Assembly: GCA_947494715.1 (NCBI GenBank)
Contig: CANLWG010000010.1
Location: 1-64,000 of the forward strand
Direction of reading: 5' to 3'
Length of the DNA: 64,000 bases
Source of the DNA: an uncultured Flavobacteriaceae bacterium
GTDB taxonomy: Bacteria > Bacteroidota > Bacteroidia > Flavobacteriales > Flavobacteriaceae
In this document: in pieces, positions 1 to 64,000 of the stretch
Layout: each line of letters begins with the position of its first letter
Numbering within the stretch: position 1 is the first letter of the stretch
Notes under the pieces: generated by a model
Told to the model about the DNA's origin: nothing
The model's input: the letters and a program-made list of their open reading frames with translations, nothing else
The model's database searches: none
Translations under genes and position numbers: made by a program

Positions 1-4
1 TATG

Positions 5-37
5 AAAAAAGGGTCAGGCTCTAAAGAAGCCCAACCC
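5..37 (-). terminator. Intrinsic terminator of the OmpA-family gene
   Basis: Read on the minus strand, a 10-bp stem (arms 28-37 and 11-20, GGGTTGGGCT pairing with AGCCTGACCC) closes a 7-nt loop and is followed by six T residues (10 down to 5). It lies 56 bp past the stop codon of the minus-strand OmpA gene, as expected for its terminator. Seen directly; termination itself is inferred. Confidence 0.8.
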
Positions 38-92
38 CTGCTAATTTTAACTTACACACTTATCGGGATAGTGTCTAAATTAAATAAAATAC

Positions 93-1274
93 CTATAAAC
101 CCTCTATCCAAATTACAATAAACTCCGATCTTCTATTGATTCTATGCTTTGTTTCAGGGCAGTAGGTGTTGTCATCACATTCGTTCAATAAATTCTCTTC
201 GCCATAAGCCTCTATGGAAAGTTTGGTAGCATCTATTCCTAGACTTAATAGATAATCTTTAGTACTATTAACGCGCCTTTGGGAAAGTCCCAAATTATAT
301 GAGGATGGACCTCTGGAATCTGTGCCGGAAGCTATTTTAATTGTCAAATCAGTGTTTTCCTTTAGAATATCGGTCAAACCATCCAGTACTATTTTAGAAT
401 CGTTATTAATAGTATGCGAATCAAAATCAAAATATATGTGCCCAAGATTGTCTATTTTGTCCACTAATTGCTGCCTACGACTTTTCTCAGCTTCAATTCT
501 CGCCTTTTCTGCCAAGGCCCTTTCTTTTTCCTTCGCCAATCGCTCTGCTAATGCTGCTTCCTCCTTTGCCCGATTTGCTGCGGCTATGGAATCGTTTACA
601 CGTTCTTTCTCCTTTTCCATTGCTTCAATCAGAGCCAGCTTTTCCAATCCTTTTTTGGACAGTTCCTTTTTTGTTCCAAATCTATATACGACTGCTGCGG
701 AATGTTGTAATTGTTTTGTAGATTCCTCAGGAATTCCCCATTTTCCCATGGTGTTAAAATTTAGCCCCCATCGATCATTGAACCACGTATTAAAACCAAA
801 ACCGGCATTTGCCGTACTTCGCCCTAACGAACCTATAGAGCTATAGCCGGCGCCAAAATGGAGGTAAGGATCAAACCAGCCAGTTTCTCCAATAATCTTA
901 TTCAAATCGTAGCTGATCTTTCCATCAATGGCGAAGTATTCCCTAAGACTGTTATTTATAGCACCATCAACAATCTTTCCTTCCTTATACCTATTATAAG
1001 TACCAATGGCCTCGATACCAATTCCATTTCTAAAAAATCTACCTATGCTTATCCTAGAAGGATAAGGAACCGTATGCCAAGTATCCTTAATATCCAAGAA
1101 GTCCTCTCCAAAAGGTGTTGCGGAATCATCCACAATGTTAAGACCTAGGCCTACTACCCAGGAACTAACAACAACACTATCCTTTGAGGTGAGTTGAAGT
1201 TCTTCTTCTTGAGAAAAAACTGAATTTGAAACAAATAGGACAACGGCGAGCAAATGTAGGGTATAGCTTTTCAT
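93..1274 (-). CDS. OmpA-family outer-membrane protein
   Basis: A 393-residue cell-envelope protein that probably anchors the outer membrane to peptidoglycan. A signal peptide (about residues 1-21, ending VFS) is followed by a beta-rich domain (about 30-200) like a small porin barrel. Then comes an Ala/Glu/Lys-rich helical, probably coiled-coil stretch (about 205-275) and a C-terminal OmpA domain (about 280-390) with the conserved FDFDS and TDSRG motifs. The usual His of the GHTD motif is replaced (SGTDSRG). The gene stands alone with its own terminator. The family is clear; the specific role is not. Confidence 0.9.
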   Translation of the reverse strand: MKSYTLHLLAVVLFVSNSVFSQEEELQLTSKDSVVVSSWVVGLGLNIVDDSATPFGEDFLDIKDTWHTVPYPSRISIGRFFRNGIGIEAIGTYNRYKEGKIVDGAINNSLREYFAIDGKISYDLNKIIGETGWFDPYLHFGAGYSSIGSLGRSTANAGFGFNTWFNDRWGLNFNTMGKWGIPEESTKQLQHSAAVVYRFGTKKELSKKGLEKLALIEAMEKEKERVNDSIAAANRAKEEAALAERLAKEKERALAEKARIEAEKSRRQQLVDKIDNLGHIYFDFDSHTINNDSKIVLDGLTDILKENTDLTIKIASGTDSRGPSSYNLGLSQRRVNSTKDYLLSLGIDATKLSIEAYGEENLLNECDDNTYCPETKHRINRRSEFIVIWIEGL

Positions 1275-1387
1275 AGGTTCAAAAATTTAGGACTATTAAT
1301 AAGGTAAAGGTATGGGAAACAGTTATTTACTGGAAGCCTAAACTATGAAAAGCGATTTTTTTCGATGGACTACATATGGATTTTCGT

Positions 1388-1894
1388 TCATCGATTTTTT
1401 TGGAAGATAATCTTCTTTTGGGTAGACGGTATTTTGTAAATGCTAAATGGACTTATAATGGCATTGGAAGCGGACTTTTTTTGTTTCTCTTCCAAAATCG
1501 ACGCTATAACAATTTCTTCGTCCGTTACATCCTTAATGGACAGTTTGGGCAGAACTTGACGATTCTTTTCCCCACTGCAATAAATTAGCACGGTTTCCTG
1601 TGAAAAATCAACCGTGGGGAGCGGAAGGCCCGGTTTTCTAGTTCTATTTACTTTTAAAAAAAACTGTCGCAGTTCTTTGGCATTAGTAATAATATGCGTT
1701 TCCTCGACATCCAAACCGCTGTAATCATCTTGCAGCAATAAGGTCAATATATATTCTGGATTCGCTCCTTCAAGATTTTTCTCCAATGTTTTTTTATGCC
1801 CGTTACAGGAAAGGAGAAGGACTAAAATAGTAATGTAGATGCTCCCTATCCTACATAAAGGAATTCTTATATCTACTTTTATAGGCTTTTTCAT
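1388..1894 (-). CDS. Small lipoprotein, tentative PrcB-like C-terminal domain
   Basis: About 168 residues from the ATG at 1894; an ATG at 1906 is also in frame. A hydrophobic stretch ends in a lipobox (LLLSC), so it is probably lipid-anchored. The C-terminal half has the spacing of the PrcB C-terminal family (hydrophobic strand, Gly, then a late SPFSIYKIP segment), but this is pattern recall, not a search. The 5' end overlaps the end of bshA by 44 bp, which implies translational coupling. It is the last gene of the bshA unit. Function unknown. Confidence 0.65.
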   Translation of the reverse strand: MKKPIKVDIRIPLCRIGSIYITILVLLLSCNGHKKTLEKNLEGANPEYILTLLLQDDYSGLDVEETHIITNAKELRQFFLKVNRTRKPGLPLPTVDFSQETVLIYCSGEKNRQVLPKLSIKDVTDEEIVIASILEEKQKKSASNAIISPFSIYKIPSTQKKIIFQKNR

Positions 1895-2996
1895 AGATGG
1901 CCTCATATAGGGGCAATACCTTTAGAATATCGAATTTGAGCGCTGCATTGTACGCATTTTGTTTAAATTCTTCCAGCCGCTTTTCATCTTCAAGGATTTT
2001 TATAGCATTCCGTGCCATATCCTCTACATTGCCCACATCACTCAAAAAACCGGTAATGCCATGCTGATTTACTTCGGGAATTCCACCAGTATTACTGGAA
2101 ATTATGGCAACCTTGTTTATCATAGCTTCTAAAGCGGCCAAACCAAAACTCTCCGATTTTGAAGGTAAAAGGAAAAGGTCCGAAAAACAAAGAATTCTAT
2201 CTATTTCATGGCTATTGCCCAAAAAGATTACCTTTTCACTTATTCCAAGCCGATCACAGAGCAGTTCGGCATTCTCTTTTTCAGGCCCCTCCCCGACCAT
2301 AATCAACTTTGCGGGCATTTCCTCCTGTATCCTATGAAAAATGCGAATAACATCAGGGATATGTTTTACCTTCCTAAAGTTACTTACGTGGGTAATAATC
2401 TTCTCATCATCCCTAGCCATCAATGATCTTTGACAATCCTTAAAAGAAACGCTATACTTGCTTTTATCAATAAAATTGGGAATTACCTCTATTTCCTTTC
2501 GAATATCGAAAAATTCGAGTGTACGCTGCTTTAGATTTTCAGAAACCGAAGTAACTACATCGGATTGGTTAATACTAAAAGTTACCGCTGGTTTGTAAAA
2601 TGGATGATTGCCAACCAGAGTGATATCCGTCCCATGCAAGGTGGTAATCATAGGTACAAAAATACCCTCCTCTTCCAACATCTTTTTTGCCATATATCCG
2701 GCATAGGCATGGGGAATGGCATAATGTACATGCAATAACTCTATACCATACAGTTTTATGGTATCTACCAGTTTACTGGATAGGGCCAATTCATAAGGTT
2801 GGTAATGAAATAAGGGATATTCCGGAACATGTACTTCATGAAAGTGTATCCTATTGCTCAGAAGTTCCAAGCGTACCGGCTGTCTGTAAGTAACAAAATG
2901 TACTTCATGGCCCCTTCCGGCCAAGGCTATTCCCAGTTCTGTGGCTACAACACCACTACCCCCAAAAGTAGGGTAACATACTATAGCGATTTTCAT
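1851..2996 (-). CDS. bshA: N-acetyl-alpha-D-glucosaminyl L-malate synthase BshA
   Basis: First enzyme of bacillithiol synthesis: it transfers GlcNAc from UDP-GlcNAc to L-malate in the cytoplasm. The 381 residues match the family length. The N-terminus carries the typical GT4 opening with the CYPTFGGSG loop. An HVHYAIPHA segment lies near residue 95, TTLHGTDIT near 120, and the donor-binding SESFGLAALEA motif in the C-terminal half. It sits between the upstream GH3/beta-lactamase gene (120 bp gap) and the overlapping lipoprotein gene. BshB and BshC are not in the window. Confidence 0.93.
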   Translation of the reverse strand: MKIAIVCYPTFGGSGVVATELGIALAGRGHEVHFVTYRQPVRLELLSNRIHFHEVHVPEYPLFHYQPYELALSSKLVDTIKLYGIELLHVHYAIPHAYAGYMAKKMLEEEGIFVPMITTLHGTDITLVGNHPFYKPAVTFSINQSDVVTSVSENLKQRTLEFFDIRKEIEVIPNFIDKSKYSVSFKDCQRSLMARDDEKIITHVSNFRKVKHIPDVIRIFHRIQEEMPAKLIMVGEGPEKENAELLCDRLGISEKVIFLGNSHEIDRILCFSDLFLLPSKSESFGLAALEAMINKVAIISSNTGGIPEVNQHGITGFLSDVGNVEDMARNAIKILEDEKRLEEFKQNAYNAALKFDILKVLPLYEAIYEKAYKSRYKNSFM

Positions 2997-3116
2997 TTTT
3001 CAAATGTAGCAAAAACGAAATTGTCGATTAGTATGGAGGTCGGTAATTAAGGAAAGTTTATGAGTTTGGGAATTGCTGGTCATATGGTATTGCAGTATGC
3101 CGATTATACACTACAA

Positions 3117-6029
3117 TTAATCGATGATAGCATCATAAATGGCATGCTGAATCCTTGTTCTCAGTCCCGATTTGACCAAAAGAGTATTGGAAGCTGTGGG
3201 ATATGTCCTGTTGGACAAAAACACATATACGATTTCCTCCTCGGGATCTGCCCAGGTATATGTTCCCGTAAAACCACTATGACCAAAGCTTTTTCTGGAA
3301 ACGCATCCGCAGGTAGGTCCTTTCTCCTTTAATTGGGGTTTGTCAAAGCCCACTCCCCTACGCACGTCCTTATCGCAAAAATAACAGGTATTGAATTTCT
3401 TGACAGTCCGGGAATCCAAAAACCTGGTTCCACCATAAAATCCGTCCTGCAGGTACATCTGCATTATCTTCGCAACGTCATTGGCATTGCTAAAAAGTCC
3501 TGCATGTCCTCCAACACCTCCTTGCATTGCCGCACCCATATCGTGGACATAGCCGTGTACGATTTGATAACGAAAATATTCGTCCACTTCCGAAGGTACG
3601 ATTCTATTTCTAGGAAACTTCTCAAGGGGATTATAACCTGTATCAAAAGCCCCTATAGGCTTATATAAGAAATCATCGGCCAATTTATCCAACGGGGTCC
3701 GGTAGACCTCCTCAATGTATTTTTTCATTACGAAATAAGCAACATCACTGTAACGATATCTATTGGACTTCAATTTCTGCCTTCCTATTCTATCATAGAT
3801 GGAATCCTTGTAGGCGTCCGTTAAATAAAGATTATCAGAAACCTTAAACGAAAAACCGTTAGAAGGCTCATTTCTATAAAAATCCTTTGAGGGTTTCCTA
3901 TCTTTATCCAGTGTACTTACATAAAATGCTATCCAGGCAGGAAGTCTTCCATAATGCGATAAAGCTTTTAAAACGGTTACATTCTTTAGCTCGGTATCCG
4001 AATATTCAGGCACTAGCTCCTGAAACGTATTATTCAAAGTGATGTCCCCCTCCTCCTCCATTTTCATTACCAAAGGTAAAGTGGCCAATATTTTGGTGAT
4101 GGATGCCAAATCATAAATATGGTCAGGTGTAATGCGCTCTGAGGACTCATAGGTCGGTTTCCCAAACCCCTTATTGTAAATAACCTTTCCCTTTCTTGCT
4201 ATCAAGATTTGGGCTCCGGGATACATCAAAGAATCCAAACCATCTTTAACCAACCTATCTACTTCGGCTAATTTTGTAGAACTCATCCCCACACTTTCAG
4301 GAAAACTATAACCCAATCGTTTCAATGATTTGAGATGGACCGATGTATTCACCGGAAAGTCCGGGTGTGTCGTTACCGGTAATACTCCTTTTGCAGGAAT
4401 AGCTCCAAAAATAAGTTGGGCCGTTTTTCTTTGGGCCTGGTCACTGTTCTGGTAAGCAACCACTACACCATCTATACTCTTAAACGACGCCACATCCATC
4501 AAAGCGTAAGGTTTGGAGAAAACGGACAAAATTGTATTTGAAGTTCGTTGTTTGGCGATTTCTTCTAACCATAAAAGCTCTTTGTTTGAAAACTTATAAG
4601 GTTTCCATGGGCTTTTATTGCTCTTATGATGCCCAATGATTACTAAATTATAATCTGAAAGCTTTCTTTTAAGGTCCACAATATCCTTGCCGTTAACCTG
4701 TGTAACCTTGACATATTTATTTAGTTCTTCCAAAAAGGGATTACTATCCGCATCTCCAAATTTAACATAGGCTATCTTTTTATTTTCCAATTTCTTGATG
4801 CCCATGAGGTGAAAATTGTTCTTTACCACGGTAATGGCATTTTCAATGGCTTCCTCATATACCAGGTCATCATCCAATGAATTCAAGTCTTCATAAAGGT
4901 TCTGTACCTCAACAGGCCGATAGTCCTGTAGTCCTACCTTATATTTGGCCATTAGGATTTTTTTGACCGATGTTGAAAGTCGACTTTCGGTAATTCTACC
5001 CCTTTGATAAGCTGCCAAAAGTTTTTCCTTTGCCTTGTTAGTATTACCGGGCATCAATAATATATCATTTCCTGCCAAAAATGCCTCCAATTCTACATCC
5101 CCTTCCTCTTTAGTACCAGTTACTCCTTTCATATTCAAGGCATCCGTAAAAACCAATCCGTCGAATCCCATCTCTTCCTTTAGAAGACCGGATATAATCT
5201 GTTCCGACAGGGAAGAAGGAAGGTTTTCCTTTATTTCCAAGGCCGGAACGTTCAGATGGGCCACCATTACACTACTCAGCCCCTCATCGATCAATTTTTG
5301 AAAGGGATACAGTTCAATACTGTCCAATCTTTGCCTGGTGACATCAATGACCGGTAACGAATGATGCGAATCTGTAGCCGTATCTCCATGTCCAGGGAAA
5401 TGCTTACCGCTGGAAAGTATACCGGCCTTATGTATGCCCTTCATAAACATAATACCCTTTTGGGCCACATTCTCCCTGTCCTCACCAAAGGATCGGTTTC
5501 CAATAATCGGATTTTGCGGATTTATATTTATATCTATATCCGGGGCAAAGTTTATATGAACTCCCAACCGTTTTGCGTGCAATCCTATCCGATAGCCCAC
5601 CTTTTCCAAAATAGTACTGTCCTTAATGGCTCCCAAGGTCATATTCCATGGAAAGGCATAGGTAGAATCCAAGCGCATGGACAATCCCCATTCCGCATCC
5701 ATGCCTACCAGCAAAGGGAGTTTGGATATGGCTTGGTATTCGTTGGTAAGTTTGGCCTGCCTTTGTGGGCCTCCGGTAGAAAAAATAACCCCGCCAATTC
5801 CGTGTTCTTTTATAAGGTCCTTTAGCTTATCCGTACTTGCCTTGGCCTGACTGGAAGCAACGCTTATCATGAACAATTGACCGATTCTTTCTTCTAAGGT
5901 CAACCTTTCATACTGTTCATTCACCCAAGAAAATTGGGCCAAGCTATCCTCTGCGATTAATGGACTATTTTGTCCCTTAACACCTAAAACAATAAGAAAA
6001 AACAAAGAAACAGCTAAGCAGAATCGCAT
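3117..6029 (-). CDS. GH3 beta-N-acetylhexosaminidase fused to a beta-lactamase-like serine hydrolase
   Basis: A 970-residue exported two-domain enzyme. A signal peptide (about 1-19) precedes a NagZ-like GH3 domain (about 25-370) with the KHFPGHGDTATDSHHSLP signature and the FTDALNMKG nucleophile region (Asp). A linker/GH3 C-terminal-like segment follows. From about residue 590 there is a class C beta-lactamase/DD-peptidase-like domain with SITK (catalytic Ser and Lys) and a YSDV tyrosine motif. This architecture is known in Bacteroidota. It probably trims GlcNAc-MurNAc muropeptides in the periplasm; the hydrolase domain's substrate is unknown. bshA follows on the same strand. Confidence 0.9.
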   Translation of the reverse strand: MRFCLAVSLFFLIVLGVKGQNSPLIAEDSLAQFSWVNEQYERLTLEERIGQLFMISVASSQAKASTDKLKDLIKEHGIGGVIFSTGGPQRQAKLTNEYQAISKLPLLVGMDAEWGLSMRLDSTYAFPWNMTLGAIKDSTILEKVGYRIGLHAKRLGVHINFAPDIDININPQNPIIGNRSFGEDRENVAQKGIMFMKGIHKAGILSSGKHFPGHGDTATDSHHSLPVIDVTRQRLDSIELYPFQKLIDEGLSSVMVAHLNVPALEIKENLPSSLSEQIISGLLKEEMGFDGLVFTDALNMKGVTGTKEEGDVELEAFLAGNDILLMPGNTNKAKEKLLAAYQRGRITESRLSTSVKKILMAKYKVGLQDYRPVEVQNLYEDLNSLDDDLVYEEAIENAITVVKNNFHLMGIKKLENKKIAYVKFGDADSNPFLEELNKYVKVTQVNGKDIVDLKRKLSDYNLVIIGHHKSNKSPWKPYKFSNKELLWLEEIAKQRTSNTILSVFSKPYALMDVASFKSIDGVVVAYQNSDQAQRKTAQLIFGAIPAKGVLPVTTHPDFPVNTSVHLKSLKRLGYSFPESVGMSSTKLAEVDRLVKDGLDSLMYPGAQILIARKGKVIYNKGFGKPTYESSERITPDHIYDLASITKILATLPLVMKMEEEGDITLNNTFQELVPEYSDTELKNVTVLKALSHYGRLPAWIAFYVSTLDKDRKPSKDFYRNEPSNGFSFKVSDNLYLTDAYKDSIYDRIGRQKLKSNRYRYSDVAYFVMKKYIEEVYRTPLDKLADDFLYKPIGAFDTGYNPLEKFPRNRIVPSEVDEYFRYQIVHGYVHDMGAAMQGGVGGHAGLFSNANDVAKIMQMYLQDGFYGGTRFLDSRTVKKFNTCYFCDKDVRRGVGFDKPQLKEKGPTCGCVSRKSFGHSGFTGTYTWADPEEEIVYVFLSNRTYPTASNTLLVKSGLRTRIQHAIYDAIID

Positions 6030-6139
6030 ATAAAAGTATCTAGGGGGAACAACTAAAAATCAAAAAAAACAGTGCATTTTATCGATTTAATGGAAAATAA
6101 GTATTTTAAGCTGACTACAACTTTTATACCAACCAACGA

Positions 6140-6622
6140 TTACATAAATCGAGAGTGCCAGCTTTCCGATGCCGGTACTTCCCAATGTTCTCTATATTCC
6201 GCTTTGTTGGTCACCAAATTATTGAAAACAATAGTCTTTTCGGATACGGCCTTTTGTTTTGCCATTTTTTTGAAATCTATCAAGGGCTTATAGGCAACAT
6301 ATTCCCCTTGTTTATAGGACACGTTCATTTTGTCCAATAACACTACATCATATTTTTTTTCCAAGTGTTGTATAAAATGAACGGATGCATCTATTGAACA
6401 ACCTGAAGCAGCGTTTTGGGCTTGATCTAGGCCGATGACAATAAAACGACCATAGGGGATTTCATAACCCGATTTTAATTCACTACCATGGGCCGTCCAA
6501 TTTTGAATGAAATCGTCCAATTCTTGCTGTAGATTCTTCAGCTCTTCTTGATTAAAACTCCTATTGGCCTGATATATCCAGACTCTCGATGTATCCGGTA
6601 AATCGTTAAAATGCACTAACAT
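6140..6622 (-). CDS. Conserved Bacteroidota protein of unknown function
   Basis: 160 residues, no signal peptide, mixed alpha/beta. Similar flavobacterial proteins are, from memory, often labelled 'ABC transporter ATPase', but no Walker A, Walker B or ABC signature is visible, so that label is not supported. The N-terminal half has an IYQANR segment and a Glu/Gln-rich helix. The centre contains a conserved-looking GCSIDASVHFI stretch with one Cys. It is separated from both neighbours by 70-110 bp and is probably its own unit. Confidence 0.75.
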   Translation of the reverse strand: MLVHFNDLPDTSRVWIYQANRSFNQEELKNLQQELDDFIQNWTAHGSELKSGYEIPYGRFIVIGLDQAQNAASGCSIDASVHFIQHLEKKYDVVLLDKMNVSYKQGEYVAYKPLIDFKKMAKQKAVSEKTIVFNNLVTNKAEYREHWEVPASESWHSRFM

Positions 6623-6696
6623 TTTTAGTTGAATTAGTAATTAAAAATACAAACTCCAAAAACCAAATCCCAAACGGATTCGGTTTGAATTAATGC

Positions 6697-7488
6697 TTAT
6701 AAATCTTTCGCATTGGCAATCAATTCAGCTATATCCAGTACGGCTATAGTCGCTTCTTTTTCTTTATTCTTAACTCCGTCCGTCATCATGGTATTACAAA
6801 AAGGACAAGCGGCCGCAATAATATCCGGTTTTGTCTCCAAGGCCTGTTCCGTCCGCTCAATGTTCACGTCCTTATCCCCTTTTTCCGGTTCCTTAAACAT
6901 TTGTGCGCCTCCGGCACCACAACATAATCCTTTTTTCTTGCAATTCTTCATTTCTACCAGTTCGGCATCCAATTTTTCTATTAGATCCCTAGGAGCTTTA
7001 TAAACATTATTTGCCCTACCCAAATAACATGGGTCGTGATAGGTAATCCGTTTCCCCTTGAATTTTCCACCCTCCAAGGTTATTTTGCCTTCCTTTATTA
7101 ACTCCTCCAAAAATTGGGTATGGTGCATTACCTCATATTTCCCCCCAAGGTCAGGGTATTCATTTTTTAAGGTGTTAAAACAATGAGGGCAAGTTGTAAC
7201 CACCTTTTTAACTTCGTAGGCATTGAGCACCTCTATATTGGACACTGCCTGCATTTGAAACAAAAACTCGTTGCCAGTTCTTTTAGCTGGATCACCAGTA
7301 CAGCTTTCCTCGGTGCCCAAAACGGCAAAGGAAACTTGGGCCCTGTTAAGAATTTTTACAAATGCTTTAGTGATTCTTTTGGCGCGGTCATCAAAACTTC
7401 CTGCACAGCCCACCCAAAACAGAATTTCAGGTTGTTGCCCTGCTGCGGATAGCTCGGCCATGGTAGGCACTTTTAATTCGCTTTCCAT
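6697..7488 (-). CDS. CCG-domain (Fe-S)-binding protein, HdrB/GlpC-like
   Basis: A 263-residue cytoplasmic protein with two CCG-type cysteine modules. The first includes WVGCAGSFD and a TTCPHCFNT segment. The second has KKGLCCGAGGAQ and AACPFCNTMM. Such modules bind Fe-S centres in heterodisulfide reductase B, GlpC and LutA-type subunits. It starts 1 bp after the membrane-bound ferredoxin-like partner upstream, so the two are surely cotranscribed and probably form one electron-transfer complex. The physiological donor and acceptor cannot be read from the sequence. Confidence 0.88.
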   Translation of the reverse strand: MESELKVPTMAELSAAGQQPEILFWVGCAGSFDDRAKRITKAFVKILNRAQVSFAVLGTEESCTGDPAKRTGNEFLFQMQAVSNIEVLNAYEVKKVVTTCPHCFNTLKNEYPDLGGKYEVMHHTQFLEELIKEGKITLEGGKFKGKRITYHDPCYLGRANNVYKAPRDLIEKLDAELVEMKNCKKKGLCCGAGGAQMFKEPEKGDKDVNIERTEQALETKPDIIAAACPFCNTMMTDGVKNKEKEATIAVLDIAELIANAKDL

Positions 7489-7489
7489 A

Positions 7490-8821
7490 CTAGTTTTCTT
7501 TTGCCCAATTAAGCCGATCCAATTGGCTAAATGGCCAAGGAGCTCCGTTGTTCTCTATATTGCCCATCATATTGTTAAGCTCGGAAGGTGCCTCGGATTG
7601 TTCCATAACAAGATATTGGCGCATATCCATAATAATGGATAAAGGATCTATACTTACGGGACAGGCCTCCACACATGCATTGCAGGAAGTACATGCCCAA
7701 AGCTCTTCCCTAGTTATATAATCGTCCAGCAATTGCTTTTCATCATTCTTGAATGTTCCTTTGTTGGCATCTAAATTTTTTCCCACTTCTTCCAATCTAT
7801 CACGGGTATCCATCATAATTTTTCTTGGGGATAACTTTTTTCCGGTCTGATTGGCAGGACATTCGTTGGTGCAGCGGCCACATTCTGTACAGGTGTAGGC
7901 GTTCAACAACTGTACCCTGGTCAAATCCATTACATCGGATGCACCAAACTTAGGGACTTCCTGCCCATCTTCAACCCCGGAAGTGTTGGCATAAGGGTCT
8001 GCCTCTGGATCCATCATCAACCTTACTTCCTGGGTAACGGACTCCAAATTATTGAGCTTACCTTTTGGGTCTAATTTACCAAAATAGGTGTTGGGAAAGG
8101 CCAATAAGATATGAAGATGCTTTGAATAATACAGATAATTCAAAAAGAAAAGGATTCCCAAAATATGGAGCCACCAAGCACTTCGTTCAATCAAAATCAA
8201 CGAAGGCATGGACATCCCCTCAAAAAAAGGTGTAAAAAATTGACTTATAGGAAAAGCCCCTGCCTTTGTATAATGGGCAACATTCATCTGTTGCAATTGA
8301 TAATCCGCGCCGTTCATGGTCAGAAAAAGAACCATAAGAATCAACTCGATATATAGAATCCAATTTGCATCAGTCTTTGGCCAGCCCGTCATTTCCGGTT
8401 TTATAAATCGCCCCAAACGGATAATATTTCTTCGTATCCAAAAGACGATTACAGCAATAATGACCAACAATGCCAGTATTTCAAAAGAAGCGATGAGGAA
8501 GTCGTAAACTGCTCCCAACGGGGAAAAAATACGATGGGTTCCCAAAATACCATCAATAATGATTTCCAGGACTTCTATGTTGATAATGATGAATCCCAGA
8601 TAAACGATAACATGTAGTAACCCTGGAATTGGCCTAACGACCATTTTGGTCTGGCCAAGTGCAATCTTGAACATGTTTTTCCATCGGATGGAAGTATTGT
8701 CCGTTACATCAACCTTTTTGCCCAATTTTATATTCCGGGCCAATTTTTTCACATTTCGGACAAAAAATCCAATACCTGCTACCAAGGCAGCTACGAACAA
8801 AATATTGGGAAGATATTGCAT
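7490..8821 (-). CDS. Membrane-anchored 2x[4Fe-4S] ferredoxin, HdrC/DsrK-like
   Basis: 443 residues. The N-terminal half has several membrane helices (segments around 5-20, 65-90, 105-130, 150-170 and 215-235), NarI-like in character. The C-terminal half carries two classical four-Cys clusters, CTECGRCTNECP (about residue 310) and CTSCNACVEACP (about 375). It lies directly between the MlaD-like gene (0 bp) and the CCG protein gene (1 bp). It is probably the membrane electron conduit of a two-subunit quinone-linked redox complex. The family is clear; the substrate is not. Confidence 0.88.
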   Translation of the reverse strand: MQYLPNILFVAALVAGIGFFVRNVKKLARNIKLGKKVDVTDNTSIRWKNMFKIALGQTKMVVRPIPGLLHVIVYLGFIIINIEVLEIIIDGILGTHRIFSPLGAVYDFLIASFEILALLVIIAVIVFWIRRNIIRLGRFIKPEMTGWPKTDANWILYIELILMVLFLTMNGADYQLQQMNVAHYTKAGAFPISQFFTPFFEGMSMPSLILIERSAWWLHILGILFFLNYLYYSKHLHILLAFPNTYFGKLDPKGKLNNLESVTQEVRLMMDPEADPYANTSGVEDGQEVPKFGASDVMDLTRVQLLNAYTCTECGRCTNECPANQTGKKLSPRKIMMDTRDRLEEVGKNLDANKGTFKNDEKQLLDDYITREELWACTSCNACVEACPVSIDPLSIIMDMRQYLVMEQSEAPSELNNMMGNIENNGAPWPFSQLDRLNWAKEN

Positions 8822-9790
8822 TTATCGTTCATCTGTTTTCTCAGCGGGGTCGTCCTCCGGAATGGCATATTCCTTTTGCTTTTTACCGAACACGGAAACA
8901 TTCACATATCGTTTAGGATTCAATCGGAAATCCTGTAGGAGTAAATCCAATTCCCTTGAGGCATTGCTAAGATTATTGTACAACTCTTCGTTGTTCATAA
9001 GCTTGCCTAAGGTTCCATCACCTTGATCTATTTTGGACATCACCCTGTTTAAACTGGCCACTGTGGATTCCAGATTGGCCAGGGTTCTTCCCAAACCTGC
9101 ATTGTTCAGGGAATCTGAAAGTTTTGAAAAATTATGGGTAAGTTCCTGGAAATTGGTCAGCGAGCTATCCAACTTACCTTCATTGTTCTTTAACAACTTG
9201 TTCAACACCTCGGCACTACTTTGAAGGCTACTGACCAAACCGCTCAAACCATGGATGGCATCCCTTAAGTCAGCCCTAGCCCTATTATCCAGTACATCGT
9301 TGACATTCATCAGCAAAGAATCCGCATCAGTGACCGCTGATTCAAATTTTTTGAACAATGGGGTAAGTTTTTGTTGTGCCAATTCAGTTAGACCAGGTCT
9401 GGTCTCCGTTGCCAAAGTATCGTATTTGGTCGCCATGGGGGCTCCATCGAATACAGGGTTTATCTGCAAACCTTTTCCGCCTATAATACCCGTATCATAC
9501 AATTCTACGGGGCTGTTCTTTGAAAATCCAAAATCACTTTTAACCGAGAAAGTCACCAATAATTTACCTGAATTATCCTTAAACCGAATATCATTGACCG
9601 TTCCTACATTATACCCATTAATAGAAACAGGCGTTCCGGGCTGTAACCCGCCAACATTATCATAAACGGCATAGAGGGTAATGTTATCATCAAAAAGAGG
9701 GGTAGATTTTAAGTAACTAAATCCCAAGACAAACAACAGGATTCCGCCAATAACAATGATTCCTGTCTTAATTTCCCTAGATAACTTCAA
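8822..9790 (-). CDS. MlaD/MCE-family phospholipid transport protein
   Basis: 322 residues with one N-terminal membrane anchor (about 8-27) and then an MCE domain (about 35-115) with the LYAVYDNVGGLQPGTPV motif. A long helical C-terminal half follows, rich in Asn/Leu/Ser, probably a coiled-coil barrel or needle. Family members carry lipids between inner and outer membranes together with an MlaE/MlaF ABC pair, which is not in this window. It is encoded between the amidase gene and the Fe-S pair in one run of minus-strand genes. Confidence 0.88.
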   Translation of the reverse strand: MKLSREIKTGIIVIGGILLFVLGFSYLKSTPLFDDNITLYAVYDNVGGLQPGTPVSINGYNVGTVNDIRFKDNSGKLLVTFSVKSDFGFSKNSPVELYDTGIIGGKGLQINPVFDGAPMATKYDTLATETRPGLTELAQQKLTPLFKKFESAVTDADSLLMNVNDVLDNRARADLRDAIHGLSGLVSSLQSSAEVLNKLLKNNEGKLDSSLTNFQELTHNFSKLSDSLNNAGLGRTLANLESTVASLNRVMSKIDQGDGTLGKLMNNEELYNNLSNASRELDLLLQDFRLNPKRYVNVSVFGKKQKEYAIPEDDPAEKTDER

Positions 9791-9844
9791 AAGGATGGTT
9801 TTTCAATTGCTAACAAAATTAGAAATAAATTTTAAAGACGGGAG

Positions 9845-11203
9845 TTATTCGGAAACGTATTTTAAAGCCTCCGGAACAGAAATACGTTTACCATCCTTGT
9901 AAGCCACTATAAAGGATGTTGTATACCCTTTTAGATCAGCATTGGATTTTAACATTTCCGCCTCTTTATACGAACTGGTGCTACCGTACAAATATCTAAA
10001 AAGGTTCATGTAGGCTTCTTTGGAAATCCTATTTAGGCCTTTGAAATTACCGGGTGTCGGGCTTAAATCCTTTGAGCTGGCCAATAATTGTATCTTAAAA
10101 ACTATATTGTCCGACGGTCTAGGAGAAGCCTCCTTACTTTTGGGAAGCGCAACTGTGTCCTCCTTTTCGGTAATACTACTGGTTTGTTTGGGAGTTTCCT
10201 CTTTGGTAATATCGATAACCTTGGGAGCGTCTTCCAAAGTTGTGGATGGTGGATTATCCTTTTTTTCAGCTTCGGCGACCTTTTTTTCTACTTCATCTAA
10301 TGAAGGGACTTGTTCTTTTTCACTAGGTTTCTCCACATTGGTTTGGGCAATTTCCGTTTCCTCAACCTCATCCTTTGGCGATTGTACTTCTGGTGTAGAT
10401 TGTATTGAGACATCCGCCGTATTGGCCTGAACGCTGTTTTTATATTTTAGGATTGCTTCAGCAATGGCTGCCCCCATTTCGGCTTGCCCGTTTTGGGAAT
10501 TCAAATAAGCGCCCTCCGATCTATTGGTAAGAAATCCGGTCTCTACCAATACGCTGGGCATAAATGTTTGATGTAATACTATGAATCCCGCTTGTTTTAC
10601 TTTCCTGTCATTTCTTTTTAGGTTTCCGGAAAATTTTTCCTGCATTATTTTGGCGAGCAGTATGCTTTGATCCAGAAATTCTTCCTGCATAATGGTCAAT
10701 CCAATAATGGACTCAGGAGAATTGATGTCGTAGTCCGCATATCGAGTCTCGTAATTGTCCTCCAAATAGATAACCGAGTTTTCCTTTTTGGCGATTTCAA
10801 AGTTTTGTTTGTTGGCATGGAGGCCAAGTACAAACGTCCCCGCCCCATGTGCATCGGAAGAATGCGAATCACAATGGACGGATACAAAAAGGTCAGCATT
10901 GGCCTTGTTGGCTATCTCACCGCGTACAAATAAATCTACAAACGTATCGTCCTTCCTGGTATACACCACCTTAATGTCCGAATTACGTTCCAACATCTGC
11001 CCAACCTTAAGGACAATCCCCAAGGCAATGTTTTTTTCCAAGTATCCATTTCCTAGATTTCCAGGATCGTGGCCGCCATGGCCAGCATCCAAAACAACAA
11101 CAAATGGGTCGTTATTTGTCGATTCGGTATTATTTTTGTCGAAGGACGATAGAAGTAACGCCGACAAGAAAAAAATGATAGGAAAAAACCGTTTTAAATT
11201 CAT
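9845..11203 (-). CDS. N-acetylmuramoyl-L-alanine amidase (Amidase_3) with C-terminal SPOR-like domain
   Basis: 452 residues. A hydrophobic N-terminal export segment (about 5-22) leads into a zinc amidase domain (about 33-255). This has VVLDAGHGGHDPG, an FVSVHCDSH metal ligand segment and a late VETGFLTN glutamate motif. A Lys/Glu/Pro-rich linker (about 265-365) follows, then a C-terminal domain (about 370-450) with SPOR-like FKIQLLAS and Y..A sequences. It cleaves peptide stems from MurNAc in the periplasm. First gene of the amidase-mlaD-FeS operon and divergent from lptD. Confidence 0.92.
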   Translation of the reverse strand: MNLKRFFPIIFFLSALLLSSFDKNNTESTNNDPFVVVLDAGHGGHDPGNLGNGYLEKNIALGIVLKVGQMLERNSDIKVVYTRKDDTFVDLFVRGEIANKANADLFVSVHCDSHSSDAHGAGTFVLGLHANKQNFEIAKKENSVIYLEDNYETRYADYDINSPESIIGLTIMQEEFLDQSILLAKIMQEKFSGNLKRNDRKVKQAGFIVLHQTFMPSVLVETGFLTNRSEGAYLNSQNGQAEMGAAIAEAILKYKNSVQANTADVSIQSTPEVQSPKDEVEETEIAQTNVEKPSEKEQVPSLDEVEKKVAEAEKKDNPPSTTLEDAPKVIDITKEETPKQTSSITEKEDTVALPKSKEASPRPSDNIVFKIQLLASSKDLSPTPGNFKGLNRISKEAYMNLFRYLYGSTSSYKEAEMLKSNADLKGYTTSFIVAYKDGKRISVPEALKYVSE

Positions 11204-11279
11204 AATAACACAGCGTTTTAATGCTCCCTACTTGGTTAAATTTATGGTAATACCCTATAAGGGGAACAAAAAATATATG

Positions 11280-11287
11280 TAAGTTTG
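11280..11287 (+). promoter_or_regulatory. Candidate -7 box (TAAGTTTG) for lptD
   Basis: An exact match to the Bacteroidota TAnnTTTG consensus in the amidase/lptD divergent gap. No clear upstream TTG element is visible. If used, transcription would start near 11294, on top of the ATG at 11295. That would favour the in-frame TTG at 11346 as the real lptD start. Inference from a single motif. Confidence 0.35.
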
Positions 11288-11294
11288 ATCTCCA

Positions 11295-14063
11295 ATGCCA
11301 ACGCTAGGGGAAAGCCAAACCTTTACAAAAATAGGATATATAGCCTTGCAATCAAATAAACATTTTCTTTTCCTATTGCTGCTTTTGGTTGGTTCAATTT
11401 GGGTAAACGCCCAAGAAGACCAAATAATTCCATTACCCATAAAGGCGGAGATGGATACTATAATTGCTCCCCTATTTCCTATTACTGCCCTACGAGACAG
11501 TATTCCCAACGATTCTACCCAAACCGACTCCTTGAACGGAAAGGAGTCAATTCTACTGGATAAAATTAAGTACAAGGCCAAGGATTATGTAAAATTGAGC
11601 CAAAAAGATCAAAAGATTTATTTGTACAACGAAGCTGAAATCTACTATCAGGATACAGAACTAAAGGCCGGTATCATTATTCTGGACTATATAAAAAATG
11701 AGGTATATGCCGGCCGTATCAAGGATTCCTTGGGCAACTACACACAAATTCCCTTTTTTAAGCAGGGAAACAACGAGGTAATACCGGATTCCATTCGTTT
11801 TAATTTTGATACACAAAAGGCTCTGATATGGAATTCGCGTACAGAGCAGCAGGCGGGTTTAGGCCAATTGGGAAGTGATGCCATGAAGGTATATGCGGAG
11901 ATTACCAAAAAGGAAAATGACTCGGTCTATTTTTTGCATGAAGGTAAGTTGACCACGTCCAAGGATACCATAGATCCCGATTATTACATCCGGGTTAGAA
12001 AGGCCAAATTTGTACCTAAAAAAAAGGTGATTGCCGGATTTAGCAACCTATACATTGCAGATGTTCCCACACCTATTGCGTTGCCCTTTGCCTATTTTCC
12101 CCTTACCGTTGGCCGTACTGCCGGATTGATGATGCCCACCTTTGGAAATGACCCAGATCGCGGGTATTTTCTTCAAAACGGGGGGTATTATTTTCCCATA
12201 AATGATTATGTAGACCTGACCCTTACTGGGGACTTTTACACCAATGGAAGTTATGGCTTTAGGGGAACATCCATCTATTCCAAACGATATAGATATAGGG
12301 GAAATGTTAATTTCAGATATGAGAATCTGGTCACTAGCCAAAGAGGGTTTAGCGACTATAGCAGAACAACAATTTATAATATACAGATATCCCATTCACA
12401 GGATGCCAAGGCCAATCCCAATTCACGGTTTTCGGCATCGGTCAACTTGGGAAGTAGTACCTATTTCCAAAATTCATTGTTGCAACAAAACCTGCCCAAT
12501 ACCCAGAACAATAGCTTAAATTCATCAATTTCATATTCCAAAACATTTCCGGAATATCCCATGGTGAATATGAGTCTTACCGCTACGCATAGCCAAAATA
12601 CGAGCGCTAATGCCCCAGAGGATAATATTCAGATGACCTTGCCTACTTTCCAGGCCAGTTTGGAGCGAATTTTCCCCTTTGCCAAGCGTGATGGAATTAA
12701 AAAAGGGGTCATCCAGAATGTAAATTTTCAGTATGACGTGAATGCGCGGAACAGCCTAACCACCAATGATGATGATTTTTTAACCGGTAGAATGTTCGAT
12801 AATGCGAGGGTAGGTGCCCGACACCGGATTCCCCTCAGTACCAACTTTAAGGTGGCCAAATTTTTTAGTGTCAGCGTAGGCGGTAACTATGAGGACGTAT
12901 GGACCCTTGAAACTTTTAATCAACGCTTTGATGCAGATGAGAATGCGGTTGTACGGGACACGATTAGTGGATTTGACCGCTACAACACCTACAATTTTAG
13001 TGCAAGCATAGGCACAACCCTTTATGGGACATTCACCTTTGGGGAGGATAAAAAAATACAGGCTATACGCCACGTTATGAGGCCCTCCCTAAGTTATGGA
13101 TTTGCCCCTTCTTTCGAACAATTTTATGATGAGTATATTGATGGGGACGGGGAAGTGGTACAATACAGTAGGTTTCAAGGAACTTTAAATGGTGCACCAA
13201 GCCTAGGAAAATCCAACAGTATAGGCTTTTCACTGGCCAATGTTTTTGAAGCCAAAGTAAGGGACAAGGATTCTACGGCAACGGAACCCAAAAAGATTCC
13301 CCTACTTAGTAATTTAAACTTGTCCACAGGCTATAATTTTGAGGCGGATTCGTTGCGATTGAGTCCTTTGAGCATTAATGGTGGCACTAATATCCTGGAC
13401 AATAAGATGGCCATCAACTTCTCAGCCGGTCTAGACCCTTATGCTATAGATAATAATGGACGCCGGATAAACACCTTTAATATAGATAATGGGGGGAGTC
13501 TGTTCAGATTAACCAGGGCCAACGTTAATGTTGGGTATTCCATTGACAGCAAAACCTTTGGTAAAAAAAAGGAAGAAGAAGATGAGGAAGATGAAAACCC
13601 CTATGATTACGTAGCTCAAAGTGGTGGTAGGACCGATGACCTTTTTGGACGTGCGGACCGCTTTGATGAACCCATTGGAGGTAGAGATGAAAAGGACGAT
13701 TCCCAAGATGTGGAAAATCCAATTTATGGTACCAAAATCCCTTGGGATTTTAGATTGGCCTATTCCGCTACATATACCAACAATCAGAGGCAGAACGAGT
13801 TTAGTAGCCATTCCCTCATGTTTTCTGGTAATATTGAGCTCTCCCCCAGATGGAAGGTTGGAGGTTCCTCGGGATATGATTTTAAAAATAAAGGGTTTAC
13901 CCTTACCCAACTCCGTTTTGAACGGGATTTGAAAAGTTTTGTCCTTCGTTTCAATTGGACACCCTTTGGAAATTTTGAACGCTGGTATTTCTTTATTGGA
14001 ATAAAAAGCTCCATACTCAGTGATCTAAAATGGGAAAACAGAAGTCAGCCACCGAGAAGATAA
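11295..14063 (+). CDS. lptD: LPS-assembly outer-membrane protein LptD
   Basis: A 922-residue outer-membrane barrel that inserts lipopolysaccharide into the outer leaflet. An N-terminal periplasmic beta-jellyroll (about 70-250) is followed by a long barrel region dense in alternating aromatic strands to the C-terminus. An acidic loop (KKKEEEDEEDENP) lies near residue 760. The ATG at 11295 places 17 polar residues before the signal-like core; the in-frame TTG at 11346 would give a standard signal peptide starting LQSNKHFLFLLLL. Divergent from the amidase and followed by ridA 37 bp later, a familiar flavobacterial order. Confidence 0.88.
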   Translation: MPTLGESQTFTKIGYIALQSNKHFLFLLLLLVGSIWVNAQEDQIIPLPIKAEMDTIIAPLFPITALRDSIPNDSTQTDSLNGKESILLDKIKYKAKDYVKLSQKDQKIYLYNEAEIYYQDTELKAGIIILDYIKNEVYAGRIKDSLGNYTQIPFFKQGNNEVIPDSIRFNFDTQKALIWNSRTEQQAGLGQLGSDAMKVYAEITKKENDSVYFLHEGKLTTSKDTIDPDYYIRVRKAKFVPKKKVIAGFSNLYIADVPTPIALPFAYFPLTVGRTAGLMMPTFGNDPDRGYFLQNGGYYFPINDYVDLTLTGDFYTNGSYGFRGTSIYSKRYRYRGNVNFRYENLVTSQRGFSDYSRTTIYNIQISHSQDAKANPNSRFSASVNLGSSTYFQNSLLQQNLPNTQNNSLNSSISYSKTFPEYPMVNMSLTATHSQNTSANAPEDNIQMTLPTFQASLERIFPFAKRDGIKKGVIQNVNFQYDVNARNSLTTNDDDFLTGRMFDNARVGARHRIPLSTNFKVAKFFSVSVGGNYEDVWTLETFNQRFDADENAVVRDTISGFDRYNTYNFSASIGTTLYGTFTFGEDKKIQAIRHVMRPSLSYGFAPSFEQFYDEYIDGDGEVVQYSRFQGTLNGAPSLGKSNSIGFSLANVFEAKVRDKDSTATEPKKIPLLSNLNLSTGYNFEADSLRLSPLSINGGTNILDNKMAINFSAGLDPYAIDNNGRRINTFNIDNGGSLFRLTRANVNVGYSIDSKTFGKKKEEEDEEDENPYDYVAQSGGRTDDLFGRADRFDEPIGGRDEKDDSQDVENPIYGTKIPWDFRLAYSATYTNNQRQNEFSSHSLMFSGNIELSPRWKVGGSSGYDFKNKGFTLTQLRFERDLKSFVLRFNWTPFGNFERWYFFIGIKSSILSDLKWENRSQPPRR

Positions 14064-14100
14064 AGCAAATTCCATTTAAATATTTTTAAATCATCCAATC

Positions 14101-14481
14101 ATGAAAAAAATCATAAATACTTCCAAGGCACCTGCCCCAATTGGCCCCTACAATCAAGCCATATTAAGTGGTGACACTTTGTATATTTCCGGACAAATCC
14201 CAATTGATCCGGATACTGGGGAATTGGTGGAAGGTGATATCACAAAGGAGACCCATCAATCCATGAAGAACCTAGGTGCCATTTTGGATGAGGCCGGATT
14301 GAGCTTTGAAAATGTGGTGAAAACCACTATTTTTCTAAAGGACATGTATCAATTCAAGGAAGTCAATGCGGTTTACGGATCTTACTTTAATACCGATACT
14401 GCTCCAGCCCGTGAAACCGTGGAAGTTGCCAACTTGCCCAAGTTTGTAAACGTTGAGATTTCCATGATAGCCGTTAGATAG
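14101..14481 (+). CDS. ridA: RidA-family enamine/imine deaminase
   Basis: 126 residues, the full family length. RidA trimers hydrolyse reactive enamines/imines made by PLP enzymes such as threonine dehydratase. The APIGPYNQA opening, the ISGQIPIDP strand and the PARETVEVANLP motif with the catalytic Arg are all visible. It lies 37 bp after lptD and overlaps the end of the convergent kinase gene by 8 bp. Confidence 0.95.
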   Translation: MKKIINTSKAPAPIGPYNQAILSGDTLYISGQIPIDPDTGELVEGDITKETHQSMKNLGAILDEAGLSFENVVKTTIFLKDMYQFKEVNAVYGSYFNTDTAPARETVEVANLPKFVNVEISMIAVR

Positions 14482-15325
14482 TCTGTTTGTGGAATTCAAC
14501 AAGTCCATCAATTGGACGTTGCCGAATAACACCCAATACCAAATCGTTCCTTTCAACCACCGCTTGGAGTTCTTCCTTTAAATAATGGGCAATACTACCC
14601 ACAAAATGAACAGGAACCTTAGTGGCAAGCTCAAACTGCATTACATGGTTATTTATAAACTGTTGAAATCCTTTATCAATTACACCTTTACAATAGGGAT
14701 GGTCTTTATTTTCAACTAAAAACCGTGCGAAAGTGGCCAGATATGTATTGGGATTGGGCTGCTTATACAGGTTTTCCTTGATGACATCCGCGTCCAAGTT
14801 ATACTCCGTAGAAAACTTCATGGCCAAATCCTGGGGCATTTTATGATAATAATAATCGCGTATCAGTTTTCTACCAAAAAAATTACCGCTTCCATCGTCC
14901 ATGGGGATGTAGCCAAGGGAAACTACTTTTTGAAACATTTGGTGTCCATCATAATAACTACAATTGGATCCCGTACCCAAAATGCAAACAATGCCTTGAT
15001 GCCCCACTTGGGTAGTGGAATAGATTGCGGCAAAGGTGTCCTCTCTAACCTCGGCCTTGGCATTTGGAAAAAACACTTTGAAAATTTTCTTTAGAAACCG
15101 CCTCATACGTTCGGTTCCACATCCGGCCCCATAAAAAAAGAGCTGTTTTACTTTACTGCTGTTCTTGGAGAGCTCAAAATTATTGGCTAGTCTGTCCTCT
15201 ATCACCTCACGAGTCAACACTTCCGGACTAAGTCCCAAAGTCTGTGTAAAAAATACTTGTTCGCCCTTATCATCCAAAGCTATCCAATCCGCTTTGGTAG
15301 CACCACTATCAACTATTACGACCAT
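14474..15325 (-). CDS. BadF/BadG-type kinase, N-acetylglucosamine kinase-like
   Basis: 283 residues of the ASKHA sugar-kinase fold. The phosphate-1 loop VDSGATKADW is at the N-terminus, GAGCGTERM around residue 65, and the phosphate-2 ILGTGSNC loop around 115. Relatives phosphorylate GlcNAc or similar amino sugars with ATP in the cytoplasm. This would feed the same pool as MurQ and NagB at the right end of the window, but the substrate is inferred. An intrinsic terminator separates it from gap upstream, so it is probably transcribed on its own. Confidence 0.82.
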   Translation of the reverse strand: MVVIVDSGATKADWIALDDKGEQVFFTQTLGLSPEVLTREVIEDRLANNFELSKNSSKVKQLFFYGAGCGTERMRRFLKKIFKVFFPNAKAEVREDTFAAIYSTTQVGHQGIVCILGTGSNCSYYDGHQMFQKVVSLGYIPMDDGSGNFFGRKLIRDYYYHKMPQDLAMKFSTEYNLDADVIKENLYKQPNPNTYLATFARFLVENKDHPYCKGVIDKGFQQFINNHVMQFELATKVPVHFVGSIAHYLKEELQAVVERNDLVLGVIRQRPIDGLVEFHKQTI

Positions 15326-15341
15326 ATATTACCCTTTAAAA

Positions 15342-15382
15342 AAAGAATCCTGAAAATACACAATATATGATATATTTTCAGG
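15342..15382 (-). terminator. Intrinsic terminator between gap and the kinase gene
   Basis: A 10-bp perfect stem (CCTGAAAATA at 15349-15358 with TATTTTCAGG at 15373-15382) has a 14-nt loop. On the minus strand it is followed by ATTC and a run of T. It lies just past the gap stop codon. A T-rich run on the other side could allow plus-strand activity too. Confidence 0.8.
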
Positions 15383-15407
15383 GAAACTTTTTTTTATAAT
15401 AAAAAAC

Positions 15408-17419
<2,012 letters not shown>

Positions 17420-17436
17420 CGAAAATTTTAAGCTAG

Positions 17437-17453
17437 CAAAATTAGCAAACTTA
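17437..17453 (-). promoter_or_regulatory. Overlap-spaced TAnnTTTG boxes upstream of pfkA
   Basis: On the minus strand two exact TAnnTTTG matches occur, TAAGTTTG (17453-17446) and TAATTTTG (17444-17437), 18-34 bp before the pfkA ATG. No good -33 TTG is visible, and the region is AT-rich, so one or both may be chance. Confidence 0.4.
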
Positions 17454-17575
17454 TTTCAATTTAGGAATTGTTGAAGTCCTTAATTTAGACAATAAAACCA
17501 GCTATATCGTTTTCGTGGACCCTTGGTATTTCCTAAGCTTAAAATATAACATAAGGGCTTTTTCCTGTGGGGTAT

Positions 17576-20500
17576 TTAACGACGTCCTTTTGTCTTTGGG
17601 TAGAATCTCAACAAGCTGTCTTTTCCCATTACCGAACTGGGTAATTCTTCGGTCTGGGGAAATCTATTTTCTTGCGTTTCGGTTTTGCCCACCACTCTCC
17701 TAAAGAGTTCTTTGAAACTATTGAAGTCTACTTCATACGAGAGGCCCGCACCTTGGGTATAGCCCTGTCTTTGTGCAAAAAATTCTTGGATTTCATTCTC
17801 CCTGTTAAAGAACTTGGCACTCAAGGTACCTTCCTCATTAAGCAGCAATTGTATCTCAAAGTCACCTGCGACAACTGTTTCACTGGCCCCACCAACAGGG
17901 ACCCCTACCCTACCATTAAACAGTATCCTATCACTTATTTGGGTAGAAACCGTTACACCTATCCTATTTTCTGTTTGCACATCGGCATTTCTATCCAGAA
18001 CTCCTTGCTCATAGGAAAGCCCCAGATTAAATTTATCGTTTTCACCACCCAGGACCTGATTCAACAGTCCGGAGGCCGATTGTAATAAATTGCCCGTTAC
18101 CGCTTGTCTGTTTATCCCACTCTGATCGCTTACAAAGGAGCCCTGGGCCAATAAAAAGAGTGCATTTCTTTCTTCTACAGTGGGATCCTGTAAGCGGTAT
18201 TCCAATTCCGATTGGACAATAGTATTGGTTCCCGGGAACTCCACATTAAACTCAATATCGGGACTTTCCAGTTCTCCGGTCAATTTGGTAACGACCTGAG
18301 TAGGAATACGCCTGGTGTACCCTGGATCATCCAATAACGGGGCGGGATTAGCATTTAATGAATACACCGCTTCAAGCTGCAACTGTGCCTCTAAAGGTTC
18401 CCTATCCCATATGATGGTTCCGCCCGGCCGAACCGTAAATGTTTTGTCTATTATGCCACCAAACCGATAATTGTATTCCCCGGTTACCACTACAAAATCC
18501 CCGAACATTTCAAATTTCCCACGAGTATTGATACGTATCAACAAAATACCTTCCCCGGTCCCTTTAAGCGAACTTCCTGTTTTACGATCGGTTACAATTT
18601 CAACCTCGGCATCTGGGGTAACAACAAGATCAAACTCGAGCTCCAATCCTTCAAAGTCCTCCAAAATACGCTGTTCTTCTATAGTTTTTATACTGTTCCG
18701 TTCTATAAAATTTATAAAGGAGTAATCTCCCACGGAAGCCACATCGCTCAACGGTATTTTAAGAGAAGTGCCCTTTGCCGTTTCGGCATCTACTTTAATG
18801 GTCAAGGCATTGGTGGGGCCAAAAATTCTACCCTGTCCATTTATAAAGCCGGTGCCATAGTAGAGTACTTCTTCCTCAAATGCCGTATCCAAAATCAAAA
18901 AACGATTGTTTTTGGTATCAATATCCAAGTCCAAAAACCAATCCTCAAAATACCTGTGGGTAATAGTACCGTCCAAAATTGCTTTTGTTCTTTTTGAGAC
19001 ATCGGTAATCCTAATTTGGTCAAAATCAAAAGTCTGGTCCCGTAAGTCTACCCTAGAATTGGGAGCAAAGCTATAGTCTACATTTAGGTAAGGAATGGCC
19101 AAACCTGCGTTATCCAAAGTCAGAATACCGCTGAATTCCGGATTGTCCACTGGCCCCCTTATTCTAGCACTACCACTTAAATTGCCCCTGATACTGGTAA
19201 TCACATCCTCTCCCAACGGGCTAAAAGGTTCAAGATCCAACTCGTTGAAGTTTATCAAAAGATTGGCCTGGGGAATCTCCCCTTCGTTTTTGATATTCCC
19301 CACCACTCCCAATTTCTCTACGCCGTTATCCGTAATTTGGGAGTTGACCACAAAGTCCGTCAAATCCCTGTTGCCAACTATCCCTATGGTAAGGTCTCCC
19401 ATTCTCATATCATTAATGGCAAAATCGGCAATGGCCAAATTGGAGGAAGGTAAATAGACATCGTCTTTCTGTAATACATTCAGCGTTCCGTTTACCTCTC
19501 CCTGAAGTTTTAAGCTATCAATTGAAGGAGTGATTTTATTCAGGGAAACAATTTTAAACTGAAGTTCCAAATCTTTATAGGTAGAATCCGCCAACTGACC
19601 TTTGAGGCGTATTTGTTCCTGCTCATCGTTGTTCATCACGATTTCCTCGATCCAAATACTGTCCAAGGTCCTATTGAGAATAACCTTGTTTTGCCGATTT
19701 CCGTCCTTGTTTAAAATCCACTGGTTTCCTTTAAAACTTACATCCGAAGTCTTTAGACCGATGACAGATTTGTTTTCCTTATTGAATGTGTGGTAAAAAT
19801 TTAGGTTATAGCTATCATCAAATTCACTACCTCCTTTAAATTCCGTCCTAAAAAAAAGAGTATCCTTTAAGGTAGTATTGATGAGACTAAAATCCTTTAC
19901 ATCATAATAGTTTGTTGAAAGATCGGCTACCGAGACATAGGTATTGAACAAAGGATTCTTGTTATCGATCTTTATGTCGATACTATCCGCCACATTGCCA
20001 TACGCCTGTATTTTGGGTGATTTGAAATTCAGCTTAAAATCCCCTTTGTCGGCAATGATATTCCCTCTTATGAATGTATTTGGGTCAAATTGGACTTCAG
20101 GAAAAAAAACATCTACAATTTTGTTGTAAATCTTAAAATTAAAGGACATGGTTTGCCCTTCGGAAATCTCAAAAGGCCTATAATTGGTATAAATACTTCC
20201 CAAGGAATTCTGTACCAATTTACCCAGTTCATTGACCTTGAAATTACCCTTCATGTAACCCGTTATAATGTCTGGCGAGTTTATGTCGATTACTCTAATG
20301 GAATCGTTTTCAAAAGTGGATGAAACTTTAAAATCGTCAAAATAATAGATATCGTTCTTATTTTGAAAAATGGTCTTGGTAAACTTAACATCGCCTACTA
20401 AATTGTCCAAGGTGTTCCCGGTAACGTCCATATTTACATTACCCTTAAAGATTGATATACTATCATTTATAAAGTTCAACTTTTTAAGGTCTGCGTGGTC

Positions 20501-22006
20501 CACGGAGGCGATAAAATTGAAATTGTTACGGTCTTCACCAAAATCCGCCAACCCCTTGAAGTTGAATTGAAGGTTCTCATCATTGCTTACCAAACTACCA
20601 TCGAACAATTGCTCCTTTAAAATTCCCGACACCTTAATGTCCTTGTAGTCATAATTATTGAAATTTATGGAATAGACCTGACCTATTACTTCCGTATTTA
20701 TATCCTGGACAAAGCCCTGCCCTTCCACATTAAAATCCAGCGTTGTTTTTCCTAACTTATTATTGTCCAGAAAGTCGCCCAAATCAAAATCGATTAGGGA
20801 TACAAAACCTTCATAGGTCGCATTGTCAATGTTGTTTACGTTGGTCAACTCCAAATCAGTAAAGCTACTTCCAATGGCCGTGTTGATGTTGACCTTGGCA
20901 TCGATAGAAGTTTCGGTAATATCGGCATCCCCGCGAATAGTAAATTGCCCGAGTTTTTGAAATAAAGAGGGTATTGATTTGCCCAAGATATTGGGCATTA
21001 AAGATCGTAGTTCATAGTAGCTGCTCGTAACGTTCTTCATATTGGCATGCATGGAAAACGGCTCTGACCTACTGAAAAGATTCTTAAAACTAAAGTCTCC
21101 ACGAATGCCCGTATTATCCGATTGCAAGAAGAGCTGTTCTGCGTTCAAATCATTAAGGACCCCATTGAACGAAGAAGAAAAAACTACCTCCTTTTCTTTT
21201 CCAAATTGATCGTATAAATGATTTATCTCGTTAAAGGCAACCTTGGAATCCTGAAAGTCCGCTACCAGGTTCACTTTATCGGTGAAATCTGCAAAATCCT
21301 TTCTCTCATAGTTGAACACCAAATTTCCTTTTAAATCGGAGCCGGGTGTTTTTATCCGAAGGGAATCAAATCGCATTTGTTGCTTGGTATATTTAAAGAC
21401 AGTGGCCAATTTTTCCACTTCCAAATCCCTCTTGCTCTTAAAGGACAGATCCTGTACTTCCGTAGTGACTTCTGGTCCGAGTATTTGAAAATCGGAAGCC
21501 GATATATTCAAATCCCTAAAATCAAGGATTTTCTCCGTTTCCGTATTTTCATCTATAAGCCTAAAACTGCTTTGCGAGATTTCCACATCGGAGGAAGAGA
21601 AAAAAAACGGCGGCGTTCCAGGTTTTCTCGGTTTGCCATCATCCAGTTTATCGATAAAGACTTCCAAATTGGTGTTTTTACTTTCCTTGTAGGTCTTCAG
21701 CTTAAAATTCAATCGTTCAATATCAATTTCTCCAAATTCCAATTTCCCGTTCGCCAGATTTCTGATACTCAGAATAGATGTGGTAAGCTCATCAATAAAA
21801 AAAAGGGTATCCTTTTTATAGTCTTCAACATAAACATTCTCCAGTGAGGTATCCCAGGAGATTAGGGAAACCCTAAGCCTGTCTATATTGATATTGGTTC
21901 CAAATTCATTATTTATAGTTGTTGTGGCGTACTTGGCAAAACGGGTTTGAACAACGGGCAAGGAAAGGATTATGGTACCCAAAATGCATATTAAAAGGAA
22001 CACCAA
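17576..22006 (-). CDS. TamB-like translocation and assembly module protein (DUF490)
   Basis: 1476 residues. An N-terminal signal anchor is followed by a very long run of beta-repeats and a C-terminal TamB domain (about the last 450 residues, with the PGGTIIWDR and QLQLEAVYS motifs). TamB-like proteins bridge the periplasm and help barrel assembly or phospholipid transport. The start is unclear: no ATG exists before the anchor. The frame opens after a stop at 22051, with a TTG at 22006 and a CTG at 22021. The hydrophobic anchor begins before 22006, so the true start may lie slightly upstream. Confidence 0.85.
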   Translation of the reverse strand: MVFLLICILGTIILSLPVVQTRFAKYATTTINNEFGTNINIDRLRVSLISWDTSLENVYVEDYKKDTLFFIDELTTSILSIRNLANGKLEFGEIDIERLNFKLKTYKESKNTNLEVFIDKLDDGKPRKPGTPPFFFSSSDVEISQSSFRLIDENTETEKILDFRDLNISASDFQILGPEVTTEVQDLSFKSKRDLEVEKLATVFKYTKQQMRFDSLRIKTPGSDLKGNLVFNYERKDFADFTDKVNLVADFQDSKVAFNEINHLYDQFGKEKEVVFSSSFNGVLNDLNAEQLFLQSDNTGIRGDFSFKNLFSRSEPFSMHANMKNVTSSYYELRSLMPNILGKSIPSLFQKLGQFTIRGDADITETSIDAKVNINTAIGSSFTDLELTNVNNIDNATYEGFVSLIDFDLGDFLDNNKLGKTTLDFNVEGQGFVQDINTEVIGQVYSINFNNYDYKDIKVSGILKEQLFDGSLVSNDENLQFNFKGLADFGEDRNNFNFIASVDHADLKKLNFINDSISIFKGNVNMDVTGNTLDNLVGDVKFTKTIFQNKNDIYYFDDFKVSSTFENDSIRVIDINSPDIITGYMKGNFKVNELGKLVQNSLGSIYTNYRPFEISEGQTMSFNFKIYNKIVDVFFPEVQFDPNTFIRGNIIADKGDFKLNFKSPKIQAYGNVADSIDIKIDNKNPLFNTYVSVADLSTNYYDVKDFSLINTTLKDTLFFRTEFKGGSEFDDSYNLNFYHTFNKENKSVIGLKTSDVSFKGNQWILNKDGNRQNKVILNRTLDSIWIEEIVMNNDEQEQIRLKGQLADSTYKDLELQFKIVSLNKITPSIDSLKLQGEVNGTLNVLQKDDVYLPSSNLAIADFAINDMRMGDLTIGIVGNRDLTDFVVNSQITDNGVEKLGVVGNIKNEGEIPQANLLINFNELDLEPFSPLGEDVITSIRGNLSGSARIRGPVDNPEFSGILTLDNAGLAIPYLNVDYSFAPNSRVDLRDQTFDFDQIRITDVSKRTKAILDGTITHRYFEDWFLDLDIDTKNNRFLILDTAFEEEVLYYGTGFINGQGRIFGPTNALTIKVDAETAKGTSLKIPLSDVASVGDYSFINFIERNSIKTIEEQRILEDFEGLELEFDLVVTPDAEVEIVTDRKTGSSLKGTGEGILLIRINTRGKFEMFGDFVVVTGEYNYRFGGIIDKTFTVRPGGTIIWDREPLEAQLQLEAVYSLNANPAPLLDDPGYTRRIPTQVVTKLTGELESPDIEFNVEFPGTNTIVQSELEYRLQDPTVEERNALFLLAQGSFVSDQSGINRQAVTGNLLQSASGLLNQVLGGENDKFNLGLSYEQGVLDRNADVQTENRIGVTVSTQISDRILFNGRVGVPVGGASETVVAGDFEIQLLLNEEGTLSAKFFNRENEIQEFFAQRQGYTQGAGLSYEVDFNSFKELFRRVVGKTETQENRFPQTEELPSSVMGKDSLLRFYPKTKGRR

Positions 22007-22056
22007 GAGAGTTCTTATCAGTATTTTCCTTAGTTTTTTGATAGGGCTTTATGTTT

Positions 22057-22064
22057 TACCTTTG
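22057..22064 (+). promoter_or_regulatory. Candidate tsaD promoter (TACCTTTG)
   Basis: Exact TAnnTTTG box, with TTTG at 22037-22040 as a possible -33 element (16-bp spacer, slightly short). It would give a 5' UTR of about 20 nt before the GTG at 22091. It overlaps the region ahead of the divergent TamB-like gene. Confidence 0.5.
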
Positions 22065-22090
22065 TATATCCAATTTTTGTTCCAAACCGG

Positions 22091-23113
22091 GTGAAAAACA
22101 AAACTATTTATATTCTGGCCATTGAATCCTCTTGTGACGATACTTCAGCAGCGGTATTACAGAACAAAAAAGTGCTCAGCAATGTAGTGGCTACCCAAAA
22201 AATACATCAGGAATACGGGGGTGTTGTTCCTGAACTTGCCTCACGGGCACATCAACAAAACATTGTTCCTGTTGTGCACCAAGCATTAATGAGAGCAAAT
22301 ATCGACAAAAAACTACTATCGGCCATAGCATTTACACGTGGACCTGGACTATTGGGATCATTATTAGTGGGTACTTCCTTTGCCAAGTCCTTAGCTTTGG
22401 GATTGCATATTCCCCTAATTGAAGTGAACCATATGCAGGCCCACATTTTGGCCCATTTTATAGAAGAGCAAGATTACCGGACCCCAGACTTTCCTTTTCT
22501 AGCGTTGACCCTAAGTGGAGGGCATACCCAAATTGTTCTAGTAAAAGGTTATTTTGACATGGAGATTTTAGGTGAGACTTTGGACGATGCCGTTGGTGAG
22601 GCTTTTGATAAAAGTGCAAAAATATTGGGATTGCCCTATCCTGGAGGTCCTTTGATCGATACATACGCCCAATTGGGAAACCCTAAGGCCTTTCCGTTTC
22701 CCAAACCAAGGGTAGGCGGACTTAATTTTAGCTTTAGTGGATTAAAAACTAGCATTCTATACTTTGTCCAAAAGGAAGTAAAGGCAAATCCGAATTTTGT
22801 ATTGGAAAATCGAAATGATATTTGCGCTTCCATACAGCATACCATAGTCAATATTTTGATGGATAAAATAAAAGAGGCCGTTAAACGAACGGGCGTGACA
22901 CAAATTGCGATCGGAGGTGGCGTTTCGGCTAATTCGAGCATACGCAATGCCTTGAAGGAGGCGGAAAAAAAATATGATTGGCGTACGTATTTGCCCAAAC
23001 TAGAATATTGTACGGACAATGCCGCAATGATTGGGATAACAGGATACTTTAAGTTTATGCAAAACAAACTTACAGGTCAAAATATATCCGCCAAAGCGAG
23101 ATACAGAATATAG
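22091..23113 (+). CDS. tsaD: tRNA threonylcarbamoyladenosine transferase subunit TsaD
   Basis: 340 residues. Transfers the threonylcarbamoyl group to A37 of ANN-decoding tRNAs together with TsaB/TsaE. Visible: AIESSCDDTSAAV at the N-terminus, the metal-binding VNHMQAHILAH histidines (about 112-120), the LSGGHTQIVLV phosphate loop and the late GGGVSANSSIR motif. The start is a GTG at 22091, which fits the family's N-terminus; no closer ATG is in frame. Confidence 0.96.
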   Translation: MKNKTIYILAIESSCDDTSAAVLQNKKVLSNVVATQKIHQEYGGVVPELASRAHQQNIVPVVHQALMRANIDKKLLSAIAFTRGPGLLGSLLVGTSFAKSLALGLHIPLIEVNHMQAHILAHFIEEQDYRTPDFPFLALTLSGGHTQIVLVKGYFDMEILGETLDDAVGEAFDKSAKILGLPYPGGPLIDTYAQLGNPKAFPFPKPRVGGLNFSFSGLKTSILYFVQKEVKANPNFVLENRNDICASIQHTIVNILMDKIKEAVKRTGVTQIAIGGGVSANSSIRNALKEAEKKYDWRTYLPKLEYCTDNAAMIGITGYFKFMQNKLTGQNISAKARYRI

Positions 23114-23235
23114 ATTTGAATGTATTTGATTTGGAGCTTTGAAACTTGATACCTACCAAAAGTATTGACCATAACCAGACCCTTTAATGCTATGAACAAA
23201 CCTACTAGTTCCTAATAATTCCTATATTGGACACT

Positions 23236-23943
23236 ATGCAACTATTTTACAATCCAACTTTGGACAATAGCGTTTCGCAGTTCGTCTTCAGCCCAGAAGA
23301 GAGTCGGCATATTATTAAAGTGCTTCGGAAAAAAGAAGGCGACATTTTGAGGATCACCAATGGCAAAGGTTATTTGTTCCAGGCCAAAATACTAACCGCG
23401 GATATAAAAAAATGCAGGGCAGAAATTGTTTCTACTGCCAAAAGGCATCATAAAATGTATTCCTTGCACATGGTCGTCGCACCGACCAAAAATATTGATC
23501 GATTTGAATGGTTTTTGGAAAAAGCCACTGAAATAGGTGTAGATGAAATCACACCGGTTATCTGCGAGCGGTCTGAACGAAAAGTAATCAAGCGAGAACG
23601 ACTGGAAAGAATAATCCTTTCCGCGATGAAACAATCCTTACAGACCTATCTTCCAAAATTGAACGATGCCGTTTCCTATGAAAACTTTATAGAAAGTGCA
23701 CATGAGGGCCTACTTTTTATAGCACATTGTGAAAAAGGCGAAAAAATGGACTTAAAAAGAAGAGTAGCTCCGGACAAGGACATCACCATATTGATAGGCC
23801 CGGAGGGGGATTTTTCTCCTTCCGAAATCAAACAGGCCCATGAAAAAGGCTTTTGGCCCGTGTCTTTGGGAAAGAATCGCTTGCGTACCGAAACCGCTGC
23901 TTTGGTGGCTTGTACCATAGTTACCTCCATTAACAACGGTTAA
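23236..23943 (+). CDS. rsmE: 16S rRNA (uracil-1498-N3)-methyltransferase RsmE
   Basis: 235 residues from the ATG at 23236, chosen because the family begins MQLFYNP; an upstream in-frame TTG at 23227 adds three residues. SPOUT-fold methyltransferase acting on 16S rRNA U1498. Seen: the N-terminal PUA-like part with HIIKVLRKKEGD, ATEIGVDEITPV (about 95-107), and the knot region LIGPEGDFSPSE and SLGKNRLRTETAA near the C-terminus. Downstream of tsaD after a 122-bp gap. Confidence 0.95.
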   Translation: MQLFYNPTLDNSVSQFVFSPEESRHIIKVLRKKEGDILRITNGKGYLFQAKILTADIKKCRAEIVSTAKRHHKMYSLHMVVAPTKNIDRFEWFLEKATEIGVDEITPVICERSERKVIKRERLERIILSAMKQSLQTYLPKLNDAVSYENFIESAHEGLLFIAHCEKGEKMDLKRRVAPDKDITILIGPEGDFSPSEIKQAHEKGFWPVSLGKNRLRTETAALVACTIVTSINNG

Positions 23944-23946
23944 CAG

Positions 23947-23987
23947 CAAAAAGCCTCGCACGGATATATGATTCTCCCCACGAGGCT
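23947..23987 (-). terminator. Intrinsic terminator for the DUF1223 gene
   Basis: Perfect 7-bp stem (AGCCTCG 23952-23958, CGAGGCT 23981-23987) with a 22-nt loop, followed on the minus strand by TTTTT. It lies between the convergent rsmE and DUF1223 genes, so it may also act on rsmE transcripts. Confidence 0.7.
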
Positions 23988-24010
23988 CTAGAAACAAACA
24001 ACATCTTAAT

Positions 24011-24793
24011 TCATAAAGTAGCGCTCTTAACGGCTCCTGTTATTTTATAATTCGAATCTTGAACCAATACTATCAAATACTTTTTCTCGTTGGGCTCAAC
24101 AATTTTCGGAAAAAGCAACACGTCCTTACCTTTTGAACCTATAGGACTTATCAACTTTTCGGCTACAACAATGTTGCTGTTCGTTAAGGTTCTGTTCCTG
24201 TTTTCCCCTCTTCTGACCTCTGTTCGGCGTTGATCCAGAACAAGTAGGGCCCTTATTTCCTTATCCCGTAAATCACCATAAATCTCATATTCAAAAGAAA
24301 CACTTTGCCCATCTTTATCTATTTTGGACAATCCAATTTTATTCTCAACTTTTTTCTTTTTATACTCATTTATCTTATTGTAGAGCAAAGAGGTGTTTGA
24401 CCCTACTAAGTGTTCCCTTCCATTGATAACCAACTGGGGGGTATAGTTACTTCTGTTGTGAAATTGGATATTGTATTCTTTTTGCTTTTTTGCGTACTCA
24501 GGCCTGCTAAAGGGATCTTCCCAGCCTATATAATTCCAATAGTCCACATGATAGGACATTGCATAAACCTCATCTGCATATTCTCTTTTAACCTTGTCCA
24601 AAAGTGCATCGGCAGGCGGACAACTGGAACACCCTTGGGAAGTAAACAATTCTAAAACAACAATTGGCTCAAAAGTCTCAATTAGAACTTTAGAGTCGTC
24701 CGAAATAGTATTTTCTCCAGGATTGGTCTTTGTAAATGCCACAAAAACAAGACTGGCCAAAACTAATATCGTCGCCAAGATTTTTTTCAACAT
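24011..24793 (-). CDS. DUF1223 thioredoxin-like secreted protein
   Basis: 260 residues. An N-terminal hydrophobic export segment (about 4-20) is followed by a DUF1223 domain. This has LELFTSQGCSSCPPAD (CxxC, about residues 55-58), the YHVDYWNYIGW motif and YTPQLVINGR. The CxxC site suggests a thiol redox role in the periplasm, but no substrate is known. Divergent from the DUF4159 gene by 46 bp. Confidence 0.88.
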   Translation of the reverse strand: MLKKILATILVLASLVFVAFTKTNPGENTISDDSKVLIETFEPIVVLELFTSQGCSSCPPADALLDKVKREYADEVYAMSYHVDYWNYIGWEDPFSRPEYAKKQKEYNIQFHNRSNYTPQLVINGREHLVGSNTSLLYNKINEYKKKKVENKIGLSKIDKDGQSVSFEYEIYGDLRDKEIRALLVLDQRRTEVRRGENRNRTLTNSNIVVAEKLISPIGSKGKDVLLFPKIVEPNEKKYLIVLVQDSNYKITGAVKSATL

Positions 24794-24803
24794 GGATTAT
24801 ACT

Positions 24804-24811
24804 TAAATTTG
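24804..24811 (+). promoter_or_regulatory. Candidate promoter box (TAAATTTG) for the DUF4159 gene
   Basis: Exact TAnnTTTG match 28 bp before the ATG at 24840, in the gap between divergent genes. The matching -33 element would lie inside the start of the DUF1223 gene and is not obvious. Confidence 0.35.
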
Positions 24812-24839
24812 ATGCAATTGCTTTTTAGTTCGATAGTTT

Positions 24840-25490
24840 ATGAAGTTACTTACACCCTTATTATCTATTTTTTTGCTTTTCATGGCATTTCCATTGGCCG
24901 CACAAGAGATTGCTATCTTAAAGTATAATGGTGGTGGAGATTGGTATTCCAATCCAACCGCTTTGCCCAATCTTATTCGCTTTTGCAATGAAAACATAGG
25001 AACGGCCATCACCGAAAAACCGGAAACCGTAGAGGCCGGAAGTATTAATATTTTTCAATACCCTTTTTTACATATGACAGGGCATGGCAATGTGGTTTTT
25101 TCTAAAGAGGATGCCGAGAATTTAAGAACGTATCTACTATCCGGAGGATTTTTGCACATTGATGACAATTATGGTATGGAGCCATATCTTAGAAAAGAAC
25201 TGGGCAAAGTTTTCCCAAATAGGGAATTGGAAGAATTGGGCAAGGATCATCGTATTTTTAAGCAAGAATATAATTTCCCTGAAGGACTCCCAAAAATACA
25301 TGAACATGATGGGAAACGACCACAAGCCTTGGGCATTTTCAATGAAAACAGGCTTATTCTTTTGTTCACTTTTGAAAGTGACCTTGGAGATGGCTGGGAA
25401 GACCCTGCCGTACACAACGATCCAGAGGACGCACGTGAAAAGGCACTTCAGATGGGAGCGAATATCATTTCGTACGCATTCAAAAATTGA
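24840..25490 (+). CDS. DUF4159-family exported protein
   Basis: 216 residues with a clear signal peptide (cleavage after LAA, about residue 21). The mature part matches DUF4159: LKYNGGGDWYSNPTAL, FLHMTGHGNV, LLSGGFLHIDDNYG, and a C-terminal AREKALQMGANI helix. The fold resembles a glutamine-amidotransferase-like sandwich, without a visible nucleophilic Cys. Function unknown. It lies about 100 bp before the AI-2E-type permease gene. Confidence 0.85.
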   Translation: MKLLTPLLSIFLLFMAFPLAAQEIAILKYNGGGDWYSNPTALPNLIRFCNENIGTAITEKPETVEAGSINIFQYPFLHMTGHGNVVFSKEDAENLRTYLLSGGFLHIDDNYGMEPYLRKELGKVFPNRELEELGKDHRIFKQEYNFPEGLPKIHEHDGKRPQALGIFNENRLILLFTFESDLGDGWEDPAVHNDPEDAREKALQMGANIISYAFKN

Positions 25491-25586
25491 AAGGAGGCTT
25501 TTAATAAACCAATATCCAACTTATCCTGGTATAGTGACAAAAGGGCAAATACGAAAGGGAAAGAACCTAACAAAGATTATGAAAAA

Positions 25587-26687
25587 ATGAATTCTAAAAC
25601 CATATCACAAGGTATTCTCAGGGCCATAGGCATCCTAACGGGTATTGTACTGGTTCTATTTTTTTTGTACAAAATACAATCCGTACTAGTTTATTTGGCT
25701 TTTGCGGCAGTTATTGCCCTTATTGGAAGGCCAATAGTACTTTTCCTTAGAAGAAAGATAAAATTTCCAAACACCTTGGCCGTTATTTTGACAATGATAT
25801 TAATGATCGGTTTATTGGGCGGTATAATTGCACTATTCATTCCATTGATTACCGAACAAGGCAAGAATCTATCCCTGTTGGATATAGACCAGTTGCAAAG
25901 TAACTTGGATTCCCTTTACAAAGAGATTACCCAATATTTTGGAGCTTCTCCAGAAGTCGTAACCGGAATAATCAAGGAAAGTGAGTTGGAGAAAAACCTT
26001 TTGGAAGGTTTTGATATTGGTTTTATACCCAATTTCCTAAACTCTTTTGTAGGCGTGCTTAGTACATTCAGTATAGGGCTGTTTTCCGTTTTGTTCATTT
26101 CCTTTTTCTTTCTTAAGGATAGTAAGCTTTTTCAAAATGGGCTATTGACTTTTGTTCCAAGAGACAAGGAAAGTGGAATGGTAAAATCCATAGATAAAAT
26201 AAACAATCTATTGTCCAGATACTTTGTTGGGTTGCTCTTGCAAATATTTATTCTTTTTGTTATTTACACTATTGTCTTGCTTATTGTAGGAATAGAAAAT
26301 GCTATTGTAATTGCATTTTTATGTGCCCTTTTCAACATTATTCCATACATAGGCCCTATTATTGGTGGAGTAATTATGATTTTACTAACCATGACCAGTA
26401 ATTTAGGTGCCGATTTTAGTACGGTAATATTGCCCAAAGCAGGTTATGTCTTAATTGGTCTGGTAATCGGTCAGTTGATTGATAACTTCTTTTCCCAACC
26501 CTTTATTTTTTCCAACAGTGTAAAATCCCATCCTTTGGAAATCTTTTTGATTATCATCATTGCCGGACTTCTATTCGGGGTTGTGGGAATGATCGTAGCA
26601 GTGCCCGGTTATACCGCCATCAAGGTAATTTTAAAAGAATTTTTAGCTGAAAACAAAATTGTAAAATCTTTGACTGAAAATCTATAG
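25587..26687 (+). CDS. AI-2E family (PerM/TqsA-like) membrane permease
   Basis: 366 residues with about eight hydrophobic segments: pairs at 10-50 and 60-90, a soluble helical part (about 95-150), then 155-180 and 215-345. The IPYIGPIIGG motif of the family is present around residue 255, as is the C-terminal GLLFGVVGMIVAVP helix. Family members export small molecules or act as Na+/H+ antiporters; the substrate here is unknown. The next gene starts 7 bp after its stop. Confidence 0.9.
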   Translation: MNSKTISQGILRAIGILTGIVLVLFFLYKIQSVLVYLAFAAVIALIGRPIVLFLRRKIKFPNTLAVILTMILMIGLLGGIIALFIPLITEQGKNLSLLDIDQLQSNLDSLYKEITQYFGASPEVVTGIIKESELEKNLLEGFDIGFIPNFLNSFVGVLSTFSIGLFSVLFISFFFLKDSKLFQNGLLTFVPRDKESGMVKSIDKINNLLSRYFVGLLLQIFILFVIYTIVLLIVGIENAIVIAFLCALFNIIPYIGPIIGGVIMILLTMTSNLGADFSTVILPKAGYVLIGLVIGQLIDNFFSQPFIFSNSVKSHPLEIFLIIIIAGLLFGVVGMIVAVPGYTAIKVILKEFLAENKIVKSLTENL

Positions 26688-26694
26688 TTATACT

Positions 26695-27873
26695 TTGAAT
26701 GAAAATCTATTAAAACCTGGTATACAGGAATTTATTTCAAATAAAATTGATACTGACATTGTGTCATTTTTATTAAAAAAACCTTTTTTTGAAGGGGTTT
26801 CGAACAAAGAACTGGCGCAACAGATAATTTCCAAAAAAAAGTCAAAAACAAAGCTACCCACTTGGTATAATACACCAAAAATTTATTTCCCGGATAAGTT
26901 ACATATTGAACAAGCTTCCTCAGAAACCACTGCTCAACACAAAGCTAATATTGTTAGTGGAAAATCCCTTGTAGATGTTACCGGCGGATTCGGCGTGGAC
27001 ACTAATTTCTTCGCTCTTAAAATGGATGTTGTTTATCATAGTGAAACACATCAGGATTTGTCCGAAATAGCTGCGTACAATTTTGAGGTCCTTGGGAGAA
27101 AAAATGTCGAAGTCATATCAGGAGATGGATTGAGTTTTTTAAGGGAGTCCAAATTAAGATTTGATTGGGTATATCTGGATCCTTCCCGCAGGAATAATCA
27201 AAATGGCAAAGTCTTCTTTCTATCAGATTGCTCCCCCAATGTTACTGAACATTTGGATTTACTTTTTCGCAAATCCAAAAATGTGATGATCAAAACCTCT
27301 CCTATTTTGGATATATCGGTTGGGATAAAAGAGCTAAGGTTCGTAAAAGAAATCCATATCGTTTCCCTAAAAAATGAAGTCAAGGAATTACTGTGGGTGT
27401 TACAGGCTAATTTTGATGGAGAAATAGTAGTTAAGACGGTTAACATTAATCAACAAAAGATAGATACTTTCAACTTTAGGCTCCCGGAAGAAAAAAGAGC
27501 CATTCCAAACTTCACTGCACCTCAAAAGTTTCTTTACGAACCGAATTCAGCTATTCTAAAGTCGGGAGCATTTTCACTCGTTGCAAAGCGGTATTCGCTA
27601 AGCAAACTTCAAGAGCATTCCCATTTATACACTTCAAATGAATTGAAAATCTTCCCTGGTCGAAAATTTAAGATTGAAAAAGTATGGTACTATTCGAAAA
27701 AGGCCATGAAAATCATCGATTTCAAAAAAGCCAACATAAGTGTCCGGAATTTTCCGGAAAGTGTGGATTCCTTAAGAAAACGATTTAAGATTTTGGAGGG
27801 AGGTGAAAGCTACCTATTCTTTACCACTGATGTAAATGGAGAAAAAATTATAATTCACTGCAAAAAAGCCTAG
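26695..27873 (+). CDS. Class I SAM-dependent methyltransferase with THUMP-like domain
   Basis: 392 residues. A helical N-terminal part (about 1-85) is followed by a Rossmann methyltransferase domain: VDVTGGFGVDTNFFA as the SAM loop (about residue 98) and VYLDPSRR as the catalytic motif (about 160). The C-terminal part resembles the THUMP-like domain found in these Bacteroidota proteins. The DPSRR motif suggests RNA modification. The start is the TTG at 26695: the ATG at 26699 is out of frame and stops at once. Probably coupled to the permease gene. Confidence 0.85.
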   Translation: MNENLLKPGIQEFISNKIDTDIVSFLLKKPFFEGVSNKELAQQIISKKKSKTKLPTWYNTPKIYFPDKLHIEQASSETTAQHKANIVSGKSLVDVTGGFGVDTNFFALKMDVVYHSETHQDLSEIAAYNFEVLGRKNVEVISGDGLSFLRESKLRFDWVYLDPSRRNNQNGKVFFLSDCSPNVTEHLDLLFRKSKNVMIKTSPILDISVGIKELRFVKEIHIVSLKNEVKELLWVLQANFDGEIVVKTVNINQQKIDTFNFRLPEEKRAIPNFTAPQKFLYEPNSAILKSGAFSLVAKRYSLSKLQEHSHLYTSNELKIFPGRKFKIEKVWYYSKKAMKIIDFKKANISVRNFPESVDSLRKRFKILEGGESYLFFTTDVNGEKIIIHCKKA

Positions 27874-28356
27874 TTTACGTACGATATTTTTTTGACCCAA
27901 ATTCAAGCTTTTTTCTTTCAAAGTCAGCAAAAAATCACACTAAGTTTAAGTTGGCAAAACTTTAGGAAAGTTTAACGCTTTTTAAGTTAACAAACCCTAA
28001 AAATAATGACCCACTCCAACGTTATAGGTTTTTGTTATGCATGAAGATTTGAGAGAAAATACCTAACAAATTGGATTTTCTTTGTGATTCCTGAAAATTC
28101 TGAATCCTCAAAAATTTATGAGTCCTAATTGCCATATTGCCAAATAAAACAGGGGGGTAATCGCAATAGTCTTTAAAATTTAACATTTAAGAATCCGGTG
28201 GGATTTGGGAAATTATTGCAAATTGGGTGTTTGTAATTCGCATAATTTTGTTATTATTACCCGGAATTTGGGTTTTCCTTAACAGTTTGGTGTGCCGTCA
28301 AGTGTTGAAAAACCTGAAAAATCAAGATTAATTTAAACTAACAAACAACAAGGATT
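27874..28356. promoter_or_regulatory. Non-coding region with the SusC promoter
   Basis: 483 bp without a credible gene. A good promoter sits at the downstream end: TTG (28223-28225), a 17-bp spacer, and an exact TAATTTTG box (28243-28250), giving a 5' UTR of about 100 nt before the SusC ATG at 28357. The remaining upstream part is AT-rich. No operator-like inverted repeat, riboswitch or sigma/anti-sigma gene was recognised. Confidence 0.55.
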
Positions 28357-31300
28357 ATGAATCAAAAACGAGATTACAATTCGTTAAGGCCCAAAGGGAA
28401 GTTTTCTTTCTTAGCCATTGGGTTTTTGTCGATGTTGATTTGTTTGGGAACACAATTGGCCCAGGCAAATGATGAAATTACAATTGAAACGGAAACTATT
28501 TTTCAAACCACCGTTTCTGGTACCATTACGGATTCCGGAGGAGTTCCGCTTCCTGGGGCCAACGTTGTTGAAAAAGGAACAACAAATGGTACCCAAACGG
28601 ATTTTGATGGAAATTATACCTTAAATGTTGATGCCAATGCCACTTTGGTAATCAGTTATTTGGGTTTTCAAACACAGGAAGTCTCCGTTAACGGACAATC
28701 TTCCATTAATGTTACTTTGCAGGATGATGCCGCGGCACTGGACGAGGTAATCGTAACGGGTTACCAAACGGAAACCAAGCGGGAAACTACCGCGGCCGTT
28801 TCCATTGTAAAGGCCGAGGAATTGGCGGCCGTACCATCCGGTAACGTAGAACAGCAGTTGGCCGGTAGGGTCGCTGGGGTAACCGTAATAACGAACGGTC
28901 AGCCCGGTACGGCATCCCAGATTCGGGTACGTGGTTTTGGGGCCTTTGGAGGTAACCAACCTTTATATGTGGTAGATGGTGTTCCCATTAACAACATAGA
29001 GTTTCTTAACCCGGACGATATTGAAACGACAACGGTACTTAAGGATGCCGCCGCAGCCTCTATTTATGGGGCCAGGGCCGCCAATGGGGTAATTGTCTAT
29101 ACCACCAGACAAGGAAAAAAAGGAGCCAGGAAGACCAATTTTAGGTTAAATGTACAAAGTGGGGTTCAAGACCCCAACTCGGCGGGTTCTCCACAAATGA
29201 TGAATCCCCGGGATATGGCCCGGTATACGCACATTGCCTATGAGAACAATGCGAGGGCTACCAATTCTCCAGTACAGTATACGCACCCGCAGTATGGTTC
29301 TAATCCCACCCCGACTTTTCCCGACTACCTCTTAGTGGCCGGATTGCCAGGGGGAGATCAAAGTGGTGTAAGGGGAAGTATTGATTTGGCCGCGATGAGA
29401 GCGGCATTTGAAGCTGATCCTAACAACACCTTTTTAATTCGGCCGAATTTGGCCGGTACCAACTGGTACGATGAGGTTACCCGTATCGCACCCATAAGCC
29501 GTGTAAGCCTGGGAATTGATGGAGGTACGGATAAAGGCCGTTTTGCCTTTGGCTTAAGCCTACAGGACCAATCGAGTATCATGTTGGAAGGTGAATTTAA
29601 GCGTTATACCGCCCGTTTCAATTCAGAATGGGATATAACCCCCTGGCTATCCTTTGGGGAGAATTTTCAGATGACCTATCGCTCCGTAATAGGACAACAG
29701 GGTGATGGCGATGGTGCTGGTATTGCTGATCAAGAATCGCAGATACTAGCGGCCTATCGTATGCCTACCATCCTTCCGGTACGGGATGAATTCGGTAGTT
29801 TTGCCAGTACCCGGGCAGGAGGTTTCAACAATCCCCGTAACCCGGTACGAATTAGGAAGCAGAACGAGGGTGATAATGTTGGTTTCTCCATTCAGGCCTT
29901 CGGAAATGTGTTTGCGGAATTAAGACCGGTAGATGGCCTATCGATCCGGTCAAGTCTTGGTGGGCAATATTTTAACACCACTGGACAATCTTATGGTTTC
30001 CGTTATCTGGGGGATTCCGAGCCCCAGGCCAGTGACAACTTTAGCGAAGGTTGGGGTTATGGTTTTCAATGGATTTTTACAAACACCATTAGTTTTGAAA
30101 AGACCTATGGAAAGCACAGTATCAGGGCATTAGGTGGAATAGAGGCTATTAATGGTGCTAGTAGCCCGACTACGCCTCCCCGAGGTAGATTTATATCCGG
30201 TTCTGGTATCAACCCATTTTCAACGGATATCAACTTTATTACCATGTCTACCGTACAAAGCCCAGTAGTCTCTGGGCAAATTGCTACTGGGGTTAACTTC
30301 AGTTCCTTATTCGGAACATTGCGTTATAGCTTTGATGAAAAGTACACTATCAACGGGGTTATCCGTCGTGATGGTTCCTCTGTTTTCGGTGAGAACAATC
30401 GCTACGGAGTTTTCCCTGCGATATCAGGTGGATGGACTGTTAGCTCAGAACCTTTTATGCAAAACCAGAATTTAATTAACAATCTGAGGGTCCGTGCAGG
30501 TTGGGGAGAAATGGGGAATTCCAACAATGTTTCGCCTACCAATCAGTTTTCCTTGTTTGCATCCAGTTTTCAACGAACTTTCTATCCCATAGAAGGCCAG
30601 AACAGTGGTGCCAATGAAGGTTTTGCCCCTAGTACTATCGGAAATGCGGATGCCAAATGGGAGACCAGTACTACTTTGAACATTGGTTTTGACCTTGGCT
30701 TATGGGACAATCACGTAGAAGTGCAGTTTGACTGGTGGAAAAAGGATACAGAGGACTTACTCTTTCAAATACCCTTGCCCGGCGTAACCGGTTTTGGGGC
30801 GGCCGCACCTTCGGTTAACGTGGGAGCCATGTTGAACCAGGGAGTTGATTTTCAAATCGTAGGTAGAGGAAATATCACGGAGGACCTTTCGTTCCAGGTA
30901 ACCACAAACCATAGTTTCCTTAAAAATGAGGTGGTGAGATTTGCACCCGGTATAGATTTCTTGGAGGGTCAAGCTTTTAGAGGTATTTCCCCAACCAGAA
31001 ACCAAGTCGGTAGACCGCTTTCCTCTTTCTTCGGATATAACGTTATCGGATACTTCAACAGTGAGGAAGAAGTGGCCAATTCGCCCGCCCAGGAGGGTAA
31101 AGGATTAGGACGTTTCCGCTATGAGGATGTTAATGGGGATGGTGCCATTACTCCGGACGATAGGGTCTATTTAGGAGACCCTATACCCAACTACTCAGGT
31201 GGTGCAACAATTGAATTGAATTATAAGCAATTGAAGATGGAAATGTTCTGGAACTGGTTTGTAGGGAATGAGATTTGGAACCAATCCAAATGGTTTAGGG

Positions 31301-31692
31301 ATTTCTTTGGCACCTTTGAAGGTTCTGCTAAAGGGGTTGCCGCCTTCCGATCTTGGACCCCGGAATTGGGTAACAATGCTGCTGCACCAATATGGGAGAG
31401 CGAGACCAATTTAAGTACCAGTGGTGCCGGGAATTCCTGGTATGTTGAGGATGGTTCCTATGCAAGGTTGCAACGTTTGGCTTTGGTCTATTCTTTTGAG
31501 GACAAAGTTAAGGATGCATTGGGCCTAAGTACTTTTGAGGTAGGCCTTTCCGCCAATAACATTTGGACCATAACCAACTATAGTGGTTTAGATCCAGGAG
31601 TCGGTGGAGACGTGGATACCCGTTTTGGAATTGATGTTGGGAACTTTCCAGTAACTCCACAATATTTGATTACCGTAAATCTTGGTCTCTAA
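28357..31692 (+). CDS. SusC/RagA-family TonB-dependent outer-membrane transporter
   Basis: 1111 residues. Signal peptide (cleaved near AQA, about 37); carboxypeptidase-like beta-sandwich (about 50-125) with SGTITDSGGVPLPGANV; TonB-box-like LDEVIVTGY (about 129-137); plug domain with the Sus-type VRVRGFGAFGGNQPLYVVDG and AAAASIYGARAANGV; then a 22-strand barrel ending in aromatic strands. It imports glycans or other oligomers with its SusD lipoprotein, encoded next. Being a regular SusC without an N-terminal signalling (STN) domain, it is not a FecA-type self-regulator. Substrate unknown. Confidence 0.96.
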   Translation: MNQKRDYNSLRPKGKFSFLAIGFLSMLICLGTQLAQANDEITIETETIFQTTVSGTITDSGGVPLPGANVVEKGTTNGTQTDFDGNYTLNVDANATLVISYLGFQTQEVSVNGQSSINVTLQDDAAALDEVIVTGYQTETKRETTAAVSIVKAEELAAVPSGNVEQQLAGRVAGVTVITNGQPGTASQIRVRGFGAFGGNQPLYVVDGVPINNIEFLNPDDIETTTVLKDAAAASIYGARAANGVIVYTTRQGKKGARKTNFRLNVQSGVQDPNSAGSPQMMNPRDMARYTHIAYENNARATNSPVQYTHPQYGSNPTPTFPDYLLVAGLPGGDQSGVRGSIDLAAMRAAFEADPNNTFLIRPNLAGTNWYDEVTRIAPISRVSLGIDGGTDKGRFAFGLSLQDQSSIMLEGEFKRYTARFNSEWDITPWLSFGENFQMTYRSVIGQQGDGDGAGIADQESQILAAYRMPTILPVRDEFGSFASTRAGGFNNPRNPVRIRKQNEGDNVGFSIQAFGNVFAELRPVDGLSIRSSLGGQYFNTTGQSYGFRYLGDSEPQASDNFSEGWGYGFQWIFTNTISFEKTYGKHSIRALGGIEAINGASSPTTPPRGRFISGSGINPFSTDINFITMSTVQSPVVSGQIATGVNFSSLFGTLRYSFDEKYTINGVIRRDGSSVFGENNRYGVFPAISGGWTVSSEPFMQNQNLINNLRVRAGWGEMGNSNNVSPTNQFSLFASSFQRTFYPIEGQNSGANEGFAPSTIGNADAKWETSTTLNIGFDLGLWDNHVEVQFDWWKKDTEDLLFQIPLPGVTGFGAAAPSVNVGAMLNQGVDFQIVGRGNITEDLSFQVTTNHSFLKNEVVRFAPGIDFLEGQAFRGISPTRNQVGRPLSSFFGYNVIGYFNSEEEVANSPAQEGKGLGRFRYEDVNGDGAITPDDRVYLGDPIPNYSGGATIELNYKQLKMEMFWNWFVGNEIWNQSKWFRDFFGTFEGSAKGVAAFRSWTPELGNNAAAPIWESETNLSTSGAGNSWYVEDGSYARLQRLALVYSFEDKVKDALGLSTFEVGLSANNIWTITNYSGLDPGVGGDVDTRFGIDVGNFPVTPQYLITVNLGL

Positions 31693-31757
31693 GGGATTGT
31701 GATATTATTGTGATATTTAGAAAAAAAATAATTCATATATTTAAGCAAAAATTAACT

Positions 31758-33530
31758 ATGAAAACTATGTATAGATTAAAAAAATTGCCAATTGCCATTG
31801 CTGCGCTCCTCATGTTCGGGGTCTCTTGTAGCGATGAATTTTTGGAAGTGGCCCCGACCGGATCCTTGGCCGGACCTCTTTTGGAAAACCAAGCGGGAGT
31901 AGAAGGATTATTAATTGGTGCGTATTCCGCTTTAAATGGCGTATTCGGTAACCGCTTTGAAGGACCCAATCATTGGATTACAGGTTCCATTTGTGGAGGA
32001 GATGCCAACAAGGGGACGGATTCCGGGGATTATTCCAGTATTAACCCGATTCAGAGATACGAGGCCAGCCCTGTTGATCCCAACAATGATTTTACACGTT
32101 TTTGGCAGGGTAGATATGAGGGTATTGTACGTTGTAATAATGTATTGTCTACTTTAGCGACCGCTGCTGACGGTATCCCTGCCAATGTGGTTTCCCGGCT
32201 TGCCGGAGAAGCTCGTTTTTTACGCGGACACTTCTATTTTGATTTGAAGAAGCATTTTAATAGCATCCCTTATTTTGATGAAACAGTGCCAACGGAGGAA
32301 GTTCCATTAATTCCGAATACTCCGGATGTTTGGGGTCAGATTGAGGCCGATTTTCAATTTGCCTTTGACAATGTGCCAGCTGATAACGGTGCTGGAAGGG
32401 TCAATAAATGGGCCGCTGCCGCCTATATGGGCAAAGCTAAATTGTATCAACAACAATTTGCTGAAGCTAAGCAATGGTTTGATGACGTCATTGAAGATGG
32501 GGTTACCTCTAATAATTTGAAGTATGCTCTGTTGGACGATTATGCACAAATTTACAATGCAGAAAACGACAACCATGCAGAAGCAGTTTTGGATGTGGAG
32601 TCTGCCAATAATACAGGGAATGTGCAAAATGCCAATGCATTTGATGATTTAAACTATCCATACAATACAGGTCCAGATGGCCCTGGTAACTGCTGTGGTT
32701 TTTTTCAGCCTAGCTTTGAACTGGCCAACTCTTTCCGTACCACCCCTGAGGGGCTTCCCCTTTTGGATGGTTCCTACAACAACTCGGAAAATGAAGTTCA
32801 AAATAGCTTTTTCCATGTTATTGTCAACGAGAACGATGAGGATACCTTTGTAGAGGATGCAGATCCATTAGACCCAAGAATAGATCATTCCATAGGTCGT
32901 AAAGGTATTCCGTATTTGGATTGGATCGAACATCCAGGATCAGCTTGGATTAGAAGTTTTCCATATGCCGGACCTTATTCTCCCAAAAAGTATATTTACT
33001 ATAAGTCTCAGGAGAATTCCTTTACGGACGGTAGTTCATGGACTAGAGGTTATGCAACTATGAATTACACCATTATTCGTTATGCCGATGTATTGCTGAT
33101 GGCTGCTGAGGCAGAAGTTGAACTAGGTAATTTCGAGCAGGCAAGAACGTATGTGAATCAGGTTCGCGCAAGGGCTGCTAATTCCGAGCATTGGGTAAAG
33201 GAAAATGACGATCCCGATGCTGATGCTGCCAATTATGTTATTGCGGAGTATCCGCCATCTCAATTTGCAACACAGGAAGATGCTCGTACTGCCGTTCGTT
33301 TCGAACGTAAGTTGGAGCTTTCCGGTGAAGGTCATCGTTTCTTCGATTTGGTTCGTTGGGGTGTAGCTGCAGATGTATTGAACGATTATCTCTCCTATGA
33401 GTCCCAGTATTTGGTGACCAAATTTGGAGGGGCTAGCTTTACTGCAGGAAAAAATGAGTTATATCCCATTCCTCAATCACAAATAGATATTCAAGGATCT
33501 GATATATTGACTCAGAATCCTGGATACTAA
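31758..33530 (+). CDS. SusD/RagB-family substrate-binding lipoprotein
   Basis: 590 residues from the ATG at 31758, chosen because it gives a direct lipoprotein signal peptide ending VSC (Cys24). An ATG at 31710 would add 16 charged residues. It has the SusD helical TPR-like fold: an early FLEVAPTGSL segment, a GEARFLRGHFYFDL motif, NYTIIRYADVLLMAAEAEVE and the late GEGHRFFDLVRWG signature. It caps the SusC barrel and binds the glycan at the cell surface. A strong terminator follows. Confidence 0.95.
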   Translation: MKTMYRLKKLPIAIAALLMFGVSCSDEFLEVAPTGSLAGPLLENQAGVEGLLIGAYSALNGVFGNRFEGPNHWITGSICGGDANKGTDSGDYSSINPIQRYEASPVDPNNDFTRFWQGRYEGIVRCNNVLSTLATAADGIPANVVSRLAGEARFLRGHFYFDLKKHFNSIPYFDETVPTEEVPLIPNTPDVWGQIEADFQFAFDNVPADNGAGRVNKWAAAAYMGKAKLYQQQFAEAKQWFDDVIEDGVTSNNLKYALLDDYAQIYNAENDNHAEAVLDVESANNTGNVQNANAFDDLNYPYNTGPDGPGNCCGFFQPSFELANSFRTTPEGLPLLDGSYNNSENEVQNSFFHVIVNENDEDTFVEDADPLDPRIDHSIGRKGIPYLDWIEHPGSAWIRSFPYAGPYSPKKYIYYKSQENSFTDGSSWTRGYATMNYTIIRYADVLLMAAEAEVELGNFEQARTYVNQVRARAANSEHWVKENDDPDADAANYVIAEYPPSQFATQEDARTAVRFERKLELSGEGHRFFDLVRWGVAADVLNDYLSYESQYLVTKFGGASFTAGKNELYPIPQSQIDIQGSDILTQNPGY

Positions 33531-33570
33531 TACTAATATTAAGGAATAAATAATACCTATTGAATGAATA

Positions 33571-33600
33571 AAAAGGACCGCTCGAATGAGCGGTCCTTTT
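33571..33600. terminator. Bidirectional terminator between the SusD gene and the HTH gene
   Basis: A 13-bp perfect hairpin (AAAAGGACCGCTC / GAGCGGTCCTTTT) with a 4-nt loop GAAT and T runs on both sides. It ends the SusC/SusD operon on the plus strand and the convergent HTH gene on the minus strand. It also marks the left edge of the peptide island. Confidence 0.93.
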
Positions 33601-33660
33601 TATTTTTTAAACAATTTTTAAGTTTACAAACACCAGTATAGGACATAGGTATATTACATG

Positions 33661-33963
33661 TCACCCCTCCTTGATTCTATCAATCGTAGTTTTTAGGTGC
33701 ACAATTATTTCTTCCTTGGCCGATAAAAGTTCTTTTAGCAGGGCCAACTCATCAGAGTTTGATTTGGACTTTCTATCTGGAATTTGAGAGTCCGTCAATT
33801 CCCTTATCCGCCCCAGATGCTTCCCTGAGGGGATTACTTTTTTTGATTCCCAATTGGAAACAGTAGCCTGCTGTACACCAACCAATCTACCAAAATCAGC
33901 TTGACTAATCCTTTTTTCTTTTCTGTATTTTAGAATTGAAATATCTATCTCTCCTTGGGGCAT
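33661..33963 (-). CDS. XRE-family HTH regulator with C-terminal coiled coil
   Basis: 100 residues. The N-terminal helix-turn-helix of the Cro/C1 type (about 10-60) has ISQADFGRLVGVQQATVSNWES, an archetypal recognition helix. The C-terminal third (about 70-100) is Leu/Lys/Glu-rich and looks like a dimerising coiled coil. It is the only regulator gene beside the peptide cluster and faces away from it, so control of the three precursor genes is likely but inferred. A 12-bp direct repeat lies upstream of its start. Confidence 0.85.
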   Translation of the reverse strand: MPQGEIDISILKYRKEKRISQADFGRLVGVQQATVSNWESKKVIPSGKHLGRIRELTDSQIPDRKSKSNSDELALLKELLSAKEEIIVHLKTTIDRIKEG

Positions 33964-34006
33964 AACGAAATGATTTAAAAGTCAAAAAAGAAAAATATCC
34001 CATGTT

Positions 34007-34060
34007 AATATAAGAAAAATATAAATATGTAGTAATAAACTTATTAATAATATAAGAAAA
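34007..34060. promoter_or_regulatory. 12-bp direct repeat, candidate operator of the HTH regulator
   Basis: AATATAAGAAAA occurs at 34007-34018 and again at 34049-34060, exactly 42 bp apart (about four helical turns). This lies in the gap between the HTH gene and the first precursor. The spacing and place suit cooperative binding by a small HTH dimer. The region is very AT-rich, so chance repetition remains possible. The rest of the 34061-34335 gap shows no gene. Confidence 0.4.
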
Positions 34061-34335
34061 TAACAATGTTAAAACCGTATGTTATTTCTAATACGCCTAA
34101 CAATCCTATCTCTCATGTACTTCTATTCGTGCCATCGTTCCTATACTATTTATAACCAAGCTTATATGTTTCATTAACGCAATCCTACAATCTGGAAATC
34201 GGATTCCATAAATTGTTAGTGATAAAAACGAACCAGTTTTGGCTCTTGCGAAACGGAAGGTTGATATCAAAAATTTTAAAAATTCAGGATTTGCCTATCC
34301 TACCAAGATGTATAAACCAACAGGACTCAAATACA

Positions 34336-34387
34336 GATTTGCAGATCAGTTTATATAAATTATTTATTAATCTAAAAATTCGAAAAA
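34336..34387 (+). promoter_or_regulatory. Conserved upstream repeat, copy 1 (precursor 1)
   Basis: A 52-bp block running up to the ATG of precursor 1. It starts GATTTGCAGATCAGTTTATA and ends with an A-rich stretch before the ATG. Near-identical blocks precede precursors 2 and 3. TTTG at 34338-34341 followed 19 bp later by TATTTATT is a weak -33/-7 pair. The block probably holds the promoter and ribosome-loading region duplicated with each precursor. Confidence 0.7.
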
Positions 34388-34564
34388 ATGAAAAAGCTTA
34401 TTTCCAAATTCTCGGACAAATTGTTGTCCAAGGAACAGTTAAAGACGGTTAAAGGAGGATCTACTCCCTATTGTTTTTGTGTCGGCAGCGGTATTTTTAT
34501 TGCCTGCCCTTGGGGTTATACTGATGGCAGTCAGGTACCCTCAGGAGTAGGTGGTTGCCCATAA
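34388..34564 (+). CDS. Double-glycine-leader Cys-rich peptide precursor 1
   Basis: 58 residues. The leader (1-24) starts MKKLISKFSDKLLSK and ends KTVKGG, the typical cleavage site of C39 peptidase exporters. The predicted core is 34 residues with four Cys (29, 31, 40, 57), begins STPYCFC, is Gly-rich and ends GGCP. The leader is nearly identical to those of the two neighbouring precursors while the core differs, as in peptide families with one maturation and export machine. Product class unknown: disulfide-rich and possibly glycosylated, given the neighbouring genes. Confidence 0.88.
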   Translation: MKKLISKFSDKLLSKEQLKTVKGGSTPYCFCVGSGIFIACPWGYTDGSQVPSGVGGCP

Positions 34565-34865
34565 ACAAACGTAAAATATGTCTAGTTCGGTTTGTGCTAA
34601 AATAGGAATACCTTAATTGGTCTTTTCTCGAATCCTGATAACTTTTATCCGGACCGTGGCTAATAGACTTAAATTTTGCGAAACTTCAGAATATTTTGGT
34701 ACGATAGGATTTTGAAGTTTCATGTTTTAAAGCGTTCAAGTACAAATCATTTAAAGTTAATGATATCATGGTGCGGAAGTAAGAACGTTTAAAACATGGA
34801 GCCGCGCCAACACCAGTACAGTAAGTTAAACATTAGCACTGTATGGTAAACCTGTTTATGTTATG
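34565..34865. other. Gap between precursors 1 and 2
   Basis: About 300 bp with no coding sequence I can support. It ends in a nested block of inverted repeats (34680-34798) and then leads into the upstream repeat of precursor 2. No clear T-tailed terminator follows precursor 1. Confidence 0.6.
34680..34798. repeat. Nested inverted-repeat block between precursors 1 and 2
   Basis: Three inverted repeats lie back to back. GAAACTTCA (34680-34688) pairs with TGAAGTTTC (34713-34721). CATGTTTTAAAGCGTTC (34721-34737) pairs with GAACGTTTAAAACATG (34783-34798) with a single bulge. ATCATT (34746-34751) pairs with AATGAT (34759-34764) inside the second. No T tract follows. It could be a structured RNA, a protein-binding site or a relic of a small mobile element. 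Confidence 0.6.
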
Positions 34866-34918
34866 GATTTGCAGATCACTTTGTATAAACTATTTATTAA
34901 TCTTAAAAATTTGAAAAA
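34866..34918 (+). promoter_or_regulatory. Conserved upstream repeat, copy 2 (precursor 2)
   Basis: 53 bp matching copy 1 with a handful of changes (for example GATCACTTTG for GATCAGTTTA), ending at the precursor 2 ATG. Confidence 0.7.
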
Positions 34919-35092
34919 ATGAAAAAAATCATTTCAAAATTCTCAGACAAATTGTTGTCCAAACAACAACAGAAAACCGTCAAAGGAGGTACACCCTATT
35001 GTTTTTATATGGGATCACCAGTTGATTGCCCACCGGGATGTAGTCCAGGATCACAACTTACTCATCCAACCAATCCCTGTTCGTGGTGGTAA
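34919..35092 (+). CDS. Double-glycine-leader Cys-rich peptide precursor 2
   Basis: 57 residues. The leader (1-24) starts MKKIISKFSDKLLSK and ends KTVKGG. The 33-residue core begins TPYCFY, has four Cys (28, 37, 41, 54), is rich in Pro and Gly and ends in two Trp. The Cys spacing differs from precursor 1, but the Thr-x-Tyr-Cys start is shared by all three cores. A perfect 16-bp-arm terminator follows 20 bp after the stop, so this gene is probably its own transcript. Confidence 0.88.
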   Translation: MKKIISKFSDKLLSKQQQKTVKGGTPYCFYMGSPVDCPPGCSPGSQLTHPTNPCSWW

Positions 35093-35111
35093 TATGATAA
35101 TCTTTTGAATC

Positions 35112-35147
35112 AATTTGATCCCTTTTTAAAAAGGGATCAAATTTTTT
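35112..35147 (+). terminator. Strong terminator after precursor 2
   Basis: AATTTGATCCCTTTTT (35112-35127) pairs perfectly with the complementary arm through 35143 and is followed by a T run to 35147. It separates precursor 2 from the transporter remnant and precursor 3. Confidence 0.85.
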
Positions 35148-35157
35148 AAAAATTAAA

Positions 35158-35484
35158 GTGATATTAAGCATATTACAATCATATGTAAGTCATTTCTATG
35201 CCGTTTTAATGACTGGCGACATACTTCAACGTATAAATGACCATAGCTATATTAAGCGCATACTTGCCACCTCATCCTTAAATGATTTGTTTTCCATGAC
35301 AGACCTATTCATTTTTGGATTGGTCCCGGCCCATTATAGTTTCTTGATTTTCGGTATGTCCTTGATAGATAACATTCCATACTTAGAAAGAATCATTGCT
35401 TTCTTGAAAAAGTATAGGTACTTGTACTATATACTGTATGAATCACCAAGGGCTGAATTAAAATCAATGCTAAAAAGTAAATGA
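35158..35484 (+). pseudogene. Remnant of a peptide-exporter ABC transporter gene
   Basis: The open frame encodes a piece clearly homologous to residues about 271-344 of the intact C39 exporter in this cluster: 51 of 74 residues are identical by hand count, from MTGDILQRINDHS to the FLKK segment, and the DNA is similar too. Nothing matching the peptidase domain, the other helices or the ATPase is present, so this is a decayed internal fragment. The ends (before about 35175 and after about 35430) show no match. A small membrane protein is possible but unlikely. Confidence 0.85.
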
Positions 35485-35783
35485 CAAACAATTTTAACGG
35501 ATATTACAAAAACCAGCTAATCATTATTTAACAAAGTTTTAAGCACATTACCAAATTATTATTCATTACTTTATGTAAGTAAAATACTATTATATTTATA
35601 AGAATTACGAAATAATTTTTTCATATTATTCTAGCTTCTTACTTATACATGTAACATATTAAAATTACAAAGGTAAGTGTGAACATTTTTGAATAATCGT
35701 ACGGAAGAAGTTTTGCGGTTCGATTTTATCAAGGTCTTAATCCATTTTATATTGGACATGTGGCCACCGAGACAATTCAAGAG
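35485..35783. other. AT-rich gap before precursor 3
   Basis: About 300 bp of very AT-rich sequence with no credible gene and no clear further exporter remnant. An imperfect inverted repeat based on ACATGT (from 35647 and near 35757) is the only structure noticed. Confidence 0.5.
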
Positions 35784-35836
35784 GATTTGCAGATCAGTTT
35801 ATATAAATCATTTATTAACCTTTAAAATTTGAAAAA
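35784..35836 (+). promoter_or_regulatory. Conserved upstream repeat, copy 3 (precursor 3)
   Basis: 53 bp starting GATTTGCAGATCAGTTTATA, identical to copy 1 over that stretch, ending at the precursor 3 ATG. Confidence 0.7.
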
Positions 35837-35983
35837 ATGAAAAAAATCATTTCAAAATTCTCGGACAAATTGTTATCGAAACAGAAATTGAAAACAGTAA
35901 TGGGCGGTACTTGTTATTGTAATTGTGGAGATTATCCATTCCCAGTACCTTGTGGGACTGACTGTCAAGCCTACTGTTGGTAG
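35837..35983 (+). CDS. Double-glycine-leader Cys-rich peptide precursor 3
   Basis: 48 residues. The leader (1-24) starts MKKIISKFSDKLLSK and ends KTVMGG, with Met in place of Lys before the GG. The short 24-residue core starts TCYCNC, holds six Cys (26, 28, 30, 39, 43, 47) and ends in Trp. An even number of Cys in all three cores (4, 4, 6) fits full disulfide pairing. It is closest to the glycosyltransferase gene, separated from it by a hairpin. Confidence 0.88.
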   Translation: MKKIISKFSDKLLSKQKLKTVMGGTCYCNCGDYPFPVPCGTDCQAYCW

Positions 35984-36028
35984 TATTGAGTGAAATATAA
36001 CAAGGCCCACCGAGTAAATCGTTTTCTA

Positions 36029-36061
36029 ATTTGGCTCTGTATTGTACAGGGCCAAATCTTT
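36029..36061 (+). terminator. Hairpin between precursor 3 and the glycosyltransferase gene (leaky terminator or attenuator)
   Basis: A 13-bp stem with one G-U pair (arms 36029-36041 and 36045-36057) and a 3-nt TTG loop, followed by CTTTT. It ends only 11 bp before the glycosyltransferase ATG at 36069. A partial terminator here would keep precursor mRNA in excess over maturation and export genes, as is known for many bacteriocin operons. It also argues against the earlier in-frame ATG at 36042, which lies in the loop. Confidence 0.7.
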
Positions 36062-36068
36062 TGAGCAG

Positions 36069-37316
36069 ATGAAACTATTCGTTATACAACCTTTTTTAAG
36101 CCATCTTTATCCTGTTTTTGGTTTGGCCCATGAACTTAAAGACCAAGGTGAAGATGTTTTATTTACCACAACTCCCCCAATTGTTCCCACCCTGCAAAAT
36201 GAGGGGTTCAGGTTCCAGGAATTTGATTACTTATCCGAATATATGATTAAAAATTATAAGTCGTTTCTCGGTTTGTTCTTAAAAAGCTTGATTTCAAAGG
36301 CGTATTATTCAGAACGAAAAAATGAATTTGAAAGTGCATTTCGGCATACCCAGCTACTTATAGCTGAATACAAGCCCACTCATGTGTATATAGACCAGAG
36401 TTTAGCCGAATACTATTTTTTCTTCAGACCTTTTGTTTCGAATATAACCATTGTCCATACCAAAGTATACTCGGGTAAGACAAAAGATATCCCTCCAATG
36501 ACCTCTAACTTTATTCCCCGAACCGGAATAGTATCAAAAATGAAGATAAATCATTTATGGTTTAAGGAATTATTTAAACAAAGATTCCGAGAGTTGGTAC
36601 TAAAAATCGCTTTCCTGGGGAAAGATGAAACCTATTTCTGGAAGCAACACTGTAAGAAATATAGAATGGACTGGAAAAAACAAGTAGATTTAAATCATTC
36701 ATTGAACAGGGGCATCAAAAATGTCGAAAACCTTGTCCTTCTGCCCAGGGAATTGGAGTTCCCTAAATTTAAAAAACCTAAGCATGTACGTTTTTTTGAA
36801 AAATTATCCCCAAAAAACGAAAGTGCCTATTATACGCCAGCTTATTTAGAACTGAAAAGGGAATATCTCCTTGGAACTAATATCAAGATAATTTATATGG
36901 CCTTTGGTACCCTGGCACAAGGTTTAAAGGTTGCCAACTTCTTCAATACGGTCATTTCAATAGTAGAAGAACTTTCTGAAACCTTGCTCATCATTTCAAA
37001 AGGTAATCACATAATGGAATTAAAAAACGCTGACAACGTATTCACTTTTGATTATCTACCACAACAAGATGTATTGTCCCATACTAATTTGTTCATCACT
37101 CATGGCGGATTGGGTTCGGTAAAGGAGGCCTTCCATCACAACGTACCCATGCTAGTTGCACCCATGAATAAATTTATAGATCAAAATGGTAATGCAGCCA
37201 GAGTAAAGGCCAATGGACTTGGGGATTTTCTGGATATAGACAAGTATTCCAAAACGGAAGTAAAGGAGAAAATAAAGATGTTATTGCCCGACCACAAATT
37301 CCAAACCGCCATTTAA
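36069..37316 (+). CDS. GT1-family (UGT/MGT-like) glycosyltransferase
   Basis: 415 residues from the ATG at 36069. An N-terminal acceptor domain starts MKLFVIQPFLSHLYPVFG, and a C-terminal donor domain has the GT1 signature around residue 345 (THGGLGSVKEAF, then the VPMLVAPM and DQNGNAARV segments). GT1 enzymes move a sugar from a nucleotide sugar to small acceptors, lipids or natural products. It lies between the precursors and the exporter in one direction, so glycosylation of the peptides is the natural guess. Known glycocins use GT2-type enzymes, so this would be different. Acceptor and donor are unknown. Confidence 0.85.
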   Translation: MKLFVIQPFLSHLYPVFGLAHELKDQGEDVLFTTTPPIVPTLQNEGFRFQEFDYLSEYMIKNYKSFLGLFLKSLISKAYYSERKNEFESAFRHTQLLIAEYKPTHVYIDQSLAEYYFFFRPFVSNITIVHTKVYSGKTKDIPPMTSNFIPRTGIVSKMKINHLWFKELFKQRFRELVLKIAFLGKDETYFWKQHCKKYRMDWKKQVDLNHSLNRGIKNVENLVLLPRELEFPKFKKPKHVRFFEKLSPKNESAYYTPAYLELKREYLLGTNIKIIYMAFGTLAQGLKVANFFNTVISIVEELSETLLIISKGNHIMELKNADNVFTFDYLPQQDVLSHTNLFITHGGLGSVKEAFHHNVPMLVAPMNKFIDQNGNAARVKANGLGDFLDIDKYSKTEVKEKIKMLLPDHKFQTAI

Positions 37317-37354
37317 AAGCAATAAAGAAAGTCTAAAAATTTTCAAAGCGGTCT

Positions 37355-39565
37355 ATGCTAAAAAAGTTTCCACATTATACCCAACCCGATAGCAAGGACT
37401 GCGGCCCTACCTGTCTCAAGATCATTGCAAAACACTATGGCAAAACTGTTTCCCTTCCTTACATTCGGGAAGTAAGTGAAACTACACGATCCGGGAGCAG
37501 TCTCTTGGATCTAAGCGATGCTGCAGAGCACTTGGGTTTTAAAAGCCTTGGTGTAAAACTTTCCTATAAAAGTCTTTTGGATGCACCCTTACCCTGTATC
37601 CTACATTGGAACAAAGTTCACTTTATAGTACTGTATGCAGCCGAAAAGAGTAAAAAAAATGGGGATATACTCAAGACTTCCGATCCGGGTTACGGGTTAT
37701 TGAACCACTCCAAAGAAGAATTGTTAAAATCATGGATTGGTAATAACGCCGATGAGAATACCGAAGAAGGTGTAGCATTACTCCTGGAACCTACCCCCAA
37801 GTTTTATGAAAGTGAATATGCTGATGAACAGGTAAAGCCTTTGGGGTTATCATTTTTAACAAGTTACCTGATCAAATACAAAAGATTTATCTGGCAGCTT
37901 GTTATTGGTCTTCTGGCCGGCAGCTTATTGCAGGTCATCTTCCCGTTCTTGACCCAAAGTGTAGTAGATGTAGGAATCAAAAACCAGGATATTAATTTTG
38001 TTTACCTTATTCTATTTGCGCAGTTGGCCCTATTTCTGGGGAGGACAGGGGTGGAAGTAATCAGAAGTTGGATATTGTTACATCTCAGTACACGAATAAA
38101 TATTTCCCTGGTATCCGATTTTTTTATCAAGCTCATGAAACTCCCTATATCCTTTTTTGACTCCAGAATGACAGGCGATATACTTCAGCGTATAAATGAC
38201 CATAGCCGAATTGAGCGCATACTTACGACCTCGTCGTTGAATGTCTTGTTTTCTATGATAAATGTAGTGGTATTCGGCTTGGTCCTAGCCTATTATAGTT
38301 TCTTGATTTTCGGTATATTTTTAATTGGCAGTATCCTATATTTTGGCTGGATCATTATTTTCTTGAAAAAACGTAGGGATTTGGACTATAAGCGGTTTTC
38401 CCAAATAAGCCAGGAACAAAGCAGGGTGATTGAGTTGATTAATGGAATGCAGACCATAAAATTACACAACGCCGAAAAAAAGAAACGCTGGGGATGGGAG
38501 TTTCTACAGGCCCGTCTGTTCAAAATTTCCATTGAAAGCCTCGCCTTGGAACAATACCAAAGTGTGGGTTCCGGCTTTATAAATGAACTGAAGAATATTC
38601 TAATTACCGTACTTTCCGCAAAACTGGTTATTGATGGGGAAATCACTTTAGGGATGATGTTGGCCATTTCGTACATTGTCGGTCAGTTGAATTCCCCTAT
38701 TTCCCAATTGATCAATTTTATTAAAGAAGTTCAGGATGCCAAAATATCATTGGAACGTCTTGGCGAGATACACAATAAAAAAGACGAAGAAAGTGACATC
38801 CTGGATAAAATTACCGATGTGCCGGATAATCTGGATTTTAGTATCAAGGACCTATCCTTCAGGTATCGTGGGTCGGACAAATTTGTTCTTCAAAAGTTAA
38901 ATTTACATATTCCCGCCCATAAAATTACGGCAATCGTAGGGGCCAGTGGTAGTGGAAAAACCACCTTGATGAAATTGCTATTGCGGTTTTATGAACCCTC
39001 ACAAGGCACAATAAAATTTGGCACCTATGATATCAGGAATATATCTCAAAAAGTCTGGAGGGATAAGTGTGGGGTGGTCATGCAAGAGGATTATATCTTT
39101 AATGATACTATAGCCAATAACATTGCCATTGGAGTGGACCATATAGATAAAAAGCGTTTGAAGTATGCGGTTGAAGTAGCAAATATTGAGGAATATATAG
39201 AAGAATTGCCATTATCCTATAATACAAAAATAGGAATGGAAGGCATTGGGTTAAGTACAGGACAAAAGCAAAGATTGCTTATAGCAAGGGCGGTGTATAA
39301 AAATCCGGATTACTTATTTTTCGATGAGGCAACCTCGGCACTTGATGCGAACAACGAAAAGGTAATTATGGAAAAATTGGAACGGTTCTTTAAGAACAAA
39401 ACGGTTATAGTAATCGCACACAGGTTAAGTACGGTAAAAAATGCCCACCAAATTGTGGTATTGGACAATGCCAAGATAGTAGAGATTGGAAATCATCAAG
39501 ATTTGGTAAAGCAACAAGGGGCATACTTCAATTTGGTAAAAAATCAATTGGAATTGGGAAATTAA
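37355..39565 (+). CDS. Peptidase-containing ABC exporter (C39 peptidase, TM domain, ATPase)
   Basis: 736 residues. The N-terminal C39 domain (about 1-135) has DSKDCGPTC with catalytic Cys16, KVHFIVL with His89 and the SDPGYG aspartate Asp110. A six-helix ABC exporter membrane domain (about 165-450) follows, then the ATPase with Walker A GASGSGKTT (about 529), signature LSTGQKQR (about 632) and Walker B YLFFDEATSALD (about 653). Such exporters cut leaders after GG and export the core, matching the three precursors. Follows the GT gene by 38 bp; the adaptor gene begins immediately after its stop. Confidence 0.95.
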   Translation: MLKKFPHYTQPDSKDCGPTCLKIIAKHYGKTVSLPYIREVSETTRSGSSLLDLSDAAEHLGFKSLGVKLSYKSLLDAPLPCILHWNKVHFIVLYAAEKSKKNGDILKTSDPGYGLLNHSKEELLKSWIGNNADENTEEGVALLLEPTPKFYESEYADEQVKPLGLSFLTSYLIKYKRFIWQLVIGLLAGSLLQVIFPFLTQSVVDVGIKNQDINFVYLILFAQLALFLGRTGVEVIRSWILLHLSTRINISLVSDFFIKLMKLPISFFDSRMTGDILQRINDHSRIERILTTSSLNVLFSMINVVVFGLVLAYYSFLIFGIFLIGSILYFGWIIIFLKKRRDLDYKRFSQISQEQSRVIELINGMQTIKLHNAEKKKRWGWEFLQARLFKISIESLALEQYQSVGSGFINELKNILITVLSAKLVIDGEITLGMMLAISYIVGQLNSPISQLINFIKEVQDAKISLERLGEIHNKKDEESDILDKITDVPDNLDFSIKDLSFRYRGSDKFVLQKLNLHIPAHKITAIVGASGSGKTTLMKLLLRFYEPSQGTIKFGTYDIRNISQKVWRDKCGVVMQEDYIFNDTIANNIAIGVDHIDKKRLKYAVEVANIEEYIEELPLSYNTKIGMEGIGLSTGQKQRLLIARAVYKNPDYLFFDEATSALDANNEKVIMEKLERFFKNKTVIVIAHRLSTVKNAHQIVVLDNAKIVEIGNHQDLVKQQGAYFNLVKNQLELGN

Positions 39566-40858
39566 ATGGGAGATACTTTAGACAATATAAAATTACGTAG
39601 CGAAGAAGTTCAGGAGATACTTACCCGGGTCCCTCATTGGATGATACGTTGGGGAAATACCTTGTTCCTATCCCTGTTTATTTTAGTATTGGCCATTTCC
39701 TGGTTTATAAAGTATCCGGATTTAATAGTGTCCCAAGCGATTATTACTACCAAAACCCCTCCCCAAAAGGAATTTGCTATGGTGTCCGCCAAATTTGATT
39801 CAATACATGTGTCTGAATCACAAGAAGTTACAAAGAACACGGTCTTGGCGGTCTTGGAGAATACAGCCAATACAGAAGATGTTCTATATCTACAATCGAT
39901 AATTGATACTATTGAAATATCGGATAAATCCATTGAGTTTCCCTTTGACAACCTTCCCATTCTTTTTTTAGGGGATATCAATCAAAGTTTTGCACTGTTC
40001 GAGAACAGCTATTTTCAATACAAATTGAATAAGCGATTACAGCCTTTTTCCAACGAGGCAATTGCCAATGAGATTTCCCTTACCGAGCTCAGAAAGAGGT
40101 TATCAAGTCTAGAAGATCAATATGCCTTGAGCAGGTCTGAATTGGCTTTTAAGGAAAGTGATTTGGCACGTCATAAAGGCTTGTATGAAAAGGGGGTGAT
40201 TTCCCAACAAGAATATGAAAATAAAAAGTTGGAAGCATTATCCTCAGAGCGAAATACGAAAACCCTTGGTGCTTCAATTTCCCAAATCAGGGAAGCTATT
40301 GGAGGGGCCAGAAAAACGTCAAAAGAAACTGAGATTTCTAGGACCCGAGAAGAAATCCAATTACTGAAGACCACTATTCAAGCTTTTAATCAATTAAAAC
40401 AAGCGATCAAGGATTGGGAAAATACTTTTGTATTCAAGTCGGAAATTAATGGCAAGGTTTCTTTTATGAACTATTGGGACGAAAACCAGTCCGTATTTCA
40501 GGGTGATCTTGTTTTTACTATAATACCTTCCAATGATTTGGACTATGTAGCAAAATTGAAAACACCCTCACAAAATTCTGGCAAAATTGAACCAGGCCAA
40601 TTCGCAAACGTGAAACTGGAAAACTATCCTGAGACCGAATTTGGCATTTTAAAGGGAAGAGTAGAAAGTATTTCCATAACACCGGACAAGGACGGCTTTT
40701 ATCTCGTAGATGTTTCCTTGCCAAAGGAAATGATTACCAGCTATGGTAAAGAAATCGAGTTTAAACAGGAAATGCGAGGGGTTGCCGAGATTATTACCGA
40801 AGATCTAAGGCTTTTGGAAAGGTTTTTTTATCAGTTTAAAGAGGCTTTCGAAAGATAA
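39566..40858 (+). CDS. HlyD-family membrane fusion (periplasmic adaptor) protein
   Basis: 430 residues. One N-terminal membrane helix (about 28-48), a beta domain, a long coiled coil (about 150-290) and a C-terminal beta-barrel part with GQFANVKLENYP. It joins the inner-membrane exporter to an outer-membrane channel; no TolC gene lies nearby, so a shared channel must be used. The ATG directly follows the exporter stop (TAA ATG). Last gene of the peptide island. Confidence 0.92.
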   Translation: MGDTLDNIKLRSEEVQEILTRVPHWMIRWGNTLFLSLFILVLAISWFIKYPDLIVSQAIITTKTPPQKEFAMVSAKFDSIHVSESQEVTKNTVLAVLENTANTEDVLYLQSIIDTIEISDKSIEFPFDNLPILFLGDINQSFALFENSYFQYKLNKRLQPFSNEAIANEISLTELRKRLSSLEDQYALSRSELAFKESDLARHKGLYEKGVISQQEYENKKLEALSSERNTKTLGASISQIREAIGGARKTSKETEISRTREEIQLLKTTIQAFNQLKQAIKDWENTFVFKSEINGKVSFMNYWDENQSVFQGDLVFTIIPSNDLDYVAKLKTPSQNSGKIEPGQFANVKLENYPETEFGILKGRVESISITPDKDGFYLVDVSLPKEMITSYGKEIEFKQEMRGVAEIITEDLRLLERFFYQFKEAFER

Positions 40859-41025
40859 TCCATTTTCAAATTCTACTTGTAATCTCAATATTTTATTCAA
40901 AAGAATTAAAGAGTCATAAGCATTTGTAAAAGGCTTTCTGAATTAGGTGTATGCTTTTTTTGTTTCTTTCGCCGTCTTCTCGCATCTTTGTATGCTGACC
41001 ACTTTAGACCTGAACAATAAATAAA

Positions 41026-44000
41026 ATGAAGAATTTGATTTTCGGTAATCCCACACCTTTTGGGATTGTACTCCTAATACTCCTTGCCTCTTGCGGACAA
41101 AAGGACACTCCCTCTACCCTTTTTTCAAAGATTGAACCCGAACAATCCGGACTTCATTTTAACAATCAACTTGTTGAGAACGATTCCATAAATATTATGG
41201 ATAATGAGTTCGTATATAACGGTGCCGGGGTGGCTTTGGGTGATTTAAATGGTGATGGATTGGACGATATTTTTTTTGCCGGAAACCAAGTGGACAACAA
41301 ACTGTTCTTAAATAAAGGGAATTTAAAATTTGAGGACATTTCCCAAAAGGCCCAAATAGGAAAACCGGATTCGCTTTTCTGGTCCTCTGGGGTTTCTATT
41401 GTTGACGTGAATGCCGATGGCAAAAAGGATATCTATGTTTGTAATACCTTTTACAAAGATTCGTTGCGTCGAAAAAATCTACTCTATATCCATCAAGGGA
41501 TTAATGATGCAGGCATTCCTGAATTTAAGGAAATGGGTGAAGCGTATGGTATTGCGGATTATACCTATTCATCCCACTCACAGTTTTTTGATTATGACAA
41601 TGACGGGGATTTGGATTTGTTTATTGGCGTAAATCGAATTGAAGGTATTGACCCCACTGAATTTCGTCCGTTGGAAGACGATGGTACATCAATGAGCAGG
41701 GACAAACTTTACGAAAACCAATGGAACGATAGCCTACAACATCCATATTTTGTGGATGTCTCCGAAAAAGCAGGCATCCGTTACCATGGTTATAGTCACA
41801 GTACCTTAATCAATGATTTCAATGAAGATGGCTGGTTGGACATTTATGTTGCCAATGATTTTTTGAGCAATGACCTGATGTATATAAATAATCAGGATGG
41901 TACATTTACCAACCGTGCCGGTGAAGTATTTCAACATTTTAGCCTTTCCTCTATGGGCAGCGATCTGGCGGATATTGATAATGATGGGCGCATGGACATC
42001 TATACCACGGAAATGCAACCCTATTATAATAAACGTAAAAAATTGTTTCAAGGCCCCAGTAGTTATCAAAAGGAAATCTTTACAAAAAAATATGGATATG
42101 AAAACCAATATGCACGAAATACGATGCAATTGAATTTGGGTATCAATCCAGAAACCGGGAATCCCATTTTTGGGGATATGGGGATGTATGCCGGAGTACA
42201 GGAAACGGATTGGAGTTGGGCTCCTCTTTTTGCCGATTTGGATAATGATGGCTGGCAAGACCTATTTATCACTAATGGTTTCCCTAAGGATGTAACGGAT
42301 CGAGATTTCGGGGATTTTAGGATAACGGCCAGTCGTTTGGTGAGCAAGGAAACCCTGATTGCTGCCATTCCTGAGATAAAAATTCCAAATTTTGTTTTTA
42401 AAAATCAGGGGGATTTAGGTTTCAAGGATGTAACCCAAGAATGGGGCTTAAACTTTGGTACATATTCCAGCGGAGCTGCTTATGGAGATTTGGACAACGA
42501 CGGTGATCTGGATTTGGTCATCAATAATATTAATGAACCCGTCCTACTGTTGAGAAATAATTTGGACCAGATAGCTTCCAACAACAATTACCTCCGTTTA
42601 CAGTTAATCGGGAAAGACGAAAACCCGGCAGCTATTGGTGCGGTTGTGGAGCTTCATACAAAAGGTATGATTCAAAAGAAGTCAGTGCTATCGGGACGTG
42701 GTTATCTTTCACAACCGGAAAATATATTGCATTTTGGGTTAGGAAATGCTTCGGTCGCCGATAGTATAATCATTCATTGGCCTGGAGAAGGTAAGCAGAA
42801 GTTAACAAATGTAAATATAGATACGATACTACAAATAACATATAATACTTCGGCTTTGCAAGTAGATCATGTGAGCGACAAAATAGGAAAAATTGATTTT
42901 CAAGAAGTCTCCAAAAACTATAATCTTCATCATCTGAGTGAGGACCATGATTTCATTGATTTCAATTTTCAGCGGACCCTTCCCCATAAGTTTTCACAAT
43001 ATGGGCCTTCATTGGCCATCGGTGATGTTAACAACGATGGTTTGGAAGATATGTTTGTAGCCGCAAGTAGAAAATTTAAGGAGAAGTGGTTTATACAACA
43101 GAAAGACGGTACGTTCAAACAAAGCGAAGTGGCCTATAAGAAAGACGTTGAATTACAGGAGGAGGATGCTGGGACGTTACTTTTTGATGCCGATACCGAT
43201 GGTGACCTGGATTTATACATTGCCAGAGGATGCGGACAATATCCGGAAGGGCATGAGTTTTATAAAGATATACTTTTGATCAACGATGGAAAAGGTAACT
43301 TTGCGGAAAGCGAGGAATCGCTCCCGAACATTACTGCAAATTCCTCTGCTGTAAAAGCCACGGACTACGACCGGGATGGTGATTTAGACCTATTTGTGGG
43401 GAGTAGGGTTTTGCCTTTTTCCTATCCTATGGCAGATCGTTCTTATATTCTGCGAAATGAGAGTACAAAAGGCAATCCTAAATTTGTTGATGCAACCAAG
43501 GATGTTTTCCCCGAAACCAGTCCGGGATTGATAAGTGATGCCCTTTGGACCGATTTTAATGGTGATTTCTGGCCGGATCTGATTTTAGCCGGGGAATGGA
43601 TGCCTCTTCGTTTTTTTCGCAATGAAAACGGAAAATTGATAGAAGTCACAAAAGATACCGGTATCGGTGACAATATGGGATGGTGGAACAGCCTCGCAGC
43701 AGCCGACCTCGACAATGATGGCGATATTGATTACATCGCTGGAAACTCGGGGAAAAATATATATTTTAAGGGCAGTGCGGACGAGCCAGTTCGGGTTTAT
43801 GCCAAAGATTTAGACGGGAATGGTACCATAGATCCCCTAATTTCCTATTACTTAAGGGATAGCATAGGTACAAGAAAAGAGTATTTATACCATCCTTGGC
43901 AAGACGTAACCAAGCAATTCGTGGGTATCCGTAAAAAGTTCAATTCATTCGGGGCGTTCGGGGAATCTACCCTTCCTGAAATGTTTTCGGATGGGCTTTT

Positions 44001-44607
44001 GGATAATGCCACAGTTTTATCCTTTAACTATATGCAATCCTCTTGGATAGAAAATCTAGGAAATGGGAAATTTGAAATTCATGCGCTTCCAACGGCCGCC
44101 CAATTGGCACCTATCTACGGAATAGTACCAAAACATTTGGACGATGATAACTTTATAGATCTATTGTTGGTAGGTAACGATTATGGTATGGAGGTACAAC
44201 AAGGTCCTGCTGATGCTCTTATTGGTTTGGCCCTTAGAAATACCGGAGAAGGAGACTTTATACCTATTTCGTTGAAGAAAAGCCATTTCCTTGTACCCGG
44301 TGATGGAAAAAGCCTGGTTACGCTGAATATTGCGGATGAAAAAATGCTTGTGGTGGCATCACAAAACAATGATTCCCTACGGGTTTTTGAGCCCCGGCAA
44401 AAGTTGTTCAAGGAGTTGATAAAATTAAACCCCACCGAGGTAAAATCTCAAATCAAGTTCAGGGATGGTTCTCAAAATGTTCAGGAATTCTATTGGGGCA
44501 GCTCTTTCCAATCACAGTCAAGCAGAACCTTGATTATCAATACTGACGCTGTAGAAGTCCGCATTTTTGATTATCTAGGAAATGAAACACGTAAAATTGA
44601 TTTTTAA
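41026..44607 (+). CDS. FG-GAP/VCBS repeat lipoprotein with ASPIC/UnbV domain (CRTAC1-like)
   Basis: 1193 residues. A lipoprotein signal (lipobox LLASC, about residue 24) leads into a beta-propeller full of DxDxDG calcium-binding loops (for example DLNGDGLDDI, DYDNDGDLDL, DLDNDGDLDL). An ASPIC/UnbV domain (about 520-610, NNYLRLQLIGK and VLSGRGYLSQ) follows, then a second propeller of the same kind to the end. Such proteins often lie beside SusC/SusD pairs and probably bind or process glycans or proteins at the surface. A near-consensus promoter (TTTG, 20 bp, CATCTTTG at 40983) lies upstream. Confidence 0.88.
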   Translation: MKNLIFGNPTPFGIVLLILLASCGQKDTPSTLFSKIEPEQSGLHFNNQLVENDSINIMDNEFVYNGAGVALGDLNGDGLDDIFFAGNQVDNKLFLNKGNLKFEDISQKAQIGKPDSLFWSSGVSIVDVNADGKKDIYVCNTFYKDSLRRKNLLYIHQGINDAGIPEFKEMGEAYGIADYTYSSHSQFFDYDNDGDLDLFIGVNRIEGIDPTEFRPLEDDGTSMSRDKLYENQWNDSLQHPYFVDVSEKAGIRYHGYSHSTLINDFNEDGWLDIYVANDFLSNDLMYINNQDGTFTNRAGEVFQHFSLSSMGSDLADIDNDGRMDIYTTEMQPYYNKRKKLFQGPSSYQKEIFTKKYGYENQYARNTMQLNLGINPETGNPIFGDMGMYAGVQETDWSWAPLFADLDNDGWQDLFITNGFPKDVTDRDFGDFRITASRLVSKETLIAAIPEIKIPNFVFKNQGDLGFKDVTQEWGLNFGTYSSGAAYGDLDNDGDLDLVINNINEPVLLLRNNLDQIASNNNYLRLQLIGKDENPAAIGAVVELHTKGMIQKKSVLSGRGYLSQPENILHFGLGNASVADSIIIHWPGEGKQKLTNVNIDTILQITYNTSALQVDHVSDKIGKIDFQEVSKNYNLHHLSEDHDFIDFNFQRTLPHKFSQYGPSLAIGDVNNDGLEDMFVAASRKFKEKWFIQQKDGTFKQSEVAYKKDVELQEEDAGTLLFDADTDGDLDLYIARGCGQYPEGHEFYKDILLINDGKGNFAESEESLPNITANSSAVKATDYDRDGDLDLFVGSRVLPFSYPMADRSYILRNESTKGNPKFVDATKDVFPETSPGLISDALWTDFNGDFWPDLILAGEWMPLRFFRNENGKLIEVTKDTGIGDNMGWWNSLAAADLDNDGDIDYIAGNSGKNIYFKGSADEPVRVYAKDLDGNGTIDPLISYYLRDSIGTRKEYLYHPWQDVTKQFVGIRKKFNSFGAFGESTLPEMFSDGLLDNATVLSFNYMQSSWIENLGNGKFEIHALPTAAQLAPIYGIVPKHLDDDNFIDLLLVGNDYGMEVQQGPADALIGLALRNTGEGDFIPISLKKSHFLVPGDGKSLVTLNIADEKMLVVASQNNDSLRVFEPRQKLFKELIKLNPTEVKSQIKFRDGSQNVQEFYWGSSFQSQSSRTLIINTDAVEVRIFDYLGNETRKIDF

Positions 44608-44617
44608 GAGTTTCTCC

Positions 44618-46126
44618 TCAATATTCATTTTCATGCTTATAATCCCCATACCGATACTTAACCGTTCGTTTTAGAGGAATATTCATCCCTCCTGTTTGCT
44701 CTTGCCAATCATAAATAGCCGAGGACATTGACTTTACAATTTCTTGCTTGTCCGGGTCGGCTATAAGATTGTACATTTCATCTGGATCGTTTTCCAAATC
44801 GTAGAGTTCGTTTCTGTCCCATATCCCTTGATATTTGATGTACTTATATTTATCGGTGCGCATCCCAAATACCGTTGGGGTCATCGGAAAATCGTATTCC
44901 CAATAGTATTCGTAAAAAACCTCCTTACGTGCGGGTGCATCCGTATCCCCTGTTAAAATGGGAACAAAGGAAACCCCCGGCATATAGTCTGGTTTTTTTA
45001 CTCCCGCAACATCAAAAATTGTCGGTGCCACATCAATATTTTGTACCATTTGCTTTGGAGTTTTACCTCCTTGGAACAATTCCGGGCAACGTACCAACAA
45101 TGGAACTTTGACAGATTCTTCGTAGAAATGACGTTTATCGATCAAACCATGCTCGCCCCAGCTAAAACCGTTATCACCCATATAGATTACCAAGGTAGAC
45201 TCATCTAGACCTTCCTTTTTCAAGTAGTCCATAACGGCACCAACGCTTTCGTCAACTCCCAAAAGCGTTTCACAATAATCTACAACCATTTCATGTAAAT
45301 CCCGGTTGTCATGATACATATAATCCACCCCATGCCAGCTTATGCGTTGGTCTGCCACCCATTGTGGCCATTTTAAGTCTCTATATTCTCCTGTCTTGGT
45401 CTGGTCATAGGTTTTTGGCAAAGTAATTTTCCTCCCTTTGTACCTCCCCTTATGGCGTCTGGCCGGTTGAAAACCGGCATGTACCGCTTTATGGGATAGA
45501 TATAGAAAAAACGGTTTCTTTTCATCCCGTTTGTCCAACCAATCCAGGGCATGTTCTGTCAACAAGTCGGTTATATAGGTTGAGTCCTTATAAGCTACTC
45601 GATTTCCATTAATATTCAAAGTAGGGTTATAGTATACCCCCTGTCCCGGAAAGCTCTCCCAATGTGAAAAGCCAGGTTGCGGTTCATCACCATGATCTCC
45701 CATATGCCACTTTCCGAAAAATCCTGTCTGATAACCCGCTTTCTGTAAATATTGTGGGAAATAGGTAAGGTTTCCCGGATCTGGTGCCTGGTTGTCAACA
45801 ATGGTATGGGTATGCGAAAACTGTCCTGTTAGAATAGAGGCTCTACTAGGAGAGCACAATGATGTGGTTACAAAGGCATTGGGCAAATAGGCGCCCTCAT
45901 CGGCCAATTTGTCCATGTTGGGTGTTTCCAACCAAGATACTTTCCCTGTAAAGCCCATATAATCATATCTATGGTCATCAGTGAGAATAAAAATTACGTT
46001 ACGAGGTTTCTTTTTGACCGGTTCTTCGGGATTGCCATTGGCAAAGGAACTTGAATTACAAAGCATAAAGACCAAGGCAAGGCCGCAAAAAAGAATTGTT
46101 TTTTTCATATGTTCAAATTTATTCAT
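44618..46126 (-). CDS. Cys-type (formylglycine) sulfatase, S1 family
   Basis: 502 residues from the ATG at 46126 (46108 also possible); an ATG at 46174 would overlap the esterase gene. A signal peptide ends near SSSFA. Sulfatase motifs: FILTDDHR (metal-binding Asp pair, about 50-51) and SLCSPSRAS with the Cys91 that becomes formylglycine. YMGDNGFSWGEH lies in the second half. It removes sulfate esters, probably from a marine polysaccharide, in the periplasm. The maturase is not in the window. It ends 11 bp from the convergent UnbV gene. Confidence 0.92.
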   Translation of the reverse strand: MNKFEHMKKTILFCGLALVFMLCNSSSFANGNPEEPVKKKPRNVIFILTDDHRYDYMGFTGKVSWLETPNMDKLADEGAYLPNAFVTTSLCSPSRASILTGQFSHTHTIVDNQAPDPGNLTYFPQYLQKAGYQTGFFGKWHMGDHGDEPQPGFSHWESFPGQGVYYNPTLNINGNRVAYKDSTYITDLLTEHALDWLDKRDEKKPFFLYLSHKAVHAGFQPARRHKGRYKGRKITLPKTYDQTKTGEYRDLKWPQWVADQRISWHGVDYMYHDNRDLHEMVVDYCETLLGVDESVGAVMDYLKKEGLDESTLVIYMGDNGFSWGEHGLIDKRHFYEESVKVPLLVRCPELFQGGKTPKQMVQNIDVAPTIFDVAGVKKPDYMPGVSFVPILTGDTDAPARKEVFYEYYWEYDFPMTPTVFGMRTDKYKYIKYQGIWDRNELYDLENDPDEMYNLIADPDKQEIVKSMSSAIYDWQEQTGGMNIPLKRTVKYRYGDYKHENEY

Positions 46127-46130
46127 TTCA

Positions 46131-46850
46131 TTATTTCTTTCGTTTTTGTTCCATAAACCAATCGTATAACTCATCCGTATTGTACGCCTGAATCCACGAA
46201 TTATGGCCTACTCCTGGATAGCGGGTAAAGCGGACGTCATATCCCATTTTCTTCAAAGCATTGACCATATCTTCTGATTCGGATATAGGGATGGATTTAT
46301 CTTCCTCACCATGAAAAACCCATATGGGCATTTTCTTATCTATCCACGCGGCATAGGGTACAGGGGTCATACCGCATACTACGGCCATGGCAGCGAATTT
46401 TTCAGGGTATTGTACCGCCATTTCCCAAGCTGCTCCACCACCGCGACTCAATCCGGTTAAATAGATTCTCCTCCTATCCACACGGTTGTTGAGTACTATG
46501 GAATCCAACAATTGATTTACGGCTCGGACATTCCACCATTTTCTTTTATACGGATTCTGAGGTGCCAATATCAAAAACGGAAACTGCTTTCCTTCCACAA
46601 TAAGTTTGGGAGGACCATTTCTTTTTATGGACTGTAAACTATCACCGGACTCTCCTCCTCCATGAAGGAACAACAATAAGGGAAACTCCTTTTCGAGATT
46701 CGACTCATATCCTTGAGGGTAATAGAGATAATAGCTTAATTTCTCCTTGGTGACCGTCTCCTGTTCCGCATCTATAAGCAGCGACTTGGACTGGGCCCCA
46801 CAACTCTGAAGACACAACAGGCAGAAAATTAGATAAATACTTTTCTTCAA
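46131..46850 (-). CDS. Alpha/beta-hydrolase esterase lipoprotein (PHB-depolymerase/dienelactone-hydrolase-like)
   Basis: 239 residues. Lipobox LQSC (Cys17), then an alpha/beta-hydrolase with an oxyanion segment FLHGGGESGD, nucleophile Ser135 in GLSRGG, Asp184 in GEEDKS and His216 in GVGHNSW, a complete triad. Relatives remove acetyl or feruloyl groups from glycans or act as general esterases. It is 4 bp from the sulfatase start and 20 bp after the FG-GAP gene, so the three are cotranscribed. Likely a side-chain-cleaving partner of the sulfatase. Confidence 0.88.
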   Translation of the reverse strand: MKKSIYLIFCLLCLQSCGAQSKSLLIDAEQETVTKEKLSYYLYYPQGYESNLEKEFPLLLFLHGGGESGDSLQSIKRNGPPKLIVEGKQFPFLILAPQNPYKRKWWNVRAVNQLLDSIVLNNRVDRRRIYLTGLSRGGGAAWEMAVQYPEKFAAMAVVCGMTPVPYAAWIDKKMPIWVFHGEEDKSIPISESEDMVNALKKMGYDVRFTRYPGVGHNSWIQAYNTDELYDWFMEQKRKK

Positions 46851-46869
46851 AATGATTTCTTCCTCAGGT

Positions 46870-48111
46870 TTAATTTATCTGATTCTCTAAAACAAAAAAG
46901 TCGGTAGCCTCATGGTCCGGATATCGGAATATGTCCATATCACCATCCCCATCGTAATCCATCGCTTGCCCATTATAAATGCCATTAGTCTCAATTACCA
47001 TTTCTTTATAATTGGTATAATCACCTTCATTCAGAAATATGGAAACATCAAAATTCGTTTTGTCCAAATTTACGGCCCTGCCTTTATTGATACCGGCCAT
47101 AACATCAAAATCTCCATCTAAATCAAAATCGTATACCTGCAAAGTGTGACATGCCGGGATGCTATCGGTAATGATTACCCTATTCCAGGAATCCCCGGAC
47201 CTCTGGTAGGTCGCCAGGGGATACCCGGCCCGTTCGGAATGCCCCATATAGATTTCGGCTTGTCCATCTCCATCTACATCCCGAATAAAAGTCTTTGTAC
47301 CATTTCTGGACCAATCCCCTTCTTGATCGTTCCATTGTTCATCTAAATTTTCCTCTACCCAAGGTTTTGTCAAATCCGAACCCGGGTTATAATAAATCAT
47401 TCCTGTCGCTACAATATCGGGATACCCGTCCTTGTTCAAATCTCCAACATCCATACCCTCATGAAGTACTTCATTCTCAATAAATTGAACTCTTTGCCAA
47501 GTATCGCCATCTTCTTGTCTAAAAATGCTCAAGGTATGCTCATCAAACGTAAGAAGCGCGATATCCAATTTGCCGTCGGTATCAAAATCGGCAAAACTTA
47601 CATCCTTTATGGCATCGGGTGCCGTACCAATGGTATGTGGTTTCCAAGTACTATTATCATTTTCATACCAAAAAATTTCGGCCGCGGCACCGGCATCAGC
47701 CCATTCACCAGGATGTTTCACTGCAAACACATCTGTATCCCCATCACCATCTATGTCGGCAGCCTCTAAATCACCACTTGCAAAAAGTCCTCCAGTTGGA
47801 GGTTTTTCAGCAATAATATTTAATTCCCAAAGGCCTTCTTCTTTCTGCCCTTTGTAGTAGCCCAAATAACCTCCTCCAGAATTGTTATTTATAAAAAGTA
47901 GATCGGCAATGCCATCCCCCGATATATCAACAGGTGTATGTGCCCACCAATACTTGGCACTATCCACAATTTTACGCTGCTTAAAAGCCAGTTTTTTTTT
48001 CATTTCGGATTCAGCAACCGCTTCCTTCTTTTTTTCTTCCTTACATGATTGGAAAGTTCCCGTCATCATTAAAAATCCTAATAGGAAAACATAAGCAGCT
48101 TCTTTTTTCAT
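46870..48111 (-). CDS. FG-GAP/VCBS repeat lipoprotein (seven-bladed propeller)
   Basis: 413 residues from the ATG at 48111, chosen for its direct lipoprotein signal (lipobox FQSC, Cys23). An ATG at 48138 overlaps the upstream gene. Seven calcium-loop motifs are readable in order (DISGDGIADL, DIDGDGDTDV, DFDTDGKLDI, DLNKDGYPDI, DVDGDGQAEI, DFDLDGDFDV, DYDGDGDMDI), which fits one seven-bladed propeller. Surface binding role inferred; no catalytic residues recognised. Confidence 0.85.
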   Translation of the reverse strand: MKKEAAYVFLLGFLMMTGTFQSCKEEKKKEAVAESEMKKKLAFKQRKIVDSAKYWWAHTPVDISGDGIADLLFINNNSGGGYLGYYKGQKEEGLWELNIIAEKPPTGGLFASGDLEAADIDGDGDTDVFAVKHPGEWADAGAAAEIFWYENDNSTWKPHTIGTAPDAIKDVSFADFDTDGKLDIALLTFDEHTLSIFRQEDGDTWQRVQFIENEVLHEGMDVGDLNKDGYPDIVATGMIYYNPGSDLTKPWVEENLDEQWNDQEGDWSRNGTKTFIRDVDGDGQAEIYMGHSERAGYPLATYQRSGDSWNRVIITDSIPACHTLQVYDFDLDGDFDVMAGINKGRAVNLDKTNFDVSIFLNEGDYTNYKEMVIETNGIYNGQAMDYDGDGDMDIFRYPDHEATDFFVLENQIN

Positions 48112-48121
48112 TCTATATCGT

Positions 48122-51100
48122 TTAGTGGTTTTTGTCATTGATCAATTTGTTTATGTGTTTTGAGATTTTTTGATGACTTCCTTCATCTGTAATAGCAAAA
48201 TGTGTCATCCCGATGATGAATGAATTTTTTCCTTCCAAAAGTGGTGTGGTATTTTCACCGCGACCAAAACCAAAGACCGTCATTCCGTCCTTGCTCTTTG
48301 CGCCTTCCTCAGTATTACCAAGATACGACATCATATCCATATGCTCGTCATGGTCAATCTGTGCCACGAAAAAAGTGGTATCCAATCTTTTTTTATTAAA
48401 ATAGGCCCAACGAAAGTTGTTAAAGTTGATATCGCCTTTATAAAAGTCCGGTATTTCCGAATTTGGTCCGGAAACATCCGTTCCATAGGTGGAAACTTCT
48501 GGTAAAAATGACCCGCCCGGTGTTCCTTCGTACAAAAACCAGTAGGGTGTGTCCTCGGTTTTTAAAATGTTCAAAACAGCATGGTCATCAAAAAAAGTCC
48601 ATTCCCATTCCCAAAGCCCGCTTTTTGTCCTTGTTCTAATTTTATTTTCCGATACCACTTCTGAAATGCATTTATCATGGCCTGGGTGACCTGCTCCAGT
48701 ATCTTTCTCCGATTTATACACAAGATTGGGCAATCCACGAAAGGCCGATGCCGCAGAAGCGGGATATTGATTCCAAGGTTCTGTTTTGTAACCTACCCAG
48801 TCGTTCCCATAAGCATCCAGTATTCTAGAAAATCCTCCCCCGGCTCTATCAAAATAATATGTGGCCCCCTTGGTATGTATAATGAAGTGTGGCCTACTTT
48901 CATAAGTACCCTCCGAGATTTCTATGTTGTTTATTGAAGATTTTTCCCTTTTGACCTTTACCATTATCCCGGGCCACTGAACGTCCATACCATGTACCAT
49001 TTCCCCATCGTGAAGGGGAGTCTTCAACGTTTTTAAAATATTTTTGCCACGCCTCAAGGAAGTTAAGTTCTTTAGCTGTTCTTCGTGCCAATAGGCGTCA
49101 TAACAAGGTAAGCTTGCGCTATTCTTTTGTTCAATGCCATTAATGCTAATTCCTTCAGAATAACAAGGACTCCAACTGGTCCAGTATAATTTTGCACTAT
49201 CGTCTTTAGATATTTGAAATGGAATATCAAATAATTGGGAATGCTCTCCGTTACGTGTCGTCCAAAAAGGCTCCTGGGCATAGGGTTTTACTAAGTGTAC
49301 GCTATGTTTTCTTTTAAAAGTAAGGTCTTCAACATATGGAAGAACATGGGTAAACCCTTTGTTATCCCTTACCAGAGCCGTTACGGTTAAAGGACTGCCT
49401 TGATCGGGAATCCATTGTGTATTCCAAACAACTTCAAAGGGAATTTCGAAAGAACTTCCGATAGGATTACTACGTTTCCCTCTATGGTACAGATATTGCC
49501 ACTGTAGATACCTTCCATCTCCTTGAATATTCACGTCCTCGTAATGCCCTATATAGTCCACGGAGGTGATTTCCTCGAACCGTTCCCCAGTTAGGGAAAG
49601 GGTAACGCTATCGCCCAAAACATCGTTGGATTGTATACCAGAAATCTTCGCGATAGGATTTTTTTTTTCGTTGGATGTATAGTAAATACGAAGGACAACA
49701 CCATATACCAAATTTTGGGGCCAATCCCAAGATTGTTCCTTGGCCACGGTAAGCTTGAAGTAATTTTCACGTCCTTGCCTTAAATCAGAAAGTGGTATCG
49801 GAACCCGTATATTCGAATGGAACATATAGTCAGTCGAAGGATTGGGTATGGTCCCGGGCTCAGAAAGTCTGACCGACTTTCCCTTATTGAACTGTATCCG
49901 TAAATCCTTGGTATCTTCATGGGATTGTACGCGTTCTACCAAGACTTCGGCCCCAATGGCATTTTCGAGGTCTATCTCTTGATTTAGGGGAATAAAACCA
50001 TCTCTATGTCCATCTTGGGGAAAGTGGTCCGCATTAGTGGCGTAATCTAATTTTCCACCTACACGCAGGAATTTTCCGCAATCTCCTACCCTATCCGGAA
50101 CCCACGGATATTCTTTGAACAACATCCCGGACTTAAGAGATTTTATAGCATCGTTCCTCCAAACATGCATGTATTTGTGTTCGTCCCAGCCTGCACCAAT
50201 TATATCCAGATCTCCATCATTGTCCAAGTCCACAAACTGGGTTCCCAAATGATTTTCCTTTCCAGTATCGATTACGGTCTTGGAGAAATTTCCCCTTCCA
50301 TCATTTTTCCACAATTGTAATTCTAGATTTTCTCCCTTGTGTTCTGCGGTGAGTAAATCGATATCCCCATCTTGATCAAGGTCCGTAATATCCAAATTGT
50401 TGATGGAGTATTGGGTAACAATCTTATTGCGCTCCCAAGTGTCTAAATCCTGTTGGGCGAACCACCAAAAATTAGCATCAGGCTCCAATCCTGGGTAACG
50501 TTCTTCCGTGATAATAATATCGGTTTTATCGTCCCCGTTTACATCTGCAATTTCTACCCTATCTATGGGATGTTCACTCCGACCAACCACAGTCTCTTTC
50601 CAAAGCGTTTGAATATTCCCTGGATTTTCATACCAAACCAAAATTTTTGGTTCGTCCTCACCTTCGGGCCTTCTACCGGCAGCAATATCCAAATCGCCAT
50701 CTCCGTCTACGTCACCCACCCCTATACCTTCATCCGAAGTATTCTCACAAATCATATTCACTTTCCAATCTACTGTATCTGCATTGGTTTCAGGTATTGA
50801 AATGGCATAAATATCCCCATCACCGGCAATCACAAATTCTGAACGGCCAGTGGCAATCAGTTCAGCCTTTTCAAAACCTTGACTATTCACATGACTCGTA
50901 GCAGGCACCTGACCAATTAAGCGTCTTTTGTATCTCGTTCCTTCGGCATCAATAGCTTCATACCAGTATAGATTCGGTAAGGCCATTGCTATGATATCGC
51001 CATAGGGGTCGCCATCTACGTCAATATAAAGAATAGCGTCTACATTATCATCTAGAATTGTCCTTTTCCAATGACCCTCCATTCCCTTTCCAGGATTATG

Positions 51101-51325
51101 ATATACATACCTTCCGGATATAATATCCAGATTACCGTCATTGTTTACATCCCCGGCATCCAATCCAAAGTATCGTAACCAATTGGGTTCGTTCCAATCA
51201 CCCCACATTTGTTTTGTGCTATCTATTTGGATATAGGTCCATCCTTCTAGGATATCCTCCTGGGCAATCGAGTTCGTAGCAATAACAAAAGCGTAAAGGA
51301 TTAAAATGTATTTTCTGATTTTCAT
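48122..51325 (-). CDS. Large exported FG-GAP repeat protein with unidentified C-terminal half
   Basis: 1067 residues from the ATG at 51325, which starts a clean signal peptide (cleavage after SIA, about residue 21). An in-frame ATG at 51412 would add 29 residues without one. The N-terminal 430 residues hold six calcium-loop motifs (DVNNDGNLDI, DVDGDGDLDI, DLDNDGDLDI and others), a propeller. The rest, about 640 residues, is beta-rich with many Trp and Tyr and matches no family I recognise; it may be a carbohydrate-active or binding domain. First gene of the four-gene minus-strand unit. Confidence 0.82.
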   Translation of the reverse strand: MKIRKYILILYAFVIATNSIAQEDILEGWTYIQIDSTKQMWGDWNEPNWLRYFGLDAGDVNNDGNLDIISGRYVYHNPGKGMEGHWKRTILDDNVDAILYIDVDGDPYGDIIAMALPNLYWYEAIDAEGTRYKRRLIGQVPATSHVNSQGFEKAELIATGRSEFVIAGDGDIYAISIPETNADTVDWKVNMICENTSDEGIGVGDVDGDGDLDIAAGRRPEGEDEPKILVWYENPGNIQTLWKETVVGRSEHPIDRVEIADVNGDDKTDIIITEERYPGLEPDANFWWFAQQDLDTWERNKIVTQYSINNLDITDLDQDGDIDLLTAEHKGENLELQLWKNDGRGNFSKTVIDTGKENHLGTQFVDLDNDGDLDIIGAGWDEHKYMHVWRNDAIKSLKSGMLFKEYPWVPDRVGDCGKFLRVGGKLDYATNADHFPQDGHRDGFIPLNQEIDLENAIGAEVLVERVQSHEDTKDLRIQFNKGKSVRLSEPGTIPNPSTDYMFHSNIRVPIPLSDLRQGRENYFKLTVAKEQSWDWPQNLVYGVVLRIYYTSNEKKNPIAKISGIQSNDVLGDSVTLSLTGERFEEITSVDYIGHYEDVNIQGDGRYLQWQYLYHRGKRSNPIGSSFEIPFEVVWNTQWIPDQGSPLTVTALVRDNKGFTHVLPYVEDLTFKRKHSVHLVKPYAQEPFWTTRNGEHSQLFDIPFQISKDDSAKLYWTSWSPCYSEGISINGIEQKNSASLPCYDAYWHEEQLKNLTSLRRGKNILKTLKTPLHDGEMVHGMDVQWPGIMVKVKREKSSINNIEISEGTYESRPHFIIHTKGATYYFDRAGGGFSRILDAYGNDWVGYKTEPWNQYPASAASAFRGLPNLVYKSEKDTGAGHPGHDKCISEVVSENKIRTRTKSGLWEWEWTFFDDHAVLNILKTEDTPYWFLYEGTPGGSFLPEVSTYGTDVSGPNSEIPDFYKGDINFNNFRWAYFNKKRLDTTFFVAQIDHDEHMDMMSYLGNTEEGAKSKDGMTVFGFGRGENTTPLLEGKNSFIIGMTHFAITDEGSHQKISKHINKLINDKNH

Positions 51326-51484
51326 TGGTTGTATTCTAATTACGTAACACTTCGTCTTGAAAAGTATTTCGGTCAATATTCTTCCAAAACTGGTTATAAG
51401 GCCTTTGGTCACAGTGGCATTTAAAGAAACAGAGTATCACAATACTGAATTAATAAATTAAGGATACAGCTAAACTCGCCTTTG

Positions 51485-51520
51485 TCATTTTTTGAATTTT
51501 CAGAATAGTTCAAAAAATGA
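51485..51520. repeat. Perfect inverted repeat, candidate operator
   Basis: TCATTTTTTGAA (51485-51496) and TTCAAAAAATGA (51509-51520) are exact complements separated by 12 bp. No T tract follows on either strand, so it does not look like a terminator. It lies 160 bp before the first gene of the FG-GAP/esterase/sulfatase unit and may be a regulator site. Confidence 0.5.
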
Positions 51521-51583
51521 AAATACTAAAAACTACCTTGGAAGCTTGATATCATTTTATCAAATAAGATACAGAAAAATAAG

Positions 51584-51618
51584 AACAAAAAAAGGCGGAC
51601 ATTTTAAAAATGTCCACC
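51584..51618 (-). terminator. Terminator of the giant repeat-protein gene
   Basis: On the minus strand GGTGGACATTTTT pairs with AAAATGTCCGCC (one mismatch) and is followed by TTTTTTTG. It lies about 30 bp past the stop codon of the 2858-residue protein gene. Confidence 0.85.
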
Positions 51619-51649
51619 TATAATTAGGTTATCGGTTTGCTGGAAAGTG

Positions 51650-54600
51650 TTATCTATACAACGTGAAGTGTCCTACATAACGCGTGCTTCTGGCATCATT
51701 TTGATTTACTACGTACCAGTAATCCCCTGTTGGAAGTTCACTACCCTCATAGGTACCGTCCCAGTTTTTTATTTGATCTAAAATAGCTACTACTCGGCCG
51801 TAACGATCATAAATCTTAACTTCAATATTGGGAAAGAATTCCCGTCCATTGATTACCCATAAGTCATTGTTGTTATCCCCATCCGGTGTAAAGAAATTTG
51901 GGATTTCCAGCATACCTGTAAATAGGAATGGAATGGGAGCAACGGCCACACAGCCATTTTGATCCACGACCCGAACCTCAACGGTTCCACTTACATTGGT
52001 GGTATAGATGTTTTCAGTCCCGTAGGATTCGTCTTGGAAAAAGAACTCATATCCTCCAAAACCTCCTTCTGCCGTAGCGGTAATTTCATTGGGTCCGGTT
52101 TTTATGGCAGTAAGGGTCAATGGGTCATAGGCATCGATACTGAACTCAACAAAATTGGTACAGCCATTCTCATGGTAGATGTAAACCGTATGATCTCCGG
52201 GGGCCAAATCGCCCCAGGTCCTTGTGGCATCTGCCTGGGTGATATCGTCCACATCCAAAGCAAACAATAACCTTGGCAATAAGCTTGTATCTTGCATTTC
52301 TACAGTTGCGGTACTGTTGGGGAAAATACCTTCGCAGCCATATTGTACTATAGGCTCCGCGGTAAGATCCACACCTATACCAATGGTAAATACATCCGAA
52401 GTATTACATCCATTTGCATCCTGAATATATATGGCATACGAGGCACCACCTTGAAGGTTTGGTATAACCTGACCATCATATGGGGCAAACACTCCCAAGC
52501 CGGTTTCATTTACGGGATCTATCATTTCGATCTTATATTCAAAGTAAGGTACAGGATTTATCAAAGGATCGTTGAAGGGCGTTCCTCCAACAATATTAAA
52601 CACTACCGTACCATCATTGGCCCCGATACAGAGTTCAGGTGTGGTCTGCAAATTACTTATCTGCAAGGTGGGTGGTTCTATTACGGATATGACATCCTTC
52701 TCAAAACAACCATTTTCATCCTGAATCAAAATTTCATAATCTCCAACCGCCAATTCGTCGAACGTATATATTCCGGGAGTCGCCGGATCACTAAAGAACT
52801 CATTAAAATTAGGTTCGATTGCAAATTGTATCAGCCCTACTCCACCACTGGTTACTTCAATGGTAACCGTTCCATCTTCCTCGCCACTACAAGTAACCGG
52901 TGTAGAATCTGCCGTAAATAGTATAGGTTCGGGCCTAATAATTTCAAAGGGACCTGCAATATCACTGCAACTAGCTCCACTGGTCACTGCAATATAGTAG
53001 TCCGTACCTTCTGGTAGACCTTCAAAAGTACCATTCGCCTGTGGTCCTCTAAATAAAGTTGCCGTAGCTGCAGGGCTAAAGGCATCCTGGGGATCTCCGT
53101 TATACAAGTAAAATAAATCGTTACCCACTCCACCGTTTACGAAGGACTCTATCCGACCATCCAATTCGGAAGCACAGGAAATATCATCCGGTAAATTAGG
53201 TAGTAGTGTAATCCCCGTAGCATCGGTCATGGTAATCCCATTGGAGCGGACAGCCAAACAGGTATTGGCCGCATTCTTTTTACGAACATCAAATTGATAG
53301 GTGATTCCGGCATCACCGGGGAAACGCTGCGAGGTACCCGTCATGTCCTGATAGGGACCAACAACTACACCGTTTTCAACTGGTTGAAATTCGTACGTGA
53401 ATAAAGGATCAGGGTTTTCTATCCTTAATTCTATTTCACCTTGCCCACCACAACCCGGCACTCTGGTCTGTACCAACTTTGGTTCTATTGGTGGAGGTGG
53501 ATTTACAAAATATGGCGGTGTTACAAAAATACAGTCATAACTGGAAGATACCTCTATAGCGTACCAACCACCACTAATAAAACCACCACTGGCGCCAATA
53601 AAAGTTGGAGAACTTTGTAAACCACTTGTGGATAATATGTCCGTATTATCATTACTATTCAAATACAACAACCTATAGTTATATCCGGCACCGGCCACTC
53701 CACCGGTTGCACCGGCGATAGCGGTGGAAGCATCTCCCGTGCTGGGGTCGTAAGCTTCCAAAATGGCATTGTTACCATTGGGACAGACCAAAGCCTGAGG
53801 CTCTCGGATACCTGCATCGATTTGCGGAACAATAGGTAAATTGATATCAAAAGTATCCGTACAGTTTTCGATATCTTGTATTTCCACTCTATAATCGCCA
53901 CTGGACAAGTTCTGAAAATCGCTATTGGCCGAAAAAGCCATTACCTCTTGATAGCCCGAACCGTCATCCCTTAATAATCGATATTGGTATGGAGAGGAAT
54001 CCCAACCTCCGGTGCTTGTGGCTTCTATCCTACCAGTATTGTCATTGCAACTCACGTTGCCAATTTCTATGGCGGTTACGTCCAAAGCACCGTTTGGTGT
54101 ACGTATTGTGGCCGAATTACTATCCGAGGAACAGAAAGGCATGTCCGTCGAGATTACCTCTACAAAGAAGTTTCCACCAGGAAGTCCCGGAATATTTTCA
54201 GGGTTATCTGCTGTATCCAAGGTCCCTGTTGTCAATATCGTGGTCTTGCCCGGATCACTTCCACTATATACGTTATAGGTGTATTGTCCTGTGTAGTCGG
54301 TCACTTCGATGGAAAGTTCCCCATCACTTGCACCAAAACAGCTTACAGGTTTCGCCTCGGCGATAACTACAGTAGGTTCAATAGGTTCGTTTACTGTATG
54401 TACAGGCATGGGGTAAGCACAGCCTCCGATATTATCTTGAACCTCAAACAAATAATCTCCGGCTGCAGGCAAGAATACATCTACGTAATCATTACCGGGT
54501 GTATTCGTCCACGGGCCAGCAGCAACTGCTGAAATTGCGCTTACCGTAAAATCCGTGGTTCCGATTACCTGAATTCTCACCCGTTCATCATCCCTACAAT

Positions 54601-57600
54601 TTAAGGGGTCTATTTGAATTATTGAAGGTACCACATCTGTAGGTGGATTAATCGGTGGCAGCGTAAATTCGTGCCTACATCCATTACCATCAATGGCATA
54701 TACCGTAATATTCTGAACCGACCCATTATCTACGATCTCAAAAGTATTTGAAGATTGATAATTGGAGTACCCTGTTATACTGTACTGATAACCACTTCCA
54801 ACCGTTCCGGGATCAACCACCGTGGCCGTTATGGTAGTAGAACTGAACCGATTTGCGCCCGGTTCACATGCAAAATCGGGAGCACTGGCCGATATGGAAA
54901 AAACGGGAGGTTCATCTATTTGTATGTTCGGGGCCGTCACCGTACAATTTCGGGCAGAACTAACTACAACATCATAATTGCCTGGTGAAAGTCCCGTAAA
55001 GGAGCCTGAACCGTTCTGTTGTATAATGGGAGTTGTTGTACCCGCATTATATAAGGTATATTCCATAGGGCCATCAGCATCCGTTCCTGGTGCCAATATA
55101 ATATCGATACTGCCATCATCGGCCCCGTTACAGGAAATATCGTTTTCCAAAACCGCGCCTATAACAGGTACTATGGCCTGATCCAGATTAATATTATTTA
55201 CCGTAAAGAAACAGAAGATAGAACCATCAAATACGATATTATCCGTTACCGTAACCTGATAACTACCGGGTAGCATATTTGTGAATACCGGGTTATTGGT
55301 CTGTGAAATATTGACCGCGCCCCCCAGGTAATCGGTTCCTGTAAGATCGTAATCAAAATCTCCACTTCCCCCAATTGTGGAAATAGTAATTACCCCATCG
55401 GCGGCATTACATGTGGAAAGAGTAGAAAATCCACCGGAAGCCGAGAGAAATTCATAAACGGTTGCGGTACCCTGGCTCGTACAGCCATCCGCATCTACAA
55501 CATCCACTATATAATCTCCAGGGGTACTAACGTTGAACGTGTATTCAAATAATGTACCGGCCACGTTCAATACCCCAAATTGAGTGTCACCCCCTAAGGT
55601 AAACCTTGGGGTATCCACGGTAAATGGAATCTGTACGACAATATCAAATGAAGTAGAAGTAACGTCACATTGATTTTCTACAATAAAAGTTGGTATAGGC
55701 AATGCGGGGGATAAGGGGATAATCTCCGCAATTGCAAAGGAAGTACATCCACTTGCATCCATAACGTAAACGTCATAGCTCCCAGCTGGTCCTGTAAATG
55801 TAGTGTCTGTGCCAAAATCACCAGGGGTCGGAGGAACCGAAACAGGCATAAAGGCAAATGTATATGGGCCTCCGGCACCGCCACTTCCCTGTACGGTAAT
55901 TGCACCATCCGCATTACAATTGGCAGGGGTAAGGTTTAAAATATCGATGGCCGGTAAATTTTGATCTATGATTACTCCAGTGGCATCCGTACAGTTATCC
56001 GTTAAATTGGTCACTATGATTTGATAGTCGCCAGGAAGTTGCAAGGTATTGTCCACAAAGGGGTTTGCGACTGTAGTAACTGGGTTGTGGAGATCTATTC
56101 GAGTACCGTCATCGTTGTTTAACAATTCGATTCGCAAATCGTCCCCAATGGCAAACCCTGTAACGGTATAAATAATCTCACCATTACGATTTACATCACA
56201 GAACCCAGGTGTGGAGATTGCTGTAACATCTAAGGGAGTTGGACCTTCAACCGGAGGTATTTCAACTAAATATACACAATTGGTACCTAAATCGGTTACC
56301 TCAACCGTATAAGTAACCCCATACTGCAATCCCGAGAAAGTATGTCTTCTTGGTGGAGAATTAGGTGTTACGGGTGGATTGGGATCATTTTCCAAGCGAA
56401 TTAGAAAATTGGGCCCGACACCTCCAATAATCTCAACGGTATTGCTAAAGCCACTAACGTCACAAACTGGAACAACGGGGTCCGGCACCACATCCAAACT
56501 GGTCTGAACCACCGTTACCGTATCCGTATCCCTACATCCCAACGCATCTATGGTAACAACAGTATAGATTCCCGGTGCCAAATTGCTAAAAGTTTCGCTT
56601 GTACTAGAGGTTGGGCCAATTCTGGATAGTTCAAACCCAAACTGATCTTGTAATATATAGGTGAAATCCGGGGTTCCTCCGGCCACACCAGTTACTTGAA
56701 TAGCTCCTTCAACTACCCCGGTAGCACAGGTGGCCAATACAGGTGACACCGTTGTATCCGGTGGAGGGGTACCGTCCAGAGGAATAAGAACCGAAGCAGG
56801 AAGCGTTTCACAGCCTCTGGCATCCCTTACAACGTAAGGATACGTATTTCCGGCAATAAGGTTTGAGAAAGTAGTTTGAGACCCAAAAGGTCCACCATTA
56901 AAACTGATTTCATAGGGAGGGATGCCACTCGTGGCATCCGGGATTATGGTAACAATGCCATTATCCGTCTGTCCACAACTTGCCGGGGTAACATTAACGG
57001 TAGGCGGGTCAATGGAAACCGGTGGGTCAAGTATTACAGGTACGGACGAAGCTGTACAAGCGCTGTTTGAGGTATTATTATCGGCTACACGGAACACGTA
57101 GGTTCCCGGTGTGGTGGTATCGTAGAGAAAATTATTGGATGCCAATGGAATAGGAGCACCAAAACTTACTCCATTATCCGAACTGACCTCATATTGCTTT
57201 GGACCCGCTCCAGAGGTGTAACCTCCGGTTACCACTACCCTAATTTGGCCGGGTGCTCCCCCACAAGGAATTTCGGTCTCAATACTTGCGTTTACCCGTA
57301 GTTGTGGGTTGATGGTCACATTCACAGTATCGCTACAGTTATTTCCGTCAACTACTTCTATCGTATAATTACCAGGTGCTATTCCACTAAAACTGGAGCC
57401 CGCCTGTAATGGTCCTCCGTTAATCCTATATTGATGGGTCCCCAATGCTGCTGTGCCTACTGTAGAGGTAACGGCAACCGTAGCCCCAGGGCCTGGAATA
57501 TAACAAAAATCCGAGGCAGCGGGATCTAATGCCAATGTCGGTGCATCTATGGGTGTAAGGTCAAATTCAAAAGTCGCTGTGCAGCCTTCGGAATCTTCAA

Positions 57601-60226
57601 CTATTAAAGTATAAACATCCAAGGGATCTAAAGAATCCGTTCCTTGGCTAAGATTTCCGAAAGTAGGTCCAGATTTTGGTCCTATTGTAGTAGCTCCTCC
57701 GGGATATATCAAGGTATAGCGATTACTACCCCATCCACCGGACGGGTTGGCCACTACCCTCCCTAAGTTACTATTGGCACAACTCATGGGTGTAATGGTA
57801 CCTGTCAAGGTCAATAAAGAGGATTCCTGTATATCAAAAGAGGCCGTATCGGTACAACCAGTGTCAACATCGGTTACAGTAATCGTATAGGTTCCCGCTC
57901 CGGATGGCGGTAGGACAACTTCACCATCATTCTGTGGACCTCCTGTAAAAAGTCCACCATTAATATCATAAGTATAGTTGTTGGTAAAACCATCGATTAA
58001 GAAAGTACCTGAACCATCTGTTGCGCCATTACATACCCTTAGGTCTCCACCTGATTTTACTCTTGCCCGAATAGAGCTTATCAGGGCAGGGCTAAATCCT
58101 TCCTGATAAATACAATTATTGGCATCCGTAATTTGAAAGATGTACGAAGTAGTTGTGCTTAACCCTACAAAGGTATCGCTAGCTCCGTTATCCAAAGTTA
58201 TTGGGCTTATTATAGAGTAATTTACTATTGGTGCATTGCCGGTGGGAACCAATTGAACATCGGAAGTACTTGTGGTACAGTTGCTATTGCTTTGTACAAA
58301 ATCCAGGTCCGTCGGTGGATCCACATCCAAAATGGTTATTGGAGTAAGTTCCAAACGACAACCGCCTCCATCTTCAATAATAGGGGTATAGGTACCAGGT
58401 ACCAAATCTGGATAAGAAAGTGTTGCGGAAAAATTCAATCCGTCTATACTGAACACATAACCACTTCCCGAACCTCCCGAAAATGGGCCGACAAAATCGA
58501 TTTGCCCTCCATTTGTTCCTCCGGAACCATCACATGTACGGTCGGAAATCTTGGTTGCGGAACCCACAATAGGGCCAATACCGGTCACGGTAATGCTATC
58601 TGGTGTCCCATCATCATCGGAATCAATGGTCAAGATACAATCAAACGTACCCTGTTGATAACGTACCTGAGGACTGTATGTCCCATCTGGAACCAATAAA
58701 ACCGGATTGGTATCCCAAGGATCGGCCGGGCCTGCCCTAAAGGAAAGATTATACCCATTGGCATCAATAACATTTATATTTATGCGGTTTCCTCCATTGG
58801 TACAGTTGCCATCCACTCCACTGGCGGTAATATCAGGTGGATCTAATTCCGATACATTGGCAGAAGCATTAATCGTACATCCATTGCTATCGGTAATTAT
58901 AAAATCATAGGAGCCCGATGTACTGACCCTAAATTCAGTCTGGGAATTATAGGGATATGGTATCGGGGTAGGTACGGGTGCAACGCCATTGACCGTAAAG
59001 GTATATGGAGGAGAGCCTCCTGATGTGCGCACAATAATAGGAATGTCTGCAGGGCTACAGCTGGGGTCGGTATTGAAGCTTTCGTTTACTTCGGTTGAGG
59101 CATCCAATGGCGATAGCCCATTACCTATTACAATGGGATTACCTCCAGTATCCAGGCTTTGCCTTGGTGGATCTATACCATTCAATGGATCGCCGGTACA
59201 TTGCTGCGTTTCTACCTGTACGATATAGGTTCCAAAACCTACGGCGGAAAACGTATAGGGATTATCCGGTATAAAGGCCGTAAACTCTTGAGCGACACCA
59301 CTGGCATCCAATAAGGTATATTTGTATGGCCCAGGAACATTGTTGGCCGTTACCGTAATAGTTCCTGTATCCCCGGAACATTGGGCATCGGTAAAAGTGG
59401 CTTCAATATCAATATCCAATTGATCAATAGTGATAGGTTGATATGGATATTCGCATGTATTGGGTGTATTTCTTAATCGAGCTTTTACAATGTACGTTCC
59501 AGGGGTTAAATTATCAAAGATAGGTCCTTGCCATGGTCCAAACCCACTCCCGTTATCTATACTGAATTCGTAGGCACTTGAAAGGTTGGTCACCTGAATT
59601 CTTCCCGGTACACCACAGATAAAATCATTTTTTACAAAAGTTTGGGTAATGGTACTCTTCTTTACCTTGAAATAGTAGCTGGTACCATCGGCAACCACCC
59701 TAAATTCGGCCCCGGTTGTGGCCGGGATACTACTTGCCGTCAAATTGAAGGTAGAACCTGTGGCTACCTGTGTATAACAGCCGGTGTTGGTATTTGGGCA
59801 GTCTTCGTTAATGTCAGGTGAACATCCTCCATTGAGGATTTGCCAGGAAACGGAGCTTGGGCTTCCGGATAGGGAAATTGTTCTATCATCCGAATCTCCA
59901 CAGAGATTAAATCGGGCCACGGTCAACCCGTTGGTACTACAGCCCACTTCTTCATCCGCCCCTTGGATGATGGTCATGAACATGGGAGGAGAGGCCAATT
60001 CCCCTAAATTATTATTCTTGGCATTGTGAGTTTTGAAGTTGGAAGCTCTGAGCGAGGAAGCATCGGTATTGGAGTCTTCGATCCTTGGAGTAGGTTTTTC
60101 CAATACGGAGACAACATCACTAATAAAACTATAAACTTTTGTATTTGCTATGGCCGATGTACATACTACTGACAGCGCTATCAATAGTAGGGCATACAGG
60201 GTATGCCGTGGTTTTCTTGGGAGCAT
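51650..60226 (-). CDS. Giant SprB-repeat surface protein with type B T9SS sorting domain
   Basis: 2858 residues. Signal peptide (about 1-27, ending SAIA), a unique N-terminal region (to about 200), then roughly two dozen SprB-like repeats of about 90-110 residues. Each has a GG.PPY.Y pattern, an L.PG.Y.V.V.D motif and a trailing Cys. The last 85 residues are the gliding-motility-associated C-terminal domain (IPNFFTPDGDNNNDLW, KIYDRYGRVV, LPTGDYWYVV), so it is exported by the type IX system. SprB is a mobile gliding adhesin; this is a relative of unknown ligand. Single-gene unit with its own terminator. Confidence 0.92.
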   Translation of the reverse strand: MLPRKPRHTLYALLLIALSVVCTSAIANTKVYSFISDVVSVLEKPTPRIEDSNTDASSLRASNFKTHNAKNNNLGELASPPMFMTIIQGADEEVGCSTNGLTVARFNLCGDSDDRTISLSGSPSSVSWQILNGGCSPDINEDCPNTNTGCYTQVATGSTFNLTASSIPATTGAEFRVVADGTSYYFKVKKSTITQTFVKNDFICGVPGRIQVTNLSSAYEFSIDNGSGFGPWQGPIFDNLTPGTYIVKARLRNTPNTCEYPYQPITIDQLDIDIEATFTDAQCSGDTGTITVTANNVPGPYKYTLLDASGVAQEFTAFIPDNPYTFSAVGFGTYIVQVETQQCTGDPLNGIDPPRQSLDTGGNPIVIGNGLSPLDASTEVNESFNTDPSCSPADIPIIVRTSGGSPPYTFTVNGVAPVPTPIPYPYNSQTEFRVSTSGSYDFIITDSNGCTINASANVSELDPPDITASGVDGNCTNGGNRININVIDANGYNLSFRAGPADPWDTNPVLLVPDGTYSPQVRYQQGTFDCILTIDSDDDGTPDSITVTGIGPIVGSATKISDRTCDGSGGTNGGQIDFVGPFSGGSGSGYVFSIDGLNFSATLSYPDLVPGTYTPIIEDGGGCRLELTPITILDVDPPTDLDFVQSNSNCTTSTSDVQLVPTGNAPIVNYSIISPITLDNGASDTFVGLSTTTSYIFQITDANNCIYQEGFSPALISSIRARVKSGGDLRVCNGATDGSGTFLIDGFTNNYTYDINGGLFTGGPQNDGEVVLPPSGAGTYTITVTDVDTGCTDTASFDIQESSLLTLTGTITPMSCANSNLGRVVANPSGGWGSNRYTLIYPGGATTIGPKSGPTFGNLSQGTDSLDPLDVYTLIVEDSEGCTATFEFDLTPIDAPTLALDPAASDFCYIPGPGATVAVTSTVGTAALGTHQYRINGGPLQAGSSFSGIAPGNYTIEVVDGNNCSDTVNVTINPQLRVNASIETEIPCGGAPGQIRVVVTGGYTSGAGPKQYEVSSDNGVSFGAPIPLASNNFLYDTTTPGTYVFRVADNNTSNSACTASSVPVILDPPVSIDPPTVNVTPASCGQTDNGIVTIIPDATSGIPPYEISFNGGPFGSQTTFSNLIAGNTYPYVVRDARGCETLPASVLIPLDGTPPPDTTVSPVLATCATGVVEGAIQVTGVAGGTPDFTYILQDQFGFELSRIGPTSSTSETFSNLAPGIYTVVTIDALGCRDTDTVTVVQTSLDVVPDPVVPVCDVSGFSNTVEIIGGVGPNFLIRLENDPNPPVTPNSPPRRHTFSGLQYGVTYTVEVTDLGTNCVYLVEIPPVEGPTPLDVTAISTPGFCDVNRNGEIIYTVTGFAIGDDLRIELLNNDDGTRIDLHNPVTTVANPFVDNTLQLPGDYQIIVTNLTDNCTDATGVIIDQNLPAIDILNLTPANCNADGAITVQGSGGAGGPYTFAFMPVSVPPTPGDFGTDTTFTGPAGSYDVYVMDASGCTSFAIAEIIPLSPALPIPTFIVENQCDVTSTSFDIVVQIPFTVDTPRFTLGGDTQFGVLNVAGTLFEYTFNVSTPGDYIVDVVDADGCTSQGTATVYEFLSASGGFSTLSTCNAADGVITISTIGGSGDFDYDLTGTDYLGGAVNISQTNNPVFTNMLPGSYQVTVTDNIVFDGSIFCFFTVNNINLDQAIVPVIGAVLENDISCNGADDGSIDIILAPGTDADGPMEYTLYNAGTTTPIIQQNGSGSFTGLSPGNYDVVVSSARNCTVTAPNIQIDEPPVFSISASAPDFACEPGANRFSSTTITATVVDPGTVGSGYQYSITGYSNYQSSNTFEIVDNGSVQNITVYAIDGNGCRHEFTLPPINPPTDVVPSIIQIDPLNCRDDERVRIQVIGTTDFTVSAISAVAAGPWTNTPGNDYVDVFLPAAGDYLFEVQDNIGGCAYPMPVHTVNEPIEPTVVIAEAKPVSCFGASDGELSIEVTDYTGQYTYNVYSGSDPGKTTILTTGTLDTADNPENIPGLPGGNFFVEVISTDMPFCSSDSNSATIRTPNGALDVTAIEIGNVSCNDNTGRIEATSTGGWDSSPYQYRLLRDDGSGYQEVMAFSANSDFQNLSSGDYRVEIQDIENCTDTFDINLPIVPQIDAGIREPQALVCPNGNNAILEAYDPSTGDASTAIAGATGGVAGAGYNYRLLYLNSNDNTDILSTSGLQSSPTFIGASGGFISGGWYAIEVSSSYDCIFVTPPYFVNPPPPIEPKLVQTRVPGCGGQGEIELRIENPDPLFTYEFQPVENGVVVGPYQDMTGTSQRFPGDAGITYQFDVRKKNAANTCLAVRSNGITMTDATGITLLPNLPDDISCASELDGRIESFVNGGVGNDLFYLYNGDPQDAFSPAATATLFRGPQANGTFEGLPEGTDYYIAVTSGASCSDIAGPFEIIRPEPILFTADSTPVTCSGEEDGTVTIEVTSGGVGLIQFAIEPNFNEFFSDPATPGIYTFDELAVGDYEILIQDENGCFEKDVISVIEPPTLQISNLQTTPELCIGANDGTVVFNIVGGTPFNDPLINPVPYFEYKIEMIDPVNETGLGVFAPYDGQVIPNLQGGASYAIYIQDANGCNTSDVFTIGIGVDLTAEPIVQYGCEGIFPNSTATVEMQDTSLLPRLLFALDVDDITQADATRTWGDLAPGDHTVYIYHENGCTNFVEFSIDAYDPLTLTAIKTGPNEITATAEGGFGGYEFFFQDESYGTENIYTTNVSGTVEVRVVDQNGCVAVAPIPFLFTGMLEIPNFFTPDGDNNNDLWVINGREFFPNIEVKIYDRYGRVVAILDQIKNWDGTYEGSELPTGDYWYVVNQNDARSTRYVGHFTLYR

Positions 60227-60362
60227 AGGTTAAGTACAGTTTTGGCAAGAATATGCGTGATTTGGGATCAGAATATTCTTTGGTGTAATTGTTTAAACTT
60301 ATATTTTCTATTTATCTTTAGACAAAATTGATACCTTATAATATTTCTTTTAACGTGAAATT

Positions 60363-61487
60363 ATGAAAAATAGTATTGTATGCCTGTATTTAATCGTTGT
60401 AACGCTCAATTTTTCTTGCGCCCAGGATGCTGAAAATCAGGTAAATGACCCTTCGGAAGTTCCCTTTACGGCCGAACTTTTAATCGATGGGCTACAGATT
60501 CCATGGGGCATGGCCTTTCTTCCCGATGGCAGCATGTTGGTAACCGAAAAATCCGGTGAACTGATTCATTTTAAGGATGGGAAAAAGACGGAGGTAAACA
60601 ATGTTCCAAAGGTGTACCAAAGAGGACAGGGTGGACTGCTAGATATAGAACTACACCCCAACTATGAAAATAACGGATGGCTCTATATAACCTACTCTTC
60701 CGAAGAAGGCGAAAATAAAGGAGGAAATACCGCATTGATCCGAGCCAAACTAACCAATAATGCGTTAACCGATATTGAATTATTGTACAAAGCAGGTCCA
60801 AATACCACAAAGGGGCAGCATTTCGGCTCCCGTATCGTGTTCGATAATGAAGGATATCTTTATTTTTCGATAGGTGATCGCGGCAACCGCGACGTAAATC
60901 CGCAGGACATTAAGCGGGATGGAGGTAAAATTTATCGCCTAAAGGATGATGGCAGTATTCCTGGTGATAATCCTTTTGTAAACAGCAATGGTGCCAAAAC
61001 TGCTGTTTTTAGCTATGGTCATCGAAACCCCCAGGGTTTGGCCAAACATCCGGAAACAGGACAAATATGGGATAATGAGCATGGGCCAAAAGGTGGCGAT
61101 GAAATCAATACGCTCAAAAAAGGAGCTAACTATGGGTGGCCGGTAATAACCTACGGTATAAATTATAGTGGTACGCCAATTACGGATAAAACCGAAATGG
61201 AGGGTATGGAACAACCTGTGCACTATTGGGTACCAAGTATAGGGCCAAGTGGTATGGCTTTTGTTACCACGGATAACTATGGGGGTTGGAAAGGGAGTGT
61301 ATTGGTAGGTTCCTTGGCATTTCAATATTTGGAGCGATTGGAGCTCAACGGCAACAAGGTAGTAAATCGAGAAAAATTAATGGCGGATATAGGCCGTGTT
61401 CGGGATGTAAAGCAAGGTCCCGATGGGTTAATATACGTCTCCGTGGAAGGTAAGGGAATCTATAAATTGGTACCCAAGGGTAGTTGA
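60363..61487 (+). CDS. PQQ-dependent aldose sugar dehydrogenase-like lipoprotein (GSDH)
   Basis: 374 residues. Lipoprotein-like signal (NFSCAQ, about Cys20), then a six-bladed GSDH/YliI-type propeller. Seen: IPWGMAFLPDGSMLVTEKSG, the QGGLLDIELHPNY histidine motif, YLYFSIGDRGNR, the SYGHRNPQGLA motif (PQQ-binding His and Arg) and WDNEHGPKGGDEIN. It oxidises aldose sugars in the periplasm and passes electrons onward; the next gene encodes a c-type cytochrome that could be the acceptor. No PQQ synthesis genes are in the window. Confidence 0.92.
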   Translation: MKNSIVCLYLIVVTLNFSCAQDAENQVNDPSEVPFTAELLIDGLQIPWGMAFLPDGSMLVTEKSGELIHFKDGKKTEVNNVPKVYQRGQGGLLDIELHPNYENNGWLYITYSSEEGENKGGNTALIRAKLTNNALTDIELLYKAGPNTTKGQHFGSRIVFDNEGYLYFSIGDRGNRDVNPQDIKRDGGKIYRLKDDGSIPGDNPFVNSNGAKTAVFSYGHRNPQGLAKHPETGQIWDNEHGPKGGDEINTLKKGANYGWPVITYGINYSGTPITDKTEMEGMEQPVHYWVPSIGPSGMAFVTTDNYGGWKGSVLVGSLAFQYLERLELNGNKVVNREKLMADIGRVRDVKQGPDGLIYVSVEGKGIYKLVPKGS

Positions 61488-61548
61488 TGCTATTTTTATT
61501 TTCTGAAATAACACTTTTTAGGTTTACAAAATCATACCCCTTGTTTTC

Positions 61549-61953
61549 GTGAAAATATTTCTTTTCATGTATTTTTCCGGCATCATAGGCCTTTCAATCT
61601 TTTTGTTTCAAGATAAAGAGTTGGAAGAAAGCATACAGCGGGGAGGGGAAATTTATCAGGACTTTTGTATTACCTGTCACCAAGGAGCAGGTGAAGGTGT
61701 TGCCAACACTTACCCGCCCTTGGCCGGTTCGGATTACTTATTGACCTACCGGGAAGAAAGTATCCGTGGAATTAAATTTGGACAGCAGGGCGAACTTATG
61801 GTCAATGGTGCTACTTACAACAACACGATGCCATCAATGGGACTGGAAGACGAAGAAATTGCCGATGTTATGAATTTTATCCTGAATTCATGGGGAAATG
61901 CTTCGGATGAAATGGTTACTACAACTGTAGTTGAATCGATTTTGGAAAATTAA
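61549..61953 (+). CDS. Class I cytochrome c
   Basis: 134 residues from a GTG at 61549. N-terminal membrane anchor or signal (about 2-20), heme-binding CITCH (Cys40, Cys43, His44) and a distal Met in the NTMPSMG segment. It follows the sugar dehydrogenase gene by 61 bp and is probably its electron acceptor, feeding a terminal oxidase. Confidence 0.9.
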   Translation: MKIFLFMYFSGIIGLSIFLFQDKELEESIQRGGEIYQDFCITCHQGAGEGVANTYPPLAGSDYLLTYREESIRGIKFGQQGELMVNGATYNNTMPSMGLEDEEIADVMNFILNSWGNASDEMVTTTVVESILEN

Positions 61954-62010
61954 TTCAGTAAGATTCTAGAGACCTAAAGCAATCCATGTCCTCCACAAGA
62001 ACCTGTCCCA

Positions 62011-62820
62011 TTAGCTTTCCGCTTCCAATGCTTTCTTTACAGAACCGTGTTTTTCAAGTAATTCTTTAGCCTTGTCATAGTCCACACCCAATCCCTCGGA
62101 TACGTACCTGGTACCTCGATCCACCAATTTGGTGTTGCTGAGTTGCATATTTACCATCTTGTTTCCCTTTACCCGCCCAATTTTTATCATCAAGGCGGTT
62201 GAAATCATATTCAGGGCCAATTTTTGGGATGTACCGCTTTTCATTCGTGTACTTCCTGTAACGAATTCAGGACCCACATTCATTTCAATGGGAATATCTG
62301 CTTCTATAGCCAATGGGGAACCTGGATTATTGGTTATTCCTGCGGTCAAAAGACCGTTGGCCCGTGCATCCCGGATACCGCCAATAACATAAGGCGTGGT
62401 GCCCGAGGCGGCAATACCTACTACAACGTCATTCTCGTTAATATCAAAGGCCGTAAGGTCTTTCCAGGCCTGTTGGGTATCATCTTCGGCATGCTCCACT
62501 GATTTTCTAATGGCAACATCGCCCCCGGCAATTAGGCCAATGACCCGTGTATGGGGCATTCCATAGGTTGGAGGAATCTCAGAAGCGTCTAAAATGCCCA
62601 ATCTACCACTGGTTCCGGCACCAATGTAAAAAAGTCTTCCTCCCTTTAAAAATCTAGTTGCCAATTCATCTACCAATTTTGTGATCTGGGGTACGGCCAA
62701 AGCAACGGCCTCGGCCACTTTTTGATCCTCTTTGTTCATATTGGTCAAGATGGATGTTGTATCCATTTGTTCCAGGTGGTCGTAATTTGAAGGGGTCTCC
62801 GTAATTTTTTTGTATTCCAT
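62011..62820 (-). CDS. murQ: N-acetylmuramic acid 6-phosphate etherase
   Basis: 269 residues. Cleaves the lactyl ether of MurNAc-6-P to give GlcNAc-6-P and D-lactate in peptidoglycan recycling. SIS-domain motifs are clear: IGAGTSGRLGILDASEIPPT (about 73-92), IAGGD, GIAASGTTPYVIGG and the GSTRMKSGTSQK phosphosugar loop. It lies 3 bp after the DeoR-type regulator gene, in one operon. GlcNAc-6-P would go on via a deacetylase to NagB. Confidence 0.95.
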   Translation of the reverse strand: MEYKKITETPSNYDHLEQMDTTSILTNMNKEDQKVAEAVALAVPQITKLVDELATRFLKGGRLFYIGAGTSGRLGILDASEIPPTYGMPHTRVIGLIAGGDVAIRKSVEHAEDDTQQAWKDLTAFDINENDVVVGIAASGTTPYVIGGIRDARANGLLTAGITNNPGSPLAIEADIPIEMNVGPEFVTGSTRMKSGTSQKLALNMISTALMIKIGRVKGNKMVNMQLSNTKLVDRGTRYVSEGLGVDYDKAKELLEKHGSVKKALEAES

Positions 62821-62823
62821 AGT

Positions 62824-63573
62824 TTAAAGTATGCGTAAATCGTGGTTTCTAAAAAGGTTCAAAAGATTGTTTTCCGGATCTAATTCCGTAATCATAGTAT
62901 TGATGGCATTGATATCACATGTTTTATAGCGATGCTGGGAATTCAACTTTTCAGAAATGGATAAAAGTACCGTTTTTTTTGAGGACTTTATCACTGCTTT
63001 TTTGACTTGGACAATGTCCCAATCAAACTCGGTCAATCCATAACGGGAATCAACATAGCCAGTCCCGATGAAGCTATAATCTACCCGAATTTCCGATAGA
63101 TTATGAATAGTACTGGATCCCATAGAGATTTGGGCATCCTTGGAGATTTCACCACCAATGAAAATAACCGTTGTGTTAGGTTTGGAAACCAATTCCATAG
63201 CTACGGGAAGGCTTAAGGTAAAACAGGTCAATTGGAGTTGGGCTGGTATCAATCTCGCAAGCTCCATACAAGTGGTTCCGCCATCGATAAAAATTACCCC
63301 TCCGTCTTTTAACAGAGTAACCGCCTTCTCGGCAATCGCGATTTTACGGTCAAGCGCATAAACGCTAGTACTTCGGGTACTACTACTAATAAATCCCAGT
63401 GAAATAGCTCCTCCATGGACCTTTCTCAACTTATTCTCAGCATCGAGTTCCTTTACATCCCTTCGTACAGTATCGATGGAAACATCCAAAATTTCGGCTA
63501 TATCCGTCAATTGCACTCTATTGTGCAATTCCACTTCGTTTAATATAGTTCGTTGTCTTTCCTCTTTTAGCAT
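62824..63573 (-). CDS. DeoR-family transcriptional regulator
   Basis: 249 residues. N-terminal winged helix (about 1-57: ERQRTILNEV, VSIDTVRRDVKELD) and the DeoR C-terminal sensor domain with the VIFIDGGTTCMELA phosphosugar-binding loop (about 93-106). It probably senses an amino-sugar phosphate and controls both its own operon with murQ and the divergent nagB. Each of the two promoters carries A-rich repeats that could be its operators. Confidence 0.92.
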   Translation of the reverse strand: MLKEERQRTILNEVELHNRVQLTDIAEILDVSIDTVRRDVKELDAENKLRKVHGGAISLGFISSSTRSTSVYALDRKIAIAEKAVTLLKDGGVIFIDGGTTCMELARLIPAQLQLTCFTLSLPVAMELVSKPNTTVIFIGGEISKDAQISMGSSTIHNLSEIRVDYSFIGTGYVDSRYGLTEFDWDIVQVKKAVIKSSKKTVLLSISEKLNSQHRYKTCDINAINTMITELDPENNLLNLFRNHDLRIL

Positions 63574-63602
63574 AAAAAACAGGTACTATTACACTTCGAT
63601 GC

Positions 63603-63610
63603 CAAAGATA
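63603..63610 (-). promoter_or_regulatory. Candidate promoter box (TATCTTTG) of the deoR-murQ operon
   Basis: Exact TAnnTTTG match on the minus strand, 30 bp before the regulator start codon, giving a UTR of about 23 nt. The expected -33 position falls in the CTGTTTTTTA direct repeat. Confidence 0.5.
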
Positions 63611-63627
63611 AGAAATAATATTATATG

Positions 63628-63647
63628 CTGTTTTTTACTGTTTTTTA
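63628..63647. promoter_or_regulatory. Direct repeat CTGTTTTTTA x2, candidate DeoR operator
   Basis: Two tandem 10-bp units (63628-63637, 63638-63647), one helical turn each, at the -33 region of the deoR-murQ promoter. On the minus strand they read AAAAAACAG twice. Confidence 0.45.
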
Positions 63648-63671
63648 AACTAAAAATTCATTTTAAATTAT

Positions 63672-63706
63672 AAAAAAAGCAAAAAACTGCAAAATAAATA
63701 GCAAAA
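63672..63706. promoter_or_regulatory. A-rich GCAAAA repeats, candidate DeoR operator at nagB
   Basis: Three GCAAAA units start at 63679, 63689 and 63701 within an A-rich run, about 25 bp upstream of the nagB -7 box. They have the same relative orientation as the repeats at the divergent promoter. Confidence 0.45.
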
Positions 63707-63731
63707 TACGGCATGGATATATTTTATTTAT

Positions 63732-63739
63732 TACCTTTG
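63732..63739 (+). promoter_or_regulatory. Candidate nagB promoter box (TACCTTTG)
   Basis: Exact TAnnTTTG match, about 90 bp before the nagB ATG. No good -33 TTG; activation or regulation through the A-rich repeats upstream is plausible. Confidence 0.5.
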
Positions 63740-63827
63740 CAACAATGTTGACATCGCCTGAGATCATTGGCGGCCTCATGAAGACAGAAATCGAAAAATA
63801 AAGGGACTTGAACAATTAGTTAGAACC

Positions 63828-64000
63828 ATGTTAGAAATTAAAAAAAAGGACATATCCTATAAACCAGCGGGTCAGTTCGAGGAAACACGTTTTGAAAAGA
63901 TTCACAACGTAATTTTTGAAAGCTCCGATGAAGCTTCCGCCAATGTAGCGGAGGAAATTGCCGAGTTGATCCGAAAAAAGGAATCTCAAGGTAAAGCCTG
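63828..64000 (+). CDS. nagB: Glucosamine-6-phosphate deaminase, N-terminal part (cut by window end)
   Basis: 57 codons before the window ends. The segment RFEKIHNVIFESSDEASANV followed by a helix with VAEEIAELIRKK matches, from memory, the N-terminus of long Bacteroidota NagB proteins. NagB converts glucosamine-6-phosphate to fructose-6-phosphate and ammonia. Divergence from the murQ-deoR operon supports the call. Only the first part is visible, so the catalytic residues cannot be checked. Confidence 0.7.
   Translation, partial: MLEIKKKDISYKPAGQFEETRFEKIHNVIFESSDEASANVAEEIAELIRKKESQGKA

Follow-up and report, generated by a model that had tools for sequence, protein, structure and literature searches.

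A GT1-linked GG-leader peptide cluster of Flavobacteriaceae with predicted glycosylation of a tyrosine near the core N-terminus

The DNA analyzed here (the window) is a stretch of 64,000 nucleotides from a marine bacterium of the Flavobacteriaceae, its genome nearest to Ulvibacterium. ORF and profile searches found all parts noted earlier at one locus. Thus, the three Cys-rich GG-leader precursors, the GT1-type glycosyltransferase, the C39 exporter and the HlyD adaptor of the original prediction were all confirmed, together with an HTH regulator:

33661..33963, minus strand: XRE-type HTH regulator (HTH_3; PF01381, 1.7e-9)
34335..34358, plus strand: probable 3'-end remnant of a VKOR gene, RFADQFI-stop, preceding precursor 1 (12/14 nt match)
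34388..34564, plus strand: precursor 1, leader ending LKTVKGG, core beginning STPYCFC, with 4 Cys and with Tyr as core residue 4
34865..34888, plus strand: probable 3'-end remnant of a VKOR gene, GFADHFV-stop, preceding precursor 2 (13/14 nt match)
34919..35092, plus strand: precursor 2, core beginning TPYCFY, with 4 Cys and with Tyr as core residue 3
35158..35484, plus strand: ORF with a fragment (transmembrane part) of a second C39 exporter (sequence identity, tblastn)
35783..35806, plus strand: probable 3'-end remnant of a VKOR gene, GFADQFI-stop, preceding precursor 3 (13/14 nt match)
35837..35983, plus strand: precursor 3, core beginning TCYCNC, with 6 Cys and with Tyr as core residue 3
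36069..37316, plus strand: GT1-type glycosyltransferase (UDPGT/MGT), 415 aa (PF00201, 7.5e-16)
37355..39565, plus strand: C39-peptidase ABC exporter (PCAT; PF03412, PF00664 and PF00005)
39566..40858, plus strand: HlyD-family periplasmic adaptor (PF13437, 4.3e-11)

Short GG-leader precursors adjoining a C39-ABC exporter and an adaptor place the cluster in the GG-leader/C39 class. The locus stands beyond chance because the precursors share 138-nt repeats (62–84% identical), orthologous loci are present in other species, and pN/pS values against the relative G002 are 0.06–0.17 for the regulator, GT1, exporter, adaptor and precursor 1. The regulator has orthologs at 94% and 86%, its position being kept in G001 and G002; it was not found adjoining the loci of G020 and G133. 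The ORF at 35158–35484 was rejected as a genuine gene: it carries 79 aa with 66% identity to exporter residues 267–345 (E 2e-28) and is the relic of a second C39 exporter. This relic and the VKOR-tail relics are features that the first reading of the sequence had overlooked. Profile searches of the eight cluster proteins scanned found no radical SAM, LanB/LanM or YcaO enzyme, as predicted, and tailoring by such enzymes at the locus was therefore rejected. The profile scan of the cluster ORFs likewise recognised no immunity gene.

The precursors had been described as having one shared leader and different cores. The common leader and repeats hold, but the cores are not simply different, since they can be aligned on a common pattern together with 9 precursors of four further genomes. 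All 12 members of this alignment match TIGR04149, a family of rSAM-modified RiPPs, at E ≤ 0.05, and the best of them (9.3e-6) may reach the curated cut-off of 25 bits; the window precursors, at 23.5, 14.8 and 21.4 bits, all fall below it, and the scanned cluster proteins include no radical SAM enzyme. NF047798 is matched by 7 of the 12, and the CCPGW putative bacteriocin family by one (2.1e-6).

Relatives of the cluster encode a fusion protein composed of a C39-like domain, VKOR and thioredoxin, in which the C39-like domain lacks the catalytic residues. This fusion is likely the maker of the peptide disulfides. Each window precursor is preceded by an apparent 3'-end relic of the VKOR gene, matched against the VKOR tail of G020/G133, with the in-frame stop kept in all three and a relic-to-ATG distance of 53, 54 and 54 nt for precursors 1, 2 and 3, respectively. 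The window locus seems to have lost the fusion gene and to retain its tails before the precursors; the relic at 34335..34358 may double as a promoter. The loss from the locus seems to apply to this genus, where VKOR paralogs encoded elsewhere may serve in trans. The earlier reading of GT1 as the tailoring candidate is supported, with the change that relatives carry a second maturation enzyme. A VKOR phylogeny paper makes no mention of C39 or peptidase (PMC4555120), and the literature searched, which covered few subscription journals and was seen in part, yielded no description of a C39-like/VKOR fusion in peptide maturation.

The glycosyltransferase more likely starts at ATG 36069 than at TTG 36042, because the ORF of the G002 ortholog begins at that ATG. 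Truncation was rejected, the end point being the same in G001 and G002. The enzyme scores above the PF00201 cut-off, matches TIGR01426 at 2.9e-27 (under the cut-off of that model), and has its PDB profile match in UGT 202A2 (9.8e-26); PF00535 gave no match up to E 1. Glycosyltransferases of glycocins are of the GT2 type, and the predicted contrast with these enzymes is thus borne out. His12, Asp109 and the donor-site residues are conserved, and the combination of a UDPGT-type C-terminal donor domain with the catalytic His/Asp pair is that of GT1 (UGT/MGT) enzymes. Within the set of Tyr-linked GT1s, His12 is present in 20/20 and Asp109 in 19/20.

Strong matches to the precursors occur in 5 of 397 genomes, the same five in which a GT1 reaches 60% identity or higher. 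GT1 adjoins the precursor family in all five, which supports the view of a GG-leader/C39 peptide island with GT1 as the tailoring candidate. In G020 no exporter adjoins GT1, one being encoded elsewhere in the genome. A scan of genome contigs found only the two Ulvibacterium loci. At about 30% identity, GT1 recurs in a second family, that of Spirosoma (including Spirosoma oryzicola), mostly adjoining GG precursors with other cores. The 33 GT1 loci examined comprise the 7 first found and every one of the 26 additional places that the second family gave at E ≤ 1e-60; a GG Cys-rich precursor lies close by in 21 of them, and 17 have the VKOR fusion. Such a precursor was not found at L169, L172, L173 and L175 of the Tyr-associated GT1 clade or at L178 beside it; L179 is a GT1 fragment alone at a contig end. 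Of 30 further loci (L187–L216), which are top-scoring VKOR matches rather than a random sample, 16 have a GT1 within 1.5 kb.

No GT1 was found at 16 other Flavobacteriaceae loci (L117–L132), chosen by VKOR or weak precursor matches, and GT1 is therefore a subfamily trait. The expected co-occurrence of GT1 with related clusters holds in the close family (5/5), against 0/16 in this other set. Ten weaker Flavobacteriaceae GT1s (L027–L036; 24–38% identity, E 4e-15 to 4e-29) were rejected as members, with no precursor of the same family seen adjoining; the catalytic His is missing in 8 of the 10. Large genes near these loci resemble, by eye, NRPS genes.

A feature of the cores that tracks GT1 is a tyrosine near the N-terminus. 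Under a strict precursor pattern (GG, at least two Cys and a start with MK), Tyr lies within core residues 1–6 in 34/35 unique GT1-linked cores vs 6/40 GT1-free cores. Counted by lineage, this becomes 12/13 vs 4/17 (p 2.3e-4), two of the 13 lineages coming from other GT1 clades (L185 a miss, L219 a match). With the cut first noted, residues 1–4, the counts are 31/35 vs 4/40, and 9/13 vs 2/17 by lineage (p 0.0021); the comparison was made at cut-offs of 4, 5, 6 and 8 residues, 6 being quoted alongside 4. The Fisher tests assume an independence that related peptides lack, and kinship among the precursors inflates the counts. Identical cores were counted once (L161 repeats L115), and L176/L177 were included by the form of the pattern used for the Tyr test. 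Left out of the strict counts were L168:555, which lacks an early Tyr, and L177:14794, with Tyr at position 1, each more than 6 kb from GT1, and two ORFs overlapping longer ones. The strict pattern also omits control cores with non-MK leaders, two of which have an early Tyr (L086, L125); a looser recount that includes them gives 37/47 vs 9/55, and slightly reduced our confidence in the preferred reading. The controls are GT1-free loci, some from genomes with a GT1 elsewhere, and one with an early Tyr (L214) lies near a contig end, so that its GT1 may be off the assembly.

Within GT1-linked cores, Tyr density is 0.176 in residues 1–6 vs 0.047 later. By the looser pattern, early Tyr is present in 33/35 cores of one GT1 clade vs 4/12 of more distant clades; the rule thus holds for that clade and not for the distant ones. 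The idea was formed before L161–L186 were examined, and among the new Tyr-clade cores of these loci Tyr falls within 6 residues in 16/18 and within 4 in 14/18 (looser pattern). Both cores of the graspetide-type locus L241 have Tyr at position 4, and a Flammeovirga plasmid core has it at position 5. In two homologous core pairs the front Tyr occurs only in the GT1-linked member, but of the 7 alignments between cores of the two groups with E ≤ 1e-3, 3 match one early-Tyr core to another. Early Tyr occurs without GT1 in six control cores by the strict pattern and in nine by the looser one, and L168:555 and L171:6369, at Tyr-clade loci, are precursors without it.

These data bear on which residue would receive the sugar. 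The number of core cysteines is even in 34/35 GT1-linked cores; with no Cys to spare, an S-glycocin-like product is unlikely, S-glycosylation of an unpaired Cys was rejected, and the early Tyr is, on sequence grounds, a better candidate site than Cys. The best surviving alternative is a glycocin-like system in which GT1 modifies a core Cys, Ser or Thr through an enzyme fold differing from that of glycocins. Such clusters share the genetic logic of precursor, glycosyltransferase, C39 transporter and thioredoxin-like proteins (PMC12457901, seen in part), and many of our cores have a Thr or Ser near the Tyr. Yet neither is universal in residues 1–6, where the lineage-weighted frequencies are 0.42 for Ser, 0.33 for Thr and 0.92 for Tyr, and the even Cys numbers differ from the five of earlier glycocins and the seven of thermoglycocin, although one glycocin with eight is predicted in the same account (PMC12457901, in part). 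In our opinion, this alternative is unlikely.

Also improbable is a GT1 that does not act on the peptide at all, serving instead in producer protection, like macrolide self-resistance enzymes, or in unrelated small-molecule glycosylation. GT1 does resemble macrolide-type glycosyltransferase profiles, including the OleI self-immunity family, with all matches below cut-off; the absence of a recognised immunity gene among the scanned ORFs and the GT1 loci where no precursor was found point the same way, but the co-occurrence with Tyr and the two core pairs would be left unexplained. An unmodified, bacteroidetocin-like disulfide bacteriocin, with GT1 a passenger and Tyr an aromatic motif for target binding, is very unlikely: it suits the GG leader, four Cys, thiol oxidoreductase and C39 transporter of bacteroidetocins (PMC6671954, in part) and the 16 loci without GT1, but not the purifying selection on GT1 (pN/pS 0.17), its place beside GG precursors in 21/33 loci over two families, or the 34/40 GT1-free cores that lack an early Tyr.

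The reading we prefer, and consider on balance probable, is that the peptides of the cluster are secreted and closed by disulfides, with a sugar predicted on a Tyr early in the core. Each precursor would be translated behind a 24-aa leader that ends in GG, and in the cytoplasm GT1 would move a sugar from a nucleotide sugar onto Tyr-3 or Tyr-4 of the core, a step suggested by gene linkage and Tyr co-occurrence. The C39 exporter and HlyD adaptor, with an outer-membrane pore encoded elsewhere, would then cut the leader at GG and export the core; removal of the leader at GG during export is the established logic of C39 exporters. All cysteines would pair, in relatives probably via the membrane VKOR-thioredoxin protein, whose C39-like domain, devoid of the catalytic residues, may hold the leader. 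By analogy with bacteroidetocins, the role of the peptides is likely antagonistic or signalling.

Bacteroidetocins come from the same phylum and share the GG leader, four Cys and C39 ABC transporter (PMC6671954). Their leaders are 15–16 aa, vs 24 aa here; their locus has a thiol oxidoreductase gene, where our relatives have the VKOR fusion and the window probable relics; and the four-gene region, as described in the part of that paper seen, contains no glycosyltransferase, whereas the window has GT1 (PMC6671954). Glycocins such as sublancin, glycocin F and thermoglycocin are likewise small disulfide peptides with a dedicated glycosyltransferase and a C39 transporter, by the partial account used (PMC12457901); the present system differs in its GT1/UGT-type enzyme, even Cys number, early conserved Tyr and Gram-negative hosts. 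Cacaoidin resembles the proposed product in being a RiPP whose Tyr carries an O-linked sugar, but is a Streptomyces lanthidin with three glycosyltransferases (GT-2, GT-2 and GT-4), and a GG-leader/C39/VKOR unit is not described for it in the part of the source seen (PMC8068269). Grasp-with-spasm graspetides include the locus L241, with a GT1 relative and Tyr-4 cores, whereas the profile scan found no ATP-grasp or SPASM gene in the window cluster.

More tentatively, and with somewhat less than even confidence, the sequence patterns suggest that one UGT-fold GT1 clade of Bacteroidota is a portable Tyr-capping module that O-glycosylates the front Tyr of secreted RiPP cores on several scaffolds: VKOR-oxidised disulfide peptides in Ulvibacterium and Spirosoma, the grasp-with-spasm graspetide of G511 and, possibly, a LanC-like system in Flammeovirga. 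Described cases of bacterial RiPP glycosylation are few, a 2021 count giving glycocins, NAI-112 and cacaoidin (PMC8068269, in part), and no GT1-linked peptide cluster of Bacteroidota was found described in the literature searched, seen in part and with few subscription journals covered. If the proposal is true, the Tyr-capping module would constitute a glycosylated RiPP class distinct from glycocins, and the leader-guided VKOR fusion a peptide oxidase defined along with it; the fusion to a C39-like domain suggests a route by which a disulfide-forming enzyme is recruited to one peptide. A compact GT1 marking one front Tyr of variable disulfide cores would be a useful tool for peptide glycosylation, and the GT1/front-Tyr signature would ease the mining of secreted peptides in environmental Bacteroidota.

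The window, contig C10 in a genome of 5.97 Mb, contains every gene named in the original prediction for the peptide locus. Judged by the GT1 glycosyltransferase, the nearest named relatives of this genome are Ulvibacterium marinum, at 84%, and a MAG of Ulvibacterium, at 77%; Ulvibacterium is placed in Flavobacteriaceae. The flanks of the locus (window 28357-33530 and 41026-44607) carry genes that we take to be SusC/SusD-like and FG-GAP-like, and are retained in genomes G001, G002 and G020; the G133 cluster is sited elsewhere. The three precursors predicted, with different Cys-rich cores, stand, but the cores are not unrelated. Identity to precursor 1 is 64% for precursor 2 and 61% for precursor 3, and the 24-residue leader accounts for most of it. 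Across 12 aligned precursors (the window's three and nine from four other genomes), Tyr28, Cys29 and Cys57 occur in 12/12 cores, and Cys31, Cys40 and Pro41 are almost invariant; because this pattern can be aligned, the cores form one family.

Searches of 60 and 299 genomes returned GT1 orthologs of at least 60% identity only in G000, G001, G002, G020 and G133, and of 397 genomes the same five are the only ones with a strong match to the precursor profile; four weak matches lie elsewhere. The precursor adjoins GT1 in 5/5, and the C39 exporter and HlyD adaptor then come in four; the closest G020 exporter lies elsewhere in the genome, next to two VKOR fusions (C39-like, VKOR and thioredoxin parts in one protein). 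A phylum-wide sample of 395 genomes adds two GT1s that pass 1e-35; both adjoin GG peptides and VKOR genes, one of the latter being split. A GT1 profile search of a second family matched 24/222 genomes. This family is that of Spirosoma, since contig G986:C6 is identical to a Spirosoma oryzicola plasmid over 15,263 bases. On the plasmid the genes run VKOR, GT1, precursor, GT family A, C39, HlyD, and recombinase genes lie close by; the precursor is missing from the PLSDB gene table. Among 33 GT1 loci examined, which leave out ten weaker GT1s (L027-L036), a GG Cys-rich precursor lies nearby in 21, a count excluding Gly/Ala-rich GG peptides at several of L181-L186, and a VKOR fusion in 17. No such precursor was found near GT1 at the other 12 (L169, L172, L173, L175, L178, L180-L186).

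The association of GT1 with an early core Tyr was first noted on 17 precursors, all with Tyr in core residues 1-4; loci L161-L186 were obtained only later. Under the strict pattern (GG, at least two Cys, start MK), 16/17 of their new unique cores have Tyr in residues 1-6, the sole exception being L185, and 14/17 in residues 1-4. Over all loci, strict-pattern Tyr in residues 1-6 occurs in 34/35 GT1-linked vs 6/40 GT1-free cores, the six being L089, one of L123, one of L127, L132, L217 and L229. By lineage (neighbouring marker protein grouped at 60% identity) the counts are 12/13 vs 4/17 (p 2.3e-4), and for residues 1-4 they are 31/35 vs 4/40 cores and 9/13 vs 2/17 lineages (p 0.0021); the looser pattern, which also takes leaders not starting MK, gives early Tyr in 37/47 vs 9/55 (p 1.7e-10), all p values being from Fisher tests that assume an independence related peptides lack. 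Counted by the looser pattern, early Tyr occurs in 33/35 cores at loci of the Tyr-linked GT1 clade (16/18 of its new cores) and in 4/12 cores at other GT1 loci. The Tyr fraction is 0.176 in residues 1-6 and 0.047 later in GT1-linked cores, vs 0.025 and 0.045 in controls.

Seven alignments at E <=1e-3 pair a GT1-linked with a control core. L162 (GT1) is 67% identical to L202 (control) over 33 residues, with early Tyr only in L162 (DDYGAG vs LLDG); L116 (GT1) is 53% identical to L208 (control) over 32, with the front segment TDSYGG only in L116. Both pairs favour the Tyr rule. No GT1 is seen in the longer loci L218 and L223. Three pairs have early Tyr in both members (L115/L214, L171/L214, L167/L132), and L115/L118 and L176/L131 are weak.

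In a FastTree tree of 47 GT1s, 20 Tyr-core-linked enzymes group with L169/L172/L173/L175, beside L178 (support 0.77 including L178), and L027-L036 fall outside. His12 is present in 20/20 and Asp109 in 19/20 of the Tyr-linked set vs a catalytic-position His in only 2/10 of the outside GT1s. The best PDB profile match of GT1 is UGT 202A2. A more distant clade (L219, L225, L227, L232, L236) also directly adjoins VKOR fusions; by the looser pattern, 4/5 of these loci have precursors, three with early Tyr. A further group (L181, L182, L185, L186) has ABC transporters matching C39 exporters at 26-29% and small Gly/Ala-rich, two-peptide-bacteriocin-like GG peptides, mostly without early Tyr.

Other scaffolds also occur. 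In a class sample in which 3/287 genomes matched, G511 has a GT1 relative inside a grasp-with-spasm locus; there, TIGR04192 is barely above cut-off and TIGR04193 below, and two Cys-free GG cores each have Tyr at position 4 plus more Tyr. A Flammeovirga pectinis plasmid encodes a GT1 of 27% identity together with a C39 exporter and a LANC_like protein; the 51-aa GG peptide found there has its Tyr at core position 5, which becomes 4 if cleavage falls one Gly later.

Cys number is even in 34/35 GT1-linked and 38/41 control cores (strict), and in 46/47 and 50/55 (looser). This is consistent with full disulfide pairing and leaves no Cys over for a glycocin-type S-sugar. Glycocins, as described in PMC12457901, differ in having five Cys (thermoglycocin seven) with an S-sugar.

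In eight VKOR fusions, four Cys of the VKOR part are shared, as are two of the thioredoxin part. The C39-like assignment is backed by PDB profile matches to transporters of bacteriocins; in 10 aligned members this domain lacks both the catalytic-column Cys of the exporter (in two, a Cys stands one column off) and the His of its His column. The fusion occurs in 10/100 sampled Flavobacteriaceae genomes and 61/222 of G596's family. At 16 loci (L117-L132, four picked for precursor match) GG peptides occur at 12 and C39 exporters at 13; at 20 others (L217-L236, strict) at 9 and 13. The window's genome has VKOR paralogs on contigs C5, C6, C16 and C19, three of which adjoin a GG Cys-rich peptide, unlinked to the window, and another candidate tailoring gene:

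L086 3584-7390 (C5): GG Cys-rich peptide near VKOR fusion and PF04488 (sugar-binding DXD region)
L088 5620-8738 (C19): GG Cys-rich peptide near VKOR fusion and GT2
L089 2890-6170 (C6): GG Cys-rich peptide near VKOR fusion and DUF6734

Our guess is that DUF6734 is a glycosyltransferase; it is also encoded close to VKOR genes in L128 (by scan) and in L120 (by sequence likeness only). Fusions split into two ORFs near the C39-like/VKOR joint (L088 5620-7214, L116 8635-10292, L163 5539-7231) may be either frameshifts or natural two-gene forms. In L224 (7961-8815) a DUF6625 protein, possibly with a tailoring role, lies between VKOR fusion and C39 exporter. L090, on C18 of the window's genome, is a decayed lanthipeptide-like locus with a LANC_like gene, a weak Lant_dehydr_N fragment, GT2 and the remnant of an exporter, interrupted by six stops.

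To judge from its relics, the peptide locus itself seems to be a degraded array of units:

35158-35484: ORF holding an exporter relic, 66% identical to exporter residues 267-345

In G002 a 39-residue GT1 relic (49% identity) sits between precursors. In G020 and G133 a 541- or 542-aa C39-like/VKOR/thioredoxin gene ends ~30 nt upstream of a precursor. Its last codons (GFANH..stop) recur upstream of 9/10 Ulvibacterium precursors: 12-14 of 14 nt match, the distance to the ATG is 53-55 nt and the stop is at the same place; the tenth has a weak match only (9 of 14 nt, 41 nt from ATG). Among 5000 pieces of 110 nt drawn at random from the window and two loci, 24 reach 12 of 14, some probably being the same sites. 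We read the recurring stretches as tails of a VKOR gene formerly present; they may have been taken into the promoter as well.

Alongside the observed genes, linkage, conservation, and Tyr and Cys patterns, we infer that GT1 probably acts on the peptide, and we lean towards the early core Tyr as its target. Glycosylation would take place in the cytoplasm, ahead of export, and disulfides would be made outside by a VKOR-type enzyme. Individual features have precedents in earlier reports: cacaoidin is a RiPP with Tyr O-glycosylation, by GT-2/GT-4 enzymes (PMC8068269), Bacteroidetes have known bacteriocins with GG leaders, C39 and thiol oxidoreductases (PMC6671954), and glycosyltransferases were noted close to Bacteroidales RiPP genes (PMC10352776). 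Literature searches did not find a GT1/UGT enzyme, VKOR fusion and Tyr-front disulfide cores in combination. We see the GT1-VKOR-Tyr combination as a variation on known systems, with a fair chance of its being a distinct class.
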